Part shown: positions 1-64,000 of the stretch, piece by piece
Numbering within the stretch: position 1 is the stretch's first letter
Layout of the letters: every line of letters starts with the position of its first letter
NCBI GenBank assembly: GCA_002842205.1
Contig: PHCI01000024.1
Span: forward strand, 1 to 64,000
Source: Betaproteobacteria bacterium HGW-Betaproteobacteria-3
GTDB taxonomy: Bacteria > Pseudomonadota > Gammaproteobacteria > Burkholderiales > Burkholderiaceae_C
Length of the DNA stretch: 64,000 nt
Direction of reading: 5' to 3'
The notes under the pieces: model-generated
What the model was told of the DNA's origin: nothing
What the model saw: the letters and a program-made list of their open reading frames with translations, nothing else
Databases searched by the model: none
Translations under genes and position numbers: made by a program

Positions 1-180
1 CTCCCCCCACGGCGCCCCCATCCACAGGTGAGGGGGACTTGTGGGGGGATCTTTCAGCGGTGGGCCAGGTGACTGGCTCACTGTTTCGTGCTGCAAGGTG
101 TCCCCATCCCCCACCCCTTCCCGAGGGACGGGGTCTTGCCCACCCCCCGCCCGCCCGTGGGCGGGAGCGAGGGAGTCCGA

Positions 181-235
181 GCAAGAGGATCAGCTTTGAG
201 GAGCCCGGATCGGGGTCCGGCTGATTCGCTCTTGC
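181..235 (+). promoter_or_regulatory. Structured leader upstream of ssb (imperfect inverted repeat)
   Basis: The arms GCAAGAGgatCAGC (181-194) and GCTGattcgCTCTTGC (220-235) are imperfect inverted repeats, with a smaller CCGGA/TCCGG hairpin nested between them. The structure ends just before the AAGGAG ribosome-binding site (about 235-240) of the ssb gene. It could influence translation or be a protein-binding site. There is no T-run, so a classical terminator is unlikely. Function is inference. Confidence 0.35.
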
Positions 236-248
236 AAGGAGTTCCACC

Positions 249-653
249 ATGGCCAATATTCAAGTCATCCAGCGCCACGCGCACCTGGCTGGTGCCGTCA
301 AGCTCGAATTCGTCAACGGGCGCGAAGGCAAGCTCGCCAAGGCGGTGTTGATCGCCATCAGCAACCAGCACCGCGGCAGCGGCGAAGACCGCGAGGAGCG
401 CGCGGTGTCGATCCGCTGGACCCTCTGGGGCAAGCAGGCCGAACACGCCGCCGAGTACCTGGGCAAAGGCTCCCACGTCAACCTGGTGGGCCGGCTGCAC
501 AACAACAACTACCAGGACGCCGAAGGCGGCGAGGTCTACGCGATCGAATTCACGGTCGAAGACATCGACTACCTCGACAGCAAGGCCGAGAGCGAAGCCC
601 GCCGCAGCCGCCACTCCCACAACTCCGAGGCCAGCCAGCCGGCCACCGCCTGA
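249..653 (+). CDS. ssb: Single-stranded DNA-binding protein, plasmid type
   Basis: A 134-residue protein with an OB-fold-like organisation: a central stretch with WTLWGKQAEHAAEYLGKGS (about residues 57-75), then NLVGRL and a second NNN-containing strand. This matches the SSB family pattern of aromatic strands and a GxxVxVxGRL-like strand. Such plasmid SSBs coat single-stranded DNA during conjugative entry and replication. The C-terminus is Ser/His/Ala-rich (SQPATA) and lacks the acidic DDIPF-like tip that chromosomal SSBs use to recruit partners, so its partner binding may differ. The start has a good AAGGAG site 8 bases upstream. The DUF932 gene follows after a hairpin-containing gap of 76 bases. 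Confidence 0.85.
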   Translation: MANIQVIQRHAHLAGAVKLEFVNGREGKLAKAVLIAISNQHRGSGEDREERAVSIRWTLWGKQAEHAAEYLGKGSHVNLVGRLHNNNYQDAEGGEVYAIEFTVEDIDYLDSKAESEARRSRHSHNSEASQPATA

Positions 654-661
654 AGCCCCAC

Positions 662-684
662 ACCGGGCGGTTCGGCCGCCCGGT
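662..684 (+). terminator. Hairpin between ssb and the DUF932 gene
   Basis: A 9-bp perfect stem (ACCGGGCGG at 662-670, CCGCCCGGT at 676-684) with a 5-base loop lies 8 bases after the ssb stop. No strong T-run follows on the plus strand (only ...CCCGTTTCTTCG), so it may attenuate transcription or stabilise the upstream mRNA instead of fully terminating it. Confidence 0.4.
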
Positions 685-729
685 CGCCTCATCCCGTTTC
701 TTCGCTTTCACCGACCCAGGAGCATCACC

Positions 730-1590
730 ATGATCTCTACCGCCCATTCCCCCCGCCTGGCCGCCCGCTTTGGCCAGAACACCTTTGTCATCCGCAGCGA
801 AACCCCGCTGGCCGAAGACCAGATGCGCCGGGCCGCACCATCCATCTTTGCCGAGGGCAAGCACGGCAGCCGATCCGAGCGCTACACCTACATCCCCACC
901 ATCGACGTGCTGCGTGGTCTGCGCCATGAAGGCTTCGAGCCCTTCATGGTGGCGCAGAGCAAAAGCCGCATCGAAGGCAAGACCGAGTTCACCAAACACA
1001 TGATCCGCATGCGCCACGCGGGCCAGGTGAACACCCGGCCCGAGGCCAACGAGATCATCCTGATCAACAGCCACGACGGCGCCAGCAGTTACCAGATGCT
1101 GGCGGGCGTGTTCCGCTTTGTCTGTTGCAACGGACTGGTGGTGGGCGACGTCACCAACGACATCCGCATCCCCCACAAAGGCAACATCCAGGACGAGGTG
1201 ATCGAAGGCGCGTTCCGGGTGCTGGAGGACTTCGAGGTGGTGGACGCTTCCACCGACAGCATGAAGGCCCTGCCGCTGCAGCATGAGGAACAGCAGGCTT
1301 TTGCCACCGCCGCCCTGGCGCTGCGCTACGGTGAACGGGGGGAGGGCGAACCACCTGCACCGGTGACCGCCGAACAGTTGATCGAAGCCCGCCGGCCCGA
1401 AGACTTCGGCAACAGCCTGTGGACCACCTTCCAGCGGGTGCAGGAAAACGCCTTGCGTGGTGGTCAGCCCGGGCGCGGCGCCAAGGGTCGGCGCTTGCAC
1501 ACCCGCCCGGTGGCCAGCATTGATCGCAGCGTGAGCCTGAACCGGGCGCTGTGGGTGCTGGCCGAAGAGATGCGCAAGCTCAAGGCCTGA
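730..1590 (+). CDS. DUF932-family plasmid protein
   Basis: A 286-residue protein recognisable as the DUF932 (phage/plasmid-like) family. It has an N-terminal segment with YTYIPTIDVL, a middle INSHDGASSYQMLAGVFRFVC(C)NGLVVGD block (about residues 115-140) typical of the family, and a C-terminal region with a conserved Arg/Pro-rich stretch. The family is common on conjugative plasmids and phages and has no firmly established biochemical role, so none is assigned. The start has an AGGAG site (CCCAGGAGCATCACC). It is convergent with the stb operon and separated from it by a strong hairpin. Confidence 0.8.
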   Translation: MISTAHSPRLAARFGQNTFVIRSETPLAEDQMRRAAPSIFAEGKHGSRSERYTYIPTIDVLRGLRHEGFEPFMVAQSKSRIEGKTEFTKHMIRMRHAGQVNTRPEANEIILINSHDGASSYQMLAGVFRFVCCNGLVVGDVTNDIRIPHKGNIQDEVIEGAFRVLEDFEVVDASTDSMKALPLQHEEQQAFATAALALRYGERGEGEPPAPVTAEQLIEARRPEDFGNSLWTTFQRVQENALRGGQPGRGAKGRRLHTRPVASIDRSVSLNRALWVLAEEMRKLKA

Positions 1591-1602
1591 ACGTGTCCAA
1601 CG

Positions 1603-1631
1603 CCACACCGCCCCAACGCTGGGCGGTGTGG
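1603..1631. terminator. Bidirectional terminator-like hairpin between convergent genes
   Basis: An 11-bp perfect stem (CCACACCGCCC at 1603-1613 with GGGCGGTGTGG at 1621-1631) and a 7-base loop sits between the stop of the DUF932 gene (1590) and the stop of the convergent stbC-like gene (1697). The position and symmetry fit a terminator serving both strands, although no long T-tract follows. Confidence 0.55.
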
Positions 1632-1696
1632 TGCACCATAAATTCCGAAACGCGCTCGCGGGCTGCGCCGGCTCGCGCGATTTCGGCCGTGGCTTC

Positions 1697-2167
1697 TCAC
1701 CGAAGCCACAGCCAGGTGGCCATCGCCCAGCTGATGGCCGAAGCAAGCACCGCTGTCGCGGCGTGCAACAGCCACCCTTCCCATGGTCGTGCTCCCTTGC
1801 GAGCCAGTTCTGCAACGTCCTGCAGCGGCAGCGTCACCCGCTGCAGGACCGGGCCGATTTCATTGCGGAACACCACACGCGCCGCTTCCTCCATGGCTCG
1901 GGTCTGTGTGTCCACAGTCCCCCGTGCCATTTCGTCGGCGCGGCGGGCAATGTGTTTGACTGTCTGCAGCTTCGCGTTTTCGGTGATTTCATCCATGCGT
2001 TTTGCATACGCCTCGACCATGTCCGCCAGATCGGAGCTGGCACTCAGCAACTCCATGCGGCTGGCATCCAGTTGGGGTGCCAATTTTTCGACCCGATCCA
2101 GCAACGTGCCCAGATCGCCGATGGCCACCGCCATCAGCTCCTCGCGGGCCGTGACCAGGTCGCTCAC
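1697..2167 (-). CDS. stbC: StbC-like plasmid stability protein (membrane-anchored, coiled coil)
   Basis: A 156-residue protein starting at a GTG codon that overlaps the stop of the ParA-like gene (GTGA, 2164-2167). The sequence is mostly amphipathic helix (residues about 20-115, Leu/Glu/Arg-rich and probably coiled coil), followed by a C-terminal hydrophobic segment (LLHAATAVLASAISWAMATWLWL) that should insert in the inner membrane. Its place as third gene of an stbA-stbB-stbC-like operon next to the mobilisation genes is the main reason for the name. StbC function is not well defined even in the model IncW plasmid R388, so the assignment is contextual. Confidence 0.55.
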   Translation of the reverse strand: MSDLVTAREELMAVAIGDLGTLLDRVEKLAPQLDASRMELLSASSDLADMVEAYAKRMDEITENAKLQTVKHIARRADEMARGTVDTQTRAMEEAARVVFRNEIGPVLQRVTLPLQDVAELARKGARPWEGWLLHAATAVLASAISWAMATWLWLR

Positions 2168-2907
2168 TGTGCCTGCCGTGCCAGCGGCACCACGTTGCTG
2201 GCGGCGCTCTCGGCCAGACCGAGCGCCGCAAAGCAGGCATCCAGCTGCGGCAACACCCCAACCGCCAGCCGCCGTGTGGCCAGCTTCTGGGCCAGCGCGA
2301 GCTTTTCTGCGGTGTCGCTGGCCTTGACGATCAAGGCTTTGTAGTCGGTGTCGTCTCGGGCCAGCGTGGCGAGGTCGGCATTGCTGCCCCGGATGCGCCC
2401 GTACACCTCGTTGGGGCCCATATAGCAGGCCACGTTCTCTGTGGCGATGGGCTGCGCCTTGAGGAAGGCCCGCAGCAGGTCGAAGTGCGCTGGTACCTCA
2501 GCGGCATTGTTGACCATGTTGAACACCAGCCGCACCCTTGAACGGGGCGCGCCCAGCCGCGCCAGCTCCACCAGTGTGGCGATGGTGTCCTGTTGCTGCT
2601 TGAGGGCTGGCACCGTGGGAACCACAAACGCATCGAAGTCCTCGTGACTGCCTTGGTACTTCTGCATCAGGTCCAGCAACTCCTCCACGTTGCTGGCCCC
2701 TATGTCCACCACCGCGTTGTCGATGGTCTGCAGGAGTTCCTGCAACTCACCAAACTGCCGACCACGCATCGCATGGCTTTCGCCGTCGGCCGCGTTCAGG
2801 CTCTCCACGGAAAACAGCTCCGCGCCGTGGATACGCGGCAGCAGCAGGTGCCTGGCGATGGTGGTTTTGCCCACGTTCCCCGAGAAGTTGATGACGGCGA
2901 TTTTCAT
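2164..2907 (-). CDS. stbB: StbB-like ParA/MinD-family ATPase
   Basis: A 247-residue protein beginning MKIAVINFSGNVGKTT. The GNVGKTT segment is a deviant Walker A motif of ParA/MinD ATPases at the very N-terminus. The middle contains VVDIGASNVEELLDLM (Walker A'/B-like region) and FDAFVVPTVPALKQQQDT. StbB-type ATPases balance conjugation and plasmid maintenance in R388-like systems (established knowledge for the family). The start at 2907 overlaps the stbA-like stop by the ATGA tetranucleotide, and its own stop overlaps the next start, so the three genes are translationally coupled. A longer in-frame reading upstream of 2907 overlaps stbA and was not used. Confidence 0.75.
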   Translation of the reverse strand: MKIAVINFSGNVGKTTIARHLLLPRIHGAELFSVESLNAADGESHAMRGRQFGELQELLQTIDNAVVDIGASNVEELLDLMQKYQGSHEDFDAFVVPTVPALKQQQDTIATLVELARLGAPRSRVRLVFNMVNNAAEVPAHFDLLRAFLKAQPIATENVACYMGPNEVYGRIRGSNADLATLARDDTDYKALIVKASDTAEKLALAQKLATRRLAVGVLPQLDACFAALGLAESAASNVVPLARQAQ

Positions 2908-3326
2908 GACGAGTCCTTTGCGTTGAGCCTGGCGCGGGCCAGGGGGTTGGTGATTCGGCTGCTGGCGAACGCTTCGGCGATCTCTTTGCCGCTGCGCATG
3001 TCCGTTTCCACGGAAGCAACCTGAGGTGACTGGGGCGCGGTGGTTGATGGAGGGGATGCGGACACCTGCGGCTGGGTGAGAGCGGGCGACCATTCATCTG
3101 GACGAACACCAGAGCCCGAGAGCTGCGCGACTGAAGCTGCTTTGGTGGCCCTGGCCACTTCGCGCTGCACGGTTGCATTGCTCACGTGCACGCCGACCGC
3201 AGCCAAGGCCATGCGGATCGCCTCGAAGGTGTAGCCCTGGGCGCGAAGCTCCCGCATGTCCTGCGCAAAGCGCTTGGCCTTGCGTGAGCTTCTGCCCGGT
3301 GGATCGGTTGGAACCAGTTTCATCAT
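2904..3326 (-). CDS. stbA: StbA-like DNA-binding plasmid stability protein
   Basis: A 140-residue protein. The N-terminal 55 residues form a probable helix-turn-helix (KAKRFAQDMRELRAQGYTFEAIRMALAAVGVHVSNATVQREV): a gap of variable helices, GYTFEAIRMAL, then a recognition-like VSNATVQREVAR. The rest is Ser/Pro/Thr-rich and probably disordered. StbA of R388 binds direct repeats upstream of its own operon near oriT and represses it. Here two TGCTGATCG copies (3365 and 3396) lie directly upstream and are candidate binding sites. It is the first gene of the three-gene operon and is divergent from the mob operon. Confidence 0.6.
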   Translation of the reverse strand: MMKLVPTDPPGRSSRKAKRFAQDMRELRAQGYTFEAIRMALAAVGVHVSNATVQREVARATKAASVAQLSGSGVRPDEWSPALTQPQVSASPPSTTAPQSPQVASVETDMRSGKEIAEAFASSRITNPLARARLNAKDSS

Positions 3327-3617
3327 TCGGTTTCAGGTCAGGCGTTGGTCGGCTGTTCGTCAATTGCTGATCGGTTTGTGCAGTGGCTGTTTGCGTGCTG
3401 ATCGCTGCTCGTGCTGTCTGTTCACGTCCTAAGCAGTGCTGCTCGGTACGTGCTCATCTTCAACCTGCCTGGTGCCTGTGTGCCTGCTGGATTTGGGCCC
3501 AAATCCAGCGGCTTCAGAGCATCGATTCAGGCCAATACTGGGTACATGGATGAGTGCAGAGATAGGCGGCCTGCCGCCAGTTTCACAAGCGCTCCGCGCA
3601 CCTCCATTCGTCGGCTC
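3327..3617. other. Divergent control region and candidate oriT between stb and mob operons
   Basis: A 291-bp non-coding gap flanked by the divergent stbA-like gene and the relaxosome/relaxase genes. It contains the direct repeat TGCTGATCG at 3365 and 3396, a short AGCAG/CTGCT hairpin near 3432, and a perfect 24-bp palindrome at 3486-3509. MOBP relaxases usually have oriT directly upstream of their operon, so this is where the nick site is expected. I could not find an unambiguous P-type nic consensus (such as TCCTG|C), so the oriT call is by location only. Confidence 0.45.
3486..3509. repeat. Perfect 24-bp palindrome upstream of the mob operon (candidate operator)
   Basis: The half-site GCTGGATTTGGG is followed immediately by its exact reverse complement CCCAAATCCAGC. 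It lies 108 bp upstream of the accessory protein start. The same 12-base half-site recurs at 37235-37246, about 100 bp upstream of virB1, in an imperfect 24-bp palindrome. That argues for a shared regulator-binding site. Confidence 0.7.
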
Positions 3618-4190
3618 ATGAACATGTCAACACACGACTTCGTCACGGTTGAAATGCGCGGCTTGAAGGCCGCGCTGGTGGCCCGTGCGCAGGCGCAACG
3701 GGTCAGCGTGTCCGAGCTGGTGCGCGGCGCCGTGGCGCGCGATCTGGGACTTTCGACGGAGGGTGAGCCCCGTATCGGGGAGATGCCCCACCCGGCTGGA
3801 CACACGGCCAGCGTCAAGCTGTCGATCCGCATGACGGCCCAGGAGGCTTCGCAACTGGCTGCAGGCGCCCGAGCCGCAGGCCTGTCACGCGGTTCATACC
3901 TGGCCGGACTGGTGACCAACGTGCCTGTGCTGTCAACCGGTGGCGGCCGGGCTGAACACATCGCTGCGCTCAGGGTTTCCAGCGCCGAACTGGCGACCCT
4001 GAGCCGAAACATCTGCCGCCTCACGGCGCTGCTACGTCAGGCCAATGTGGAGCCCGCCAGGCCCTACCGTGAAATGCTGGACACGCTGGCCGGCGACGTG
4101 CGTCGCCACCTGGAGCTGGCCGCCCGCGCACTGGCTGACCTGCAACCGCGCAGCCCGGGCGCAGGGTCAACCACGTCCCCCACCAAGTAG
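3618..4190 (+). CDS. Relaxosome accessory protein, ribbon-helix-helix/MobC-like
   Basis: About 190 residues from MNMSTHDF. The first ~45 residues (VTVEMRGLKAALVARAQAQ, then SVSELVRGAV) look like a ribbon-helix-helix DNA-binding unit. A second similar unit begins near residue 65 (VKLSIRMTAQEASQLAAGAR, then LSRGSYLAGLV) and leads into a helical C-terminus with ELATLSRNICRLTALLRQ, typical of MobC-like mobilisation proteins. These proteins bind oriT and load the relaxase. The stop is 15 bases before the relaxase start, so the two form one operon. The reading frame is open further upstream to 3411, but that stretch covers the palindrome and has no ribosome-binding site, so 3618 (or 3624) is preferred. 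Confidence 0.65.
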   Translation: MNMSTHDFVTVEMRGLKAALVARAQAQRVSVSELVRGAVARDLGLSTEGEPRIGEMPHPAGHTASVKLSIRMTAQEASQLAAGARAAGLSRGSYLAGLVTNVPVLSTGGGRAEHIAALRVSSAELATLSRNICRLTALLRQANVEPARPYREMLDTLAGDVRRHLELAARALADLQPRSPGAGSTTSPTK

Positions 4191-4205
4191 CGAAAGGAGT
4201 TCGAC

Positions 4206-5180
4206 ATGGCTATCCCGGACAACCTGGACGGCATCCTGATCACCTGGGGTGATCGCCTGTTCTACCCCGGCAACCGCGTTGTGAAGGTGAGGCCTTCACA
4301 ACGGCTGAGCGGGGACGCGGCACGCCAACGCGCAGCCATCATCCGTCAGCGCATCGCGGCCACGGTGGTGCGCCGCGCACCGCAGGTCATGGTGAAGGTG
4401 ACAGGGGGAGGGCGCGGGCTGCGGGCCATCGCCGCCCATTTCCGCTACATCAGCAAGAACGGCCGACTGGAGATCGAGGACCAACGCGGCGAGATCATGC
4501 GGGGCAAGGACGTCTTGTACGACCTGGCCGAGGAGTGGCGCTTCAGCGGTTCGTACATACCCGACGGAGCAGACCCCGGGCATCGCCGTGAGGCCTTCAA
4601 CATCATGCTGTCGATGCCACGCGGCACCGACCCGCTGACCGTGCAGCGTGCAGCCCGGGAATTCGCTCAGGTCGAGCTGAGGGACCACAAATACGTGATG
4701 GTGCTGCACGACCACCAGGCCAACCCGCATGTGCACATCAGCGTGCGAGCCGAGTCGATGTTGGGAAAGCGCCTCAACCCACGCAAGGCCGATCTACACC
4801 GCTGGCGCGAGACCTTTGCCGAGAAGTTGCGCGGGCATGGTGTGGACGCGGAGGCGACCCGGCAAGCGACGCGTGGTCGCAACCGCAACCACGACGACCT
4901 TTGGCGCATCAAGGCTCGGCAGGAAGGGAGACTGCGCACCACCCGTACTGGTGCCAAAAGCAGCTCGCAGGCCCGCACCACGCGCTCTGAGGCAGCCGAA
5001 GCATGGGTCCACGTCGGCAACGCGCTGGCGAGGTCCGGTGATTTGCCTGACCGAGAACTGGCGCGGTCCATCGCCGAATTCACCCGGGAGATGTTTTCGA
5101 GCCAGGTTCCAACCTCTCCAAAGAGAGCGCCCGACATCACACAACAACCGATTCCACGCGATGCCAGTCCGCGCCGTTGA
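4206..5180 (+). CDS. Conjugative relaxase, MOBP-like
   Basis: A 324-residue protein that nicks oriT and leads the transferred strand into the recipient. The diagnostic element is the metal-binding motif HDHQANPHVHISVR near residues 167-180 (HxDxxNPHxH), followed by GKRLNPRKADLHRWRETFAEKLR. Upstream are the HFRYISKNGRLEIEDQRGE block and GRGLRAIAAH. The protein is short compared with TraI of RP4 and carries only the relaxase domain plus a basic tail, with no helicase or primase domain. It has an AAAGGAG site 7 bases before the ATG. The IS66-family element begins about 95 bp after its stop, so the original downstream neighbour is gone or displaced. Confidence 0.85.
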   Translation: MAIPDNLDGILITWGDRLFYPGNRVVKVRPSQRLSGDAARQRAAIIRQRIAATVVRRAPQVMVKVTGGGRGLRAIAAHFRYISKNGRLEIEDQRGEIMRGKDVLYDLAEEWRFSGSYIPDGADPGHRREAFNIMLSMPRGTDPLTVQRAAREFAQVELRDHKYVMVLHDHQANPHVHISVRAESMLGKRLNPRKADLHRWRETFAEKLRGHGVDAEATRQATRGRNRNHDDLWRIKARQEGRLRTTRTGAKSSSQARTTRSEAAEAWVHVGNALARSGDLPDRELARSIAEFTREMFSSQVPTSPKRAPDITQQPIPRDASPRR

Positions 5181-5275
5181 CGCCACGAGACGCGGTCACG
5201 CAGCGACGAACTCGGTTTCGGCGTCCGTCAATCGCGGGTCTTGCATCGAAGGAGTCGACATATCTGTATCCGTCC

Positions 5276-5291
5276 GGCAAAGTCATCTTGA
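5276..5291 (+). repeat. Left terminal inverted repeat of the IS66-family element
   Basis: GGCAAAGTCATCTTGA, exactly inverted at 7768-7783. Beyond these 16 bp the inner sequences are only loosely similar, and the outer flanks are unrelated. Confidence 0.85.
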
Positions 5292-5317
5292 GCCCAAGCG
5301 GCATACCAAGGATGCTC

Positions 5318-5344
5318 GTGTCCGCGTAACTTCATTGCGGACAC
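5318..5344 (+). promoter_or_regulatory. Hairpin abutting the IS66 tnpA start codon
   Basis: An 8-bp perfect stem (GTGTCCGC at 5318-5325 and GCGGACAC at 5337-5344) with an 11-base loop ends exactly one base before the ATG of tnpA (5345). The stem could limit translation of readthrough mRNA or block ribosome access. No Shine-Dalgarno sequence is visible outside it. Confidence 0.45.
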
Positions 5345-5761
5345 ATGAACACTTTGGGAATCGAGTTGCCAAGCAGGCGGACACGGCGGCGGCATGCGCC
5401 GGAGTTCAGGGAACGAGTGGTGCAGGCATGCCGTCAGCCCGGCGTGTCGATTGCGGCCGTCGCGTTGGCCAACGGCCTGAACGCGAACATGGTTCGCAAG
5501 TGGGTGATCGAAGCCGAGGCCCGGACAGGCACGGCGCCATTGTCAAAGGCAGATATGCCCGCCGCTGCCAGCGACAGGCCGCTGTCCAGCGTGCCGCTGC
5601 ACTTCCTGCCCTTGGCCGTGCCCGCACCGCCGGCGCCAGCGCCAGCGCCTGCCGATGAGATCCGTATCGAGCTGCAGCACGGCGCCACCGCTATCAAGGT
5701 GTCATGGCCGACAGCGGCGGCTGCCGAGTGTGCAGCCTGGCTGCGAGAGTTGCTTCGATGA
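5345..5761 (+). CDS. tnpA: IS66-family accessory protein TnpA
   Basis: A 138-residue protein with an N-terminal helix-turn-helix (RRHAPEFRERVVQACRQPG, then VSIAAVALANGLNANMVRKW, residues about 14-52), a Pro/Ala-rich linker and a C-terminal segment with EIRIELQHGATAIKVSWP and CAAWLRELLR. These are standard for the first protein of IS66 elements. It is needed for transposition, but its exact role is not settled. The stop overlaps the tnpB start by ATGA (5758-5761). Confidence 0.9.
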   Translation: MNTLGIELPSRRTRRRHAPEFRERVVQACRQPGVSIAAVALANGLNANMVRKWVIEAEARTGTAPLSKADMPAAASDRPLSSVPLHFLPLAVPAPPAPAPAPADEIRIELQHGATAIKVSWPTAAAAECAAWLRELLR

Positions 5762-6090
5762 TCCGCGTGGATGCCTGGTGGCTGGCGGTACAACCGCTGG
5801 ACATGCGCGTGGGCACCGAGGCCGCACTGGCTCGCGTGGTGCAGGTCTTTGGTCAGGCGCACCCACACCATGCCTACCTGTTCGCCAACCGGCGAGCCAA
5901 CCGCATGAAGGTGCTGGTGCACGACGGTATCGGTGTGTGGCTGGCAGCACGGCGCCTGAACATCGGCAAATTCGCCTGGGCCAACGATGGGGTCAGCACA
6001 CTGCTGCTATCTCGCACGCAGTTTGACGCGCTGGTGCTGGGCTTGCCGTGGCAACGGCTGGGCGATGCAGGGATCATCCGGGTGATTTGA
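5758..6090 (+). CDS. tnpB: IS66-family accessory protein TnpB
   Basis: A 110-residue protein from MIRVDAWWLAVQPLDMRVG. It contains the IS66 Orf2 signature: an initial PLDMR-like segment, HAYLFANRRANRMKVLVHDG (about residues 41-60) and a WL..RRLN.G.F.W stretch. It is required with TnpA and TnpC for IS66 transposition. The chosen ATG overlaps the tnpA stop. The longer in-frame reading from 5704 was rejected because it runs back into tnpA. Confidence 0.9.
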   Translation: MIRVDAWWLAVQPLDMRVGTEAALARVVQVFGQAHPHHAYLFANRRANRMKVLVHDGIGVWLAARRLNIGKFAWANDGVSTLLLSRTQFDALVLGLPWQRLGDAGIIRVI

Positions 6091-6156
6091 TCGGTCACTG
6101 GCAATTGCCGGATGTACCGATGCGTGCAACGCTTGAGCGCGGCACGATAGCCACCC

Positions 6157-7740
6157 ATGATCAGCACACAGCAACTGGACGCCCTGGATCCGCAGACGCG
6201 GCAGGTGATGCTGTCGCTGATGGAGCAGATCCGCGCCAAGGATGCCCTGATCGCACAGCGCGAGCAAGAGGCTGCGTTCAAGCAGGCCCTGATCGACAAG
6301 CTCACGCACGAGATGGCGGTTCTCAAGCGGCTGAAGTTCGCGGCGACCAGCGAGCGTTTTGCCAGCACCCTGGCGCCCGAGCAGAAGAGCCTGCTGGAGG
6401 AGACGCTGGAGGCCGATCTGGCCGAACTCAACCGGGAGCTCGATCACGAGCGTGGCCAGGGCAAGGACAAGACCGAAAAGAAGACACCCAAGCGTGCCCC
6501 GCTGCCGCCAAACCTGCCGCGCCGCGACATAGCGCACGAGCCGGCCGACACCCGCTGCGGCTGTGGCCAACCCATGCAGCGCATCGGCCAGGACGTGGCC
6601 GAGAAGCTGGACTACCAACCGGGCGTGTTCACTGTGGAGCGCCATGTGCGCGGCAAATGGGCATGCCGCTGCTGCCAGAAGTTGGTGCAGGCGCCGGTAC
6701 CGCCGCACGTCATCGACAAGGGGATCCCGACGGCTGGTTTGCTGGCACACCTGCTGGTGGCCAAGTTCATGGACCACCTTCCGCTGTACCGGCAGGAGCA
6801 TATCTTCGAGCGCGCCGGCCACTTGATCGCGCGCTCGACCCTGGCGCAGTGGGTGGGCGAGTGCGGCGCACAACTGCAGCCGCTGGTGCAGGCGCTGGCC
6901 GACGAACTGCGCCGCCATGTGGTGCTGCACGCCGACGAGACGCCGGTGGCGATGCTCAAGCCCAAGCACCTGAGCGACGGCAAGACGCACAGGGCCTATA
7001 TCTGGTCGTACTGCACGACCAGCGCCAACCCGACGAAGGCCGTGGTGTTCGAGTTCTGCGAGACACGCAGCGGCGAGAACGTGCGCGAGTTTCTCAAGCT
7101 GGACACGCCCCGCGCGTGGCAGGGCACGCTGGTGACCGATGGCTTCAGCGGCTACACCGCCACCACGACCAAGGGCGTGACCTCGGCGCAGTGCATGGCG
7201 CACGCCAGGCGAAAGTTCAACGACCTGTGGGCCAACCACGGTAGCGAGGTGGGCCGCAAGGCGTTGCTTTATCACCAGAGCCTATTCAAGATCGAGCGCG
7301 AGATCGAGGAACTTCCCAGCGATGAGCGACGACGAATACGCCAGCGCAAGTCACGGCGGGTACTGGCAGTCTTCCATCGCTGGCTGCTGGCTCAACGGCA
7401 ACTGGTGCCGCCTGGCTCGGCGACGATGAAGGCCATCGACTACAGCCTCAAGCGCTGGAGAGAGCTCACCCGTTTCGTCGATGACGCTGACGTGCCGATC
7501 TCCAACAACTGGGTGGAGAACCACATCAGGCCGATTGCCCTCGGACGGGCGAACTGGCTGTTCGCTGGTAGCCTGCGTGCGGGCAAACGGGCTGCGGCCA
7601 TCATGAGCCTGCTGCACTCAGCACGCATCAATGGGCACGAGCCTTACGCGTACTTCAAGGACGTGCTCGAGCGCTTGCCAACGCATCCGGCCAGCCGCAT
7701 CGAAGAACTGCTACCGCATCGCTGGTCGCCGGCCATCTGA
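6157..7740 (+). CDS. tnpC: IS66-family transposase TnpC
   Basis: A 527-residue DDE-type transposase. In order: an N-terminal leucine-rich coiled coil (residues about 10-110, including MEQIRAKDALIAQREQEA), a Cys-based zinc finger (CGCGQPM near 133-139 and ACRCCQKL near 169-176), then the catalytic core. The core has HADETPV (first Asp), VTDGFSGY (second Asp), and the C-terminal NNWVENHIRPIALGRANWLF that holds the catalytic Glu. The length is normal for the family and the frame is intact, so the element could still be active if its ends are functional. Confidence 0.93.
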   Translation: MISTQQLDALDPQTRQVMLSLMEQIRAKDALIAQREQEAAFKQALIDKLTHEMAVLKRLKFAATSERFASTLAPEQKSLLEETLEADLAELNRELDHERGQGKDKTEKKTPKRAPLPPNLPRRDIAHEPADTRCGCGQPMQRIGQDVAEKLDYQPGVFTVERHVRGKWACRCCQKLVQAPVPPHVIDKGIPTAGLLAHLLVAKFMDHLPLYRQEHIFERAGHLIARSTLAQWVGECGAQLQPLVQALADELRRHVVLHADETPVAMLKPKHLSDGKTHRAYIWSYCTTSANPTKAVVFEFCETRSGENVREFLKLDTPRAWQGTLVTDGFSGYTATTTKGVTSAQCMAHARRKFNDLWANHGSEVGRKALLYHQSLFKIEREIEELPSDERRRIRQRKSRRVLAVFHRWLLAQRQLVPPGSATMKAIDYSLKRWRELTRFVDDADVPISNNWVENHIRPIALGRANWLFAGSLRAGKRAAAIMSLLHSARINGHEPYAYFKDVLERLPTHPASRIEELLPHRWSPAI

Positions 7741-7767
7741 GGAGCGACGACGGCATCGTGCTGGTGG

Positions 7768-9039
7768 TCAAGATGACTTTGCCTTGACCGTGACCACAAT
7801 CTCGGTGTTCTGGTCACCGCCCGCAGTCATGATTTTGAAAGCAGGGGGCGGAAGCTGCGCGGCCAAGCCATCAGGCATCGGGTAGACAAGCTCTAGAACA
7901 GAGCACCCATAGCGCATGGCATACGCCAGAAGTTGGTACACGTCGGCTTCATCCACGCCGTAGTCAGGCACTGCCGGGTTTAGGCGCTTCCACTTCGCAT
8001 CGACCAGGCGATCAATGCGTGAAGCTGCGCCGTTCTGGCCAACCTTCCAGACCGTGATGTCTGGCTTCAGCAAGAACACATTGGTTGCACCGCGAGCAGC
8101 CAGGTGCAAAGGAGGTCCCTGCTTGTGAACGATTTCGTCAGGCCCGGCCGCGTCTTCCTCACGCTTGGCGACGTGTGCTTCGAACAGCTTGTTCATATCG
8201 AACAGCAGTCCGGGCGCCTGCGTAGCTCCTGCGCTCATCGCCGGGCTGGCCATCGCCAGTATCCACTCGCACCAGGTGAGCAGGGGGGCGTAGCGGAGCG
8301 TGGTGCGGTCTCGCGGCAAGGACGCCACGTTTTTCGCCGACATCCTCACCGATGAAATGCTGGCATACCGGGCATGGGTCTCGAACCACAGGCGCTGTGT
8401 ATTGCCATTGATGAGCCACGTTCTGCAGGCGTCCAGCGTCGCACGTACAGCGCGGTTGTAGGCGTTGTCAACGGTGAATTCGTCGTACTCGCAATGCAGC
8501 AGGTGTGGCCGCGCGAGGTTGCGACGGACATGACCATGCGCCTGGAAGCGCCCCTTGATCACGGGAAGGTCGTCTGCATGCGCCACATACCGGCTGATCA
8601 AGCCTCTTCGGGCTTGATCAAGTGCGCAATGCAGGAAGGCCTCAATGAAGATATCCAGCAGTGGCGCGCGCACGGCCTGCTGCGGTGCGGTGCCAACTTT
8701 TGTGATCGCAACTTGCCGGGCGCTGTGCAGCATCGCCAGCAAGGCGCCGCGCGAGCGCTCCAGTTCGTCGGTTGTTCGCGCATCTGCCATACCCACTTTA
8801 GGCAGAACTTCGACCACGCAGGTTGGCAGCCGAACAATTCCGCAGTGTTGCGCGAGCTTGATTCCGCCCGAGAGTCGCTGACAGAAGCCTCGACGAAGTT
8901 CGTTCAAGCGGAGAAGTGCTTGCGCTTCGGTATCGGACAGCCATGGGGCGACATCTTCCGAGACATCAGGCACATGGTCCCCCTCGAAGACCGGGATGAC
9001 CTCATGCTCCAGCACAGTGATGGTGCGCAGGCCGCCCAT
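7768..9039 (-). CDS. mcrC: McrC-like nuclease subunit of a McrBC-type restriction system
   Basis: About 423 residues from MGGLRTITVLEHEV. The C-terminal half holds a PD-(D/E)xK nuclease core: FLLKPDITVW, then RLVDAKWKRL (the DAK motif) about 20 residues later, followed by DVYQLLAYAMRYG. McrC is the endonuclease partner that McrB recruits to cut modified DNA. The start lies 4 bases after the mcrB stop, so the pair is translationally coupled. The final five residues (KAKSS) and the stop lie inside the right inverted repeat of the IS66 element. The native 3' end was therefore probably replaced by IS sequence, and a short loss at the C-terminus is possible. Confidence 0.8.
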   Translation of the reverse strand: MGGLRTITVLEHEVIPVFEGDHVPDVSEDVAPWLSDTEAQALLRLNELRRGFCQRLSGGIKLAQHCGIVRLPTCVVEVLPKVGMADARTTDELERSRGALLAMLHSARQVAITKVGTAPQQAVRAPLLDIFIEAFLHCALDQARRGLISRYVAHADDLPVIKGRFQAHGHVRRNLARPHLLHCEYDEFTVDNAYNRAVRATLDACRTWLINGNTQRLWFETHARYASISSVRMSAKNVASLPRDRTTLRYAPLLTWCEWILAMASPAMSAGATQAPGLLFDMNKLFEAHVAKREEDAAGPDEIVHKQGPPLHLAARGATNVFLLKPDITVWKVGQNGAASRIDRLVDAKWKRLNPAVPDYGVDEADVYQLLAYAMRYGCSVLELVYPMPDGLAAQLPPPAFKIMTAGGDQNTEIVVTVKAKSS

Positions 9040-9043
9040 GGGA

Positions 9044-10963
9044 TCAAACCGGGTTCTGGGTGTTGGCGGCTGCTTCTGACTGAGCTGGCGTCGCCATAGC
9101 GGGTGGTGCAGCGCCGTACAGCCCCATGATGTGCGCTTCGCTCCATGTGCTGGAGTCCCCCACCGCGAACGTCGACCTTGCTTCAGTGCCCACATCTTGC
9201 TTCGCGCCGGGGAAAAGTTCGGATGGCGACAGCAAGCGCGACTTGAAGAAAACGCTGTCCTTGCCGTTGCCAGTCAAGACCAGACGCACCTTTTCCATGT
9301 CTTCAAAGAAGTACTCCTGAAGCAGCGGAATCACCCGCTGTGCCAGCACCAGTTGCAGCTCGGCCAGAGATGTGATGCCCATAAACACGGCGTGACCGAT
9401 GGCGTGGTCGCGGTCGAGCAAATACTCCAATCGGTCGTTCAAGCACTGGAGCAACGCCCGCAAATCAATCGCACCTACCATGACCGGCTTGATCTGCTCG
9501 GGATCGGGTGCGCATTCCTGGAAGCGGAATCGCCGCCGCAGCGCGATGTCCATCATCGCGATGGATCGATCAGCCGTGTTCATGGTGGCGACGATGTTCA
9601 GGTTGTCAGGCACACCAAATCGCTCTGGCAGACCGGGCAAAGTCACCCAGGCGCCTTCGTCTTTAACTTTGCTTCCGGCAATCACGCGCTTGCTGGGTTC
9701 GATCAAAGTGATCAGCTCACCGAAGACCTTGGCCACATTGGCGCGGTTGATTTCGTCGATGAACAGGGTGAACTGTTGCGTAGGGTTGGCATGGGCCTTT
9801 TCGCACAGGGTCAGAAACGGGCCTTTCTGGAACACCACGGCTACGCCCGCTCCGTCTTGGGCGGCGACTGGGCGCAACCCGCCAATGAAGTCCTCGTATG
9901 CATAGCTGGGGTGGAAGGCAACGAAGGCAAAGTCTTCACCATTGTCAAATGCCTCCTTCATGCGCGCCTGCATCTCAAAGGTCTTGCCGGTTCCCGGTGG
10001 ACCGAAGAGGATGAGGTTGTCGGCCAGGCGAAGCGTCGGCTTGGCGTTGGTTGCGGCTTCAACGTCGTACTCAGGGTTTGGCTCATGTGCGGACGGTGAC
10101 GCAGAGCCCTTGGCCACGCTGTCTTTGCCAGAAGTACCGTCAGAACCCTTAACAGGCTGAGGCGCGTCTTTTTTGAGGAGCGTGCCAACCGGCAGTCCGT
10201 AATAGTCCACGGCACCCGGGTGCTGCAGCTCAAGGCGTTTGCGCAGTTCCAGCAACGCCGCATCCACGGCAGGGCGGTTTTCACCCAAGGCTGGTGTCCA
10301 GATCTTGTGCGCACGCGCCACCTGGAACTTGTTGCCCTGGCTGAAGATCCGTTCAAACGAATCAGGGAACAGGACGTGGCACAGCGTGTGGTACAGCTGT
10401 CGCCCCTTGCCGCTGGGAATGGTTTCCAGCCATTTTGCGAACCCTTGTGCGTCCTTCAACAGGGACTCTCGCTCAGCAAGTGGTTTCGCTGAGAACGCAG
10501 CGAACGCTTCCACCGCAAAGATGATCTCCATGGGCAGATAGTTGTTGTAGCCGGGTCCGGCGCTGCCAAGGCCCGACAAAACAGGAATCTGCAGAAAGGG
10601 CGACGATGTCGGGAAAGGAGCCGCGGGCTTCATGTTCCAGATGCGCTCCACCGTCTTTATCTTCGTCGGTGCTCGAAGATTGGTCGGGCCAAGCTGCACG
10701 ATCCAGAACACCTCTGCCATCAATGCCACGTCCAGGGGTTCACAGGTTGCCAGCTGGTCAGCCAACTTCTCGTAGAACCCGCGGTCTCCCGTGTCCGGGC
10801 GGTCCACATAGTTTTCAATCAGCGACTTGAAGTGCTCAGGCGTCCACAACGTCTGGCCGTCCAGAAACAGGGATTCCTGGTTCAACAGACAGCGCTGCTT
10901 GAACTTGTCGGCAGCGTCGAAAACCTGAGCTGCATTGGGAAAGTGCGGATTGAATCGGCTCAT
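9044..10963 (-). CDS. mcrB: McrB-like AAA+ GTPase/ATPase of a McrBC-type restriction system
   Basis: A 639-residue protein. Residues 1-300 form an unassigned N-terminal region, where McrB proteins carry their variable modified-DNA recognition domain; it ends in a Ser/Gly/Pro-rich linker (about 268-300). The motor domain has Walker A GPPGTGKT (321-328), Walker B FIDEINRANVAKVFGEL (about 401-417) and the McrB signature MNTADRSIAMMDIALRRRF (461-479), the element linked to GTP preference in McrB. McrBC systems translocate on and cut DNA carrying modified bases. The gene is 33 bp after the HNH gene and 4 bp before mcrC in the same operon. Which modification is sensed cannot be read from the sequence. 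Confidence 0.85.
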   Translation of the reverse strand: MSRFNPHFPNAAQVFDAADKFKQRCLLNQESLFLDGQTLWTPEHFKSLIENYVDRPDTGDRGFYEKLADQLATCEPLDVALMAEVFWIVQLGPTNLRAPTKIKTVERIWNMKPAAPFPTSSPFLQIPVLSGLGSAGPGYNNYLPMEIIFAVEAFAAFSAKPLAERESLLKDAQGFAKWLETIPSGKGRQLYHTLCHVLFPDSFERIFSQGNKFQVARAHKIWTPALGENRPAVDAALLELRKRLELQHPGAVDYYGLPVGTLLKKDAPQPVKGSDGTSGKDSVAKGSASPSAHEPNPEYDVEAATNAKPTLRLADNLILFGPPGTGKTFEMQARMKEAFDNGEDFAFVAFHPSYAYEDFIGGLRPVAAQDGAGVAVVFQKGPFLTLCEKAHANPTQQFTLFIDEINRANVAKVFGELITLIEPSKRVIAGSKVKDEGAWVTLPGLPERFGVPDNLNIVATMNTADRSIAMMDIALRRRFRFQECAPDPEQIKPVMVGAIDLRALLQCLNDRLEYLLDRDHAIGHAVFMGITSLAELQLVLAQRVIPLLQEYFFEDMEKVRLVLTGNGKDSVFFKSRLLSPSELFPGAKQDVGTEARSTFAVGDSSTWSEAHIMGLYGAAPPAMATPAQSEAAANTQNPV

Positions 10964-10996
10964 GTAGGTTTGTGCATAGGTTGCGCCAATCGTGAT

Positions 10997-12103
10997 CTAT
11001 CGGACCGCCGAAAGCTCTGCCAACCAGGCCTGCGTTCGGGCTGGTTGCATCAGCGCGTGACTCAGCACGGAGTGCACTGCGTGGTGCGGCTCGTTCGGCG
11101 ACAGGTCGGCAGCCCACTTCTGTACATGCTGCTGGATTTCCGCCAATGAGTGCCTTGCCTGCCCCAGCGCAATCCGACGACGCTCGCGGCGGTGCAAAAC
11201 GTCTTGATGCTTGGCATATTCCGCCTTGAATTCGCGTGTCCAACGGCTAGACAGGTTGAGCAAAGCGTCCAGATTGGTTGCTTTCGGCTGATCGGCTGGA
11301 GCGGCAGAGCATTGCACCTCGAAGGCCGGCAGCACATAGTCCAATTGCACGCGAGAGTTGCCTGCACGCAGGTAGGGGTGAAACCAGTCCGAGAAGCTGC
11401 CGCCGGAGTGAACGGGCTTTTGCCCCTTGTTCGGCGCCTCGTTGCAGGTGCTGCAAATCAAAAGCAGGTTGTCGGCACAAACGCTGAGTAGTGGAAAGGC
11501 GCCCTTGGTAACCCAATGGTCGACGTGCGGCGTATCGCCGAGATGGCCGCCGCACAGCACGCAGACTTCACGGGCGTTGGGGTCCGGGTTTAGGCGGTGT
11601 ACAGATCGAAAGGCTCGGACGTAGTCCGCATACGTCACCCCACCTGCGGCCGTTGGAGTGCCGTCAGCCTGGTAGGGTAGGCCGTCGGCGAAGCCCTTCT
11701 CATAGAAGGATTCCATCAACACCTTGAACACGTTCCAGTCCTGCTTACTGCCGAGTGGACGCGTCACCGGCCACAAAGCCGCACCGGGTTGAAAGTGTGC
11801 GGGTAGTGCTGCTACCGCCTGAACCCAGGCAGCTAGCGCAGCCTTCTGCACGGCGGGCAAGGCCGCAAGCGTCTTTGCGCGACTCAGCAACGTCTGCCCA
11901 GCCTCGATGCGCTGAAGAAAGCTCCACAACCAATCGGCCTCGATTGCCGTAGCAAGAACAGGTGGCTGCAAGCCCTGCTGGCTGACTTCTACCTCGGTGA
12001 TCGTGGGCTGGCATAGCCAAAGCGTGAACCGCTTCATCAACTGCTGGCACGCCGCCAGAGCCGGTGAGCACACGACGTAATGGACCGGCTTAAGCACCGC
12101 CAC
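10997..12103 (-). CDS. HNH endonuclease partnered with the upstream AAA ATPase (PtuB-like)
   Basis: A 368-residue protein with a GTG start that overlaps the ATPase stop by 14 bp. The nuclease core is C-terminal of centre: CVLCGG (181-186), HVDHW (193-197), NLLLICSTCN (212-221) and a following KG. This is an HNH fold with two zinc-binding Cys pairs; His196 is the likely catalytic residue. The N-terminal 170 residues are not recognised. An HNH protein directly downstream of an SMC/ABC-type ATPase is the arrangement of the Septu anti-phage system (PtuA-PtuB), so a defence role is probable. The sequence is longer than typical PtuB, so equivalence is inference. Confidence 0.65.
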   Translation of the reverse strand: MAVLKPVHYVVCSPALAACQQLMKRFTLWLCQPTITEVEVSQQGLQPPVLATAIEADWLWSFLQRIEAGQTLLSRAKTLAALPAVQKAALAAWVQAVAALPAHFQPGAALWPVTRPLGSKQDWNVFKVLMESFYEKGFADGLPYQADGTPTAAGGVTYADYVRAFRSVHRLNPDPNAREVCVLCGGHLGDTPHVDHWVTKGAFPLLSVCADNLLLICSTCNEAPNKGQKPVHSGGSFSDWFHPYLRAGNSRVQLDYVLPAFEVQCSAAPADQPKATNLDALLNLSSRWTREFKAEYAKHQDVLHRRERRRIALGQARHSLAEIQQHVQKWAADLSPNEPHHAVHSVLSHALMQPARTQAWLAELSAVR

Positions 12104-13892
12104 CTCGCCACGTGTTCAGCAGCGTTCGCAACTCGCTGCGGTAGAAGCCCGACCCCATACGATCAATTAGGCGCTCAAGATCAGCAACTTCCGCCTCAGT
12201 GCCAGACGCTTGCCTCAACTTGCCTTCAATGAACTCCTGTGCACGTTTGCCGATGCTGTCGTCCGCACCAAACACCGTCATCATCAATGCACTGGGGTCC
12301 GTGCCGAATGTCGGCTCGTCGACGTTGCGCGCGATAGAGCCATGCACCGTCTTTTGAACCATCACGATTTCGTTGTTGAAGACATCTGAGAGGACGATGG
12401 CCGAATGGGTGGAGATGAGGACATCGTTGCTGGTGTGGCCGATGGCGTCATCGATGATGTCGACGATCTCGCGCTTCCATTTGTCGTTGAAATGGGTTTC
12501 GGGTTCGTCGAGCAGCAACAAGGCGTCTTGCTGGCCTTGCAGCAGATGAAAGAGTGCCATTCGACCCAGCACCATCTGTTCGCCATCCGACAGCTCTTCG
12601 TAGCGAAGCACACCGATGTCTTCCGTCTCCGTCATGTCTGCATCGCTGGGCACTGGCGCACGGCGCAGTCGGATCTGAATATCTTCGAAGAGCCCGACTT
12701 GGTTAAGTTCTAGTAGGCGAGTGAACAAGTCGAAGGCGCTCGCGTCCTTTGCGCCACCCAACAATGCCCAGAGGGCTTCACCATGCGTCGCGCAGTCTTG
12801 CAATTCTTTGCGGGCGGCGGAGGCAAAGCTCTGTGCCTTTGCATCGAGCGTGCTCTTCAGATCAAACCACAGGGTACGGCGCGCTTCCGCCGGATGCGGT
12901 TCAGAAATCACTTCGCTGGCGCACAACCACCAGTCATGCGCGGTTTCGCAAAGCTTCTGGTCCCACTGAGTAGCCTGTAGGCGCGAGCGGAAGGCCACAG
13001 AGACCAGGTGATGCCATCCGCCGCGCTCCAGCAGTTCTTGCAGTCCAGTCTTGTTGTCGGAGCGACGGCGAAGCTGAGCCATTGCCGCATCGACTTCCGA
13101 GCGACCCGGGTAGTCAGTGGTTTCAACGAACGCTTGTGGCAAAGCCACCGCCAATAGGGCGCATTTGAGCAGAGTGGCGTCTAACAGAAGGGGGCGCCGA
13201 AAACTATCGGCTTCCGCAGTCGAGCCGCCTCTGTCGATATCCAGCGTTGTTTCAAAGGCGGGTCGGGCCGCGAGCAAAGCCCGCTCTTGGGCTGCGGTCC
13301 ATCCCGCCGGTCGCTCTTCAGCGTCGCTGTCGTCACCGGTTCGTTGTAGTCCTTCGGCGTTTTGGTTTCGGTTCCATACCGAACGCCACGGGCGCAAATC
13401 GCCGGTCGTGTATGCGAGCACCGCCGAGGGCAGCGCTATTTGCGGCGGTGTACTGTCGCGCTGCGGCCAGCGGCCAGGTTCTATCAAGGCTGTGAAGCCA
13501 GGGTCCGTTGGCATCCCGTTGAGCACCAGCTGCTCAATACAAGCTTCAAACACCTCCTGTACGCTCTGGTCGTCGAACTCAAAACGCTCGTGCAGCCACA
13601 GGCTGGCCAGTTGACGGTCCCCAGGGCAATGCAGCAACAGGGTGCGGTGGCTGCGTGAGCCGCGCACACCTAGTTCGTAGACCAGGCTCACAGGAAAAGC
13701 AGGCACGCGCAGGTCGGCCAGCGCCAAGAATACCTCGGCTACTGCCCGTAAGAGGTTGGACTTGCCGCTGCCGTTCACGCCAACTACAAACCGGATAGCG
13801 CATTCGCGATTCATCGGCGAACCGCTGGCGAAACACACCTTTATGTCGGAGATGGGCGGATAGTTCTGCAGGTGCAGATAGCGTAGGCGCAT
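12090..13892 (-). CDS. SMC/ABC-type AAA ATPase associated with restriction genes (PtuA-like)
   Basis: A 600-residue ATPase. Walker A is VGVNGSGKSN (37-46) near the N-terminus. The C-terminal part has an ABC-like signature LSDGEQMVLGRM, Walker B ALLLLDEPETHFND and an STHSAIVLSDVF switch-like motif, the architecture of AAA15/AAA21-type (RecF/SMC-like, RloA/PtuA-like) ATPases. The intervening region is helical. Such ATPases pair with HNH or other effectors in anti-phage modules, and some accompany type I restriction operons. The ATG overlaps the hsdS stop in a TAATG, and the HNH gene overlaps its 3' end, which ties it physically to both modules. Confidence 0.75.
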   Translation of the reverse strand: MRLRYLHLQNYPPISDIKVCFASGSPMNRECAIRFVVGVNGSGKSNLLRAVAEVFLALADLRVPAFPVSLVYELGVRGSRSHRTLLLHCPGDRQLASLWLHERFEFDDQSVQEVFEACIEQLVLNGMPTDPGFTALIEPGRWPQRDSTPPQIALPSAVLAYTTGDLRPWRSVWNRNQNAEGLQRTGDDSDAEERPAGWTAAQERALLAARPAFETTLDIDRGGSTAEADSFRRPLLLDATLLKCALLAVALPQAFVETTDYPGRSEVDAAMAQLRRRSDNKTGLQELLERGGWHHLVSVAFRSRLQATQWDQKLCETAHDWWLCASEVISEPHPAEARRTLWFDLKSTLDAKAQSFASAARKELQDCATHGEALWALLGGAKDASAFDLFTRLLELNQVGLFEDIQIRLRRAPVPSDADMTETEDIGVLRYEELSDGEQMVLGRMALFHLLQGQQDALLLLDEPETHFNDKWKREIVDIIDDAIGHTSNDVLISTHSAIVLSDVFNNEIVMVQKTVHGSIARNVDEPTFGTDPSALMMTVFGADDSIGKRAQEFIEGKLRQASGTEAEVADLERLIDRMGSGFYRSELRTLLNTWRGGGA

Positions 13893-15823
13893 TACACCGC
13901 CTCCAATTTGACTTGCTTAGCTGCCACCTTAAGAGCACTAGCAAGGTCATATCTCAAATCTTCGAGCGATGCGTAGTGGCGGTTTTGGTCCACCAGGTGG
14001 GTGCAGTCTTTTCCTTCATCATCTTCAATCGAGATGACTTGAAACATTCCGCTTGCACCTGCGCGCTCGGAGGCTTCGTAGTCAAGCTGCGCTTGAAAGT
14101 GGTAAGCCTCCCGTTCGGCGTCTGGCGACAAGGCCTTGCGCAGAGCCTGCACATCCGCCAAACGCGTGAGCTCGTCTGCTCGCAGGAGGCGAAAAGCCTT
14201 CAGGTAGTCTCGTTCGCCAGTTTCTTGGTCAATTTTGGGTAAGGTGACTTTGGCGATCAGGCCCAGGGCAGCCAGTTGGCTGAGTGTGCGGCGGATGCGG
14301 TTACCTTGCGAGGCGCCAAAGGCTTGAAGCCGCTCGGTCACTGCTGTGTCGTCGCAAAAGCGCGCAAACACGTCTGGGTCTTCGACCAACAGGGGTTCGC
14401 CAACTGCTTGGCTGTACGCTGTGAAGGCGGCCAACACTTGGCGCTGGAACTCACTCAGTTCGCCCAGCAGCCAATGGCGGGCGGGCCGTACCGTCAGATC
14501 AACTTGTACCGTTTCTGTCGTAAGGGCATTGGCACTGACAAGAACTCTGGCTCCGCTTTCCTTGAGCATTCCATCCCGTGTACGCGCTGCCTCAGCAATT
14601 TCGACAGAGTGCTTCTCCCTCCATGCCGCTGTCGCATCACCCGTCAGAGCCTCAATGCTCAGTACTGCCTGCAGATGTGAGAGCTGTGCGAAAGCCGCAC
14701 TTGATCTCTCAAACAACGCCAACAACGCAGTCAATCGCCTAGAAAACTCTTGCTGGAGTAGGACGGGCGGCCTCGGGAGCGTGATGCCACGAACAATGTC
14801 CAGATTCAAGTTCTCTTGCTGGCCACCACGGCCCAATGCGCGCACAGCCTCGTAGGAAAGCTGGAGCCAGATCCAAAGATAGTCTGGGAGCAATTCCTCG
14901 CTAGGCAGCAACGCCGCACAAGCCTGATTGCAGGCAGCCTCAATCAATAGCTTACCGGTGCGGCCCCGGGTCTGCCCCTGACCGTACATTGCAAGCATGA
15001 CCGTTTGCGGGGGGTAGACCTTTGCATTGCTCCGCTGGATACCAAGCTCGGATACACGCTCCTCTGTCGCAACGAGAACATTGTCTTTGAGGTCCGTAGA
15101 CTTCACCCAGGCGTGTGTGCTTCCGTAGCTGTCCAACTGTTCGCGTGAGGGCGTTCCGCCGGTCGCGACCGTGACGAGCTTCCCTAGCTTCGTCACAGGC
15201 CAGCGACTATTCAACTTCGGGTTGGGATCGCCAAACATCTCAATGAATAGCTGCTGCTTGGTTCTGAGTAGCAAAGCTCCGAAGTCAGTACGCAGCTTTT
15301 CCATCGCCTTTGCCTGATGGAGCATATCGACGATGCGCTGCTGCTCGGGAAGAGTCGGGAGTGGGAACTTGACTCGAGCCAAGAAGTCGGGGGGAACTCT
15401 TTGTAAACCGCCAGTACCGACAAATGCCGAGGCGGCGCGGTCACGAAAGGCATGCTGACGTACGAAACTCAAAACGAACTCAGGTAGTACCGCGGGTGTT
15501 GGGCGCAAAACATGAAATTCAGTTGAGCCAAATCCCAGCCCATTTACTAGTTGACCAGCAACGGCAGCCTTTCCGTTCTCCATACAAGGTGTGACTTTCG
15601 CGAACAGCACATCTCGCTCACGAAAGCTTGTATAGCCCTTTGCGACTTCGCCATACGTACGCTCCTCCGGTTTGTCGATCACCCCCGCAGATTCGTTCAC
15701 TGCGGACATCGGCACAAAGGTCACCAGCAAATCGTCACTGGGCCGATCCTCCGGCAACAGCCGAGGGTTCAGTTCGCAAACACCAGTAAGCCGTACTTCT
15801 GCCCAAGTCTCTGGCAGCATCAT
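13892..15823 (-). CDS. hsdS: Type I restriction-modification specificity subunit, C-terminally extended
   Basis: A 643-residue protein. Residues 1-~400 contain two target-recognition domains, each followed by a conserved helix: the first ends with LPTLPEQQRIVDMLHQAKAM (about 152-171), the second with PRPPVLLQQEFSRRLTALLA (about 350-369). This is the normal HsdS plan and normal length (~400). Residues ~400-643 are extra. They include FQRQVLAAFTAYSQAVGEPL, ERLQAFGASQGNRIRRTL and LAALGLIAKV, a helix-helix-strand pattern suggestive of a winged helix, then an acidic segment and a Lys-rich end. The start overlaps the hsdM stop by 4 bp. The extension's role is unknown. Confidence 0.85.
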   Translation of the reverse strand: MMLPETWAEVRLTGVCELNPRLLPEDRPSDDLLVTFVPMSAVNESAGVIDKPEERTYGEVAKGYTSFRERDVLFAKVTPCMENGKAAVAGQLVNGLGFGSTEFHVLRPTPAVLPEFVLSFVRQHAFRDRAASAFVGTGGLQRVPPDFLARVKFPLPTLPEQQRIVDMLHQAKAMEKLRTDFGALLLRTKQQLFIEMFGDPNPKLNSRWPVTKLGKLVTVATGGTPSREQLDSYGSTHAWVKSTDLKDNVLVATEERVSELGIQRSNAKVYPPQTVMLAMYGQGQTRGRTGKLLIEAACNQACAALLPSEELLPDYLWIWLQLSYEAVRALGRGGQQENLNLDIVRGITLPRPPVLLQQEFSRRLTALLALFERSSAAFAQLSHLQAVLSIEALTGDATAAWREKHSVEIAEAARTRDGMLKESGARVLVSANALTTETVQVDLTVRPARHWLLGELSEFQRQVLAAFTAYSQAVGEPLLVEDPDVFARFCDDTAVTERLQAFGASQGNRIRRTLSQLAALGLIAKVTLPKIDQETGERDYLKAFRLLRADELTRLADVQALRKALSPDAEREAYHFQAQLDYEASERAGASGMFQVISIEDDEGKDCTHLVDQNRHYASLEDLRYDLASALKVAAKQVKLEAV

Positions 15824-18348
15824 TCCCGTCCCTCCACCATGGCCAGCAGCTTGTCCAGTCCTTTGATGATGTCCTGCTCTGTCGTCTTGAGTTCGCCGAT
15901 CAGCTGAGTGACGCTTTTGTCGCTCTTGAGCTGCGTGAAGTCAAAGGGCTTGTACTGCCCGGCTGAGAGGTTCCATTCGCGAGCCTCAACGCAGTCGGGG
16001 TCGAGCAGGCCGTCCTTGAGCACGCCCTTTTCGTCGTACAGACCCTCTGCCAGCATGGCCTGCTTGTAGGCGCTGCGCACCAGATCGTCGGCATCGTGCG
16101 ATCCGATGAGCGTGCCGTCTTCGCTGCGCCAATCATCGTTACGCGCAAAGGCGCGCACCGGTACCACCCAGTGTTTGGCCGCCTTTAGTTCCGTCAGTTG
16201 GTCAATGGCGAGGCTGCGCAGCGTCACATCAAAGCCATCGAGCTTGGCCACCTCGCGGGCTATGCCCTCCAGCGCTGCCCTTAGGTCCGTTACGGGCTCT
16301 TGCGCATTGAACTGCACTACAGGCGCGCGCTTGACTGCGTCTTCATGGAAATCCAGGCCGGCCTTGAGCGCATCCTTTGCCAGGCCCTTCCACAGCGGCA
16401 ATGCTGGGCCATCTTCGGCTTCAAAGAAGCGTTGGACCTCTTTCGCCGCGCGGTTGAATTCCTGTTGTGGAACCCTGATGGCTCTCTGCCAATCCGCAAG
16501 TGCGTGATCAGCGTTCATCGGTCTATCGGGTGTACCTGCCGTGCGCCATTGCTCCCAGATAGGTTGTGTCAGCGCAGAGAAGTACTGAATCACCAGCTCA
16601 TATAGCTGCCGGCTGGCGGCATTACGAACTTGCGTCTCGGCATCCTGGGGGTTTGGCGGCAGTTCGGGGAATAGCTCGTGGATAGCCCAGACCTGACCGT
16701 CCCACATGCTTGTGTCTGGTAGCGCTGCAAAGGCCTGACCGGCCGGTGTCAGTTGTTCACCGGTGTCGCGCAGCAAGGCCTGTCGCCAGCGTTCGACATG
16801 GAAGCTCGGTTGCAGGAGTGTTTTTTCATGAAGTCGCGCCCCTGAGCGGCCTTGGGAGATCCAAGTTTTGAACTTCTCCAAAGCGTCCCACAGGTCATTT
16901 CGCTGCCCGGGCAAAGGCGAGCGTTTCGCGTTGTCTGAGTAGCCGTCTTTTTCAACCTCGTAGAACCAGATGTACTCGGTGCGCGGGGCCACGGAACCGG
17001 TGAAGGTGGCTCGGTCATCACGCCGTGTCTCCTTGCGGAAGATAAGCACGGAGGTCTTGACCCCGGTGTAGGGCTGGAAAACGCCGCCAGGCAATGAGAT
17101 GACGCCTTCCACCACGTGTTCAGTCAGCAGCTCGCGGCGGAGTAGTTTGTGCGCGTCAGTGTTGCCGAATAGAACTCCCTCAGGAATGATCACCGCACAT
17201 CGGCCACCAATGGCGAGCAGGTCGAGCATCAGCCACAAGAAGAGCAATTCGCTCTTATTGGTGATGGCATCGTCTTTCTTCTTGCCGCCCCCACCTACGC
17301 GGGGGAACAACAAAGAGTCAGGCTCCAAATCACCGCTGTCCACCGTGCCGGTAAAGGGTGGGTTGGCCAAAACGTAGTCGTAGGTCTCGGACTCCAGCAG
17401 TTGCTTAAGCTGGTCTTTACCTTCGCGCTTGCTCAGCGAGTCGCCCTGCAATAGGTGCGGATCGGTCACGTCGTGTAGTACCAAGTTCATCCACCCGATG
17501 CGGGCCATGGTGCGGTCGTTGTCCAGGCCGACGAAGTTAGATCCATCGTGGAATGCAGCATATTGCTCAGGCGTGGCGGCAGCGCCATCGGTACGGTGCG
17601 GCGTGCCGTCCCATTCCAGCACCACGTTGTCTTGCGCCGAATACTTGCGCATCAGGTGCTGTTGCGTGCTGAACAAAAAGCCGCCTGTGCCGGCGGCGGG
17701 GTCGATCACACGCTGCCCCGGCTCGGGGTCGAGCAGTTCGACCATGAAGCGGATCAGGTGGCGCGGGGTACGAAATTGGCCGTTCTTGCCTGCTGTGGCC
17801 ACCTCACTGAGCAGGTATTCAAAGGTGTCGCCCATGATGTCCTGGGCGGCATTGCCTTCCCCTGCGCGAGCAAAGAGCTGGTCGATGGCGTCGATGGCGT
17901 CGCTCAGCACCTTGCCTTTGTTGGGGTCGAGCTGGAAGTAGGCATCTGCCATGCGCTCATGGATGCTTGCCAATTCGGAGCCACTTTCACCCGCCGCCAG
18001 TCGATTGCCGATCGTGCGCAGCCAGGGGAAAACCTTGTCTATCAAGTGCGAGGGGTCGGTCTTCTCTTGACGTATGTAGCTCCAACGGCAGGTCGATGCA
18101 TCCAGCAGTCGGCGCATGGCGGGCTTGGCGTCTTGTTGCGCCGTAGCGATTTGCCTTTCTTCATCTGGTGTCAGCGCATACACAGAGCGAAGACCACGTT
18201 CAACCCGCTTGTTGTCGATGTCCTCCAGTCGCTTCAGGAAGAGCAGATAAGTGATCTGCTCAACGGCAACCAAGGGATTGGTGAGACCGGCAGACCAAAA
18301 ACGGTTCCAGAGTTCATCGACTTTTTTCTTGATGTGTGGTGCAAGCAT
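15820..18348 (-). CDS. hsdM: Type I restriction-modification DNA methyltransferase subunit
   Basis: An 842-residue N6-adenine methyltransferase. An N-terminal helical HsdM domain (about 1-170) is followed by the catalytic domain with the SAM-binding motif I DPAAGTGGF (216-224) and catalytic motif IV NPPF (329-332). HsdM proteins are usually about 500-550 residues. This one has about 300 additional C-terminal residues, with helical stretches and repeated Trp/Asp-rich segments that probably contact HsdS and HsdR. It methylates host DNA at the sequence chosen by HsdS. Its start is 20 bp after the hsdR stop, and its stop overlaps hsdS. Confidence 0.92.
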   Translation of the reverse strand: MLAPHIKKKVDELWNRFWSAGLTNPLVAVEQITYLLFLKRLEDIDNKRVERGLRSVYALTPDEERQIATAQQDAKPAMRRLLDASTCRWSYIRQEKTDPSHLIDKVFPWLRTIGNRLAAGESGSELASIHERMADAYFQLDPNKGKVLSDAIDAIDQLFARAGEGNAAQDIMGDTFEYLLSEVATAGKNGQFRTPRHLIRFMVELLDPEPGQRVIDPAAGTGGFLFSTQQHLMRKYSAQDNVVLEWDGTPHRTDGAAATPEQYAAFHDGSNFVGLDNDRTMARIGWMNLVLHDVTDPHLLQGDSLSKREGKDQLKQLLESETYDYVLANPPFTGTVDSGDLEPDSLLFPRVGGGGKKKDDAITNKSELLFLWLMLDLLAIGGRCAVIIPEGVLFGNTDAHKLLRRELLTEHVVEGVISLPGGVFQPYTGVKTSVLIFRKETRRDDRATFTGSVAPRTEYIWFYEVEKDGYSDNAKRSPLPGQRNDLWDALEKFKTWISQGRSGARLHEKTLLQPSFHVERWRQALLRDTGEQLTPAGQAFAALPDTSMWDGQVWAIHELFPELPPNPQDAETQVRNAASRQLYELVIQYFSALTQPIWEQWRTAGTPDRPMNADHALADWQRAIRVPQQEFNRAAKEVQRFFEAEDGPALPLWKGLAKDALKAGLDFHEDAVKRAPVVQFNAQEPVTDLRAALEGIAREVAKLDGFDVTLRSLAIDQLTELKAAKHWVVPVRAFARNDDWRSEDGTLIGSHDADDLVRSAYKQAMLAEGLYDEKGVLKDGLLDPDCVEAREWNLSAGQYKPFDFTQLKSDKSVTQLIGELKTTEQDIIKGLDKLLAMVEGRE

Positions 18349-18368
18349 TCGGTGGTGTCCTTGTTGTT

Positions 18369-21149
18369 TTAAGCGGCCTCGTCCAACAGTTGGGTGGCGA
18401 GGTGAATGAGATCGTCAATGTCTTTCGGCGGAAACAGCGTCTCCACGCGGCCGACACGAGACAACGGCGGTTCGCTCAGCGCGGCTCGGGTGATGCGGCC
18501 ATGGCTGAGCACGGCGGCCTTGACGGCACGGAGAAAGGTCAGTTGATTGGCCCGCAAGTAGCCGTGACCGGCAATGAAGGCATCGAAGGCGGCATTGATG
18601 CGCGCCTCACGGTTGGGCAGCTCCACGTCCTCACTGAGCATGTGCCGCAGGAAGTCCGCCAAAGTCGCTTTGGGGGCTTCAAAAGCTTTGCGTAGGGTGT
18701 CTTCTGTGACGAAGAGGTCCGCTTGATTGAGCGTCTGGCTGATGCGCTCAAGTTCGTCATCTGCCAAGGCATCGCCTTGCTTCAACTTGGCCAGCTCAGG
18801 TAGTTGATCAGCCAGACGACGGACCAAGGCTTCAACCTGTTCGCGGTAGCTTTCGGCAAAGGCGCCTTCACCCGTGGGGCCGTAGATGATCCAGCTGCGC
18901 AGAGTGATGCTGTCGGGCAGGTTGATTTCAACCGTGCGCCCGGCTTTGCTGGTGCGGTATCGCATGAGTGGCGCGAATACGGACTGCAGGGCGGCCAGCC
19001 GGGTCATGTCCAGGTGTTGCCAGAAGCCTGTTGACTGGACCATGGCTCTTTGCTCGGCCACACGTTGCACTTCCGGAATGCTGTCCGCCAGGCTGGCCAC
19101 TGCGCCTTGAATGGTCTCGCGCAACTTGGCTTGCTCGGTGGGGTCGCCCTTCAGCCAAGTTGCAGTGAGTCGCTCGCACCAGGTTCGATATTGCAACTCC
19201 TCCAATCCTGCCAACGGCGCCAGGATCATCAGTGGGGCGATCGTCTTCGACAGATGGTCGAGTGTGCTGGCGTCAGGAGTCGGCCACTGCTTGGCAAGCA
19301 CGTCGAGTTCATCCCAGTGTGGCCGCACGTTGATGCTCTGCCGAGGTAGAGCATTAAGCATGGCTTGCAACGTTTTAATGGCGCTGTGTGTGCTTCCCGA
19401 GTCCGGTTGTTGGCCGTGCAGCAACTGCCACACCTCCAATCGCAAGCGAAACAAACGCACAGGCAGGGGCTCGCTTGTGTGATCGACCTCCCCGTCGGGC
19501 TTGAGCTTGAAGTAGGCGAAGTTCTTCCAATGGTCGATGATCAAGAAGTCCTTCTTGATTTCACCAGTGGCTTTGTCAATGTTGAGCCGGGTCCCACGAC
19601 CGATCATCTGCCAGAACTTCACCTTGCTGAAGACTGGTTTGGCGAAGACCAGGTTTTGAATGGCCGGGACGTCAACGCCGGTGTCAAGCATGTCCACGGA
19701 GATGGCGACACGCGGCATGGTTCGGTACTTGAAGTCATCCAGCGTGGCGTCGGCTCGCTCCATGTGGCTGTCGATGATTTCGGCCATGCCTTGGCGCTGC
19801 AATTCGGGGTACAAGCGATTGAAACTCTCGTAGAGGCGCTTGGCGTGAGCGTGGCTGACCGCAAAGACGATGGACTTATGAGGAAGACCGCGAACGTCTT
19901 TGCGGCTTTTGTCCATGAACTCTCGCACCATGGCATCGTTGGTGCCTTGGTTGATCACGCCCTTTTCGATTTCACTGCCATCGAATTGGAGTTCATCAAG
20001 CTCAACGCCTTGATCGAGAGCCATTTGCTGCAACGGCTGCGGTAGCGCGTCGCCTTGTATGCCCTTCAGCTGGAAATTGGTCTGCGCGTCCAGTACGCGG
20101 TAGTTCACCAGGTTCCGGTCTGCAATGGCCTGCTCGTAGCTGTAGTAATAGCTGGGTGCTCCATCGCCGCAGTCGAACAGTTCGAAAGTGTTGTGATCAA
20201 TGTAGTCGGTAGGCGTGGCAGTCAAGCCCAGTTGTATGGCATCGAAATGATCAAAGATGGCCTTGTAGCGTTGGTAGATGGAGCGGTGGCTCTCGTCTGC
20301 AACGATGAGGTCGTAGTAGCCAACCGAAAGGCGCGAGTACACCTGCATCATGCTGGGATAAGTGGAAAACTGGATGCGAGCACCAGAAGTCTCACCAGCC
20401 TCGATGCGGGCCAGGCTTTCATTGGGTAGATGCGACTTGAACTCCGACATGGCTTGGCGCACAAGCTCTCGACGGTCGGCCAAGAAGAGCACGCGCTGCA
20501 CCCGCTTTGAGCGCAGCAGGGCGTCAACGAGGGCGATGGTTGTTCGAGTCTTGCCTGTGCCTGTGGCCATGACTAGCAAGAACTTTCGCTTGGCTGCATC
20601 CACACCCTCGGTAACCCGGCGGATGGCTTCGTTTTGGTAGTCGCGACCAGCTATCTCCGCGTTGATCGAGACGCTGTCCAGCGGCTGTGAGAACTGACGC
20701 TGATGAAGCAAACGTTCAAGATCGTCCCTGGTGTAGAAGCCGGATACCTTTCGAGGTGCGTAGCGTTCGCGATCCCAGAACTGAATTTCTTTGCCATTGG
20801 TGAGGAAAACAAAGGGATCCAGACCAAACTTTGCCTTGATTGCATCTGAATAGTCGGCAGCCTGCCGCTTGCCGGCCAACTCGTCACGGGCTGATCGTTT
20901 GGCTTCGACCACCGCCAGAGGTTTGCCGTCGCTCCCGAGCAGTACGTAGTCTGCGAATTGCTGCCGCTCAAAACCACCTTCAGGCTCTTTTGCCGCCAGC
21001 AAAAACTCTTCTATGTAACTACGCCTCGACTTGCTCCAACCGGCTTGCGCCAACTGAGTATCGATAAGCTGAGCGCGCGTTATTGCCTCGTTCGTGGTTG
21101 GTGCGATCGACAAATCTGTTCTCCCTGCAGTCAACTTGCTGACGGCCAC
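18369..21149 (-). CDS. hsdR: Type I restriction endonuclease/translocase subunit
   Basis: A 926-residue protein. An N-terminal nuclease domain has VVEAKRSA (about 80-87). It is followed by a superfamily 2 motor with Walker A ATGTGKT (195-201), DESH (285-288), LGLTATPTD (about 308-316) and a C-terminal QMIGRGTRL helicase motif VI. It translocates DNA and cleaves far from the recognition site in complex with HsdM and HsdS. The predicted start is a GTG at 21149 that overlaps the preceding toxin stop (21131) by about 19 bp, so toxin and restriction subunit appear translationally coupled. No in-frame disruption is seen. Confidence 0.92.
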   Translation of the reverse strand: MAVSKLTAGRTDLSIAPTTNEAITRAQLIDTQLAQAGWSKSRRSYIEEFLLAAKEPEGGFERQQFADYVLLGSDGKPLAVVEAKRSARDELAGKRQAADYSDAIKAKFGLDPFVFLTNGKEIQFWDRERYAPRKVSGFYTRDDLERLLHQRQFSQPLDSVSINAEIAGRDYQNEAIRRVTEGVDAAKRKFLLVMATGTGKTRTTIALVDALLRSKRVQRVLFLADRRELVRQAMSEFKSHLPNESLARIEAGETSGARIQFSTYPSMMQVYSRLSVGYYDLIVADESHRSIYQRYKAIFDHFDAIQLGLTATPTDYIDHNTFELFDCGDGAPSYYYSYEQAIADRNLVNYRVLDAQTNFQLKGIQGDALPQPLQQMALDQGVELDELQFDGSEIEKGVINQGTNDAMVREFMDKSRKDVRGLPHKSIVFAVSHAHAKRLYESFNRLYPELQRQGMAEIIDSHMERADATLDDFKYRTMPRVAISVDMLDTGVDVPAIQNLVFAKPVFSKVKFWQMIGRGTRLNIDKATGEIKKDFLIIDHWKNFAYFKLKPDGEVDHTSEPLPVRLFRLRLEVWQLLHGQQPDSGSTHSAIKTLQAMLNALPRQSINVRPHWDELDVLAKQWPTPDASTLDHLSKTIAPLMILAPLAGLEELQYRTWCERLTATWLKGDPTEQAKLRETIQGAVASLADSIPEVQRVAEQRAMVQSTGFWQHLDMTRLAALQSVFAPLMRYRTSKAGRTVEINLPDSITLRSWIIYGPTGEGAFAESYREQVEALVRRLADQLPELAKLKQGDALADDELERISQTLNQADLFVTEDTLRKAFEAPKATLADFLRHMLSEDVELPNREARINAAFDAFIAGHGYLRANQLTFLRAVKAAVLSHGRITRAALSEPPLSRVGRVETLFPPKDIDDLIHLATQLLDEAA

Positions 21150-21517
21150 AACCGAGCAAAATCAAATGAGAGTTGCCGGTGGTGTCGTACGGACAGAAGG
21201 TACACCTTCTTTTGGGCATCCATAGCTGCGTACAGCAACAGGTAATCGCCATGCAGGTATTCACGCAGGGCATCCGGTGCGCCTGCTGGCAGCGCAGCCA
21301 ACTGCGCCAGCGCCTCAGCCGACTGGGGTGGGTTCGCCAGATAGCGTCGGCCAATGCGCGGGAAGCGCCGCAGGTTCGGGATCACTGTGGCGCGAATCTC
21401 GGCCAACAGGTCATCGAACGCAAAGCCAGCGTCCGCTTCGACCAGGAACGCTTCAATGGCGTCCAGGCGCTCCAGGAAGCTGGCGGTCAGCTCGACCCGG
21501 TACAGCTGGTCAGCCAC
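21131..21517 (-). CDS. ParE/RelE-superfamily toxin
   Basis: About 128 residues from a GTG start (VADQLYRVELTASFLERLDAIEAF). The N-terminal RVELTASFLERLDAI, the central IPNLRRFPRIGRRYL and the C-terminal YLHGDYLLLYAAMDAQKKVYLLSVRHHRQLSF follow the ParE/RelE plan (two helices, then a beta-sheet ending in a VRHxR-like strand). ParE toxins attack gyrase and RelE toxins cut mRNA; which applies here is not decidable from sequence. The start overlaps the antitoxin stop by 8 bp and its stop overlaps the hsdR start. The frame is open upstream to 21634, but that stretch lies inside the antitoxin gene. Confidence 0.75.
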   Translation of the reverse strand: MADQLYRVELTASFLERLDAIEAFLVEADAGFAFDDLLAEIRATVIPNLRRFPRIGRRYLANPPQSAEALAQLAALPAGAPDALREYLHGDYLLLYAAMDAQKKVYLLSVRHHRQLSFDFARLWPSAS

Positions 21518-21857
21518 GTTTCTTGGTCGGGAGCTTGCCAGCGTTTGCCAAGCCACTCGGCTTGGCGGCGGGCTTGCGTCGCTGCTGCAGCTGGGCGAGG
21601 GCGGTGTCTGCCTCAAAGGTGCGGCCGGCTGCAATATCGGCCAGGCCGCGCTTGGCGTCGTCGATCAACAGCAGGTGGATGCGTTCGCGCTCCAGCCGGT
21701 GGTAGTAGTCAAGCCTGTCGGCGTCGATCAGCGCAACATAGCTCTCGCCATTCTTGGTGATGATCTTCTCTGCACCGGCCTTGGCCTGGTCGGCCAGTTC
21801 GGACAGGTTGGAGCGTGCCTGCGTGAAGGGCACCACGTCGCTGGCAGAAAAACCCAT
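21510..21857 (-). CDS. Phd/YefM-family antitoxin
   Basis: A 115-residue protein from MGFSASDVVPFTQARSNLSEL. This N-terminal pattern (V.PFTQARSNLSELADQAKAG.EKIITKNGESYVALI, residues about 8-45) is the Phd/YefM DNA-binding fold. The rest is helical, with a Lys-rich tail that would wrap the toxin. An AAGGAG site lies 7-8 bases upstream of the chosen ATG (21857), which decides it over the ATG at 21896. Antitoxins of this family autoregulate by binding palindromes at their promoter. One is present at 21881-21892. This is the first gene of the defence operon. Confidence 0.8.
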   Translation of the reverse strand: MGFSASDVVPFTQARSNLSELADQAKAGAEKIITKNGESYVALIDADRLDYYHRLERERIHLLLIDDAKRGLADIAAGRTFEADTALAQLQQRRKPAAKPSGLANAGKLPTKKRG

Positions 21858-21880
21858 GACCGGCTCCTTGGGGATAGATG

Positions 21881-21900
21881 ACAGAATTCTGTGCATTCTA
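21881..21900 (-). promoter_or_regulatory. Candidate autoregulated promoter of the TA/defence operon
   Basis: A perfect 12-bp palindrome ACAGAATTCTGT (21881-21892) lies 24 bp upstream of the antitoxin ATG. On the minus strand it is immediately preceded by TAGAAT (21900-21895), a good -10 box. The palindrome would cover the transcription start, as expected for a Phd/YefM operator. The -35 is weak. Because no other clear promoter is seen before the downstream genes, this site probably drives the whole 14-kb operon. Confidence 0.55.
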
Positions 21901-21910
21901 CGCTTGGAGC

Positions 21911-23185
21911 CTACAGGCGACGGTCGGCGGTTTCGGTGAAAAATTGCTTCTTAGGCAAGGGGGGCATTGCCCCATCTTCCGGGTGCCAGACCCAGCTTTG
22001 GGGCAGGTGGGCGTGTTGGTGGGTCTCCGTCGGTAGCGGCACCTCAGTGTCGGCTTCCGCTTCGCGCGATATCCGGAGCGAGCAAGGTTCACCGCCTGTA
22101 TCCATGAGGGTTGCGCTGGCCACCGGGATCGTTGCAGGGAGGTTGTATCGCAAGCCCTTTCTGAATGTGCGCCCCTGACTCACCAGGCGGTCCACGAGCT
22201 GTTCGTCACATGCGTTCTCTACAGGCAGCCATTGCTGCGTGACAGGCATCAGGGAGAGTTCCGACACGACAGGGACACCCCTCTCTGAGACGCTGAACGT
22301 GGCGATGATCACCATGTGCATTTGCTCGCAGGCACCCCAGAGCGCAAGCTCCGTCGCGAAGCGCCTGCCAAGCCGTCGATAGAGCGGGTGATCGAGTGCG
22401 AAAGCCTGGTCAGGGACATGCTTCACCACGGCCTTGAAGCCAAAGCGTGCAGGCACGATTTCCTTGACTTCGCCAATCAGCAGCATCAAGCTCTGCGGCT
22501 TGCCGGGTGCTGAGAGAGCTTGCAACCATTGCGCTGATCGCCTCGCATTGATCGCGTCGCGCTGGTCAAGGAAGAACGTCTCTGGGATGTAGAGACGTGA
22601 GCGCAGCGAGTCGCCGCGCGCGAACTTGTCCTCAGACGCCGACAGCAGTTGCCTGCGCACCGTGCCCCAGGTTCGCTTGCCCGCAAACCCGGGATGCCAC
22701 TTCGTCAGTTCTGCCTCGTCCCACAGGTAGTGGAGCAGGCCGCGGAGGGAGAGCTTGGTGCCGTCGGTGCAGACACTTTCACTTTCGCCGCCTGCCGTTG
22801 GCATCTGTGAGCAACCGGGTAACTTGGTCAAAGAAAAGCCCAGCCGCAAGCTGGTCTGACCGGTGGCGGGGTCTTCGTTGATTGCAGTGCCCAGCACCTG
22901 GCCTAGGCCAGAGAGATCAGCCGGTGGCTCGTAGGACGGGCAGTCGCAGGCATGGCGACAGCCGGTGTCCGGCATGCGTTTGACGATGTAACCCCCGTGC
23001 GGCCCCGCCAGCCGCGCCACGTACATCTCGACGCCTTCTGGGGTGCACTGGCAGCGCGGCCGCTGGCGGGCGGCGTGGGCATTGGCGATGGCCTGTGCAA
23101 ACCCGCTGGTCGCGACCTCGAAGAGCTGGCCCCCGATCTCGTAGACCGTGCCAGACGCTGAAACGCCATAGGCCGACACTTCCAC
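21911..23185 (-). CDS. DUF1173-family protein of a conjugation cluster
   Basis: A 424-residue protein recognised as DUF1173. It has a Cys-containing segment RQRPRCQCTPEGVEMYVARL near residues 40-60, then GCRHACDCPSYEPPADLSGLG, and a long region with a WHPGFAGKR / LYIPE pattern. The Cys cluster could bind metal. The family is found beside T4SS genes on proteobacterial conjugative plasmids and ICEs. Its function is unknown. The start is a GTG at 23185 with GAGG 8 bases upstream, just after the stop of the LPD7 gene; a longer reading to 23311 overlaps that gene. It is the last gene before the defence operon, which begins 53 bp downstream. Confidence 0.7.
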   Translation of the reverse strand: MEVSAYGVSASGTVYEIGGQLFEVATSGFAQAIANAHAARQRPRCQCTPEGVEMYVARLAGPHGGYIVKRMPDTGCRHACDCPSYEPPADLSGLGQVLGTAINEDPATGQTSLRLGFSLTKLPGCSQMPTAGGESESVCTDGTKLSLRGLLHYLWDEAELTKWHPGFAGKRTWGTVRRQLLSASEDKFARGDSLRSRLYIPETFFLDQRDAINARRSAQWLQALSAPGKPQSLMLLIGEVKEIVPARFGFKAVVKHVPDQAFALDHPLYRRLGRRFATELALWGACEQMHMVIIATFSVSERGVPVVSELSLMPVTQQWLPVENACDEQLVDRLVSQGRTFRKGLRYNLPATIPVASATLMDTGGEPCSLRISREAEADTEVPLPTETHQHAHLPQSWVWHPEDGAMPPLPKKQFFTETADRRL

Positions 23186-23195
23186 GGAGGTGGCC

Positions 23196-24335
23196 TCAAC
23201 GGGCGGGCGCAGGCATGGCCCGGTCGCGCGAGCGTTGCCTTTCGGGCGTTGGTACTGCGACGGTTCGCTGCGATGGCGCCGCCTTGTCGTAGACCTTGAC
23301 CTTGGGTGCATGGCCGTTTCGGATGCGCTCTGCCAACTTTTCTGCTGCCGCCACCATGATGGCTTCGCGCCGTTTCACAGGGACGCGATTGGCCACGAGG
23401 ATGGCTTCGATGGCGGCCAGCACGGTATTTCGACCACCGCTGCCACGGCCAGTGGCTTTGTCTGCGGTGGCTGCACCGTGGGTAGAGCTGGTGCCACGCG
23501 TGGGTTCGATGCGGTTGATCAGGCGCGCCTCGCGCTCCACCTTGAGGCGCTCCAGGTCGGCCAGGTTGGGTTCGTAGCCGAGCGTCTTCACACCGCGTGC
23601 GGCGGCTTCCAGCCACACCAGCCGCTTGAAGTCTTCGCTGCCGGTGACCCGCAGGGATTGCCAGTTTCGGGCCTCGGCCACATCGACCATGGAGCGGGCG
23701 ATTGAGGGGCTGTTGGTGTCGGTGGCCAACCGGAAGGTGGATTCGGTGAAGGCCACGCGCGAAGCGTCACCGCGGAACCGGTATTCCGTGAGGCCGATGC
23801 TGACGTCACCCACGGTGACCGGCGCGCGCTTGATGAGGTAGCGATCATTCAGCGACGCCTCCAGCCGGGCAACGAGGGCTTCGCGCTCGGCCTGGGCGTC
23901 CATGCGGGCGGTTGCCTGAAGCGCTGAGTGGTCTTGTGGTTTGATGCCTTTGTTTTTGGCGGGAAGCGGGATGACGTTCAAGTCGGTTTTTTGGTGGGTG
24001 GGGTCTGGTTGCGGGTTGCGTGTTTCTTCGTGTTGCCACTGACCATCGATCTTGTGTACGAACGACTTCTGTCCCCTTGCGTCGAGGACAACAAAGCGGT
24101 TGGCGCCCAGTTGGTCGGCTTTGGCCACCATGTCCTGGTATCGGTCGCTGCGGTAGGTGAGGTCGGCAAAAGGGTCGCGCAGTTCGAATCGTTCGCTTGG
24201 CTCCGGTTCAGGCGTCTGGAAGGTTCGGATGGCGACCTGTGCTCGATCTGCAGGTTCCACCGTGCCGCCCACGGGCGACGAGGCATCCGATGCGGATCGA
24301 CCAATGCGTTGGGCTGATACAGATTTTTCGTCCAT
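23196..24335 (-). CDS. LPD7-domain protein of a conjugation cluster
   Basis: A 379-residue protein. The centre (about residues 175-255) carries the LPD7 pattern: GLTEYRFRGDASRVAFTES, then SIARSMVDVAEARNWQSLRVTGSEDFKRLVWLEAAARG and GYEP. LPD7 is a large-polyvalent-protein-associated domain usually found in mobile-element proteins near relaxases. The N-terminal ~120 residues contain a YRSDRYQDMVAKADQLGANRFVVLDA block and a Lys/Gln-rich linker; the C-terminus is basic. It may act in DNA processing or protein transfer during conjugation, but this is inference. It is transcribed with the vir genes. Confidence 0.7.
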   Translation of the reverse strand: MDEKSVSAQRIGRSASDASSPVGGTVEPADRAQVAIRTFQTPEPEPSERFELRDPFADLTYRSDRYQDMVAKADQLGANRFVVLDARGQKSFVHKIDGQWQHEETRNPQPDPTHQKTDLNVIPLPAKNKGIKPQDHSALQATARMDAQAEREALVARLEASLNDRYLIKRAPVTVGDVSIGLTEYRFRGDASRVAFTESTFRLATDTNSPSIARSMVDVAEARNWQSLRVTGSEDFKRLVWLEAAARGVKTLGYEPNLADLERLKVEREARLINRIEPTRGTSSTHGAATADKATGRGSGGRNTVLAAIEAILVANRVPVKRREAIMVAAAEKLAERIRNGHAPKVKVYDKAAPSQRTVAVPTPERQRSRDRAMPAPAR

Positions 24336-24372
24336 GGGATTTCTCCTTCATCGGTGGCGGCACAGGGCAGGG

Positions 24373-25008
24373 TCAGGGCTGCGGGGACACAGACAACTGG
24401 GGGGACAGCGGGAGAACCCGGTAGACCTCGATCTCGACGCGGCGGTTGAGGTTTCTGCCTTGCGCGCTGCGGTTGTCGGCCAAGTGGTCGCCACTGGGCT
24501 GGTGGGTGGTGCGAATCCGGGAGGACGCCACTCCGGACGCGACCAGGTAGTCGCGGACAGCGTTGGCTCGGGCTTGAGCGATCCGGCTCTCGGCAGATGA
24601 GTCGCTGGAGCCGTCTGTTCGGCCCCTGAGGACTACGAGCGGGGCGGCTTTGGTTTCTTCCACCAAAGCCGTTGCTTCGTCCGAGGGAATCGACACCCGG
24701 GTGCTGTTGAACCCGAAATGGACGATGCGCACGCTGTTGGCCACCGACTTCTCCTGAATCGATGCCATCAGTTGCTGCCGCGCGGCCATGTGGGCCAGGG
24801 TGGCAGCCGTGGTTTTGGCCAGGCGGCTGGATTCGGTGGCCAGGATGCGGGTGTTCTGCAGCTCGTTCTTGCAGACTTGCAGCTCGATGGCCATTTGCGA
24901 GTTGACCGGTCGCTTCTGTGATTCGTTCACGGTGGGTGGCTTGGGAGGCGAGCTGCAGGCGGTGAGCAGAACAATCAATGGTGCAGTGAAGGCGATTGAG
25001 GCTCGCAT
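24373..25008 (-). CDS. OmpA-like lipoprotein of the conjugation cluster
   Basis: A 211-residue protein with a lipoprotein signal peptide (MRASIAFTAPLIVLLTAC, lipobox LTAC, lipidated Cys18). A helical stalk follows (about 40-95, possibly coiled coil), then an OmpA/MotB-like peptidoglycan-binding domain: HFGFNSTRVSIPSDEA, LVVLRGRTDGSSDSSAESRIAQARANAVRDYL and RNLNRRVEIEVY. It should anchor the cell envelope to peptidoglycan near the secretion channel. It lies 16 bp after virD4 in the same operon. Confidence 0.8.
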   Translation of the reverse strand: MRASIAFTAPLIVLLTACSSPPKPPTVNESQKRPVNSQMAIELQVCKNELQNTRILATESSRLAKTTAATLAHMAARQQLMASIQEKSVANSVRIVHFGFNSTRVSIPSDEATALVEETKAAPLVVLRGRTDGSSDSSAESRIAQARANAVRDYLVASGVASSRIRTTHQPSGDHLADNRSAQGRNLNRRVEIEVYRVLPLSPQLSVSPQP

Positions 25009-25024
25009 GGTGGTGCTCCAGGTG

Positions 25025-27034
25025 TCAGGTGATGTCGGCGCGTTCGATCCCGTTGGGCTTGGTGATCAGCACCCCGTCGTCGTCAGGTAGGGGTTCGATT
25101 GCGCCGCCGGCCGCGCTGTCGCCAGGCTTGGGACCCACGATGAAGTCCAGCACGGACTCGGCAACCTCTTCGGCTTGCCCGTCATGCAGAGCGGGCAGTT
25201 GGTCTATGTCGTACGCCAGTTGTTCCATGTCCAGACCTTCACCTGCGGCAAGCTCGTCGTCGGCGTAGTGCCAGCGCTGCTGCACTTTGGCCAGGTGAAG
25301 GTCCGTGTTCATCCGGGGTACCTCCGGGGCAGGGCGGAGCCGAGCCGTAAATACCTCGTCCCGGTGGTAGCGAATTTTTTCACCCAGGATCGGTTTGCTG
25401 TTCTCGCAGATCACCACCAACCGTTCGGAGCCCAGTTCCTTGAACTCCTGTGGCAACAGCAGGGAGCGGCGCTGTTCGCTCTCGTTGCGGCTGACCGAGC
25501 TGTGACCGTGACCGCTGAAGGAGCGGCTGCGACCCCGAGAGGTGACGCGTTCGGTGAAATGCCCCAGCATGGCGCTGTATTCGTCAGCGTCGCGCTGTTC
25601 GCGCGGGGCGAAGAGGATCTGCAGGCCATGATTGGTGGCGAAGGTGCGGGCCTCCTTGTCGCCATAGACGGCATCCAGCTGAGACATCGCCTGCACCACG
25701 GTGAGCAGGCGCAGGTTGTAGCCGGCCAGGAAGGCGGCGGAGTGGGTGATGATCCCCACACGGCCCATGGCGGTGAACTCGTCATTGACCATCAGGCACT
25801 GGTACTTGAGTGACTTGTCGTGCTCCGGCAGGTGCTGCGTGTTGAGGCTGACGAGCTGGGAGAAAAACAGGGTGAGCAGCGGCCGGGCGTTGGCCAAGCG
25901 GTGCGGTGGAATGCGCACATAGACCGACATGCGCTGGCGGCGCAACTGGCTCAGGTCGAAGTCGTCGGCGCTGGTGGCGGCATCGACCACTGCATCCGCA
26001 AAGATCGTCAGCGGTGCGTGGAAGGTGGCCACCACGCTGAACAGCGTGTTCTCTGAGTTGCATAGCAGGCGCTGCAACGCATCCAGGCATTCATCAGAGA
26101 ACGGTTTGCCAGCTTCCTGGCGTTGCTCGATCAGCCCGCTGAGGTGTTCTTTCAACGGACGCCCCTGTCCGGAAGACTGGCGCAGCATTTCGCCAACGGT
26201 GCGGGGCAGGTCGGGTGTTTCCAGCAGCAGCAAGCCCAGACCTAGGAAGAGGTTGCGGGCCTGGTCGTTGAAGAATGCCTCGGACGAGGTGCCGCTGCCG
26301 TCGTTGGGGTAGAAGACTTGGCCGATGCCCAACAGGTCACCCACGCGGTGCAAGGTGCTGGTGCGGACCGCAGTGAGTGGGTTCCAGCGGTGGCTTCGGG
26401 CTTCTTCGTCGAAAGGGGAGAAGGCGAAGACAGCCTGCCCATGGGCGGCGCGGTAGCCCGCCGTGATGGCATGGTTTTCGCCCTTGATGTCGAGCACAAC
26501 CACTGAGTCCGGCCAGTTCAGCAGGTTGGGCACCACCACACCGACACCCTTGCCGCTGCGGGTGGGGGCAGACAGCATGACGGAGAGTTGCCCGGGCAAG
26601 GCCAGGAACTGGCCACGGAAGCGGCCTATCAGGATGCTGGGGGTGTTGGTCTGCTGGTCGGTGAGCAACAGGCCAGCGCGCTTGACCTCGGCCGACGAAG
26701 CGAAGCGGGCATCGCCATGCAAGTCTCGGCGCGGGCGGCTGGCGGCGTACAGGGCGCTCGGCAAAACGATCAGCGTGGCAAAACCCGCCATGCCGATGGC
26801 CGTGACCAGCCGCCGCCGAAGCACTGGCACATCAGCATAGAGCTGCCAGTAGTCAAGGATGCTGTTCCAGCCCGCAAGCCTGGGGTTTGCCTTGCTGAAA
26901 ACCAGGAACAGCACGGCCGACAGGTACAACGCAGCGCCCACAAGCGTAGCGATCCCGACGAGCATGAACACGCTGGCCGAAAGCTTCCGCGCAGTCGGCC
27001 AGGACGCCATGGGCAGGGCCAAGAACGCGCTCAT
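25025..27034 (-). CDS. virD4: VirD4/TraG type IV coupling protein
   Basis: A 669-residue membrane ATPase. Two N-terminal transmembrane segments (about residues 19-47 and 76-98) precede the motor domain with Walker A APTRSGKG (156-163) and VVVPNLLNWPDSVVVLDIKGENHAIT (Walker B-like LDIKGE). A later segment LMVNDEFTAMG follows the TraG plan. It brings the relaxase-DNA complex to the T4SS channel. A C-terminal acidic tail (after about 610) may recruit substrates. Its start overlaps the virB11 stop by 4 bp. Confidence 0.92.
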   Translation of the reverse strand: MSAFLALPMASWPTARKLSASVFMLVGIATLVGAALYLSAVLFLVFSKANPRLAGWNSILDYWQLYADVPVLRRRLVTAIGMAGFATLIVLPSALYAASRPRRDLHGDARFASSAEVKRAGLLLTDQQTNTPSILIGRFRGQFLALPGQLSVMLSAPTRSGKGVGVVVPNLLNWPDSVVVLDIKGENHAITAGYRAAHGQAVFAFSPFDEEARSHRWNPLTAVRTSTLHRVGDLLGIGQVFYPNDGSGTSSEAFFNDQARNLFLGLGLLLLETPDLPRTVGEMLRQSSGQGRPLKEHLSGLIEQRQEAGKPFSDECLDALQRLLCNSENTLFSVVATFHAPLTIFADAVVDAATSADDFDLSQLRRQRMSVYVRIPPHRLANARPLLTLFFSQLVSLNTQHLPEHDKSLKYQCLMVNDEFTAMGRVGIITHSAAFLAGYNLRLLTVVQAMSQLDAVYGDKEARTFATNHGLQILFAPREQRDADEYSAMLGHFTERVTSRGRSRSFSGHGHSSVSRNESEQRRSLLLPQEFKELGSERLVVICENSKPILGEKIRYHRDEVFTARLRPAPEVPRMNTDLHLAKVQQRWHYADDELAAGEGLDMEQLAYDIDQLPALHDGQAEEVAESVLDFIVGPKPGDSAAGGAIEPLPDDDGVLITKPNGIERADIT

Positions 27035-28161
27035 GTCGGCGCCCCTTCAAACAGACTGGCTTGCGCATCGGGTGCGCTGCCAGAGTGGTTGTCGTCAGTG
27101 GCGAAACGTTTGCGGCGCGGTTCGTAGGCAATCTCGGAGATGTAGCGGCCCCGTTCGTCTCGGTTGAACTGCACGATGACGTCGATCACGATGCCCAGGA
27201 GTCCCTTGATCTCGTCCAGACGCAGGCCGCCCCCGGCGCTGCTCTCGCGGATCATGAGTGACATCTGCTCCAGCGCCAGGGCGCAGCTGCCGGCGTGTAC
27301 GCTGGTGATGCTGCCTGGGTGACCGGAGGCGGCCAGGCGGATGAAGGAGAAACACTCTTCGCCGCGCAGTTCGGCCAGGAAGATGCGGTCGGGCTTCATA
27401 CGCAGGCAGGCTTCCAGCAGGGACTTGGCCGTCACGCGCGCCGTGCCCTGTGCGTCTTTGCTGTAGTACAGGTGCACCACGTTCGGGTGGTTGGGCAGGG
27501 TGAGTTCGGCCGTGTCCTGGATGGTGATCAGGCGCTCGTGTTGTGGCACCTCCTCCACCAGACCTTTCATGAAAGTGGTCTTGCCCGATCCGGTCTTCCC
27601 GCTGACCACGATGGTCTGGTGCTTCTGCACCGCGAGCCGCAGAAACTCCCCATAGCGACCGGCCGCTTTCAACGCAAGCAGCTGCTTTTCAAAGAGTTGA
27701 AGGCCGTCGTCATCGGCGCCCATTTCAGCGCGCTCATCGATTCGGTTGAACAGGCCGTCGCTTTCAAAATCGTCCAAGCGTTTGATCAGTTCCGATGGTT
27801 TGCGCACCGTGATGGACACGGTGCCGCGCGTCACGGCAGGCGGAATGACGAACTGGATGCGCTCGCCGCTGGGCAGCGTGGCCGACAGCAGGGGCCGTTC
27901 CTGGTTGATCTGCTGGTCGCAGTAGGTGGCCACGGCCGTGGCCAGCGAGAGGCAGCGTTCTTGTGTCATGTTGGGTGCGTCTACCTGCTGCCAGCCTTGC
28001 ACGGTCTCCACCTGCAGCACGCCAGGGCGGTTCACGCAGACTTCCAGTACCCCCGGAGCATCCAGCTGTTCGCGCAGCGGGCGCAGGAACTCGACCACCG
28101 AGGTGGCATCGCCACACCAGCCGTCCGGCTGGGCGTCGTCGGTGAAGGGCAGGGCGTTCAT
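27031..28161 (-). CDS. virB11: VirB11-type T4SS ATPase
   Basis: A 376-residue hexameric traffic ATPase. The N-terminal domain (about 1-170) includes LEVCVNRPGVLQVE; the motor has Walker A GKTGSGKT (188-195), an Asp-box/LTLPNHPNVVHLYY segment and the LRGEECFSFIRLAASGHPGSITSVHA block typical of VirB11/PulE proteins. It powers pilus assembly and substrate transfer at the inner membrane. The start at 28161 overlaps the virB10 stop by ATGA; the open frame extending to 28431 is inside virB10. Confidence 0.92.
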   Translation of the reverse strand: MNALPFTDDAQPDGWCGDATSVVEFLRPLREQLDAPGVLEVCVNRPGVLQVETVQGWQQVDAPNMTQERCLSLATAVATYCDQQINQERPLLSATLPSGERIQFVIPPAVTRGTVSITVRKPSELIKRLDDFESDGLFNRIDERAEMGADDDGLQLFEKQLLALKAAGRYGEFLRLAVQKHQTIVVSGKTGSGKTTFMKGLVEEVPQHERLITIQDTAELTLPNHPNVVHLYYSKDAQGTARVTAKSLLEACLRMKPDRIFLAELRGEECFSFIRLAASGHPGSITSVHAGSCALALEQMSLMIRESSAGGGLRLDEIKGLLGIVIDVIVQFNRDERGRYISEIAYEPRRKRFATDDNHSGSAPDAQASLFEGAPT

Positions 28162-29372
28162 CGCTCGACCGGCTGCAGTGCGTAGACCGATGAGAAGTCC
28201 ACGTCGCGGGCCACGTAGATGCCGACGATGCCACCCTGGTTCTGGTAGATCAACGGCGGGATGTTGATGGTGCTGTCCAGCACCTTTTCGGCCAGTTTGC
28301 TGGTGTTTTCGGTAGTGGATGGCAGAACGATGGTGTCTGCATCCCGGTCCTGCATCTGGTTCTGTATGACCAGCTTGACCGAGTCGTCGATTAACGACAG
28401 CAGCATGGCAGCACCGATGCGGTCGCCCCACCGGTTGTCCACGTGGCCGTCGATGCCCGACTCGCCCAACTGCCCGGTGCCGGGCGACTCAACGTCCACC
28501 GTGACCCCGTACGGCGTTCGGATGCGGGTCCACAGCACGGGAATGCGGACGGTGCCGGGCCGTACCGATGCGATGCGGTATTCCCCGTCCAGGTGCGAGC
28601 CGCGCTCAATCAGCAGCACCCGGCCGTTGTCGCTGTACACGTCGCGCTGCACCTGGCAGCCGACCAGGCCAGAGGTGGCGCTGATGACCCGGGTTTTGAG
28701 TGCGCAGGTGAAAGCCGTGCCCTTGGGCAAAGTGAGGCTGCGGTCGCCCAACGTGGTGGCTTTGACTCTGGGTGTAGCGGACCCCTGCAGCTCGCCGCCG
28801 AACAGGCCGGCCGCCGCGGAGCGCAGGCTCGACCCGATGTCCGGTGATGGCGTGGCCTCGGTGGTTGAACCACCCAGGCCTGCTGGCAGGGCTTTACCTT
28901 GGGTCAGGTTGTCCAGAAGCCCTTGCAGTCGGCGCTGGTAGTCCTGCAGTTGCTTGGACGTGGACTCCGCCGGATCGCTGGACGACTGCGTGGTGTCGCC
29001 GATGGCTCCAGCGATGCCGCCGGGGCGGGACGACACCACCAGCACAGGAGCGTCGTCCGGTGAAAGGGCCTTGGGTCCGGATGGTGCGGCCGTTCCTGTG
29101 TTCCGCAGCCCGATGGGGTCGGCCACTTCTGCGGGCGTGGGAATCAACGCAGGCACACGAGGCGTCGCAGGCGGGGTCATGTCCAGCTGCCGGGTGCCCG
29201 CACCCGCTGCCGATGGGCGGTCCCGCAGCATTGACTTGTCCTTCTCTGAATCGCCGGTTTCGGCAAAGAGGCGGTACAGGTAAGAGAAGGTTATGCCTCC
29301 GACCATGAACAACACCAGGCCAATGATCGAGATGTTCTTCCAGGACAGGTTGACAGTCTGCCGCCGGGCCAC
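28158..29372 (-). CDS. virB10: VirB10-type T4SS channel protein (5' end apparently frameshifted)
   Basis: A 404-residue protein as read from the GTG at 29372. It has an N-terminal transmembrane helix (ISIIGLVLFMVGGITFSYLY, about 14-33), a Pro-rich periplasmic linker with variable repeats, and a C-terminal TrbI/VirB10 domain with GTAFTCALKTRVISATSGLVGCQV and LIERGSHLDGEYR. The GTG has no good ribosome-binding site. An ATG at 29445 with a clear AGGAG does, and its short reading (MTDQAQDSRAPNDEPSPQ) looks like the missing cytoplasmic N-terminus in a different frame. One extra base near 29373-29392 would explain this. VirB10 spans both membranes and gates the channel. Confidence 0.8.
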   Translation of the reverse strand: MARRQTVNLSWKNISIIGLVLFMVGGITFSYLYRLFAETGDSEKDKSMLRDRPSAAGAGTRQLDMTPPATPRVPALIPTPAEVADPIGLRNTGTAAPSGPKALSPDDAPVLVVSSRPGGIAGAIGDTTQSSSDPAESTSKQLQDYQRRLQGLLDNLTQGKALPAGLGGSTTEATPSPDIGSSLRSAAAGLFGGELQGSATPRVKATTLGDRSLTLPKGTAFTCALKTRVISATSGLVGCQVQRDVYSDNGRVLLIERGSHLDGEYRIASVRPGTVRIPVLWTRIRTPYGVTVDVESPGTGQLGESGIDGHVDNRWGDRIGAAMLLSLIDDSVKLVIQNQMQDRDADTIVLPSTTENTSKLAEKVLDSTINIPPLIYQNQGGIVGIYVARDVDFSSVYALQPVER

Positions 29373-29483
29373 ATTGGGAATCCCTGCCGTCCTGCGGCGA
29401 TGGCTCGTCGTTTGGTGCTCGTGAATCCTGGGCTTGATCGGTCATGGCTGTGCTCCTGCCGTTGATGAGGAGGAAATGGATGC

Positions 29484-30331
29484 CTAGGGCTTCAAAACCC
29501 GCTGCACACCCGGAACCGTGGTGGAGCCTTTGGCTGCCGATCCCTCCAGATCGAAGGCTTCGTTCCAGATGCCCACCACGGCCGATCCCGCACGCAACAT
29601 AAGGCGGCGGCTGACACGGTCCACCACCAGGGTGTCGTCCTCCATGCGGGCGTTGACCAGGGTTTCGCTGCCGTCGCCCAGCACGTGGAAGACCGCGGGT
29701 ACCTCGCGGTTGCCCGGGAACTTCAGGTAGGTGAACCGACCGTCGTCGTAGACCAGCGTGGGAACGATGTCTACCGAACCGGCACCTTCGGCCAGCGCGT
29801 ACTGGGTGTTGAGCACAGTGGGCTTGGCCGCCAGACGCTCCGCCACGATCTGTTGGGCCGTCGGTGGGGGTGGAATCGGCGCGCCAGACTGGGCGGGGCT
29901 GCTGCGGGTTTGGGGGACCGGATGGCCAGGCGATAGACCGGCGTCTGGCGGTCATGGTCCGAAAGGACCACAAAGCGCAGCATGTGTGAGCGTCGGTCGG
30001 TGATGACCGCCAGGTTGTTGGGCGCATCGGCGGCGCTCTTGGCCTTGACGTAGAGGTGGTGCCCGCCCGGTTGGGCGGCCACGCACCAAGCGCCATCGGG
30101 TTTGCTGCAATCACCGCCCTGGCCGACCGCCACCTCAGTGATGACCTCACCCTTGTCGAACTCGACCAGTGTCACCATGCCGCGCTTGACCGGGACCGTG
30201 ACCACAACGTTGGCGTCGTAGACCACCTCGCGCAAACGCGGGTCGGCCTTGTCTGTGGGCTGCGCTCCTGAGGCGGGCCGTTGAACCAAGGTCAACGACA
30301 GCAGCGCCAGGAAGAGTGCAGGGCGGTTCAT
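29484..30331 (-). pseudogene. virB9: VirB9-type T4SS outer-membrane complex protein, frameshifted
   Basis: The N-terminal part, from the ATG at 30331 (signal peptide MNRPALFLALLSLTLVQRPASG), reads through VVYDANVVVTVPVKRGMVTLVEF and VYRLAIRSPKP. The family sequence then continues in another frame as APIPPPPTAQQ, then the 120-residue reading with LAAKPTVLNTQYALAEG, AFDLEG and the C-terminal domain. The switch falls near 29895-29925, where the minus strand has a run of five Cs. Loss of one base fits (a -1 relation). Without the frameshift it would be about 280 residues. VirB9 forms the outer-membrane core with VirB7 and VirB10, so true loss would abolish transfer. Sequencing error is equally possible. 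Confidence 0.75.
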
Positions 30332-31098
30332 GGCTTCGCTCCCGTGGTCGGGGTGTTGATCTCGGGGTCGGATCGGTAGGCGGTGACCACGAAGCCGAAG
30401 GGGTTCTCCAGCCGGTCCGACTCTTTGGCCAGCACTTTGGGCTGGTACTGGTAGACCACGCTGGCCACGTGCCGGGTGGTCACATCCGGCAGGTTGCGGT
30501 CGGTCATGCGGACGACCTTGTCGTAGGTGACCGTGGCGTCGCTCTGGTTGCCGCTGCGGCCCGATGCGCGCAGCCGCACACCGACGATGTTGATGCGCCA
30601 CTCTTCGGTGGAACCCACCTTCTTCTGCAATGCGCTGTCGCCTTCGAACTGCCGGTTGTATTCTGAGAAAACGGCGGGCACTGCCATGCGGGCCACCTGG
30701 TCAAAGTCCCGCTGAAGGAACATCCAGCTGTAGGCTTCGCGGGAACGCACGAAGGTGGCCAGGTTGTGTTTGTCCAGTGCCTCCATGGCGGGAATGGTTT
30801 CTTCGCTCAGGCGCTGCTGAATGGTTGTTTCGCCTGTGACCCGGTCCACCACGATGGGGATCTCCACCACCTGGCGCAGCGGTCCCTGCACGAAGACGGC
30901 GGCGATGCCGATCAGGCCAATCGCCAGACCGGCAGCAGCTGCGGCCCAGGCCCGGCGTTCGGAGCGTTCCAGCATCAGGGCGCGGTCGATTTCCCAGTCC
31001 CGGTTGGCCTGCAGCGACGGTGCTTCAGGCGCAGGAGGGGATGTTTTGGGCTGTTTCGGCCATGCGGCGGCCTCACCTGACATCAGGATGGCACTCAT
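30328..31098 (-). CDS. virB8: VirB8-type T4SS inner-membrane scaffold protein
   Basis: A 256-residue bitopic protein. A cytoplasmic N-terminus (Pro-rich, then RDWEIDRALMLERSERRAW) leads to one transmembrane helix (about 49-70, AAAAAGLAIGLIGIAAVFVQ) and a periplasmic NTF2-like VirB8 domain with YSWMFLQRDFDQVARMAVP, the family hallmark near residue 125, and VRMTDRNLPDVTTRHVASVVYQYQP. It nucleates assembly of the channel. The stop overlaps the virB9 start by 4 bp. Confidence 0.9.
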   Translation of the reverse strand: MSAILMSGEAAAWPKQPKTSPPAPEAPSLQANRDWEIDRALMLERSERRAWAAAAAGLAIGLIGIAAVFVQGPLRQVVEIPIVVDRVTGETTIQQRLSEETIPAMEALDKHNLATFVRSREAYSWMFLQRDFDQVARMAVPAVFSEYNRQFEGDSALQKKVGSTEEWRINIVGVRLRASGRSGNQSDATVTYDKVVRMTDRNLPDVTTRHVASVVYQYQPKVLAKESDRLENPFGFVVTAYRSDPEINTPTTGAKP

Positions 31099-31121
31099 GG
31101 GGGACTCCGGTGGGGTGGTGG

Positions 31122-31817
31122 TTACGGAAGGAAGTCGGACACCTTGCCGGTCCGGCCTAGCATCTGATACTGGCGTTCGCGCTCACGGGACCGGGCGATG
31201 CGCTCTTCGCTGTCGGCCATGCCCTGCAGCATCTGGATTTGCGAGGACTCGTGCGCCAACAGGGCGTTTTCAGCGCCAATGCGGGCCTGAATCTCCTGCA
31301 CCGATTTCTGGTCGGTGGTGGCGTTGATCTGGGTCATTAGCGACTGGATCTGCTCCAGCCGCTGGGCCGCCGACTTCATGGCGTCCTGCAGCAAGCCCTT
31401 CTGCTGGTACGGCTGCGCCAGGGTGGCCTGGCACTCGGTGCGCGCATCGCCCGTACGGTCTATGCAGTTGTAGAGCATCCCGACATCGCGAAGCACCTTG
31501 GCCGTGGCGTTGAGTCCGCTGTATCCCGATGTGTTGATGGCGTTGAGGTAGGTGTAGGCCTCGGCCGGGATGTAGTTCTTGAGCAGCGGGTTGTTGAACA
31601 CGTCACCCAGATTGCGCATGCCGTTGATGCTCTCGATTTGGGTCTGCAGCTGTCGGATCTGCTGGATCTGGTTGTTGATCTGGGTGATGTCGTTGATCAC
31701 CTGCTGCACCGCCTGGAACAGGTTGGCGACATCGATCACGGGGATGCCGGTGGCGCGCGCGTGGCTGGCACCCAGAGAAATCAACACGGCGGCGGCGACC
31801 TTGAGGCGGTACTTCAT
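31122..31817 (-). CDS. virB5: VirB5-type minor pilin
   Basis: A 231-residue secreted protein: signal peptide MKYRLKVAAAVLISLGASHARA, then long amphipathic helices with QVINDITQINNQIQQIRQLQ and a C-terminal helix ending in MLGRTGKVSDFLP. The all-helical, Gln/Asn-rich composition matches VirB5/TraC pilus-tip proteins. The start at 31817 has AAGGAG 7 bases upstream. In this sequence the virB6 frame runs straight into it without a stop. That is attributed to a frameshift in virB6, not a genuine fusion. Confidence 0.85.
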   Translation of the reverse strand: MKYRLKVAAAVLISLGASHARATGIPVIDVANLFQAVQQVINDITQINNQIQQIRQLQTQIESINGMRNLGDVFNNPLLKNYIPAEAYTYLNAINTSGYSGLNATAKVLRDVGMLYNCIDRTGDARTECQATLAQPYQQKGLLQDAMKSAAQRLEQIQSLMTQINATTDQKSVQEIQARIGAENALLAHESSQIQMLQGMADSEERIARSRERERQYQMLGRTGKVSDFLP

Positions 31818-31842
31818 GGTGTGCTCCTTGGCAAGTGGGAGA

Positions 31843-32897
31843 TCAAGACCGGCCGCGCAGGGCGGCGAGTCGGTATGCCGCAGACCGTGCGGCTCCGTAG
31901 TGTTTCCGGCGTATCGACCCGTGGCTGATGCGGCGTCACCAGCCGTGGCAACCGCGCCAGCGCCTGAACGGATCACGCCACCGGCGCCTGTGCCGGCGGC
32001 GGTCGAACGTGCCGAGGAAGCTGAGCGCAGGCCCGAAACCATCATGGCGTTCTGGATCATCTGCACGCCTTGTTGAATGGCCGCTCCACCGGTCAGGGCC
32101 GAGGCAAGGCTGGGCGCCTGGAAGCAGAGGATGGCCATGAGGATCATGAGCACGCAGTAGCGGGTGGCTTCGCCCAGCACGTTGAAGGTGCTGCCGAGGA
32201 AACCGCCACCGTCGTTGATGGCCTTGAACATGGCGGCGCCCATGTAGGCGCTCAGACCCAGCGCGAAGAAGGCAAACCAGGTGAGCACCACAGCGTTCAG
32301 CACCATCGACAACCAGCTGTCGAAGAAGCGCGCGGTGGGGCGCCAGGCCAGGCACAGGATGAACAGCGGCCCGATGGCGATCACAAAGGTCAGAAACAGC
32401 TTGGCCAGCGTGATAACGAAAAGAGCGATGCAGAGGAAGAAGACAGTGCCGATGGAGAAGATGCCGCCGGCCAGCAGCAGGTCCAGCCGGAGCACGCTGG
32501 CCTCTTTCATGATGTCGGCCACCTGGGCGCTGGCGTCGTCGTTGAATTTGTCGAGCAAGGCGTAGGGCGAACTGATCGTGGCGGGGTCAACACCAGAAGG
32601 CAGAAAGGTGCTGGCCACGCCCATGGCCAGCGCATTTGCGGTGTCCGACACGTTGCTGATGTAGAAGCCCGACTGCAAAGCAAAGGCCAGCACCAGCCCG
32701 ATCTTGAAGACCTTCCACACGAAGGTGGGCACGGTTTCAGACACCTCATTGCGCAGAACCGCCCAACCGTAGAGCGCGACCCACACCGTCATCGCCGACA
32801 ACGCAATCGGCGTGATCGCCGACATGAGCGAGGACACCACGCCCAGCACGTAGGTGCTGAGAATCGCATCGAAGTTGGAGCCGACCCAGGCGAACAT
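31843..32897 (-). pseudogene. virB6: VirB6-type polytopic channel protein with frameshifted C-terminus
   Basis: About 350 residues. It has at least five hydrophobic segments: about residues 11-45, 62-80, 140-165, 166-188 and 195-220, with another near 240-265, typical of VirB6/TrbL inner-membrane proteins. The start at 32897 is MFAWVGSNFDAILSTYV. After GRYAG the frame continues into the virB5 leader. In the -1 frame the sequence instead reads HYGAARSAAYRLAALRGRS and stops at 31843, a natural VirB6 end 25 bp before virB5. One missing G in the GG run near 31905-31909 would restore it. The defect touches only the last ~20 residues, so the protein may still work. Confidence 0.75.
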
Positions 32898-32909
32898 GGC
32901 GTGGCTTCC

Positions 32910-33338
32910 TTATTGCACCGCCGGGTAGGGCAGGTTGGTCGGGGGTGGCGCGAAGACTTTGACGCACTTGCTGCCCAAATCGGGAAGCTGGCACTGCAGC
33001 CACTGGCCGCTGACCTTCACGACCCAGATGCGCGAGAGCTTGGTCGTGCCGTAGCTCGACTTGCGGCAAGTGCCCTCACGTGCATAGACCTCGGTGCATT
33101 CTTGCAATCCGTCGCGCGTCTCAACCATGTGCCAAGGGCCTGCGTGGCAACCCGCTTGAGCAAGGCAAGGTTTGGACTTGCGGATGGGTCCCGAGCTCGG
33201 CAGCGTTGCCAACTCAACCAACCGTTCACCGGTGGCCGAGATGCTCACCGCCTCGTTGCCCTTGACGAACTGGGCATTGGCGTTCGCACTGAAGACGGCA
33301 AGCGTCAACACGACGGGCAAGGTGTGGAATCGGTTCAT
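32910..33338 (-). CDS. Secreted Cys-rich protein in the virB operon, possible VirB7 substitute
   Basis: A 142-residue protein with a signal peptide (MNRFHTLPVVLTLAVFSANANA) and no lipobox. The mature part has six cysteines (KPCLAQAGC, QECTEVY, GTCRKSS, LQCQLPD, SKCVKVF), enough for three disulphides, and ends in a Pro-rich VFAPPPTNLPYP. The start overlaps the virB4 stop by 4 bp and the stop is 12 bp before virB6. I do not recognise the family. No separate VirB7 lipoprotein is seen in the operon, and this gene sits between virB4 and virB6, so it may stabilise the outer-membrane complex. That role is inference. Confidence 0.6.
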   Translation of the reverse strand: MNRFHTLPVVLTLAVFSANANAQFVKGNEAVSISATGERLVELATLPSSGPIRKSKPCLAQAGCHAGPWHMVETRDGLQECTEVYAREGTCRKSSYGTTKLSRIWVVKVSGQWLQCQLPDLGSKCVKVFAPPPTNLPYPAVQ

Positions 33339-35845
33339 GACGCTCTCCTGGAGTTGCGGGATTTGCGATCCTGAACTTCGCGCAACAACACGGGAAGCCA
33401 GAGAAACGGATCGTTACCGTGTTGTTCACGAACGGTGTCCAGCAGGGCGACGTTGTCGGTGGTGGCCGACAGCACGGTCACGAAGTCCTGCAAGTTGCTG
33501 AGGTCCAGATCACAGATCGCACTGCTGTGCCCCTGCTTGACCAGGAAGCGTCGGCCGCCCTGTGCACCCAGGCTGCGCACGATGCCGAATTCGGCTTCGC
33601 TGAGCCCGAAGCCCTCCACATATTCCTCGCGCACCGCTTCCGGGTTGGCCAGGAAGATCTTGGTCACGCTCTGTTCCACCATCGTGCGACCGATGGGGTG
33701 GCGCAGCACGTCGGATGGGCTCTGCGTATCAAAGATGCCCAGCCCGTTTTGCTTGCGGATGGTCTTCTGCTTCTGTTTGGCGAAGTCGCTGAAGATCTCG
33801 TGGTCCAGCGCTTTCCAGAACTCCGAGATCACATAGATCAGCCGCTCGCCGTTGACCAGCTCTTCCATCACCTGGAGCAGGTACAGCATGACCGGCGTGC
33901 GGACCTCGGGCAGGTCCAGGAACTCGGTGGTGTCGAAAGCGATGATCGAGGCGGATTGCAGATCCATCAGCTGATCGTTGGCCTGGTCGAACACCCAGCC
34001 GAGTGCGCCGCCCTCGCACCAACGGCCCAGCCGTTCGTACAGGCTGTTCTCACCGGACTTGGGCAGGTTCTGGCGGATGGTCGAGAAGCGGCGCAGGGCT
34101 GTTGGCATCATCGCCACCGTTTTTACGGCGTCGGCGATGGCGCGCTCGTCGGCCGGCAGCAGCGGCAGTGCGGGGGTAACGATGCAGGTGCGCACCAGCT
34201 GTTCCCAGAACTGGATGCGGGCCGGCGTGGGATCGCGCTGCAGCGGGTTGAGGTGCGTGGGCTTGCCCGCTTCGAGTGTGAAGTACCGGCCGTTCATGGC
34301 CCGGATGGCAATCTCGCAACCCCGATCCAGATCGAACAACACCAGTCGGGGTGCTGGGTCCCACTTTCGCGTCAGTGTCAGCAGGAACATCTCCAGCGTG
34401 GTTTTGCCGACCCCGGTGGATCCGATGATGATGGTGTTGCCGGGCAGCTTCTTGTCGGCCGAGTCTTCGCCTTCGGGGCTGCTGTGGAAGTTCAGGTAGA
34501 ACGGCTGACCGGAAGGCGTTCTCAGAAGGGCCAGCGCCTCGCCCCACGGGTTGCCGTCTCGCTTGCCACGGGCGAAGTTGTGCCCGCTGGCCAGGGCGGC
34601 GAATGCGCGGGAAGACAGCTTGGCATCGCGCGGACGCCATTGCCAGTTGCCGGGCATCTGGGCGAACCAGGCGGCGTCGGCCACCAGGTCCACCGGCGAC
34701 ATCTGCAGGCTTGACGACTCACCCACGGCGCCGATGGCCTGTGCCGCACGGCGGCCGGCATCAGTCAGGCTGTCTTCACCCGGGTTGCCAAACACCACCA
34801 GACTGTAGTGGTACTCGCCCATGCAGAACTGGCCGTCGCCCAGCTCGTTCAGCGCCTCGTCCATGTCTGCAATCTGGCTGGAAACGACATCGTCACTGGC
34901 GATCAGCTGATCGCGCTGCAGCTCCAATGCGCGCGTGGCCTCGCGGCGCGGCAGGATCGAGTAACTCTGCGTCTCGATGAACTCGCTGTCTTCGTACAGC
35001 AGGGCGTTGAGGATGCCCGGCTCGACGGCGTCGGCGTATTCCTTGATGTCCACCAACGCCGCGCAGCGCCGCTGGTCACCATTTCTCAGCTCCAGCTTGT
35101 CGCCACCAAACGAAAGACGGGTTGAGGGCAGGGTGCGGTGCAGCGGCCCGCCTGTGAAAGGCGCGGGCTTCCAGTATCCGTTGACCAGGTAGCCCAGAAA
35201 CTCGGCGACTTCCGAATAGAGGCGACCTCGTTGTTCACGCACTCCCAGCAACTGCGGACCAAAACCGCGCAGCACCCGGTGCACGAACGCGGTGCGCTCC
35301 TCCATCACGCGCAGCGCTTCGGCATGGGCCTCCGCGATGGCGGCCTTGGACCGCTGCGGCGACTGCAACGCCCGGCTGATGCGAGAGGAGGTGGGCCGGT
35401 AGACCAGGGTCAGGTACAGCTCGTTGCTCATCATCGCCCGCTGGTTCAGGTGCACCTGATAGGCCTGTGACAGGTCTTTGGCAAACCCGTCTTCCGCTGG
35501 GTCGGTCAGCGCGTCCTGAATCTTTCGGTGCAGCCGGTGAGTCCAGATGGCCCACTGGCCACCCGAGAGGTTGCGCAGAAGGCTGCAGAGCGCTTCGTGC
35601 CGTTCCGTGACCAGGTAGTCGTCGGCGCACTCGAACGCAACGCCATCGAGCCGCCACACCCGCAGGAAATCGCCACCACGGGTGATCACATCGTGGTCGC
35701 TCAGCAGTGACGAGAAGGGCACGAACCTTGTCAATGGGTTCTCCGTCAGAGCCTGCGACCAATGGCGCGGCTGCGGGCCACCCGTCACAGCGCGCCGCTT
35801 CGCGCGGCGTGAGCCTTTGCCCAAGCGGTCAAAGATGCCAGACAT
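33335..35845 (-). CDS. virB4: VirB4-type T4SS ATPase
   Basis: An 836-residue ATPase, the largest energiser of the channel. The N-terminal CagE/TrbE-VirB4 region includes FSSLLSDHDVITRGGDFLRVWRLDG (about 44-68). The C-terminal motor has Walker A GSTGVGKTTLEMF (about 460-472), LVLFDLDRG and ASIIAFDTTEFLDLPEVRTPVMLYLL (Walker B region). The start at 35845 has GGGGAG 8 bases upstream and overlaps the end of virB3 by 17 bp, so the frame open to 35911 was not used. No frameshift is visible across the 2.5 kb. Confidence 0.92.
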   Translation of the reverse strand: MSGIFDRLGKGSRRAKRRAVTGGPQPRHWSQALTENPLTRFVPFSSLLSDHDVITRGGDFLRVWRLDGVAFECADDYLVTERHEALCSLLRNLSGGQWAIWTHRLHRKIQDALTDPAEDGFAKDLSQAYQVHLNQRAMMSNELYLTLVYRPTSSRISRALQSPQRSKAAIAEAHAEALRVMEERTAFVHRVLRGFGPQLLGVREQRGRLYSEVAEFLGYLVNGYWKPAPFTGGPLHRTLPSTRLSFGGDKLELRNGDQRRCAALVDIKEYADAVEPGILNALLYEDSEFIETQSYSILPRREATRALELQRDQLIASDDVVSSQIADMDEALNELGDGQFCMGEYHYSLVVFGNPGEDSLTDAGRRAAQAIGAVGESSSLQMSPVDLVADAAWFAQMPGNWQWRPRDAKLSSRAFAALASGHNFARGKRDGNPWGEALALLRTPSGQPFYLNFHSSPEGEDSADKKLPGNTIIIGSTGVGKTTLEMFLLTLTRKWDPAPRLVLFDLDRGCEIAIRAMNGRYFTLEAGKPTHLNPLQRDPTPARIQFWEQLVRTCIVTPALPLLPADERAIADAVKTVAMMPTALRRFSTIRQNLPKSGENSLYERLGRWCEGGALGWVFDQANDQLMDLQSASIIAFDTTEFLDLPEVRTPVMLYLLQVMEELVNGERLIYVISEFWKALDHEIFSDFAKQKQKTIRKQNGLGIFDTQSPSDVLRHPIGRTMVEQSVTKIFLANPEAVREEYVEGFGLSEAEFGIVRSLGAQGGRRFLVKQGHSSAICDLDLSNLQDFVTVLSATTDNVALLDTVREQHGNDPFLWLPVLLREVQDRKSRNSRRAS

Positions 35846-36170
35846 CGGACGCTCCCCGGAAAAGGGTGGGTGAGTAGCTGCGCGCGCGCCAGAACCGCCG
35901 GTTGCGGTCATGCAGACGCAGCTTGAGTGCGATGAAGATTTGCCGGAAGCGCTGGTCGTCCCGGGATGTCACCCAGCGCATCCAGAAGAGGGTGGGCACG
36001 AACGACATCAGCACGCCCATCGCGATCCACCAGCTCACCAAGATGCCGCCCCACATAATCAGCAACATGCCGGTGCCAAACAGGATCACCAGTGGCACCA
36101 GCGGAATTCCCAGCTTCATGGCCGGTCGGGTCGCGCCCTTGTAAATCGGTTCGGCTTGCATAGTCTGCAC
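35829..36170 (-). CDS. virB3: VirB3-type inner-membrane T4SS protein
   Basis: A 113-residue protein. A short N-terminal segment (QAEPIYKGATRPAMKLGIP), highly typical of VirB3, precedes two transmembrane segments (about 20-40 and 44-64) and a basic C-terminus with DDQRFRQIFIALKLR. VirB3 works with VirB4 at the inner membrane in pilus biogenesis. Alternative start at 36161 (second Met). It lies 9 bp after virB2. Confidence 0.85.
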   Translation of the reverse strand: MQTMQAEPIYKGATRPAMKLGIPLVPLVILFGTGMLLIMWGGILVSWWIAMGVLMSFVPTLFWMRWVTSRDDQRFRQIFIALKLRLHDRNRRFWRARSYSPTLFRGASDVWHL

Positions 36171-36179
36171 CTTCAGCCG

Positions 36180-36464
36180 TCAGCTGACGATGTAGCTGGC
36201 AAAGGCCGCGGCCCCACCCACCAGCGTGCCGCCAATGAGCACGTTGGCCACATCGGCAAGGCGCGCGCCTTGAAAGATCATCTTGAAGCCGGCCCAGATG
36301 ATCGCGATCGTCACCACGGCCACGGAGATGGTCACCAGGATGGCGTTGACGTTGGTGACCGTCGTGTTCACCTTGTCGAAGCCTTGCGCCCAGACCTGGG
36401 GTGGCAGCAACATCAACAGGCTGAGGGCGCGGACCTGGCCTTGAGACAGTTTTTGGCGGTTCAT
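36180..36464 (-). CDS. virB2: VirB2-type major pilin
   Basis: A 94-residue prepilin. The signal peptide ends at VWA (about residue 26). The mature part begins QGFDKVNTTVTNVNAIL and has two hydrophobic helices (about 38-58 and 68-92) joined by a short basic loop (KMIFQGARLADVAN), the standard conjugative pilin architecture. Small and intact. Its start overlaps the virB1 stop by 4 bp. Confidence 0.88.
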   Translation of the reverse strand: MNRQKLSQGQVRALSLLMLLPPQVWAQGFDKVNTTVTNVNAILVTISVAVVTIAIIWAGFKMIFQGARLADVANVLIGGTLVGGAAAFASYIVS

Positions 36465-37135
36465 GATGGCTCCTTGGATGACGGGTGGGAACGAGGGAGG
36501 GACAGAGATCGGGCCGCAGAGACGACCTTCTGCACATAGCCATGGCGAAAGCCAGTCGAGAAGTTGCCGCTGTAGTAGCAGGAGAGGGCTTTGCGCAGAG
36601 CGGCCTGCCGGGTGTCAGCGCCACCCCGAGACTGCCCGGCTCGCTCGAAGCATTCCGTCAGCACGGACTGCATGGCCGACAGGTTTTGGCAGGGGTCGAA
36701 GGCACTGCTGGTGTTCAACCCCAGACGCCGGAAGTTGCCCACGTTGATCTGCCCCAGGCCGACGCTGAATTTGTGTCCGTCGGAGAACAACTGGTGCGCG
36801 GTGGCCAGTGCTTCATCCCGGTTGTTGGGCTGGCGGCGCAACGCACCACCTACCACGCCGATGGCCCAGGGGTTGAAGGCACTCTCTACAAAGACGAGCG
36901 CATATGCCGTGGTCAGATGGACTTGTGGCGCGCAAGCACTGGCGAGAGCAGCAAACGATGAGGCTTCAATGGCACTTGCGTCAAGGACGAGAGCGAAGCC
37001 AAGCTGCCCGGTTGTCGCCAGAGCAAGAACAGTTGCTGCCGCACCCGCTCTCCGGAGCTTCCCAAGTCCAGTGCCCGCTTGTGCGCCTCCAGATAGTCGA
37101 TCTGGTCGCTGTAGCCGATCGGGGACGAAGTCCAT
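36461..37135 (-). CDS. virB1: VirB1-type lytic transglycosylase
   Basis: A 224-residue protein. The SLT domain contains YALVFVESAFNPWAIGVVGG (catalytic Glu in VESAFNP), then FSVGLGQINVGNFRRLGL and a C-terminal LSCYYSGNF. It makes local holes in peptidoglycan for T4SS assembly. A hydrophobic stretch (AAATVLALATTGQLGFAL, about 34-51) preceded by basic residues could be a signal peptide, but the first ~30 residues look atypical. An alternative frame there reads plausibly (GYSDQIDYLEAHKRALDLG), so a small indel near the 5' end is possible. The ATG at 37135 has GAGG 7 bases upstream; a GTG at 37147 is possible. Confidence 0.75.
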   Translation of the reverse strand: MDFVPDRLQRPDRLSGGAQAGTGLGKLRRAGAAATVLALATTGQLGFALVLDASAIEASSFAALASACAPQVHLTTAYALVFVESAFNPWAIGVVGGALRRQPNNRDEALATAHQLFSDGHKFSVGLGQINVGNFRRLGLNTSSAFDPCQNLSAMQSVLTECFERAGQSRGGADTRQAALRKALSCYYSGNFSTGFRHGYVQKVVSAARSLSLPRSHPSSKEPS

Positions 37136-37234
37136 CAGACACCTCACAGTTTCCGCATCCGCTGGAGGTGAAGGTCACTTCATCTCGCTGGGTGCTGTGA
37201 GGTCAATGTAGGACTGAGATGCGCCTGTTTCGCT

Positions 37235-37258
37235 GCTGGATTTGGGCTGTTTTCCAGC
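37235..37258. repeat. Imperfect 24-bp palindrome upstream of virB1 (candidate tra operator)
   Basis: The left half GCTGGATTTGGG (37235-37246) is identical to the half-site of the perfect palindrome at 3486-3509. The right half CTGTTTTCCAGC keeps only the outer TCCAGC arm. It is 24 bp long like the other copy and lies 100 bp upstream of the virB1 start, matching the 108-bp spacing to the mob gene. One regulator may therefore control both transfer operons. Confidence 0.6.
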
Positions 37259-37300
37259 AGATACGTGCTTTGCAGAACACGGGTTCTATGCGCTACCCAG

Positions 37301-37330
37301 AAAAAAGAACGCCCGGCGCGAGGGCCGGGC
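37301..37330 (-). terminator. Rho-independent terminator on the minus strand
   Basis: Read on the minus strand: a 7-bp stem GCCCGGC / GCCGGGC (37330-37311) with a 6-base loop, followed by GTTCTTTTTT (37310-37301). It would stop minus-strand transcription arriving from the TetR gene before it enters the virB control region. Confidence 0.75.
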
Positions 37331-37806
37331 AAAGCAAAGTCGCTGTCACACGACTTTTCAGGGAGGAGGGCCGACTGTTAAGGCCGCCCCGGGCGCATTA
37401 TCGATTCACACCGCGCAAAGCGTCTACGAAAAACTATGCTTGGTGCCCCTATGACGCATTCCAGTTTGAGTCGTCTGGTTCAACGACGCCACCGTGACCG
37501 GAGTGGCTACTGTGCAGCGATTGCTGTCCGCCGCAGCGACACGCTGAACTCACGGGCCCGGCGACATTGGAGTCATTGGGCACCCGCGCTGCCAGCGGCG
37601 GGGATGACTGATTCGAAAGGCACCGCCGACCTCGTCACTGACATGATTTCTCCTCAAAGCGCCGAGATCACGCGCTCGACCCCACGCCGTCCTTCAAACC
37701 GCCAGCTGACCATAGCGGCAGAGAGTTCATTGACGTCCCGCTCCTTGCACCTGCGCTGTATGTTTCAGAAGGAGTCACCGCTTCTTCAGGGTGGTGAGGA
37801 TGTCAA

Positions 37807-38502
37807 CTAATCGCGATTCCAGGCGGCCATCAGCACCGTGCCGACTTCATCTGCGCCAACATCTGTCTTTGCGGAAGTGCGTCGAGCGGTGGCCCGGCCT
37901 GACCGCACGCCGCCGTGACCCATTTTGGGAGCTGCTGAGTCGATCAGGAGCCCACCCAGCAATACCCGGTAGAACTCCTGGAACGCCTCCTCGATGGTCA
38001 GGTCGGCCTGGGCGAGGAATGTGGGGCGGCGCAACCTCAGTGCGGCTCCCAGGATGAGCTCGGACACCACCAGTCCGTGGCAAGGCGCGAAGACGCCCTG
38101 GTGTACCCCCTCGTCGATCAGTTGGGACAGTCTCACGGTGCGCGCCTGTTGGTAGCGGTCGAAGATGCTTCGGGCGGTTGCGGAGTCCTCCACATCTTTC
38201 AGGAACTGGACGCCGATGCGGCTGGCAGCACGGACGCCCACGCCGAGGTAGGCGGCAAGCGCAGCCGTCAGGTCTTGCTCACGTTCGATCAGCGCTTCGC
38301 CCTGAGCCAGGATGCCGTCGAAGAAGTGTTTCACTGCCGCACAGAAGATCTCCTCTTTCGTCTGTGCGATGTCGTAGAGACGTCGCCGCGAGCAGTGCAT
38401 CCGCGCAGCGATCTCACCTACCGTCATGCCCTTGATGCCCTCCGCCAGCAGCAGATTGGTGAGCGCATCGAAGAACTCGTCGTCCGTGAGCTTCTTTTTC
38501 AT
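37807..38502 (-). CDS. TetR-family transcriptional regulator of the catabolic cluster
   Basis: A 231-residue protein from MKKKLTDDEFFDAL. The N-terminal TetR DNA-binding domain spans about 4-50 (LLAEGIKGMTVGEIAARMHCSRRRLYDIAQTKEEIF); the rest is the all-helical ligand-binding domain. The C-terminal ~35 residues are Arg/Thr-rich and unusual. The ATG at 38502 with AGGA upstream is preferred to a start at 38538, which lies inside the operator region. It is divergent from the acyl-CoA ligase gene with about 216 bp between starts, and that gap holds four GGTACC sites. It probably represses the cluster until a pathway acyl-CoA or substrate binds. Confidence 0.88.
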   Translation of the reverse strand: MKKKLTDDEFFDALTNLLLAEGIKGMTVGEIAARMHCSRRRLYDIAQTKEEIFCAAVKHFFDGILAQGEALIEREQDLTAALAAYLGVGVRAASRIGVQFLKDVEDSATARSIFDRYQQARTVRLSQLIDEGVHQGVFAPCHGLVVSELILGAALRLRRPTFLAQADLTIEEAFQEFYRVLLGGLLIDSAAPKMGHGGVRSGRATARRTSAKTDVGADEVGTVLMAAWNRD

Positions 38503-38522
38503 ACGGGTTTGTCCTGATGAAG

Positions 38523-38598
38523 TTTGGTACCAAATCAATTGACTTGGTACCGTGAAGACATGTCTAATGGTACCAATTTATCTTCATTGGTACCGAAA
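38523..38598. promoter_or_regulatory. Divergent promoter with four GGTACC-centred operator sites
   Basis: GGTACC occurs at 38526, 38546, 38569 and 38589, giving spacings of 20, 23 and 20 bp. The flanks agree with a (T)TTGGTACC(A/G)A core; the first is a perfect 12-bp palindrome TTTGGTACCAAA. A plus-strand promoter TTGACT (38539-38544), an 18-bp spacer, and TCTAAT (38563-38568) fits between them: site 2 lies in the spacer and site 3 directly after the -10. Two pairs of sites two helical turns apart suit a cooperatively binding TetR dimer pair. Confidence 0.75.
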
Positions 38599-38718
38599 AA
38601 ATGTCATGTATTCAATGCTTCCCAGGGCAGAGGTGCAACCCGCCTGCCCGTGCTGGAAACACGCAAATTGTCAACGATTGCGGGCTCCCGGCCCAGGCAT
38701 GAACGGAGAGCTGCCGCG

Positions 38719-40284
38719 ATGAATTTGCTGGATTTCTTCGATGCTGGCGTTGCCAGTCACCCGGACGCCTCGTGCTTCGTGGACTGCGAGAGTGGGGCTC
38801 CGGCCATCACCTACGCGCAGGCCGGAGCGTTGACCTGCCAGATCGCCAGGGGGCTGCAGGCCCTGGGACTCTCACCGGGCTTCCATGGCGCTGTGTTGAG
38901 CGGCAATGCCGGGGCTGCCTTCACGGCGCTGCTGGGGGTATTGCGCGCCGGGGGCGTCTGGCTGCCCGTCAACGCGCGCAACGCGGTAGAGGCCAACATC
39001 GAGTTCCTGCAGGACATGGACTGCGACGTTCTCTTCTACCAGGCCCGCTATGCGAGCCAGGTCGCGGAGATCCGCGGCAAGTTGCCCCGCATTCGCCATT
39101 GCATCGCGCTGGACGATGAGCAGGGGCCGGACCTGTCGGTCGCCCGGTTGGTCCAGGGCCATTCGCCCGAGCTGTTCGCGGCGCCCCTGCAGCCTCAGGG
39201 GCTGGCCATGATCATGGGCACCGGCGGCACCACGGGGCGTTCCAAGGGCGTCATGCTCAGCCACCGCAACCTGACGGCGACCATGGCCAACCACCTGTCG
39301 GCCATGGCCGTGACTGACCGCATGACCGTGCTGGCCGCGGCTCCCATCACGCACACGGCGGGGCTGGTGTCGATGCCCTTCATGGTGCGCGGCGGGCGCG
39401 TCGTGCTGATGGACGGCATCGACCCGCAGAAGCTGCTCCAGGTGATCGAGCGGGAGCGGGTGAACATGCTGTTCCTGCCGCCGACGGTCATCTACACACT
39501 GCTGGCCCAGCCCAACGTGCGTGATTTCGACTTCTCTGCCCTGCGCTACCTCATGTACGGCGCGGCGCCCATGTCGCCCGACAAACTGGCGGAGGCCATT
39601 GAAGTGTTCGGTCCCGTCATGCTGCAGATCTATGGCCAGGCGGAAGTGCCCGGCGCCATCTCTGTGCTGCGGGTCGAGGACCATTTCGTGGACGGGCAGG
39701 TGGCGCCCCGCCAGCGCCTGCTGAGCGCCGGGCGCCGCTTTCCCTTCACGCGGGTGGCGATCATGGATGACGACGGCAACCTGCTCACCCAGCCGGGGGC
39801 CGTGGGCGAGATCGTCGCGCAGGGCGACATCGTGACCGCGGGCTACTACAAGAATCCCGATGCCACTGCCGAAGTGCAGCGCCACGGCTGGCACTGCACG
39901 GGCGACGTCGGCTACTTCGACGAACAGGGCTTTCTGTTCATCGTCGATCGCAAAAAGGACATGATCGTCACGGGCGGCTTCAACGTCTTTTCGTCCGAGG
40001 TCGAGGCTGCCGTCATGGCCCACCCGGCCGTGAAGGATTGTGCCGTCATCGGCGTGCCCGACGACAAGTGGGGCGAGGCCGTCAGGGCGGTCATCGAACT
40101 GCGCCCGGGCCAGTCCGTGGAGCCGCAGGCGCTCATCCAGTTCGTCAAGGACCGCCTGGGCAGCGTCAAGGCGCCCAAGGAGGTCGAGATCGTCGAGCAG
40201 CTGCCGCGCAGCGCGGTGGGCAAGGTCCTGAAGAAGGAAGTCCGCAAGAAGTATTGGCACGCGCAGGAGCGGATGGTCTCCTGA
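38719..40284 (+). CDS. AMP-dependent acyl-CoA synthetase/ligase
   Basis: A 521-residue adenylate-forming enzyme that activates a carboxylic acid as its CoA thioester via acyl-AMP. The ATP-binding P-loop is GTGGTTGRSKGVML (167-180). Downstream are YGQAEVPGAI (motif with YGxxE), YKNPDATAEVQRHGWHCTGDVGYFDEQGFLFIVDRKKDMIVTGG (hinge, TGD and DRKKD motifs), and the C-terminal catalytic Lys in PRSAVGKVLKKEVR. The substrate is not predictable; length and motifs fit the FadD/FadK class. The start at 38719 has GGAGAG 9 bases upstream. It is the first gene of the TetR-controlled operon. Confidence 0.88.
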   Translation: MNLLDFFDAGVASHPDASCFVDCESGAPAITYAQAGALTCQIARGLQALGLSPGFHGAVLSGNAGAAFTALLGVLRAGGVWLPVNARNAVEANIEFLQDMDCDVLFYQARYASQVAEIRGKLPRIRHCIALDDEQGPDLSVARLVQGHSPELFAAPLQPQGLAMIMGTGGTTGRSKGVMLSHRNLTATMANHLSAMAVTDRMTVLAAAPITHTAGLVSMPFMVRGGRVVLMDGIDPQKLLQVIERERVNMLFLPPTVIYTLLAQPNVRDFDFSALRYLMYGAAPMSPDKLAEAIEVFGPVMLQIYGQAEVPGAISVLRVEDHFVDGQVAPRQRLLSAGRRFPFTRVAIMDDDGNLLTQPGAVGEIVAQGDIVTAGYYKNPDATAEVQRHGWHCTGDVGYFDEQGFLFIVDRKKDMIVTGGFNVFSSEVEAAVMAHPAVKDCAVIGVPDDKWGEAVRAVIELRPGQSVEPQALIQFVKDRLGSVKAPKEVEIVEQLPRSAVGKVLKKEVRKKYWHAQERMVS

Positions 40285-40339
40285 CCACTGCGCGCTTCAA
40301 TTCAACGCACGTTTGGCAATTCAACCTGGAGGTATCGCA

Positions 40340-41527
40340 ATGCAAGAACCCGTTCTAGTCGCCGGTGTCGGCATGACCCCTTTCAAGAAACCTGGCGACA
40401 ACCTGCCGTACCCGGAAATGGCCGCGCTGGCGATCCGCCAGGCGCTACAGGACGCAGGACTGGCGTACTCCGATATTCAGGACGTCTATGCAGGCTATGT
40501 ATATGGCGACTCGGCCAGCGGCCAGCGCGCGGTCTATGAGGTCGGCATGACCGGCGTGCCGGTGATCAACGTCAACAACAATTGCTCCTCCGGCTCAACC
40601 GCCTTGTACCTTGCGCGGAAAGCAGTTGCCAACGGGTCGGCCGACTGCGCACTGGCAGTGGGCTTCGAGCAGATGCCCTCGGGCGCCCTGAAGGCGCACT
40701 GGGATGACCGGCCCGATCCGCTCGACCGCTTCAACGGGGTCATGGATGAGGTGTTTGGCCATCCCGAGCTGCCCATGGCGATTCGCTACTTCGCTGCAGC
40801 GGGCCGCGAGCACATGGACCGGTACGGCACCTCCCTGGAAACCTTTGCCCGTATCCGCGCCAAGGCGAGCCGCCACGCCGCGCGCAACCCGCTGGCACTG
40901 TTCCGCAGGGAGGTAACAGTGGAAGAGGTGCTGGCCAGCGCCGCTCTGGTGCCGGGCACCATGACCCGCCTCATGGCGTGCCCACCGACCTGCGGTGCCG
41001 CTGCTGCAGTCTTCGTGAGCAAAAGGTTTGCCCAAAAGATGGGGCTAGACCCCCGTGTGCAAGTGCTGGCCCAGTCGCTGGTGTCTGACCGCCCCGGCGC
41101 GTTCAGCGACAAGTCAGGCATTTCCATCGTGGGCTTTGACATGACGCGCGAGGCCGCCCGCCAGGTCTATGAGGCATCGGGCATTGGGCCGCAGGACATC
41201 GACGTGTGCGAGCTGCACGACTGCTTCGCACAGAACGAGCTGCTCAGCTACGAGGGCCTGGGCTTCTGCGGCATCGGCGAAGGCCAGGCCTTTGTCGAGT
41301 CCGACAGCAATACCTACGGCGGCGCCGTCGTCGTCAACCCCTCGGGTGGGTTGCTGTCGAAAGGCCATCCGCTTGGCGCGACCGGCCTGGCGCAATGCTA
41401 TGAGCTGGTTCACCAGATCCGCGGCAACGCCGAAGAGCGCCAGGTGGAAGGCGCGCGGTTTGCCCTGCAACACAACGCCGGACTGGGCGGTGCCACCGTC
41501 GTGACCCTCTATGGCCAAGCACAGTAA
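40340..41527 (+). CDS. Thiolase-family enzyme (SCP2/lipid-transfer type)
   Basis: A 395-residue thiolase. The nucleophile Cys82 lies in NVNNNCSSGSTALYLA. The second signature is GIGPQDIDVCELHDCFAQNE (catalytic-site His), and the third GGLLSKGHPLGATGLAQCYEL supplies the GHPxGATG His. This pattern (NNNCSSGS, no C-terminal CxGGG Cys) is that of SCP-x/non-specific lipid-transfer thiolases, which often cleave branched-chain or steroid side-chain 3-oxoacyl-CoA and sometimes act as aldolase partners. The GGAGG site is 7 bases before the ATG. It is co-transcribed with the neighbouring SDR (11-bp gap). Confidence 0.87.
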   Translation: MQEPVLVAGVGMTPFKKPGDNLPYPEMAALAIRQALQDAGLAYSDIQDVYAGYVYGDSASGQRAVYEVGMTGVPVINVNNNCSSGSTALYLARKAVANGSADCALAVGFEQMPSGALKAHWDDRPDPLDRFNGVMDEVFGHPELPMAIRYFAAAGREHMDRYGTSLETFARIRAKASRHAARNPLALFRREVTVEEVLASAALVPGTMTRLMACPPTCGAAAAVFVSKRFAQKMGLDPRVQVLAQSLVSDRPGAFSDKSGISIVGFDMTREAARQVYEASGIGPQDIDVCELHDCFAQNELLSYEGLGFCGIGEGQAFVESDSNTYGGAVVVNPSGGLLSKGHPLGATGLAQCYELVHQIRGNAEERQVEGARFALQHNAGLGGATVVTLYGQAQ

Positions 41528-41537
41528 GGAGTACGGC

Positions 41538-42347
41538 ATGGCGAAACGCTTGGAAGGCAAGGTAGCCCTGGTGACCGGTTGCGGATCGTCGGGCCCCGGC
41601 TGGGGCAATGGCAAGGCCATGGCCGTGCTGTTCGCCCGCGAGGGCGCCAAGGTTTATGGCTGCGACATTCATCTGGATGCCGCGCGAGAAACCGAAGCGA
41701 TCGTGCGCCAGGAGGGCGGAACCATGAGCGTCGCCCAATGCGATGTGACCGATCCTGGCGCGGTGGAGTCGTTGATCCAGGACTGCATCGCTACCTTTGG
41801 CGACATCGACATTCTGGTGAACAACGTCGGCACCGCCCGAATGGGCGGGGTCGTCGAACAGAGCCTGGAGGACTGGCGCATGGTTTTCGACGTCAATCTG
41901 ACTTCCATGTTCCTCACCTGCAAACATGCCATTCCCTCCATGCTCAGGAAAGGCAAGGGGAGCATCGTCAACATCGGCTCGGTGGCCGGCGTGCGTGACA
42001 GCGGTGTGGCCTATGTTTCCTACAGCGCTTCGAAGGCTGCGGTGCTCGGCTTTTCACGCAGCGTCGCCCTGCAATTTGCCAAACAGGGCATCCGCTCGAA
42101 CGTACTGATGCCGGGCCTGATGAATACGCCGATGGTCCGGCAACCGTTGCTGAAACTGGCAGACGGATACCAGGAAGCATCGTTGGAAGAAACGCTGGAA
42201 AAGCGGGACAAACAGTGCCCGATGGGCCATATGGGAGAGGCATGGGACGTGGCCTACACCGCCCTGTGGCTGGCGAGTGACGAATCCAAATATGTTACTT
42301 CCGCCGAAATCATGGTCGACGGCGGCATTTCTGCCCGTATCGGCTAA
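41538..42347 (+). CDS. Short-chain dehydrogenase/reductase (SDR)
   Basis: A 269-residue classical SDR. The NAD(P)-binding TGCGSSGPGWGNG motif (about 12-24) is a variant of TGxxxGxG with an insertion. NNVGTARMGG is followed by catalytic Ser in NIGSVAGV and Tyr-Lys in YSASK (about residues 159-163). A C-terminal YVTSAEIMVDGG closes the fold. It probably oxidises a 3-hydroxyacyl-CoA or ring alcohol to supply the thiolase. AAGGAG lies 7 bases upstream of the start at 41538. It follows the thiolase gene and precedes the ABC importer by 37 bp. Confidence 0.87.
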   Translation: MAKRLEGKVALVTGCGSSGPGWGNGKAMAVLFAREGAKVYGCDIHLDAARETEAIVRQEGGTMSVAQCDVTDPGAVESLIQDCIATFGDIDILVNNVGTARMGGVVEQSLEDWRMVFDVNLTSMFLTCKHAIPSMLRKGKGSIVNIGSVAGVRDSGVAYVSYSASKAAVLGFSRSVALQFAKQGIRSNVLMPGLMNTPMVRQPLLKLADGYQEASLEETLEKRDKQCPMGHMGEAWDVAYTALWLASDESKYVTSAEIMVDGGISARIG

Positions 42348-42384
42348 TCAGAAACTTTTTTAGATCAACCACAGGAGACAAATC

Positions 42385-43581
42385 ATGGGTAATTTTGCGC
42401 AATGGTTCAGGAAAAGCATGGTGGTCGCAGCAGCAGCCACCATCGGAATGGCGTCCACGGGGTACGCACAGTCCAAGCCGGAGAAATTCAAGATCGGCGG
42501 TGTGCTGTCCCTCTCTGGCCCCTATGGCTTGCTGGGCGAGGACATGCGGCGGGGCGTGCAGATCGCTGTGGAGGAACGCGGCGGCAAGGTGCTGGGCGTT
42601 CCGATCGAAATCACCTGGGAGGACGATGAGACCAAGCCTCAGCCGGCCGTCCAGAAAGCCACCAAGCTGATCTCCGAAGGTTCTCACATGATTTTTGGAG
42701 CGCTGAGCTCCTCATCGACGCTGGCAGTCATGAACGTGACCAAACAGCGCAAGATCCCTCATCTTGTCACCATTTCGGCAGACGACAAGATCACCGTGCC
42801 CGGCGGCTCCCGCTACACGTTCCGCACCTCCAACAACCTGGACATGGAAAACCGCATGGCACTGGTGTACATGCAGGAAAAGAAACTCAAACGAATCTAC
42901 GCGGTCACCGCCGACTACCAGGCCACCCGTGACGGCTACGTTTGGATCAAGTCCCAACTCGAACCCAACGGCATACAGGTCGTGGGCGAAGACTTCCCCC
43001 CATTTGGCAACCGCGACTACTCGTCGATCGTTGACAAGGTAGCCAAGTCGAACGCTGACGGCGTGTTGCTGATGATGACCGGCTCCGATGTGGTCACCTT
43101 CCTCAAGCAAGCCGGCCAGGTCAATCTGGGAAAAACCAAACTGCTTTTCGGTCCCGTGGCTGCCGATGACACGATGGTGGCGGCCGTTGGGCCGGCTGCA
43201 GTGGGTGTCAACTCCGGCCAGCGCTACCACTACACCGTCGACAACGCGGCGAACCAGAAGTTCGTTGAGGCCTATCGGAAGAAGTTCGGCATGTTCCCCA
43301 GCATGACGGCAGGAGAGGCCTACGACGGCATGGCATGGTGGCTCGACACGGTGGAAAAGACGGGCTCCTGGGACAAGGAAAAGTGGGTGGACGCATTTGC
43401 GACCAGCGTTCGCGAAAACTCCGTTGAAGGTAAGAAAACCATGCGTGCCTGCGACCATCAAGCGGCACAGCCTGGATTCTGGAGTGAGGTGGTGCATGGC
43501 ACCCCGCCAGCCCCGGCTTTGACGATGAAGGTCACCAAGGTCTTCCCCGAAGAGAAGCTTTTCGCACCCTGCAAAAACTGA
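42385..43581 (+). CDS. Branched-chain amino-acid-type ABC transporter, substrate-binding protein
   Basis: A 398-residue periplasmic protein. The signal peptide (FRKSMVVAAAATIGMASTGYA, cleavage near residue 28) is followed by a type 1 LivJ/LivK fold: FKIGGVLSLSGPYGLLGEDMRRG, then LGVPIEITWEDDETKPQPAVQKATKLI and IFGALSSSSTLAV. In catabolic clusters such proteins usually bind aromatic acids, urea or other carboxylates instead of leucine; here the ligand is presumably the pathway's substrate acid. A GGAGA site precedes the ATG. A strong hairpin after the stop may give it higher expression than the permeases. Confidence 0.9.
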   Translation: MGNFAQWFRKSMVVAAAATIGMASTGYAQSKPEKFKIGGVLSLSGPYGLLGEDMRRGVQIAVEERGGKVLGVPIEITWEDDETKPQPAVQKATKLISEGSHMIFGALSSSSTLAVMNVTKQRKIPHLVTISADDKITVPGGSRYTFRTSNNLDMENRMALVYMQEKKLKRIYAVTADYQATRDGYVWIKSQLEPNGIQVVGEDFPPFGNRDYSSIVDKVAKSNADGVLLMMTGSDVVTFLKQAGQVNLGKTKLLFGPVAADDTMVAAVGPAAVGVNSGQRYHYTVDNAANQKFVEAYRKKFGMFPSMTAGEAYDGMAWWLDTVEKTGSWDKEKWVDAFATSVRENSVEGKKTMRACDHQAAQPGFWSEVVHGTPPAPALTMKVTKVFPEEKLFAPCKN

Positions 43582-43594
43582 GGACCGCACCGCG

Positions 43595-43618
43595 CGCAGG
43601 CTCCGCTGGGAGCCTGCG
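43595..43618 (+). terminator. Attenuator-like hairpin between binding-protein and permease genes
   Basis: A 10-bp perfect stem (CGCAGGCTCC at 43595-43604 and GGAGCCTGCG at 43609-43618) with a 4-base loop, 13 bases after the stop. No T-run follows (TGCAACC), so partial termination or mRNA stabilisation is likelier than full stop. It is a common way to make more binding protein than permease. Confidence 0.55.
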
Positions 43619-43651
43619 TGCAACCTGGTTACTCCTACCCGGTGAATCGAT

Positions 43652-44509
43652 ATGTCAACTATTGTGATTGGCTTGAGCTTGGGCATGCTGCTGTTCCTAC
43701 TGGCAGCGGGCCTGACGCTCATCTTTGGCATGCTGGGCGTGATCAATTTCGCCCACGGCGCCATTTACATGCTCGGCGCCTACATCTCGTATGAGACAGG
43801 AAGGCGCACAGGCTCTTTTCTCATGGGGGCGCTGGTTGCCACACTCTTCACCGCACTGGTGGGGGCGGTGGTTGAAAAACTCACGCTGCGCCCACTCTAT
43901 GAACGCCCCCATTTCTACCAATTGATCCTGACCTTCGGGCTGATCCTGGTGCTGAGCGACCTGGTGCGCTTCTTCTGGGGACCGGGCTACCAGGAGGTAC
44001 CGATTCCGCAACTGTGGAGTGGCACGGTGGACATGCTGGGCAGCACAATCCCTATGTACCGGCTTTTCGTGATCGGATTCGGCGCCCTCATTTCGGTGGG
44101 GCTCTACCTCGTGCTGGAGAAAAGCACTTTCGGCATGCTTGTGCGGGCCGCAAGCAGCGACGCAGAAATGGTGCGCATCCTGGGACTGCCGGTGGGCACC
44201 ATCCGCATGGCGGTCTTCGCCATCGGCTGTGGACTGTCCGGCCTTGCCGGTTCCATTGCAGCGCCGTTGTTCCCGATCGAGCTGGGCATGGCGACCAACA
44301 CCATCATCGACTGCTTCATCGTTGTCATTCTGGGTGGCCTCGGGAATATCCGTGGGGCGATCGCTGCATCAATGCTGATCGGCATGGTCCGCGCCATCGG
44401 CTATGTGTATATGCCAGGCTGGGTGGACATCATGACTTTCGTGCTGCTGATTGGCACCCTTTTGACGCGCCCGCAGGGCCTGTTCCACCGGACGGCGAGG
44501 ACGGCATGA
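43652..44509 (+). CDS. ABC transporter permease, LivH type
   Basis: A 285-residue inner-membrane protein with about eight hydrophobic segments, beginning STIVIGLSLGMLLFLLAAGLTLIFGMLGVINFAHGAIYMLGAY, the LivH N-terminal signature (GLTLIFGxxGxINFAHG). The later ARAASSDAEMVRILGLPVG is the cytoplasmic EAA-like loop that contacts the ATPases. It forms the channel with the LivM-type permease, whose start overlaps this stop (ATGA). Confidence 0.92.
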   Translation: MSTIVIGLSLGMLLFLLAAGLTLIFGMLGVINFAHGAIYMLGAYISYETGRRTGSFLMGALVATLFTALVGAVVEKLTLRPLYERPHFYQLILTFGLILVLSDLVRFFWGPGYQEVPIPQLWSGTVDMLGSTIPMYRLFVIGFGALISVGLYLVLEKSTFGMLVRAASSDAEMVRILGLPVGTIRMAVFAIGCGLSGLAGSIAAPLFPIELGMATNTIIDCFIVVILGGLGNIRGAIAASMLIGMVRAIGYVYMPGWVDIMTFVLLIGTLLTRPQGLFHRTARTA

Positions 44510-45474
44510 AGCTCACCAAATTTGATATTTACTTTGGCTTGCTGCTGGCTGCGGCGAGCATCGTGCTGCCCTTCCTCAGTCCAGGGGAGGCCATGATCCA
44601 GTTGCTCACATTGGCGGCCATTTGGGCAATCTTCGCCATCGGATTCGATTTCGTCTTCGGCTCGCTGGGCATGGTGTCCTTCGGGCATGCCACCTTCCTG
44701 GGAGTGGGCGGCTACGCGGTGGCCCTGGCAACCCAGAAATACGGTCTGCCGTTCTATGGCGGAGCAGTCCTTGCTATTGCCGTGGGTGCGGCTTTTGCTC
44801 TGCTTTTCAGCTTTTTCGCCCTGCGGGTCTCCGGCATCTTCTTCGCCCTGGTCACCTTGGCGCTATCGCAGTTGATCTTCATCCTGGCCGACAGCAAGCT
44901 GCGAAGCTTCACGGGCGGTTCGGATGGCATCTCCGGCGTCGAACGCCCCAATTTTCTGGGCATCGACTTCTTCGATCCTGTGAACTACTACTGGTTTGTT
45001 CTGGGCCTATATGCCTTGGTCATGCTGGCGGTGATATCCCTGCGCAGCTCGCCGTTCGGACGCGTGATCGCAGCGATCCGGGACAATGAAACCCGTGCCG
45101 ATCAGTTGGGCTTCAACGTCAACCGCTACAAGCAAATCACCTTCGTGATTTCTGGAGCCCTGAGCGGCCTGGCGGGTGCCTTGCTGGCTTCGCTGCTGAT
45201 GTACATGAACCCCCAGATGCTGCATTGGACAACATCTGGGGACGTCATCATCATGACACTGCTGGGCGGCTCCGGCACGCTCTGGGGCGCAACCGTCGGC
45301 GTGCTGGTCTTCGAGTTCCTGAAGGAATGGCTGAGCAGTTGGACCGAGTACTGGTATGGCGTTCTGGGCACAGTGTTCATCCTCGCGACCATCTTCTTCC
45401 CGCGCGGCATCATCGGTGAACTGGAGAAGGGTTTCGCGACTTACCAGAAAAATCGCCGGGGAGGTGCACGATGA
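44506..45474 (+). CDS. ABC transporter permease, LivM type
   Basis: A 322-residue permease from MKLTKFDIYFGLLL. It contains the LivM signature FDFVFGSLGMVSFGHATFLGVGGYAVA (about 45-71), RVIAAIRDNETRADQLGFNVNRYK (ATPase-contacting loop) and some nine hydrophobic segments. Its start overlaps the LivH-type stop by 4 bp and its stop overlaps the LivG-type start by 4 bp. The frame open upstream to 44014 is inside the previous gene. Confidence 0.92.
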   Translation: MKLTKFDIYFGLLLAAASIVLPFLSPGEAMIQLLTLAAIWAIFAIGFDFVFGSLGMVSFGHATFLGVGGYAVALATQKYGLPFYGGAVLAIAVGAAFALLFSFFALRVSGIFFALVTLALSQLIFILADSKLRSFTGGSDGISGVERPNFLGIDFFDPVNYYWFVLGLYALVMLAVISLRSSPFGRVIAAIRDNETRADQLGFNVNRYKQITFVISGALSGLAGALLASLLMYMNPQMLHWTTSGDVIIMTLLGGSGTLWGATVGVLVFEFLKEWLSSWTEYWYGVLGTVFILATIFFPRGIIGELEKGFATYQKNRRGGAR

Positions 45475-46223
45475 GCCAGGTAGCACTCAAATGCGAGGGT
45501 GTGACCGTGAGTTATGGCGCCCTGAGGGCCGTCAACGACGTCAGCCATGATTTTCAAGAAGGACGCATTTACGGCCTGATCGGGCCCAACGGCGCGGGCA
45601 AGACGACGCTGCTCAATGTCCTGGCCGGGCGGCAAATGCGCCATGACGGCAAGGTGTTCTGCCGCGGCCAGGAAATCAGCCAGCGTCCCGCTTACGAACG
45701 GGCCCGCATGGGCATTGGGCGCAGCTTCCAGATCATCAAGATCTTCGGAGAGATGACGGTTGCTGAGAATCTGCTGATCGCGGCCCAGTCCCGCCGACCG
45801 GGATTCCAGCCTTTCTGGGCAAGCAGCAGCTTCGACAAGCAGTTCCAAGAGCAACTCGATGCCATCCTGGAGCTGACAGGGCTTGCCGCCCACCGCGACG
45901 ACATCGCGGGCACGCTGCCCTATGGCTTGCAACGCTCGTTGGAGCTGGGCGTGACCTTGCTGCCCGACCCCAAGATTCTGCTGTTAGACGAGCCACTGGC
46001 CGGCATTGGCCACCATGAAATTCAGGCAGCGCTGGAATTGATCCAGAAGGTCGCGGTGGGGCGGACGGTGCTCCTGATCGAGCACAACATGGATGCGGTG
46101 ATGTCTCTTTCCCACGAAATCGTGGTCATGAGCAACGGTTCTGTCATCGCCTGTGGGTCTCCCGAGGACATTCGCAAAAACGAATCGGTGCGCTCGATTT
46201 ACCTTGGGGAGGACGCCCTGTGA
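45471..46223 (+). CDS. ABC transporter ATP-binding protein, LivG type
   Basis: A 250-residue ATPase. Walker A is GPNGAGKTT (about 38-46), the signature region is LPYGLQRSLELG (a variant of LSGGQ; YGLQR is common in LivG), and Walker B is ILLLDEPLAGIG with a switch His in LIEHNMDAVM. It powers import with the LivF-type protein. Its stop overlaps the next start by 4 bp. Confidence 0.92.
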   Translation: MSQVALKCEGVTVSYGALRAVNDVSHDFQEGRIYGLIGPNGAGKTTLLNVLAGRQMRHDGKVFCRGQEISQRPAYERARMGIGRSFQIIKIFGEMTVAENLLIAAQSRRPGFQPFWASSSFDKQFQEQLDAILELTGLAAHRDDIAGTLPYGLQRSLELGVTLLPDPKILLLDEPLAGIGHHEIQAALELIQKVAVGRTVLLIEHNMDAVMSLSHEIVVMSNGSVIACGSPEDIRKNESVRSIYLGEDAL

Positions 46224-46927
46224 TCGAACTCGAAAAAGCTAGCGTCAAGTATGGACAAGCCCTGGCGCTGGAAGAAATTTCCGTACGTATCGATGCCCAT
46301 GAAATCGTCGCCATCGTCGGACGCAACGGCGCGGGCAAGACCACTCTGCTCAAAGCCCTGATGGGCTTGATGCCTCTGGTCGCTGGTCGACGTCTGCTGG
46401 GTGAGCAAGACATTTCAGGATTCGGCGTGGAAGCCATTGCCAAGCTCGGCGTGGCGCTGGTACCCGACACACGCCGGATCTTCCCTAACTTGACGGTACT
46501 GGAAAACCTGAAGATTGGCACTCTGGCACACCAGCCGGGGCACTGGACCATTGAGCGGGTGCTGGAGGTCTTTCCGCGCCTGGCAGAGCGGTTGAACTTC
46601 GGTGGCGACCATCTTTCCGGCGGGGAGCAGCAGATGCTTTCCATCGGACGCGCCTTGCTGAGCAATCCCCGCATCCTCCTGCTTGACGAACCCACCGAAG
46701 GCTTGGCGCCCGTCATCGTGGACCAACTGGTTCGGGTGTTCAGCGAAGTCCATAGCCAGGGCACCGGCATCGTCCTGGTGGAGCAGAACCTTAAGGTTCC
46801 CATGAAGCTGGCCCACCGCCAGTACGTGCTGGACCACGGCCAGGTCGCCTGGTCTGGCACGGCGCAGGAGCTCAATGCCCAGCGCGCCCATGTCGAAGGC
46901 CTCATCACGACAGGTTCCGCAACATGA
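46220..46927 (+). CDS. ABC transporter ATP-binding protein, LivF type
   Basis: A 235-residue ATPase: Walker A GRNGAGKTT (about 35-43), signature LSGGEQQMLSIGRAL, Walker B ILLLDEPTEGLAP and the switch segment LVEQNLK. LALVPDTRRIFPNLTVLENL is a LivF hallmark (VPxxRxxFPxLTVxENL). Completes the importer. Overlaps the next gene by 4 bp, which ties importer and catabolic genes into one transcript. Confidence 0.92.
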   Translation: MIELEKASVKYGQALALEEISVRIDAHEIVAIVGRNGAGKTTLLKALMGLMPLVAGRRLLGEQDISGFGVEAIAKLGVALVPDTRRIFPNLTVLENLKIGTLAHQPGHWTIERVLEVFPRLAERLNFGGDHLSGGEQQMLSIGRALLSNPRILLLDEPTEGLAPVIVDQLVRVFSEVHSQGTGIVLVEQNLKVPMKLAHRQYVLDHGQVAWSGTAQELNAQRAHVEGLITTGSAT

Positions 46928-47559
46928 CCCGACATGCTCAACGCATGCCCAACACAGACACTTCCATGAACGCCAACACCTGCGCACGCATCGCACCGCT
47001 GCATGAAAGCGACCCCCGCTCCCAAGATCCGGTACTCGAGGATCTGGTGAATTTCGTCGGCTACCGTCCGAACGCGCTGCTGACCATGGCACGCAAGCCT
47101 GGTGTGGTGCCAGCGCTGCTCAAGCTGCTGGGCGTGACACTGCGTGGCGATGGCCTGCTACCGCAATCCCTGCGCTTTCTGATCGCGGCGGAAGCCGCAC
47201 GTGGTGCGCGCTGCCGCTATACGACAACGCACCTCGTACATGCTGCCAACCACCTGGGCGTTGACTGGGACAAGCTGGCCGCGTTGCCGTCGTACCAGAA
47301 CGATCCCCGGTACACGGAACAGGAACGAAAGGCGCTGGCCATCGCCACCGCCGGGGGGCGCCTGCCGGTGCGCGAACCGGCACGGGCTATGGAGCAGGCC
47401 AAGCAGGTCTTCTCTGAAGAGGAAATCGTGGAGATCGTGTCCTGCGTGGCCATGGCCGGCTGGTTCAACCGCTGGAATGGCCTGATGGGTTCCGAGCTGG
47501 AACCCGTTCCCTCCGAGGCGCTGTCCCATGTCCCCTGGCTCCAGGACCTCGAAGTCTGA
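46924..47559 (+). CDS. Carboxymuconolactone decarboxylase/AhpD-like family protein
   Basis: A 211-residue helical protein related to the CMD/AhpD family: FVGYRPNALLTMARKPGVVPALLKLL, then LRFLIAAEAARGARCRYTTTHLVHAANHLGV. AhpD-like peroxidases have a CxxC-H relay; here only one Cys is seen (ARCRYTTTH), so a disulphide redox role is doubtful and another activity or a structural role is possible. Alternative starts exist at 46945 and 46966. Translationally coupled to the importer ATPase and followed by the second CoA ligase after 45 bp. Confidence 0.7.
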   Translation: MTRHAQRMPNTDTSMNANTCARIAPLHESDPRSQDPVLEDLVNFVGYRPNALLTMARKPGVVPALLKLLGVTLRGDGLLPQSLRFLIAAEAARGARCRYTTTHLVHAANHLGVDWDKLAALPSYQNDPRYTEQERKALAIATAGGRLPVREPARAMEQAKQVFSEEEIVEIVSCVAMAGWFNRWNGLMGSELEPVPSEALSHVPWLQDLEV

Positions 47560-47604
47560 GCTCGCAGCGCATCCATATTTCCTGGAATGGAGAAAGAGAA
47601 GGCT

Positions 47605-49206
47605 ATGTACAGCCGCATCCACGAGCCCCACGCCTGCACGCTGACCGATGCCCTGCGCGTATGGGCCGCCAGCCACTCCGGTGCGCCCTGGCTGGAAGAC
47701 AGCCAGGGGAACGCACTCACCGCCGGGCAGGCCTTAGAAGCCAGCCAGCGGTTTGCCCGCTTCCTGCACCAGCTGGGCGTGCAGCCCGAGGAGCGCGTCG
47801 GCATCTTCATGTCCAACAGCTGCGCCATGGTAGCAACCACGTTCGGCGTTGGCTACCTGCGGGCCAAGGCGGTGATGCTCAACACCGAGTTGCGTTCCTC
47901 CTTCCTGCGCCACCAGTTGAACGACTGCCAACTGGCCACAATCGTGGTGGACGCGGTGCTGGTCGAGCACATCGCCAGCCTGGCGGACGAATTGCCCCAC
48001 CTGCGCACCCTGATCGTGGTGGGCGACGCGCCCGCCGCCGTACCCGGACGCTGGCGTCAGGTGGCCTGGATGGACAGCAGCGCCTGCGCGGCGTGGGAAG
48101 GCCCTGCTCCCCGACCCGAGGACATCTTCTGCATCATGTACACCTCCGGTACCACCGGGCCGAGCAAGGGCGTGCTGATGCCGCACTGCCACTGCGCTCT
48201 GATCGGGCTGGGGGCCATACGCAGCCTGGAAATCACCGCCGCCGACAAGTACTACATCTGCCTGCCCCTGTTCCACGCCAACGGCCTGTTCATGCAGCTG
48301 GGGGCGACGGTGCTGGCGGGCATCCCGGCCTTCCTCAAGCAGCGGTTCAGCGCCAGCACCTGGCTGAGCGACCTCCGGCGCAGCGGCGCCACATTGACCA
48401 ACCACCTCGGCACGACGGCCATGTTCGTCATCAACCAGCCGCCCACAGGACAGGACCGCGACCACCGCCTGCGCGCGAGCCTGAGCGCGCCAAATCCGGC
48501 GCAGCACGAGGCCGTGTTCCGCGAGCGCTTCGGTGTGAAGGACGTGCTGTCCGGGTTCGGCATGACCGAGGTCGGCATTCCCATCTGGGGGCGCATCGGG
48601 CACGCGGCGCCGAACGCTGCCGGGTGGACGCATGAGGACCGGTTCGAGATCTGCATCGCCGACCCCGAAACCGACGTGCCCGTGCCCGCCGGACAGGTCG
48701 GCGAAATTCTGGTGCGGCCCAAGGTGCCCTTCGGCTTCATGGCAGGCTACCTGAACGTTCCGGAAAAGACGGTCGAAGCATGGCGCAACCTCTGGTTCCA
48801 TACCGGGGACGCGGGCATACGGGACGCGCAAGGACTCATCACCTTCGTGGACCGCATCAAGGACTGCATCCGTCGCCGTGGTGAAAACATCTCGGCCACG
48901 GAAGTCGAGGCCGTGGTCAGCCAGTTGCCCGGCATCCACGAAGTTGCGGCTTACGCCGTTCCGGCGCAAGGTGCGGGTGGCGAGGATGAGGTGATGCTGG
49001 CCCTGGTGCCCAGCGAAGGCGTGACGCTGGACATGGCGGACATCGTCCGCCAGGCCAGCGCCCAGTTGCCGCGCTTCGCCAAGCCGCGCTACCTGCGCCA
49101 AATGGACTGTCTGCCGAAGACGGCGACGGGCAAGATCCAGCGTGCCATCCTGCGTCAGCAAGGCAGCGCCGACGCCTACGATGCCGAGGCGGCACACAGC
49201 CAGTAA
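47605..49206 (+). CDS. AMP-dependent CoA ligase (crotonobetaine/carnitine-CoA-ligase-like)
   Basis: A 533-residue adenylate-forming enzyme from MYSRIHEPHACTL. It has P-loop YTSGTTGPSKGVLMPH (about 177-192), GFGMTEVGIP, the hinge/core motifs WFHTGDAGIRDAQGLITFVDRIKDCIRRRGENIS and the C-terminal catalytic Lys in PKTATGKIQRAIL. It differs clearly from the first ligase, so the operon can activate two acids or act at two stages. The layout most resembles CaiC-like ligases, but the substrate is not predicted. Start at 47605 with GAGAAGG upstream; 47587 is also possible. Confidence 0.87.
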   Translation: MYSRIHEPHACTLTDALRVWAASHSGAPWLEDSQGNALTAGQALEASQRFARFLHQLGVQPEERVGIFMSNSCAMVATTFGVGYLRAKAVMLNTELRSSFLRHQLNDCQLATIVVDAVLVEHIASLADELPHLRTLIVVGDAPAAVPGRWRQVAWMDSSACAAWEGPAPRPEDIFCIMYTSGTTGPSKGVLMPHCHCALIGLGAIRSLEITAADKYYICLPLFHANGLFMQLGATVLAGIPAFLKQRFSASTWLSDLRRSGATLTNHLGTTAMFVINQPPTGQDRDHRLRASLSAPNPAQHEAVFRERFGVKDVLSGFGMTEVGIPIWGRIGHAAPNAAGWTHEDRFEICIADPETDVPVPAGQVGEILVRPKVPFGFMAGYLNVPEKTVEAWRNLWFHTGDAGIRDAQGLITFVDRIKDCIRRRGENISATEVEAVVSQLPGIHEVAAYAVPAQGAGGEDEVMLALVPSEGVTLDMADIVRQASAQLPRFAKPRYLRQMDCLPKTATGKIQRAILRQQGSADAYDAEAAHSQ

Positions 49207-49221
49207 ACACGAGAGCACACG

Positions 49222-50055
49222 ATGTCGGAAAAGTTGCGCGGCAAGGTGGCTGTGGTCACCGGCTCTGGGCGGGGCATCGGCCGTGCGATGGCCATCAAGC
49301 TCGCGAGCGAAGGTGCCAGGCTCGTCCTCAATGACCTTGACGTTGCGCCCGCCGAAACCGTGCGCGAGGAAATCCTCGCGCTGGGCGGCGAAGCGGTGGC
49401 CTGCTGCGGCAGCGTGGCTGACGCCGGTTTCGCCGACCGGCTGATCGGCACCGCCACCGGCGCGTTCGGCGGGCTGGACATCCTCATCAACAACGCTGGC
49501 TACACCTGGGACAACGTCATCCAGAAGATGAGCGACGAACAGTGGGAGGCGATGATCGACGTACACCTGACCGCGCCGTTCCGCATTCTGCGGGCGGCTC
49601 AGCCGGTGATTCGAGCGCTGAGCCATGCCGATTCAGCGGCAGGCCGCCGCGTAGTGCGCAAGGTGGTCAATATTTCCTCGGTTTCAGGCGTCTTCGGCAA
49701 TGCCGGCCAGGCCAACTACTCCGCCGCCAAGGCCGGCATCATGGGCTTGACCATGACACTGGCCAAGGAATGGGGCCGCTTGAATACGACGGTCAATTGC
49801 GTGGCCTATGGCCTCATCAAGACCCGCGCGACCGAGGCCACCTCGGACGGGAACGCCACCATCGAGGTCGAGGGGCGCGAGATCAAGGTGGGCGTGAACC
49901 CGGATCTGATGGCCATGATGGAGCGCAGCATCCCGCTGGGCAGGGCTGGTACGCCGCAGGAGGCTGCCGGTGCGGCCTACCTGTTCTGCATTCCCGAGTC
50001 CGACTACGTGAGTGGCCAGACCGTGCTGTGCACGGGTGGACTCACGGGCATTTGA
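49222..50055 (+). CDS. Short-chain dehydrogenase/reductase (SDR), second in operon
   Basis: A 277-residue classical SDR: TGSGRGIGRAMA (about 13-24), NNAGYTWDN, catalytic Ser in NISSVSGV and NYSAAKAGIMG with the Tyr-Lys pair (about 165-169). Near the C-terminus the sequence SDYVSGQTVLCTGGLTGI follows the FabG-like pattern. It probably oxidises a hydroxyacyl intermediate, possibly a different one from the first SDR. It has 15 bases between the previous stop and its ATG. Confidence 0.87.
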   Translation: MSEKLRGKVAVVTGSGRGIGRAMAIKLASEGARLVLNDLDVAPAETVREEILALGGEAVACCGSVADAGFADRLIGTATGAFGGLDILINNAGYTWDNVIQKMSDEQWEAMIDVHLTAPFRILRAAQPVIRALSHADSAAGRRVVRKVVNISSVSGVFGNAGQANYSAAKAGIMGLTMTLAKEWGRLNTTVNCVAYGLIKTRATEATSDGNATIEVEGREIKVGVNPDLMAMMERSIPLGRAGTPQEAAGAAYLFCIPESDYVSGQTVLCTGGLTGI

Positions 50056-50078
50056 ACCTTCACACCAGCTTTTTTCGT

Positions 50079-51131
50079 ATGTCGAAGCCCGAAACCACCG
50101 CACTACAGTACCCTTTCGAGCCACCTGCTCCAGGTCATGCGGCGGAAATCGCCCCTGGCGTGCACTGGATCCGGCTGTCCATGCCATTCCGGCTGGACCA
50201 CATCAACGTCTGGGCCATCGAAACGCACGATGGCTGGGTGCTGGTGGACACCGGTCTGAACGACCCCGGCACCGTGGCAGCATGGCTGGCACTCATGGCC
50301 CAGGGGCCGCTGGCGCGCCCGCTGCAGGGTGTGTACGCCACGCACATGCACCCCGACCACATCGGCCTCGCGGGTTGGTTCACGCGCCGCGCCGGTGTAC
50401 CGCTCTACATGAGCCGCCTTGAATACCTCACCTGCCGCGTCATGCACGCCGACACGAGCCGTGAGGCACCGCCCGACGGCGTGCTGTTCTGTCGGCGCGC
50501 CGGCTGGTCCGAGGCTGCTATCGAAAGCTATCGCAGCCGCTTCGGCAGTTTTGGCAAGCACATCCACGCACTGCCAGAGAGCTTCCGACGCCTGCAAGAT
50601 GGAGAACAGATTTCATTGGGCACGCATACCTGGCAGGCGGTCACCACCAGTGGCCACTCGCCGGAACATATCAGCCTTTACTGCCCGGACCTGAAGCTGC
50701 TGATCGCGGGCGATCAGGTGCTGCCGCGGATTTCGTCCAACGTTTCGGTGTTCGCCAGCGAACCCCAGGCCAACCCGCTCAAGGAGTGGTACGAATCGCT
50801 GGAAAAGCTGCTGCAGATGGTGCCCGCCGATGTGCTGGTGCTGCCCTCCCACAACGAACCCTTTTACGGACTGCACGAACGCCTGCACGCGCTCAAGGCC
50901 AACCAGACCCAGGCGCTGGTGCGGCTGCGCCAGCAGTTGCAGGGTGGACCGCAGCGGATCGTGGACGTATTCCCCGCCCTGTTTCACCGCTCCATCGGCG
51001 AGAAGGATGAACAGCAACTGAGTCTCGCCACGGGGGAAGCCGTGGCTTGCATGAACTACCTCATCGCAGAACGTGCCGTGGATTGCACCGTGGATGGAAA
51101 TGGCGTCGCGTGGTACGCGCTGAAACAATGA
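50079..51131 (+). CDS. MBL-fold metallo-hydrolase
   Basis: A 350-residue protein from MSKPETTALQYPFEPP. The metallo-beta-lactamase motif ATHMHPDHIGLAG (HxHxDH) is near residue 89. Later metal ligands are likely in TTSGHSPEHISLY (His) and LLIAGDQVLP (Asp), then LPSHNEPF (His). The MBL fold hydrolyses thioesters, lactones or phosphate esters. Here a thioesterase or lactonase step in the pathway is plausible but not shown. It is the last gene of the plus-strand operon. The frame extends upstream into the SDR, but 50079 is the first sensible start. Confidence 0.82.
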   Translation: MSKPETTALQYPFEPPAPGHAAEIAPGVHWIRLSMPFRLDHINVWAIETHDGWVLVDTGLNDPGTVAAWLALMAQGPLARPLQGVYATHMHPDHIGLAGWFTRRAGVPLYMSRLEYLTCRVMHADTSREAPPDGVLFCRRAGWSEAAIESYRSRFGSFGKHIHALPESFRRLQDGEQISLGTHTWQAVTTSGHSPEHISLYCPDLKLLIAGDQVLPRISSNVSVFASEPQANPLKEWYESLEKLLQMVPADVLVLPSHNEPFYGLHERLHALKANQTQALVRLRQQLQGGPQRIVDVFPALFHRSIGEKDEQQLSLATGEAVACMNYLIAERAVDCTVDGNGVAWYALKQ

Positions 51132-51327
51132 AGCACTGAGTAAGCGCGCCTTCCCCCCAATATATCGGCGCAACCGCGCGGCCATCCCACTTTTGAAGCA
51201 GTAGACCTAGGCGGCAAAGATGGTGTCCACCAATTCGATTTAGGCGAACACCATGCCGCAGGAAATGAAAGTCAGGTATTGGCACCAGCAGTCATAGACC
51301 AAGCCAAGCTTGGTGACGACTCTCAGC
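51132..51327. other. Gap at the end of the catabolic operon with a possible gene remnant
   Basis: A 196-bp gap between the MBL gene and the convergent LuxR-type gene. On the minus strand at about 51245-51310 a short frame reads LGLVYDCWCQYLTFISCGMVFA and stops, which looks like a protein C-terminus without the rest of a gene. It has no start or ribosome-binding site. It may be a transposase or transporter tail left by a deletion. No terminator hairpin is obvious. Confidence 0.3.
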
Positions 51328-52110
51328 CTACAACAGCCCGTAAAGACGGGCAATGCGAACAGCTGTACGCCGGTCAGGGGCCCCCAGTTTGGCATTGAGT
51401 CGCTGAAACCGGCAGTCGATGGTTTTGGCCTCCAGATTCATAGCGGCGCCGATGACCTTGCTGCTGTGGCCGGCGGCCTCGTGATGCAGGAGGTTCAAGT
51501 CGGCTTCTGTGAGGGTCGCCCCTCGGAGCAGCTCCTCGCGCATGGATTTTGCGATCCAGTGATGCAGCTCCATGGCCAGCGCACGCGCCAGCACCCGCAC
51601 CTGGGGAAAATTTTCGCCGTCAAATCTATCGGAGTCTGCAGATCCCAGGCACAGGACACCCACCCGGGAGAGTCCCACGGGGCTCGGAGCCGGAGCAATC
51701 AGGGCAGCGGCGAAGCCATGCTCTGCAGCTGCTTGGACAAAGGCGTCTTCTTCAGTGGATGAGCAGGCCAAGTTGCTGGAGCGGGCGGGTTCCGCGTTGC
51801 TCGATGCATACCGCAACCAGGGATCATGTTCGAACCACCGGTGAGAGGCGTATTCCGCCGCCCATGATGGATCGCAGGCCCACAGTGACCGAAGAGATGT
51901 TCGGGTCGCATCGTCCCGAAGGCAACTCAGAAAGACGCCAGCATCCGCACCGAGACCTACAACGGCCTCTTGAAACAGTGAAATCACCTCGCCGGAAGAC
52001 CTCACATCTGTGATCAGCGGAAGCACCTTCAAAACACGAACGTTGTCCACGATGGCACGCTCACGCGATGCAAACCGGTTGGGATCGGCGTTGGTCTGCA
52101 AGTGCCGCAT
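51328..52110 (-). CDS. LuxR-family transcriptional regulator with autoinducer-binding-like domain
   Basis: About 260 residues from MRHLQTNADPNRF. The N-terminal part (to ~175) has the LuxR-type ligand-domain arrangement, including HRWFEHDPWLRYA (compare the WxxYDPxxxH element) and GVLCLGSADSDRF. The C-terminal ~65 residues are a GerE/LuxR helix-turn-helix, LTEADLNLLHHEAAGHSSKVIGAAM followed by TIDCRFQRLNAKLGAPDRRTAVRIA. No luxI-like synthase is in the window, so it may be an orphan receptor. The start is uncertain: candidates are 52152, 52110 and a GTG at 52050, the last avoiding overlap with the upstream gene. Confidence 0.75.
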   Translation of the reverse strand: MRHLQTNADPNRFASRERAIVDNVRVLKVLPLITDVRSSGEVISLFQEAVVGLGADAGVFLSCLRDDATRTSLRSLWACDPSWAAEYASHRWFEHDPWLRYASSNAEPARSSNLACSSTEEDAFVQAAAEHGFAAALIAPAPSPVGLSRVGVLCLGSADSDRFDGENFPQVRVLARALAMELHHWIAKSMREELLRGATLTEADLNLLHHEAAGHSSKVIGAAMNLEAKTIDCRFQRLNAKLGAPDRRTAVRIARLYGLL

Positions 52111-52522
52111 GGCCTTCACGCACCAGCTTGCTGAACAGCAGGCCATCTTCAAACCTCAGGGGCTCATGGGCACACCAGTGGTCGAAGCTCTTCACGTCAC
52201 CAAACACCATCGTCTGTACCAGCCGCATGCCCGTACCCTGACGTTGGGTGCGCTCCATCAGCAGACCATGGTTGATCCCGCGCAGCAAGAAGGTTACAGC
52301 ACCATCGCCTGATGCCAGCGAGGTCTCGCCTGCCGCAACAGGCGGAGCATTGCGACCTGCTGTGGACGTCGAGATGCCGGCCCGCTTCGCGATCAATGCA
52401 GAACGTTTGGACCCCAGGGGTCGGGCGGGCGCGTCGATGGGGTCGATGCGACGTTTGACCGGGGGTCGAGCCAATACCGAAGGTGCTGACGGCGTCACCT
52501 CGGGAGTTTGAAGGTTGTTCAT
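52061..52522 (-). CDS. Protein of unknown function upstream of the LuxR-type gene
   Basis: About 153 residues from MNNLQTPEVTPSAPS. It is not recognised. The first ~65 residues are Pro/Arg/Ser-rich and probably disordered. The C-terminal half has GAVTFLLRGINHGLLMER, RLVQTMVFGDVKSFDHWCAHEPLRF and LFSKLVREGHAAL, which looks folded. The ATG at 52522 has AGGAG 6 bases upstream. The stop falls inside the 5' end of the LuxR-type gene, so the two are probably co-transcribed. Confidence 0.5.
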   Translation of the reverse strand: MNNLQTPEVTPSAPSVLARPPVKRRIDPIDAPARPLGSKRSALIAKRAGISTSTAGRNAPPVAAGETSLASGDGAVTFLLRGINHGLLMERTQRQGTGMRLVQTMVFGDVKSFDHWCAHEPLRFEDGLLFSKLVREGHAALADQRRSQPVCIA

Positions 52523-52722
52523 CCCCACTCCTGCAGGCCTGGTTGACCGACAGGCCGCTCAGTGCTGACACTGCGTGGCCCACGTATCAAGTCTCAACAG
52601 ACTGGATGGAGGGAAGGGTAGACAAGCCCGTCTCGCGCTGTCAAAGGAAATCCGGTCAGGGCGACCAAATCTGCAGCTGGTTCAGTCGGGCTAAACGACG
52701 AAAGCCCGGTGCACGTTGCGCG

Positions 52723-53136
52723 TCAAATCACTGCCGGTGCGCTGCTTTGGCTCAAAGCATTCAGCAACGAGAACGCATCGTCGGCTCGGTCCACCGGAAT
52801 GAACAGGTGATCGTGGTGGAAGGCGGCGACCGCGTTGCAAGGTATGCCCGCCTTGGCCAGGGCTGTGGAGATCATGGCAAGAAAGCCGATAGCCTCCAGT
52901 GACGAATGCACGGTGAGCGTGATGAGTTTGGCCTCGAAGATGTAGGGCACCTGGACCCGTATGGCTTGAGAGAACTCAACGATGGCCGTCAGGCCTTCTG
53001 ACTCCGTGAACGTGCAAATGGGAGCGAGGCCGACAGGGAGGCGATGGTCCGGGAAGGTGCAGTACACGTAGGTCTCTGGCCGAAGATCAGGGGCCATCAA
53101 CTGCTGCAGCCGAACTTGGTCTTTTTCTCCGATCAT
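52723..53136 (-). CDS. ACT-domain protein
   Basis: About 137 residues from MIGEKDQVRLQQL. The N-terminal half (RPETYVYCTFPDHRLPVGLAPICTFTESEGLTAIV) and the C-terminal half, with FEAKLITLTVHSSLEAIGFLAMISTALAKAGIPCNAVAAFHHDHLFIP, resemble tandem ACT folds, small regulatory domains that bind amino acids. The last part follows the ACT pattern of a strand, a helix over S.L...G.....I...L...GI, and H..H.FV. It has no attached enzyme, so it is probably a stand-alone sensor. Ligand and partner are unknown. Confidence 0.65.
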   Translation of the reverse strand: MIGEKDQVRLQQLMAPDLRPETYVYCTFPDHRLPVGLAPICTFTESEGLTAIVEFSQAIRVQVPYIFEAKLITLTVHSSLEAIGFLAMISTALAKAGIPCNAVAAFHHDHLFIPVDRADDAFSLLNALSQSSAPAVI

Positions 53137-53407
53137 CCGATGGCCTCCTGCACAGGGCAATGGTGTTGGCTTTCGGCGCTGATTATGGTCGGCTGGAGTT
53201 CATCCTGCGCGTGCAGGAGTACGCGGGTGCACCGCTGAAAGGACCGGTTTAGCTGAATTGACGTGAGGTCAAAGTTCCTAAACCACCAGCACGCTGCTGG
53301 GATCTCCTGCTACCGTTTGGCGCGGCCTGGGCCTTGTGCTCCGACATACGCTCCCGTGCGCTGCGAGGCCGTCCGCAGCCACACGCCGTGAGGAAGGGGT
53401 GTCCATC

Positions 53408-54355
53408 ATGACAACGACTTCGCATGTCCTTGCGGACATGGCCGCGCTTCGATCAGAGCTGCACCAACAGGGTGATCCACACCGCCAGCTGTTTCGATTA
53501 GAGCCTTGGCGTGCTGTGCTGGACATAGCCTTCGACTGGCTCATCGTACTCAGCTCGGTGGCGCTGGTCGTTTGGTGGAGCGAGATGTGCGCGCCTCTGG
53601 CCGTTGTGCTGATCGCCAACCGTCAACGTGCGCTCGGCAACATCCTCCACGATGCGGGGCATCGAAATATTTGGCGGGATCCCCTGAGAAACGACCTGGT
53701 GGCGCGAATTTTCATCGCGCCCTTGCTGTTCTCCAGCCTGTCCCGCTACCGCGAAACACACTTCAAACACCACATGGAACTGGGGACCGAGGGTGGAGAT
53801 CCTGATCTTCTGTTTTCTTCTCGGAATTCCTCAACGTCCTGGGTGTCGCACTACTTGGACCAGGTCCTTTCGTTGAACGCGTGGCTTTCTTCGTTTCGTG
53901 GACACCTGTTTTCGTGTCAGGTCCGAACCGTCAGTCAGCTCTACATCCTCGCGTGGTGGGGCGGTGCCATGGCGCTGATGTGGACCGTGGCTGGCCCCGA
54001 CTTCACCATCACCTTCATGGCTTTGTGGCTGCTGGCCAGGGCGAGCGCTTTTCATCTGATCACCACCTTTCGTGAAATGTGTGACCACCTCGGCCTTCAA
54101 CCAGGCGGCGTGTTCACCTTCTCCCGCGACATGGTTTGCCACGGCTTCTGGCGCAAGCTCATCCACCCGCGCAACAACGGCTACCACCTCACCCATCACC
54201 TCTTGCCGGCCGTGCCTTACTACCGACTGCCCGAGGCGCACCGGCTGCTGAAAGGGCAGGGGGTTTTTCAAGAGCGCGGCAAGGTCTGTTGTTCGTATTT
54301 CACGGGCCCAGACCCGGTCACTTCAACATGGATAGGACCGGGGCAGTTTCAATGA
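53408..54355 (+). CDS. Fatty-acid desaturase-family membrane protein
   Basis: A 315-residue membrane di-iron enzyme from MTTTSHVLADMAALRSEL. The three His boxes are present: HDAGH (about 81-85), HFKHH (about 118-122) and YHLTHHL (about 275-281), with hydrophobic segments between them. The family includes desaturases, hydroxylases and ring modifiers acting on lipids or carotenoids. The substrate here is unknown. GAGGAAGGGG precedes the ATG. Its stop overlaps the start of the downstream transporter (ATGA), so the transporter may have moved a product or substrate of this enzyme. Confidence 0.8.
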   Translation: MTTTSHVLADMAALRSELHQQGDPHRQLFRLEPWRAVLDIAFDWLIVLSSVALVVWWSEMCAPLAVVLIANRQRALGNILHDAGHRNIWRDPLRNDLVARIFIAPLLFSSLSRYRETHFKHHMELGTEGGDPDLLFSSRNSSTSWVSHYLDQVLSLNAWLSSFRGHLFSCQVRTVSQLYILAWWGGAMALMWTVAGPDFTITFMALWLLARASAFHLITTFREMCDHLGLQPGGVFTFSRDMVCHGFWRKLIHPRNNGYHLTHHLLPAVPYYRLPEAHRLLKGQGVFQERGKVCCSYFTGPDPVTSTWIGPGQFQ

Positions 54356-54861
54356 ACAGGTCGCTGGGCAGCCTGCAAGTTGCTGCGCTGCTGGTCTCTG
54401 CGAGTTACGGGATCGGCTTCCTTTTCGGTTCGGGCGAGCTTGCGCTCTCTCACGGCATGGCGGGCAGCATCTACGGGGTCGCAACCGGTTTCGGCATGCT
54501 GGTGTTGGCCGTTTTTGCACGGAAGCTGTGTGCCGTGGGACTCCCGGTCTGGGCGCTGTTTGGCCGTGCTTACGGGGCGCAGCTTGAAGGCATGGTGGCT
54601 CTGCTCTCGTTAATCTGGATGTCGGGCGTTCTGGCAGCCCAGATTCAGGGCGGAGTGGCTGTACTGGTGTTGCTCGGTCTTGGTGAGGTGAACGGGTACA
54701 TCACGATTTTGTTGCTGATCTACGGCGCGTCGCGTTTGAACCTGCGGTTCGCATCTGCCGTGTTTGCCATTTGCCTCCTTGCGAGCGCTGCGGTGCTGGT
54801 CTATGCCCTGGTTGTTGCGGATGGCGTTGACCTATACCTGTCCGCGCCGATCCAAATTTGA
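54352..54861 (+). pseudogene. Sodium-solute-symporter-like transporter, N-terminal part cut by IS21-family element
   Basis: Begins at the ATG overlapping the desaturase stop and reads MNRSLGSLQVAALLVSAS, then GIGFLFGSGELALSHG and further hydrophobic segments up to VADGVDLYL at about 54838. The last codons (SAPIQI, stop at 54861) are encoded by the IS21-family left end. The gene resumes at 57517. Joined across the insertion (487 bp + 782 bp) the frame is exactly maintained, giving a 422-residue protein with about 11-12 hydrophobic segments and a LeuT-fold, SSS-like look. Transport substrate is unknown. Confidence 0.85.
54830..54838. repeat. Left copy of the target duplication of the IS21-family element
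   Basis: ACCTATACC at 54830-54838 is repeated at 57508-57516 directly outside the right end. It is 9 bp, or 8 bp plus a chance match; IS21 elements usually give 4-8 bp. It shows a simple insertion. Confidence 0.85.
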
Positions 54862-55034
54862 GCCACCGTGCCGACTGAATATTGAGCCAGGGGTGGAAGC
54901 CGACTTTTGTGGGGTCGGCTGTGGATAAGTGTAGGTGCTGTCCTGGTTCGGCGATCTCCTTGTTGTTGTGTTGAAGGCGATGGGCAAGACGCGCAGGGCG
55001 TAGCCCGTAGCGGCTTGCACAGCGCGGCACTTGC

Positions 55035-55856
55035 TCAGAATGGGTCGGGCTCAGCCTGCGTCGAGGCACTCTTTCGCGCCTGCTCGCGGGCCTTGATCCG
55101 CTTCGTGGCTGCGGCCGTGCTGCGACTGAACCGGATCGACTCGTTGCCCGTCTCCACGATGTGGCAGTGGTGCGTGAGTCGGTCCAGCAGCGCGGTGGTC
55201 ATCTTCGCGTCGCCGAACACGCTGGACCATTCGGCGAAGTCCAGGTTGGTCGTGATCATCACGCTGGTGTGTTCGTACAGCTTGCTCAGCAGGTGGAACA
55301 GCAGCGCCCCACCGGCCTGGCTGAACGGCAGATAGCCCAGCTCGTCCAGAATGACCAGGTCCATGCGCAGCAGGCTGGCTGCGATGCGCCCGGCCTTGCC
55401 TTGGGCCTTCTCCTGCTCCAGTGCGTTGACCAGATCGACCGTGGAGTAGAAGCGCACCCGCTTGCCGTGCCGGGTGATGCCCGAGACGCCCATGGCCGTG
55501 GCCAGATGCGTCTTGCCTGTGCCCGGGCCGCCAACCAGCACCACGTTGTGCGCCTCGTCGGTGAAGGCCGTGGTGGCCAGCGTCTCCACCAGCTTGCGGT
55601 CCACCGGTGAGACCTCGAAGTCAAAGCCCGCCATGTCGCGGTGCACCGGGAACTTCGCCGCGTGCATCTGGTGGCTGACCGAGCGCATCGCCCGGTCCGT
55701 GCCCTCGGCCTGCAGCAGGTGCTCGATCAGCCAGCGCGAGGACTCGATGCCCACACCGCCAGCCTCGCCACCGCCTTGCTCGACCAGATCGGCCCACGCG
55801 CCGGCCATGCCGTGCAGGCGCAGTGCCTTGAGTTCGACCAGCACGTCAGTCTTCAT
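55035..55856 (-). CDS. istB: IS21-family helper ATPase IstB
   Basis: A 273-residue AAA+ (DnaC-like) protein. Walker [12 protein letters not shown] (about 103-113) and Walker [20 protein letters not shown] are the IstB hallmarks, followed by [18 protein letters not shown] and [18 protein letters not shown]. It shapes target DNA for the IstA transposase. The start overlaps the istA stop by 11 bp. The Arg/Lys-rich C-terminus is normal. Confidence 0.95.
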
Positions 55857-57390
55857 GGCTGGCTCCCTCGGTGGTGACGCCCACGGTGTTGTCCATGGTG
55901 TCCGAGCGCAGGCTGTCGTAACGCGCCGTGTTCGCCAGCGGCGGCGTGCTCACTCTCAGCAGTGTGGCCGCCGTGGGCGGCAACGGCTGCGCGTTGAGCC
56001 GGTTCAGCACATTGACCACGTGCTCCACGCTGACCTTGCCCGGTGCACCGCTCTCCAGCGCCAGTTCGATGGCCACCAACACCGCGTCCAGACCGGCGCT
56101 GAGCACGATGGCCAGCACCTGCGCCATGACCCGGTCGCCGCCCGGGTTGCGCAGCAGTCCACGGCGCAGCCGCTGCAGCGGCTCGGGCATGTCGGCAAAG
56201 GGGGCGCCGTTTCTCAGCGCGCCGGGTTTCCTCTGCAGCAGCGGGATGTAGTGCTGCCAGTCGTACCGGGTCTCGCCCGCGTTGCTCAGCCGTTCGTGGC
56301 GCGCGATGACCTCATCATCCGCCACCACGACCACGCTGCCCGGGTACAGCCGCGTGCTGACCATCTGGCCCACCCGTTCGCACGGCACCGAATAGCGGTT
56401 GCGCGCCACCGACACCAGGCAGGTGCTGGAGACCCGCGCGGGTTTCTCGACGTAGCCATCGAAGGGCACCGGCATGGGCATGAGGTGCGCCCGCTCGTGT
56501 TCGAGCATCTCGGCCACGCTGAACTGGGTGTGTTCGGGGTGGCGCACCTCGTCCCACAACTCGCGGCAGCGCTGGCCCAGCCAGGCGTTGAGTTCGGTGA
56601 AGCTGCCGAACTTGATCTTGGCCGCGTCGATCCAGATGCGCCGGCGGCTGTCTTGCACGTTCTTCTCCACCACCCCTTTCTCCCAGCCGCTGGCCACGTT
56701 GCAGAAGTCCGGGTCATAGAGGTAGTGCGCGCACATGGTGGCAAAGCGCTCGTTGACGATGCGCCCCTTGCCCTTCTTGACCTTGTCCACCGCGGTCTTC
56801 ATGTTGTCGTAGATGCCCCGGCGCGCCACGCCGCCCAGCGCGGCGAAGCTGCGGGTGTGGGCATCGAACAGCATCTCGTGGCCCTGGCTGGGGTAGGCCA
56901 CCAGCCAGAAGGCCCGACTGGCGCACAGCTTCATGTGTGAGACCTGCACCCGGTAGTAGATGCCACCGATCACCAGGCCTTCCTCGCTCCAGTCGAACTG
57001 GAAGGCCTCGCCCAGCTCGAAGGCCAGGGGCACAAAGGCGTTGCCCGCAGACTCCTGACCTTCGCCCTGGCGCCAGGCCCGGATGAAGTCGGTCACCCGC
57101 GTGTAACCGCCTTCGTAACCCGCAGCTTTGATCTCGGCGTACAGCGCCTTGGCCGTGCGACGCTCGCGCTTGGGCCTGTGTGCGTCTGCTTTCAAGGCCT
57201 GCCTGAGCACGTCGTGGAACGCCGTGAGTTTGTTGGGCTGTTCACTGCGCCGGTACTTCGGTGGACCGTCCACCTCACCGTTCAGCCACTTCGCAACCGT
57301 GTTGCGCGAGAGCCCTGTCATGCGCGATATCTCGCGCTCCGACTTGTTCTTCCGGGCATGCAAATGCCGGATCCTGCCAATCATGTCCAT
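55846..57390 (-). CDS. istA: IS21-family transposase IstA
   Basis: A 514-residue DDE transposase from [18 protein letters not shown]. An N-terminal helix-turn-helix ([19 protein letters not shown], about 19-37) precedes the RNase H-like core: [16 protein letters not shown] (first Asp), [24 protein letters not shown] (second Asp) and [19 protein letters not shown] (catalytic Glu). A C-terminal beta-barrel follows. AAGGAG 8 bases before the ATG at 57390 decides the start. Confidence 0.95.
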
Positions 57391-57507
57391 GGTGATCACT
57401 CCTTGTCCTCTGCTGCACAAAAAAACAGCAGAGTAGGTTGTTCACCTGGCTCAGTTTTGGGTCGGCACTACCCTCAAAAGTGGCTCAGTTTTCGGTCGGC
57501 GCCAACA

Positions 57508-57516
57508 ACCTATACC
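57508..57516. repeat. Right copy of the target duplication of the IS21-family element
   Basis: ACCTATACC, identical to 54830-54838, immediately outside the right end of the element. Confidence 0.85.
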
Positions 57517-58298
57517 TCCAGGCGATCCCCGTTTTCAGCGAGGACTTGTCCACCTTCAGACCATCCCGCGTATTCGCCATCGCACTGGCCATTGGATTGT
57601 TGGTGTGCACCGGTGCCGACTATCAGCAGTTCGTGTTGGCCGCGCGCTCGCCCGTGGCCGCAGTGTGTGGCTGCGTTCTGGCTGGGCTGCTGCTGTTTGT
57701 GATCGCTTTCTTGCCGTCGGCGGTGGTGGTCGCCATGCAGAAGGGGGGAATGCTGGGCACCTTGACGGACACCAAGCAAGTGGTGCCCTGGGTGCTGGGG
57801 CGGGTCGCTGGATCCGCGGGGCAAGGCGCTGACAAACTGATGCTCATCTCACTGTCAGTGGCCGCATTGGGTGCAGGCGCAGCGGTCTTGCGAGCCATGT
57901 CAGAAGCACTGGCGTGTGCCGTTTCTGGCCATCGCTCGGCGCGCCACCCAATGTTTGCATTCATCGCCCTGGGCGTGAGCGCATTCCTCGCTTCACGTGA
58001 CCAGGGCATCGTGAACACCATGGTGTCGGTCAACGTGGTCTACATCGCCAGCATCGGCGTCTGCTTTGCAACCATGGTCACGGGGATCGTCATACCTGCT
58101 CAGCACGCGCGGTGGATCATGGCAATGGGCTTCACCGCTTCAGTCGTGGTGTATCTGGTGGGCTGGATGGGGCAGCATGGCGAAGGCACCGATCTGGTGT
58201 CACTGGTGCTCGGATGCCTCTTGTCCGCTGCCACTGCCCTTTGGTTTCGCTTTGTGGACGGGGGTTGGTCTGGCAGGTTCTCCGGCCTGCATCGGTGA
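57517..58298 (+). pseudogene. Sodium-solute-symporter-like transporter, C-terminal part
   Basis: Resumes the interrupted reading frame (LYLQAIPVFSEDLSTF) directly after the right copy of the target duplication. It has five to six further hydrophobic segments, including RVFAIALAIGLLVCTGADYQQ and FMTKQVVPW-like loop regions, and ends at 58298. A spurious start inside the IS right end (57438) would give a fused 286-residue reading. The 3' end overlaps the convergent ArgP-like gene by about 99 bp. Confidence 0.82.
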
Positions 58299-59207
58299 TG
58301 GATCGAATCTGGCCGAAGGCTCCAAGCTTCGTCGAGCCACTTTGACAATGAGGGCGGTAATGTCACTGGCCATGGGTGGTTCAAGGTCCCAGTGGTGCCA
58401 GAACAGGTCCACCATCTCCAGTACGCTGGGGCAGACGTCCACGAGTTGGCCTGCATCAACGAGAGGCCTTGCCTGCCAGCTGGGAATCAGCCCATAGCCA
58501 GCACCCATAGCAACACCTTCGAGCAAAGCGACAGGTGAGGGCAGGTAATGCCTGGCGTACCGCTCGACAGCAAATCCGAAATGCCTCTTCAGGAAGTCGT
58601 CGTGCAGCGAGTCCTTGCGGTTGAACAACACAGCCGGTGCTGAAAGCACGGCGGGCACAGTGAGCCCTCCTGGAAAGTGCGTGGCGGCGAAGGCTGGCGT
58701 CGCATAGCAGCGGTATTCCATGGCACCCAGGCATTCCGCAAAGAACCCGTCGGCCGGCTTGGCTGACGTTGAAATGCACCCGATGACATCCCCGCGAGCC
58801 AGCAGGGCAGAAGTGTGGTCTTGATCATCTGCGATCACTTCCAGGGCAACCAACTGGCTCAGCAACAACTCCCTGAGAACTTCGGGGAACCAGGTGGCCA
58901 GGGAGTCTGCATTCACGGCGATTGCCAGCGCAACGGGCGCGTGTGGCCTTGCAGTGGGCGACAACTCTTGAAGCGCCGATCCTTCAAGAATGCGCAGCGC
59001 CTTCACATGTCGAAGCAGCACCTCGCCTGCCTGTGTGGCCGCCACCGGTCTTTCACGCTTGACCAGAATGATGGACAGCGATTCTTCCAGCGCTTTGATG
59101 CGCTGGGAAACGGCGCCACGTGTGATGTTGAGGACGCTTGCAGCTCGGTCAAAGCTCTGCTGCTCGACTACTGTGGCAAACGTTTCCAAATGGTCACGAT
59201 CCAGCAT
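58200..59207 (-). CDS. LysR-family regulator, ArgP-like
   Basis: A 335-residue protein from MLDRDHLETFATVVEQQSF. The LysR winged helix-turn-helix is at about 1-60 (FDRAASVLNITRGAVSQRIKALEESL), followed by the two-lobe effector domain. The N-terminal sequence and SQRIKALEE pattern are those of ArgP/IciA-type regulators, which respond to basic amino acids and control exporters. The C-terminal ~35 residues are an extra Pro/Lys/Ser tail, and they overlap the convergent transporter gene. It does not obviously control the now-broken transporter, since the two are convergent. Start at 59207 has GGAGGAG upstream. Confidence 0.8.
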   Translation of the reverse strand: MLDRDHLETFATVVEQQSFDRAASVLNITRGAVSQRIKALEESLSIILVKRERPVAATQAGEVLLRHVKALRILEGSALQELSPTARPHAPVALAIAVNADSLATWFPEVLRELLLSQLVALEVIADDQDHTSALLARGDVIGCISTSAKPADGFFAECLGAMEYRCYATPAFAATHFPGGLTVPAVLSAPAVLFNRKDSLHDDFLKRHFGFAVERYARHYLPSPVALLEGVAMGAGYGLIPSWQARPLVDAGQLVDVCPSVLEMVDLFWHHWDLEPPMASDITALIVKVARRSLEPSARFDPSPMQAGEPARPTPVHKAKPKGSGSGQEASEHQ

Positions 59208-59606
59208 GGTGGGCTCCTCCCGTAGGGCCTCTGTGGGCTTCCCGTCAACGTCATCCATTTAGTGGAACGCTGCCATGCCATGTCCATACTTCGCGTGTAT
59301 CGAACGCATCTCAATCGTTACCAGTTTTTTCTTCGGCCTGAAGTCCGAATTGTCGGGTTGATTGGGTCGGCAGGTGTTCATCTGGGAGAAGGGGGCATAC
59401 TTTTTGAAGTGCAGCATAGGCATCGGAACTGCCACCTGTGGAACATCTTTTACAGGCGGTTGCCATGCGAATTCAACCGCCAAGTTCGATGTGGCAGTCT
59501 TTGCGAAGGAAGTTCGTTTACCTTGCAGTTCTGGACGGTGCCGCTGTCTAGAGGGGCAGTTGTGCCATGGATGGAAGCTGCAGAATACGAATTGAAAGGA
59601 GGCGGT
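59208..59606. other. Gap between the ArgP-like gene and a small membrane gene
   Basis: About 400 bp. It presumably contains the promoter of the ArgP-like gene (minus) and of the small membrane gene (plus). Open frames here (such as 59262 onward) are Cys/Arg-rich with no ribosome-binding site. No hairpin, repeat or operator stood out. Confidence 0.5.
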
Positions 59607-59912
59607 ATGTGGCTGCTTGTGGCGCGTGAACCTCGGGCCAATGCGTCGTATTGGACCGGTCGTCGATGGTTTTCGGCCCTCGACGCAGTGGCCTGGCCAA
59701 TGGTCTGGGTGCTCCTTGTAAGCCAGTTTGATGTGCCTGTCGGGATCGTAGGTCCCATGGTCGTAGCGATTGCGCTCCTGTTCTCGGCAGAACGAATTCA
59801 TCGCGCGGTGTGGGTCAATCACCGCTACTGGTTCACCACTTGGCGCTGGGGCCGAATCGTCATCGCACTGATGGTGATTGGGCTGGTCTTGAAGTTCACG
59901 GTTTCAGCTTGA
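59607..59912 (+). CDS. Small inner-membrane protein of unknown function
   Basis: A 101-residue protein from MWLLVAREPRANASYWTGRRWFSALDAVAWP. Two or three transmembrane segments: about 29-52 (AWPMVWVLLVSQFDVPVGIVGPMVVAIALLFS) and about 80-98 (IVIALMVIGLVLKFTV), separated by a Trp/Arg-rich loop HRAVWVNHRYWFTTWRWGR. The exceptionally good AAAGGAGG 6 bases before the ATG argues for a real gene. I do not recognise the family. It lies convergent to the SRAP gene. Confidence 0.6.
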   Translation: MWLLVAREPRANASYWTGRRWFSALDAVAWPMVWVLLVSQFDVPVGIVGPMVVAIALLFSAERIHRAVWVNHRYWFTTWRWGRIVIALMVIGLVLKFTVSA

Positions 59913-59955
59913 GCCATGACTTGGCCACCACAACATGGCGAATGATCTGAAAGCT

Positions 59956-60918
59956 TCAGGTTGCCCGTGAATGCACATAGTGCAAATGCGGTGGTCGATC
60001 ATCCAGAAGCTTAAGCAGGCTATCCGTGTCCCGCTCCTCGGGGTTGAGCCATTGGTCCAGGTTCTCGGGGCGCAACGCGATCACACACCGATCATGGCCA
60101 GCGGCTGCGACTTCGGGCGGTGGATCGTCTGTGATGAGCGCAAACGAGAGCAAGTCGGGCTCGCCTGGTGCCGTCCAGTGCGACCACAAGCACGCCAACA
60201 GCAACTCCTGGGGTGGTTCGGTCGTGAACTCCACCACCACCATCCGCGGCTCCTCTCCGGGCCTGAGATCACGTCCTTCGGCATGGTGGAGCAGCACGTT
60301 TTCGTAAAAGGCGTTTGCAACCAGCACCCCGTGGGTGTGCCCGAACTGCTCCCTCCAAAACCCGTCGAGGTTGTCTCTGCGCGCGTTGTAGGTGCCCGGG
60401 AAACGGGTGTCATACGAAGCGGGTTTGCCGGCCGGACGGCACTGATAGCGCATGGGTAGGACCTGCCGATGCCCATCGATGGAGACCATGACCAGGGCGT
60501 AGCTCCCCGGAAAAATCCGCGAGTCGCCGGGCAACAGTTCCGGGTTGTCCAACTGATCCAACCGCCTCTGGATTGCAGCGATCTTTGAGCTGGCGATGCG
60601 CTTGCTGTCCGTGGCTGTTTTCGTGGTCTTCACGGTTAGCGCTGCTTCCGCGGCGGCCAGGCGAACCCGCTGCTTTTCCAGGTCATCCCGCAACTGTTGC
60701 CGCTGCTGGTTTCGGTGCTGTTCGATGAGGGCTCGAATGCGCTCGCCATCTGGTCCTGTGGAGTCTTCAAAGGAGGCCTCCATGGCGCGAGGAATGATCA
60801 CCCGTTCGCCACCCGCACGCCGGAAAAACAGGTCAAAGAATTCCTTGATGGAGATGTCTGCGCCCCATTCGCGCACGTACCTCCTGTAGTCCGCCCAGAC
60901 CTGAGCCGAGTAGCACAT
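59956..60918 (-). CDS. SRAP/YedK-like DNA-damage response protein with coiled-coil insertion
   Basis: A 320-residue protein. The catalytic Cys2 follows the initiator Met (MCYSAQVW). The SRAP core continues with IIPRAMEA, YNARRDNLDGF (conserved Asn-Ala-Arg), VLVANAFYENV (Glu of the GFYEW-like motif) and AAAGHDRCVIAL (the HDRM-like His). SRAP proteins such as YedK and HMCES crosslink to abasic sites in single-stranded DNA. Usual length is about 220-230. Here about 95 residues (about 70-165) of Arg/Gln/Ala-rich predicted coiled coil are inserted between the Cys and the core. GGAGG lies 7 bases before the ATG. It is divergent from umuDC. Confidence 0.85.
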   Translation of the reverse strand: MCYSAQVWADYRRYVREWGADISIKEFFDLFFRRAGGERVIIPRAMEASFEDSTGPDGERIRALIEQHRNQQRQQLRDDLEKQRVRLAAAEAALTVKTTKTATDSKRIASSKIAAIQRRLDQLDNPELLPGDSRIFPGSYALVMVSIDGHRQVLPMRYQCRPAGKPASYDTRFPGTYNARRDNLDGFWREQFGHTHGVLVANAFYENVLLHHAEGRDLRPGEEPRMVVVEFTTEPPQELLLACLWSHWTAPGEPDLLSFALITDDPPPEVAAAGHDRCVIALRPENLDQWLNPEERDTDSLLKLLDDRPPHLHYVHSRAT

Positions 60919-61033
60919 GACCACCTCCGCGGTTGTGGAATCGCCACCAGTTTGCCTCAGGGACCGCGTGGCACACATACCCCTTGCCGTGACTTGACGC
61001 TCGAAGATTCTTCGCAGAAATCGGTCCTGAGAA

Positions 61034-61053
61034 TATACTGGATAAATGTACAG
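61034..61053 (+). promoter_or_regulatory. SOS (LexA-type) box overlapping the umuD -10 and start codon
   Basis: CTG-GATAAATGTA-CAG at 61038-61053 is an exact CTG-N10-CAG LexA core, extended by TATA on the left. It overlaps a TATACT -10 box (61034-61039) and the umuD ATG (61046). This places umuDC under SOS control. Confidence 0.8.
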
Positions 61054-61522
61054 TTTCACCGATTTTGCAGATGCGCAGAGAAGAGGGCGATCTTCCGCTG
61101 GGGAGCTACCCATTCCTCTGGGCCAGTTTCCTATCTCGGTGTTGGAACTGGAGACCCCTGTACATGCCGGGTTTCCATCGCCAGCCGAGGATTTCCAGGC
61201 CCAACGCATCGACATCCTCGAACGCCTGGTCACCCATCCCCAGGCCACGTACAGCATGGTTATCCGGGGGCACTCCATGGAGGGCGTGGGGATCTTTGAT
61301 GGCGATGTCGTCCTGGTGGACCGGGCGGTCAAGCCGGCTCACGGACAGATCGTGGTCGCTGTGGTGGACAACGAGTTCACCTGCAAGCAGCTCTGGATGC
61401 GCGGTGGTCGGCTCAAGCTGATGGCGGCCAATCCCACCTTTGCCGACATCGTCCCCACCGAGGGGCAGACGGTAGAGGTGTGGGGCGTCGTGATTGCATC
61501 GATCAAGCAGTTCAAGTGCTGA
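61046..61522 (+). CDS. umuD: UmuD-like translesion polymerase subunit
   Basis: A 158-residue self-cleaving protein of the LexA/UmuD peptidase fold. The cleavage pair Ala-Gly is in PVHAGFPSPAED (about 39-50). The catalytic Ser is in IRGHSMEGVGIFDGD (GxSM, about residue 78), and the catalytic Lys is in ...ANPTFAD-preceding segment NEFTCKQLW (about 110-118). Processed UmuD' forms Pol V with UmuC. The ATG sits in the LexA box with no Shine-Dalgarno sequence in front. It is separated from umuC by 27 bp. A slightly shorter GTG start cannot be excluded. Confidence 0.9.
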   Translation: MYSFTDFADAQRRGRSSAGELPIPLGQFPISVLELETPVHAGFPSPAEDFQAQRIDILERLVTHPQATYSMVIRGHSMEGVGIFDGDVVLVDRAVKPAHGQIVVAVVDNEFTCKQLWMRGGRLKLMAANPTFADIVPTEGQTVEVWGVVIASIKQFKC

Positions 61523-61549
61523 GCGGTTGCGCTTGAGTTGGGACCCCTT

Positions 61550-62860
61550 ATGGCCGCATCACTTTATGCCCTCGTGGACGGCAATAACTTCTATGTGTCG
61601 TGCGAACGCGTATTCAGACCGAGCCTGAACGGTCAACCCGTCATCGTGTTGTCCAACAACGATGGCTGTGCTATTGCGCGCTCCAACGAAGCCAAGGCCC
61701 TGGGCATTGCCATGGGCGCTCCGTGGTTCAAGATCAAACAGCTGCAGGAGACCCACGGGTTGGTCGCACTGTCCGCGAATTTCTGCCTGTACGGGGATCT
61801 CAGTGACCGGATGATGAGCTTGGTCGCGGGCTTGGGCCATCGTCAGGAGATCTATTCCATCGACGAGTCCTTCATCGACATGAGCGGCATTCGGGGGGAT
61901 CTGATCAAGCGTTGCCGAACGATCCGCGAGCGTGTGCTGCGGTGGGTGGGTATCCCTTGCTGCATCGGACTGGGACCCACCAAAACCCTGGCCAAGCTGG
62001 CGAATCACATTGCCAAGACCGCCGAACGCAAACCGGGCAGTTACCCCGCCGAGATGGCCCAGGTCTGCAACCTGGCCAGCCTGGACCGTGGCGCCTTGGA
62101 ATCGGTGCTGGCCAACACAGCGGTGGATGAGGTCTGGGGGGTGGGGAAGCGGATTTCATTCCAGCTCAAGCAGGCCGGGGTTGAATCCGTTCTGCAGTTG
62201 TCGCGGATGGACCTGGCCACCGTGCGCACCCGGTGGTCGGTGGTGCTGGAGCGCACAGTCCGAGAGTTGCAGGGACAGCCATGCGTAGACCTGGAGGACG
62301 TGGCCCCTGACAAACAGGAGATCGCTTGCACGCGCTCATTCGGTCGGCCGGTGACCGAGCTTGCCGATCTGAAAGAAGCCGTCAGTGAGTTCGCCAGTAG
62401 GGCAGGGGAGAAGCTGCGTCGCCAGCACGGATTGGCCAACCTGGTTCACGCGTTCGTGAGAACCAGTCCGTTCCGACCAGACCCCCAGTACAGCGGGTCC
62501 ATCGTTGTGCCTCTACGACGAGCGACGGCCGATTCGACCCGGATTGCGGAAGCCGCGCTGGCTGGTTTGGCTCAGATTTTTAGGCCCGGTTTTCTGTACG
62601 CCAAGGCAGGTGTGATGCTGCTCGAACTGCAGCCGGACTCGGTACAACAGGATGAACTGGACCTGGAACCAGAGCAGGACAAGGACCTGGGTGGGTTGAT
62701 GGGGACACTTGATCAGATCAACCGGCGCTACGGTCGGGGTACCGTGTTGCTCGCCAGCACCGGGCTTGCAGGTGATCGCCGGCATTGGGCCATGAAGCAG
62801 GAACGACGTACCCCGCAGTACACAACCCGATGGGAGGACATGCCTGTGATTCGTGCGTGA
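61550..62860 (+). CDS. umuC: UmuC-like Y-family DNA polymerase V subunit
   Basis: A 436-residue Y-family polymerase. ALVDGNNFYVSCERVFRP (about 6-23, first catalytic Asp), IYSIDESFIDMSGI (the catalytic SIDES at about 97-106) and GPTKTLAKLANHIAKT (thumb) are intact. The C-terminal little finger (about 235-345) and tail are present at normal length. With UmuD' it copies damaged templates. On plasmids such genes raise survival and mutation after DNA damage. ATG at 61550; an in-frame TTG at 61538 is possible. Confidence 0.93.
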   Translation: MAASLYALVDGNNFYVSCERVFRPSLNGQPVIVLSNNDGCAIARSNEAKALGIAMGAPWFKIKQLQETHGLVALSANFCLYGDLSDRMMSLVAGLGHRQEIYSIDESFIDMSGIRGDLIKRCRTIRERVLRWVGIPCCIGLGPTKTLAKLANHIAKTAERKPGSYPAEMAQVCNLASLDRGALESVLANTAVDEVWGVGKRISFQLKQAGVESVLQLSRMDLATVRTRWSVVLERTVRELQGQPCVDLEDVAPDKQEIACTRSFGRPVTELADLKEAVSEFASRAGEKLRRQHGLANLVHAFVRTSPFRPDPQYSGSIVVPLRRATADSTRIAEAALAGLAQIFRPGFLYAKAGVMLLELQPDSVQQDELDLEPEQDKDLGGLMGTLDQINRRYGRGTVLLASTGLAGDRRHWAMKQERRTPQYTTRWEDMPVIRA

Positions 62861-63644
62861 CAGGCCCTAGAAGGAGTTCACGCGGGGCAGGAGATTTCAC
62901 ACGCAGGCCTATGCGATTTGTATGCCCGCAGTTCGATCGGCTGAGGTGGAGCTGCGGCCACGATCTGACACTCATTTTCGTGGTCCCAGCGACGGTTGAA
63001 GGCTGACAGAGGCCGGCCGGTTTTGCAGCCCAATGACAGCTTTCGTCGGAACCAGCCTTTCGTCATTCTGCGAGGCGACCGACCGCTGCACACCTTCAAA
63101 AGCAGTCCTTCATCGTGGGGTTCAGCGCGGCGGTCAGGCGTCTGATGAGTTGCGCTCGGTGAAAGAAGTTAGCGCGCGTCAATGGCTGATACCGCCGGTT
63201 TCCGCGCTGGTGGTAGCTTGTGATTCAAGTGTCCTCGACACGAGGCGCGCTGAAAAGCCAGACGCACAGTCGATCTGTTAGTGTTGATTTCCACGTAAAT
63301 GTGACCCAGTGGCTCAGTTTTCGGTCGGCGCCAACAGTTACAGTCCACTAGGATGCGTGCTCTACGGCCACCGGCCGATGGCAACAGTGTGGGGTGCTCG
63401 TGAGGCCGCGGGTCCAACTGATACACGGGTTCGAGACACCAAGCACAAACCGACCTCTTTGCCGGACGCCACACCCGCTATTACACCGCCGTTTCATTCG
63501 GCGCGGAAGGCGCCCAGCGCCATGGAAAACTGATACGGGTGAGTGTTGTGAAAGAAGCGATGACTGGGAGACCAATGGCCTAGGTGGGAAAGTACGAAGC
63601 CATTTCCTCATTGCCCACCGAGGAATCGGCCAATCCGGTGCATC
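62861..63644. other. Non-coding region after umuC with IS21-type end remnant
   Basis: About 780 bp without a convincing gene. Short open frames are Arg/Ser-rich and lack ribosome-binding sites. At 63309-63336 it holds a 28-bp sequence identical to the right end of the IS21-family element. The surrounding sequence does not match that element's interior. Confidence 0.55.
63309..63336 (+). repeat. Isolated IS21-type terminal repeat
   Basis: Starts GTGGCTCAGTTTTCGG and ends TCGGCGCCAACA, identical to the right end of the intact element (57480-57507). Just left of it, GTGACCCA precedes as a second, divergent repeat unit. Only the end is present, with no istA/istB, so it marks a deleted or related element. 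Confidence 0.65.
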
Positions 63645-64000
63645 TCAAGCGGACCCTGGCCTATCAGAAGATTTCGTCCTCGCCCCCGTCCCCGTCTTTC
63701 CGGACGCAACCGGTCGAATGCCATGGGCCAGCAGCCCGATGAAAATGTCGGCAACCTCATCGCCACGCAGGCGACCTTCTGCGTGGAACCACTGGGAAAT
63801 CCCGCCGACGGCTCCCATGAACCAGAACACCGCCAGCTTGGCATCGCACGGCGCGATGGACCCGTCTCGAACGCCATCCTCGAACACCTGACGCAACTCC
63901 AGATCGAACTTGCGGCGCCTCGCGGTGATCTTCTTCTGATCCGCCGCCGTCATCGCCGAGAAATCGTGGAGGATGGCGGGGGCCCCCATTTCGTCGGTCA
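63645..64000 (-). CDS. TetR-family regulator, C-terminal part (runs off the window)
   Basis: At least 118 residues of the ligand-binding half of a TetR regulator, in an open frame to the window edge; the DNA-binding domain would lie beyond 64000. Visible features: LHDFSAMTAADQKKITARRRKFDLELRQVFEDGVRDGSIAPCDAKLAVFWFMGAVGGISQWF and GRLRGDEVADIFIGLLAHGI. The pattern G-x-I-x-P-C-D-x-K-L-A and WxxxG is typical of TetR proteins that sense acyl-CoAs or fatty acids. It may control another catabolic cluster beyond the window. Confidence 0.75.
   Translation of the reverse strand, partial: TDEMGAPAILHDFSAMTAADQKKITARRRKFDLELRQVFEDGVRDGSIAPCDAKLAVFWFMGAVGGISQWFHAEGRLRGDEVADIFIGLLAHGIRPVASGKTGTGARTKSSDRPGSA

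Follow-up and report, generated by a model that had tools for sequence, protein, structure and literature searches.

A proposed mobile two-module island in a betaproteobacterial genome with a possible role in peroxisome-like beta-oxidation of an imported acid

Related pathways, importers and mobile elements

In mammals, methyl-branched fats are degraded by peroxisomal branched-chain beta-oxidation, the enzymes of which include AMACR, MFE-2 and SCPx. The locus described here, in a window of 64,000 nucleotides of Betaproteobacteria bacterium HGW-Betaproteobacteria-3 (contig PHCI01000024.1, hereafter C10), resembles that pathway in that a predicted type-1 SCP2 thiolase, an MFE-2-like dehydrogenase and an AMACR-like protein lie on one island, but differs from it by an acyl-CoA dehydrogenase (ACAD) in place of an oxidase, a crotonase-type hydratase (in module 2, see below), dedicated importers and mobility. 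Two Burkholderiales SCP2-thiolase clusters (L030 and L031) share with the island an SCP2 thiolase (66%), an SDR2 relative (67-71%), an ACAD and a racemase-like protein; L030 also has a ligase, and L031 an importer resembling that of module 2. Their FAS1-type and MaoC hydratase pair is absent from the window; FAS1-type hydratase matches were located on contigs other than the one carrying both modules.

In the consulted parts of the R. palustris work, ABC importers for aromatic and fatty acids likewise include Liv-type importers beside a CoA ligase and degradation genes, and their binding proteins took as ligands either other amino acids or aromatic, fatty or dicarboxylic acids (PMC3223731); the solved R. 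palustris proteins are only about 22-25% identical to the binding protein of the window. The proteobacterial Sal/Shy pathway for bile-acid side chains, as far as covered by the excerpts of PMC12329534, also relies on an enzyme of thiolase fold to cleave the side chain of an acyl-CoA, its aldolases carrying the motifs YDCY or YDHF; the thiolase of the island has HDCF instead, and neither DUF35 nor MaoC was found among the Pfam results of module 1 or module 2. Finally, the Tn4371-family integrative elements, in the sections consulted (PMC2789088, PMC11448139), are defined by a Tn4371 integrase more than 70% similar and by shared maintenance and transfer genes. Their integrase/RepA/ParA/relaxase scaffold recalls that beside module 1 in three other genomes (G133, G186 and G311), but they carry biphenyl genes as cargo, unlike the present elements, and the island of the window differs from them in having a secretion system of the VirB type and an integrase that does not resemble the one in G133.

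Gene content and family assignments of module 1

Module 1 spans positions 37807-51131, with the order and strands of the named genes confirmed by ORF and gene calls, Pfam and NCBIfam (Table 1). The importer, two CoA ligases, thiolase, two SDRs, CMD-family and MBL proteins listed in an earlier note on this DNA are all present in the order and orientation given there, and, as it also stated, neither an acyl-CoA dehydrogenase nor an enoyl-CoA hydratase (ECH) occurs among the proteins of 38719-51131. The tight coupling it described holds as well, with three ATGA overlaps (LivH/LivM, LivM/LivG and, if the CMD gene starts at 46924, LivF/CMD), one GTGA overlap (LivG/LivF) and remaining intergenic gaps of 10-70 bp. 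The regulator behind its proposal of TetR control lies outside the interval it described and has a sub-threshold TetR_N match. Ten of 11 loci retain this TetR-like gene at 69-84% identity, and the remaining one, L018, is truncated by its contig end.

Table 1. Positions and family evidence of the features of module 1 and of two module 2 genes (window coordinates unless prefixed C10)
Feature	Position	Strand	Evidence or remark
Four GGTACC boxes	38526, 38546, 38569, 38589 (38526..38594)		spacing 20/23/20, ahead of first gene
TetR-like regulator	37807..38502	-	divergent from operon; TetR_N 20.7 bits, under Pfam cut-off 24
CoA ligase 1, AMP-forming, FadD-like	38719..40284	+	PF00501, PF13193
SCP2-type thiolase, predicted type 1	40340..41527	+	NF006102 (PRK08256) 638.8 bits, cut-off 436; nearest solved relative PDB 6hsj (type-1 SCP2 thiolase), 8.7e-127
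SDR1, candidate hydroxyacyl-CoA dehydrogenase	41538..42347	+	PF13561
Periplasmic binding protein, Liv-type importer	42385..43581	+	PF13458
LivH-type permease	43652..44509	+	PF02653
LivM-type permease	44506..45474	+	PF02653 (Pfam run on longer frame starting 44014)
LivG-type ATPase	45471..46223	+	PF00005, PF12399
LivF-type ATPase	46220..46927	+	PF00005
CMD-family protein	46924..47559, alternative start 46966	+	PF02627 24.9 bits, barely above cut-off 23
CoA ligase 2, PRK06155-like	47605..49206, upstream ATG 47587 possible	+	PF00501; NF004808 473.8 bits, under cut-off 722
SDR2, putative MFE-2-like 3-hydroxyacyl-CoA dehydrogenase	49222..50055	+	nearest solved relative 2et6
MBL-fold hydrolase, candidate thioesterase or lactonase	50079..51131	+	PF00753
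Acyl-CoA dehydrogenase (module 2)	C10:64473-65624		13.3 kb beyond cluster, past window end
Enoyl-CoA hydratase (module 2)	C10:75924-76784		24.8 kb beyond cluster, past window end

All four GGTACC boxes recur with the same spacing in four of the six extracted intergenic regions (the window, G306, G133 and L010), the other two containing three (G010) and two (G305) exact boxes, and G116 has a single exact pair. They are probably operators of the TetR-like regulator, as predicted from sequence and position.

By cut-off and motifs, the thiolase is classified as SCP2-thiolase type 1, with the nucleophilic Cys (C82), HDCF and GHP found in 79 of 79 aligned sequences, that of the window included. Since its motif is HDCF and neither YDCY nor YDHF, a steroid side-chain aldolase (Sal/Ltp2) is not supported. 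The nearest solved relative of SDR2, 2et6, is a (3R)-hydroxyacyl-CoA dehydrogenase (3.3e-63; runner-up 1.2e-45), on which basis SDR2 resembles the MFE-2 dehydrogenase; its top NCBIfam matches are FabG models under the cut-off, and relatives at least 55% alike occur at 39 of 80 SCP2-thiolase loci. SDR1 is closest to 5jc8, a putative SDR (9.4e-72), with 2et6 at 2.1e-43. CoA ligase 1 scored under the cut-off of all 25 NCBIfam models listed, and CoA ligase 2 has no solved relative at 1e-50. The CMD-family protein, nearest among solved structures to the Bmp8 debrominase (6.6e-25), retains C83, but the second Cys of the CxxC pair is replaced by Thr in 11 of 11 sequences, so that the pair expected of a redox protein of the CMD/AhpD type is absent. 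The MBL protein keeps HxHxDH in 9 of 9 sequences, reaches 80.2 bits with its top NCBIfam match against a cut-off of 525, and has nearest solved relatives (6ao1, 5u8o and 5i0p) with general names only.

Module 2, mobility and distribution

Module 2 (C10:63645-78026) begins 12.5 kb beyond the cluster and continues on the same contig past the window end, containing an importer, ligases, an ACAD, a crotonase-type ECH, an SDR, a thiolase-like protein and a racemase-like protein. Its thiolase-like protein has HDA[TS] in 28 of 28 sequences, not YDCY or YDHF. For the family III protein, the match to the alpha-methylacyl-CoA racemase MCR reaches 5.6e-76, that to YfdE, the best-scoring non-racemase, 6.7e-31, and those to a succinate-hydroxymethylglutarate CoA-transferase and to the formyl-CoA transferase 1p5h 1.7e-29 and 8.8e-10, respectively. 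The protein carries GHDxNY (22 of 22 sequences) as well as the GD and IEP residues, all of which we take to be racemase residues, and appears racemase-like, closer in sequence to MCR/AMACR than to CoA transferases. The position of the ACAD and ECH genes (Table 1) runs against the earlier suggestion of intermediate steps that are absent or encoded at a distance, as does the fact that such genes adjoin the cluster elsewhere: in two metagenome-assembled genomes (L016 and L017 = G116) the modules are adjacent with one extra ACAD gene between them, and on the Sulfitobacter plasmid p2SUD7 the genes that come after a module 1 homologue encode ECH, thiolase-like, ACAD, SDR and CaiB/BaiF proteins.

Module 1 is, from sequence comparisons, sporadic and mobile. 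Variovorax, Bordetella, Pseudorhodoferax and Diaphorobacter, genera of two families, share the surrounding 21 kb at 99.96-100% identity, and such identity across four genera suggests recent selection for the use of some compound. In G133, G186 and G311, module 1 adjoins integrase, RepA, ParA and relaxase genes on a near-identical element whose other genes include those for thiolase, ECH and SDR, joined in G311 by genes for ACAD and ETF (all partly named by eye); the maintenance genes of this element match annotated plasmid records. The integrase of the window island (C10:87823-89187) has no significant similarity to that of G133.

Eleven loci have a thiolase of at least 87% identity; counting genes as kept at a minimum of 60% identity over at least half their length, six of these loci contain all 13 module 1 genes. 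The five incomplete loci comprise a 5-kb contig (L010), L016 and L017 (without ligase 1 and SDR1), L019 (without ligase 2, SDR2 and MBL) and L018, which begins at a contig end and has no ligase 2, SDR2 or MBL within 2.5 kb past CMD. The SDR1 match of L012 falls into two pieces, so this gene may be broken. Searches of 399 genomes of the family for each module, in apparently identical sets, found module 1 in eight, the module 2 marker in seven and both in three, a co-occurrence with a hypergeometric probability, uncorrected for relatedness, of 1.8e-4, or 3.9e-3 when the window's own genome is excluded. On a Tistrella and a Pseudosulfitobacter plasmid, the recurring core consists of a binding protein, LivHMGF, two ligases, an SCP2 thiolase and an SDR.

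Proposed pathway and alternative readings

From gene content, catalytic motifs, gene order, boxes and mobility, all read directly from the sequence, we infer the reactions, the substrate class and the cooperation of the modules. We give an even chance to the reading that modules 1 and 2 together form a mobile island by which an imported acid is activated with CoA and then undergoes peroxisome-like beta-oxidation. A periplasmic protein would capture an organic acid lacking an alpha-amino group, the Liv-type importer would take it inside and an AMP-forming ligase would join it to CoA as a thioester. The racemase-like module 2 protein would then set an alpha-methyl stereocentre, the ACAD and ECH of module 2 would yield a 3-hydroxyacyl-CoA, and this could be oxidised by SDR2, SDR1 or SDR3 before cleavage by the SCP2-type thiolase, which on an alpha-methyl-branched substrate would release propionyl-CoA. 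The four GGTACC boxes are probably where the TetR-like repressor acts. The gene families favour the dedicated uptake, CoA activation and thiolytic side-chain removal proposed earlier, and the bulky or branched acid is borne out in part through the type-1 SCP2 thiolase, MFE-2-like SDR2 and racemase-like protein; the acid is probably alpha-methyl-branched or ring-bearing. Other substrates, too, can be handled by SCP2 thiolases and by racemase-like proteins of this kind. With a crotonase-type hydratase and a (3R)-like SDR2, the stereochemistry may not match. As to a propionyl-CoA sink, the search for methylcitrate genes gave matches for prpD and citrate synthase II (TIGR01800) that fell short of their cut-offs and none for prpF, which speaks against the two-module reading.

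Rather doubtful, in our judgement, is that module 1 works alone on acids already bearing a 3-hydroxy or 3-keto group, by uptake, CoA ligation, SDR1 oxidation and thiolysis, ACAD and ECH being unnecessary and module 2 an independent neighbour. The modules do occur mostly apart: five of the eight module 1 genomes lack the module 2 marker, four of the seven module 2 genomes lack module 1, and among the 12 genomes behind L010-L021 the marker is present at 86% in two, with nothing above 38% in the other ten. Around the module-1-like core on the Pseudosulfitobacter and Tistrella plasmids, neither an ACAD nor an ECH is annotated within the portion examined, and a search for GGTACC pairs at module 2 found none, such pairs being specific to module 1. 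These observations also weigh against the two-module reading. Against the reading of module 1 alone stand the adjoining modules of L016/L017, the related adjoining modules in Sulfitobacter and the beta-oxidation genes on the element of G133, G186 and G311; moreover, general ACAD and ECH enzymes elsewhere in the genome could serve anyway.

The importer bears on two further alternatives. LivJ Glu226 is presumably the ammonium-binding residue that holds the ligand's amino group. LivJ and LivK have Glu at this position, but the corresponding column of the binding proteins holds Pro in seven of seven, or Val with the GP motif in register, and under either alignment no acidic residue stands there in any of the seven, although acidic residues follow three to four positions beyond; this favours a ligand that lacks an amino group. 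Although the best NCBIfam matches of the binding protein and four transporter proteins are Urt and Liv models, every match listed is below the cut-off (LivK/LivH/LivM/LivG/LivF), and the importer keeps its ligase and thiolase neighbours in alphaproteobacterial plasmids too, so that a branched-chain amino acid (Liv) or urea importer next to unrelated fatty-acid genes is disfavoured and very unlikely. An ordinary aromatic or phenylpropanoid-type pathway, in which a benzoate- or cinnamate-like acid is imported and its side chain beta-oxidised to an aroyl-CoA, seems unlikely to a lesser degree. Among the solved proteins nearest to the binding protein in sequence and fold are the R. palustris hydroxybenzoate/vanillate binders 4ey3, 4evq, 4eyg and 4evs, aromatic acids were among the ligands in the consulted parts of that work (PMC3223731), and module 2 has a PaaK-like ligase, scoring below its cut-off. 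However, amino-acid and urea binders score about equally in the fold search, so that the fold is compatible with more than one ligand class; the Pfam matches of the two modules included no ring-attacking enzyme, and the racemase-like protein would be left unexplained.

Returning to the two-module reading, a wider version of it can be put forward tentatively, namely that the island is a self-contained bacterial equivalent of the peroxisomal branched-chain pathway that has been spreading recently, equipped with importers and a repressor of its own, by which bacteria of different genera use an alpha-methyl-branched acid, natural or man-made (isoprenoid, steroid-derived or a 2-arylpropionate), in a pathway not yet assigned a substrate. 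Should the compound turn out to be an alpha-methyl-branched pollutant or an acid of plant or algal origin, the island would account for the spread of that ability and offer a ready repressor-operator sensor for the compound. The two-module layout also illustrates that a pathway gap in one sequence window may be filled by a mobile neighbour. The MBL and CMD-family proteins probably act, at a guess, on acyl or lactone intermediates; the location of MBL proteins 77-79% like that of the window inside module 2 of G305 and G136 favours the two-module reading.

Gene order and control region of module 1

The genes that the earlier note had named in module 1 (37807-51131 of the window, with a regulator, ligases 1 and 2, an SCP2-type thiolase, SDR1, SDR2, an importer, CMD and MBL) are all present on a single strand, and are separated by gaps of 10-70 bp or joined by 4-bp overlaps. 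The TetR-like regulator, to which it had ascribed control, is likewise present, but lies just beyond the interval proposed there, on the opposite strand (37807-38502), and its TetR_N match falls under the Pfam cut-off.

Between the regulator and ligase 1, four GGTACC boxes are packed into 69 bases, out of 17 observed on the whole 114,703-base contig C10 (PHCI01000024.1), for which base composition predicts 38. In a comparison covering the intergenic regions of the window, genomes G306, G133, G010 and G305 and locus L010, with loci L011, L016 and L017 left out, all boxes recur at 20/23/20 spacing in four of the six (window, G306, G133 and L010), while three exact boxes are found in G010 and two in G305. 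Searching nine genomes for GGTACC-N14-GGTACC placed all matches at the module 1 locus, bar one in G116 (the genome of L017), whose own intergenic region has a single exact pair, and no pair was found at module 2, the second catabolic gene set of the contig. With the reversed pattern as control, each strand of a genome gave 0 to 4 matches; a lone pair may thus easily be fortuitous, and two at one locus are notable. Since a sigma-70 scan of this intergenic region returned no promoter, TTGACT-N18-TCTAAT is a weak candidate promoter.

Mobility of module 1 and the island of the window

Stretches of 21,182 bases are identical in loci L013, L014, L015 and L020, from two Variovorax, Bordetella ansorpii and Pseudorhodoferax, and 99.96% identical in L012 from Diaphorobacter, an agreement over 21 kb across these genera that implies very recent transfer. 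Genomes G133, G186 and G311 show 99.95-100% identity across about 40 kb of their fetched stretches, including integrase, RepA, ParA and relaxase genes, and the shared element resembles the Tn4371 scaffold as it appears in the excerpt of PMC2789088; beyond it, G311 carries ACAD (acyl-CoA dehydrogenase), ETF and transfer genes, named partly by eye. In G133, a short frame at the border to the relaxase region of the element resembles the start of a thiolase-like gene (locus L121, context positions 9383-9697). By megablast, module 1 (about 37807-51124) is all that the contig of the window has in common with the fetched stretches of G133, G186, G305, G306 and G311. The same method recovered no plasmid copy of the whole cluster (the widest of 14 matching records covers 3% of the query) and none of the secretion region of the window.

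The island of the window encodes a MobA/VirD2-type relaxase together with VirB4-, VirB8-, VirB10-, VirB11- and VirD4-like proteins, and the relaxase and VirB-type gene set lying upstream of the cluster suggests a conjugative island. The signalling and flagellar genes beside the integrase of the contig look chromosomal, and no exact 14-base repeats were found between the right end of the island and the rest of the contig. Two recombinase-like genes, recognized by eye only, follow the tyrosine recombinase and reach C10:81984.

Features of contig C10, the first 64 kb of which form the window (positions given for L007 are in locus numbering)
Feature	Position	Remark
Relaxase and VirB-type secretion gene set	window 4206-5180, 25025-37147	upstream of cluster
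Type I restriction-modification genes (HsdM-like, HsdR-like)	window 9044-21113	AAA ATPase genes nearby
GGTACC boxes (four)	window 38526, 38546, 38569, 38589	between regulator and ligase 1
Module 2, first part		TetR, ACAD, LivF, binding protein, LivM, LivH, FadD-type ligase, LivG, SDR, thiolase-like protein, CoA-transferase-III-family protein
Module 2, opposite strand		ECH (enoyl-CoA hydratase), PaaK-like protein
Module 2 thiolase-like protein	L007 13440-14678
Inverted repeats	C10:78030-78271 and 85647-85888	92.6% identical
Tyrosine recombinase	C10:78753-79757 (L007 18753-19757)	Pfam
Integrase	C10:87823-89187

Importer and enzymes of module 1

Judged from sequence comparisons, module 1 would encode a mobile pathway under repressor control that handles an acid taken up from outside, a reading that is well supported. 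An amino-acid or urea importer is disfavoured: among the matches listed, no Liv or Urt model exceeds its cut-off with the binding protein or a transporter protein, and the column of the ammonium-binding LivJ Glu226 holds no acidic residue. In an alignment that includes E. coli LivJ and LivK, Pro fills this column in 7/7 sequences; registering the GP motif would bring Val there instead. An Asp or Glu stands three to four places further on. The predicted structure of the binding protein (mean pLDDT 85) resembles binders of aromatic acids, of amino acids and of urea to a similar degree, and the fold search thus does not decide the ligand class; the excerpt of PMC3223731 describes R. palustris binders of other amino acids and of aromatic, fatty or dicarboxylic acids. 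A phylum-wide sample yields the binding protein in one of 397 other genomes (1e-110), and an order-wide one in one of 398.

The window thiolase scores over the NCBIfam PRK08256 cut-off and has type-1 SCP2 thiolases as its nearest solved relatives (8.7e-127), with C82, HDCF and GHP kept in 79/79 aligned sequences. A steroid aldolase is rejected by motif, HDCF standing against the YDCY and YDHF of the aldolases Sal and Ltp2 (excerpt of PMC12329534). Eleven loci carry the thiolase at ≥87% identity; under about 76% it was dropped as a cluster marker, because SCP2 thiolases at 63-69% occupy many other contexts.

The best solved relative of SDR2 is 2et6 (yeast MFE-2), a (3R)-hydroxyacyl-CoA dehydrogenase. 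In NCBIfam, SDR2 matches FabG models best, under cut-off. SDR2 relatives (≥55%) occur in 39 of 80 SCP2-thiolase loci, four of which hold module 1, a tally that omits the SDR2 of L011, L012, L016 and L017, missed by the gene caller and visible in the locus comparison; the ECH tally is also an undercount, the caller having missed the ECH that the locus view reveals in L016 and L017. Loci L030 and L031 have the order thiolase, FAS1/MFE-2-hydratase-like protein, MaoC, SDR2 relative, ACAD and racemase-like protein. CMD is nearest to the Bmp8 debrominase (6.6e-25), with Thr replacing the second Cys in 11/11 sequences. MBL keeps HxHxDH in 9/9, and its nearest solved proteins bear general names (e.g., beta-lactamase domain protein, Zn-dependent hydrolase). 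Ligase 2 has no solved relative at 1e-50. In an Ottowia locus, CMD is followed by a DUF4336 protein (L143, 15740-16429), in the place taken by ligase 2, SDR2 and MBL in other loci.

Module 2 and the imported acid

Module 2 spans C10:63645-78026, only its first few hundred bases lying in the window. Its family III protein matches the racemase MCR at 5.6e-76, against 6.7e-31 for the best non-racemase, YfdE, and 8.8e-10 for the formyl-CoA transferase 1p5h, and GHDxNY is found in 22/22 sequences. The nucleophilic Cys is present in the thiolase-like protein, whose family has ENGGG in 27/28 sequences (one gap); its reaction is uncertain because HDA[TS] replaces HDCF in 28/28. Solved relatives of the module 2 ACAD are general short-chain types.

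L016 and L017 come from two metagenome-assembled genomes and show identity over 21,182 bases. In both, the two modules adjoin, with one further ACAD gene in between, module 1 is without ligase 1, and SDR1 persists only as a remnant. G305 holds both modules in separate places; the MBL in its module 2 is 79% like the module 1 protein, and the one in module 2 of G136 is 77% like it. On Sulfitobacter p2SUD7, ECH, thiolase-like, ACAD, SDR and CaiB/BaiF genes come after a module 1 homologue. Among 399 genomes of the family (both draws apparently comprising the same genomes), module 1 occurs in eight, the module 2 marker in seven and both in three, a co-occurrence with hypergeometric values, uncorrected for relatedness, of 1.8e-4 with the genome of the window and 3.9e-3 without it. 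Against cooperation, module 1 stands alone in 5/8 carriers and the module 2 marker in 4/7; in the 12 genomes behind L010-L021, this marker reaches 86% in only two, the rest having ≤38%.

An alpha-methyl-branched substrate, which would be imported, activated with CoA and degraded by peroxisome-like beta-oxidation with release of propionyl-CoA, is a reasoned guess. Two observations chiefly speak against it: the modules occur separately, and none of the methylcitrate markers used to probe propionyl-CoA release was over cut-off. Titles and opening lines of abstracts in the open-licence literature revealed no paper on this cluster. A fatty acid desaturase gene lies between both modules (window 53399-54355), with a transposase nearby. 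On an Acinetobacter plasmid (L157, 2148-13032) lie related beta-oxidation genes, among them an MBL relative (54%) and one for a racemase-like protein (59%).
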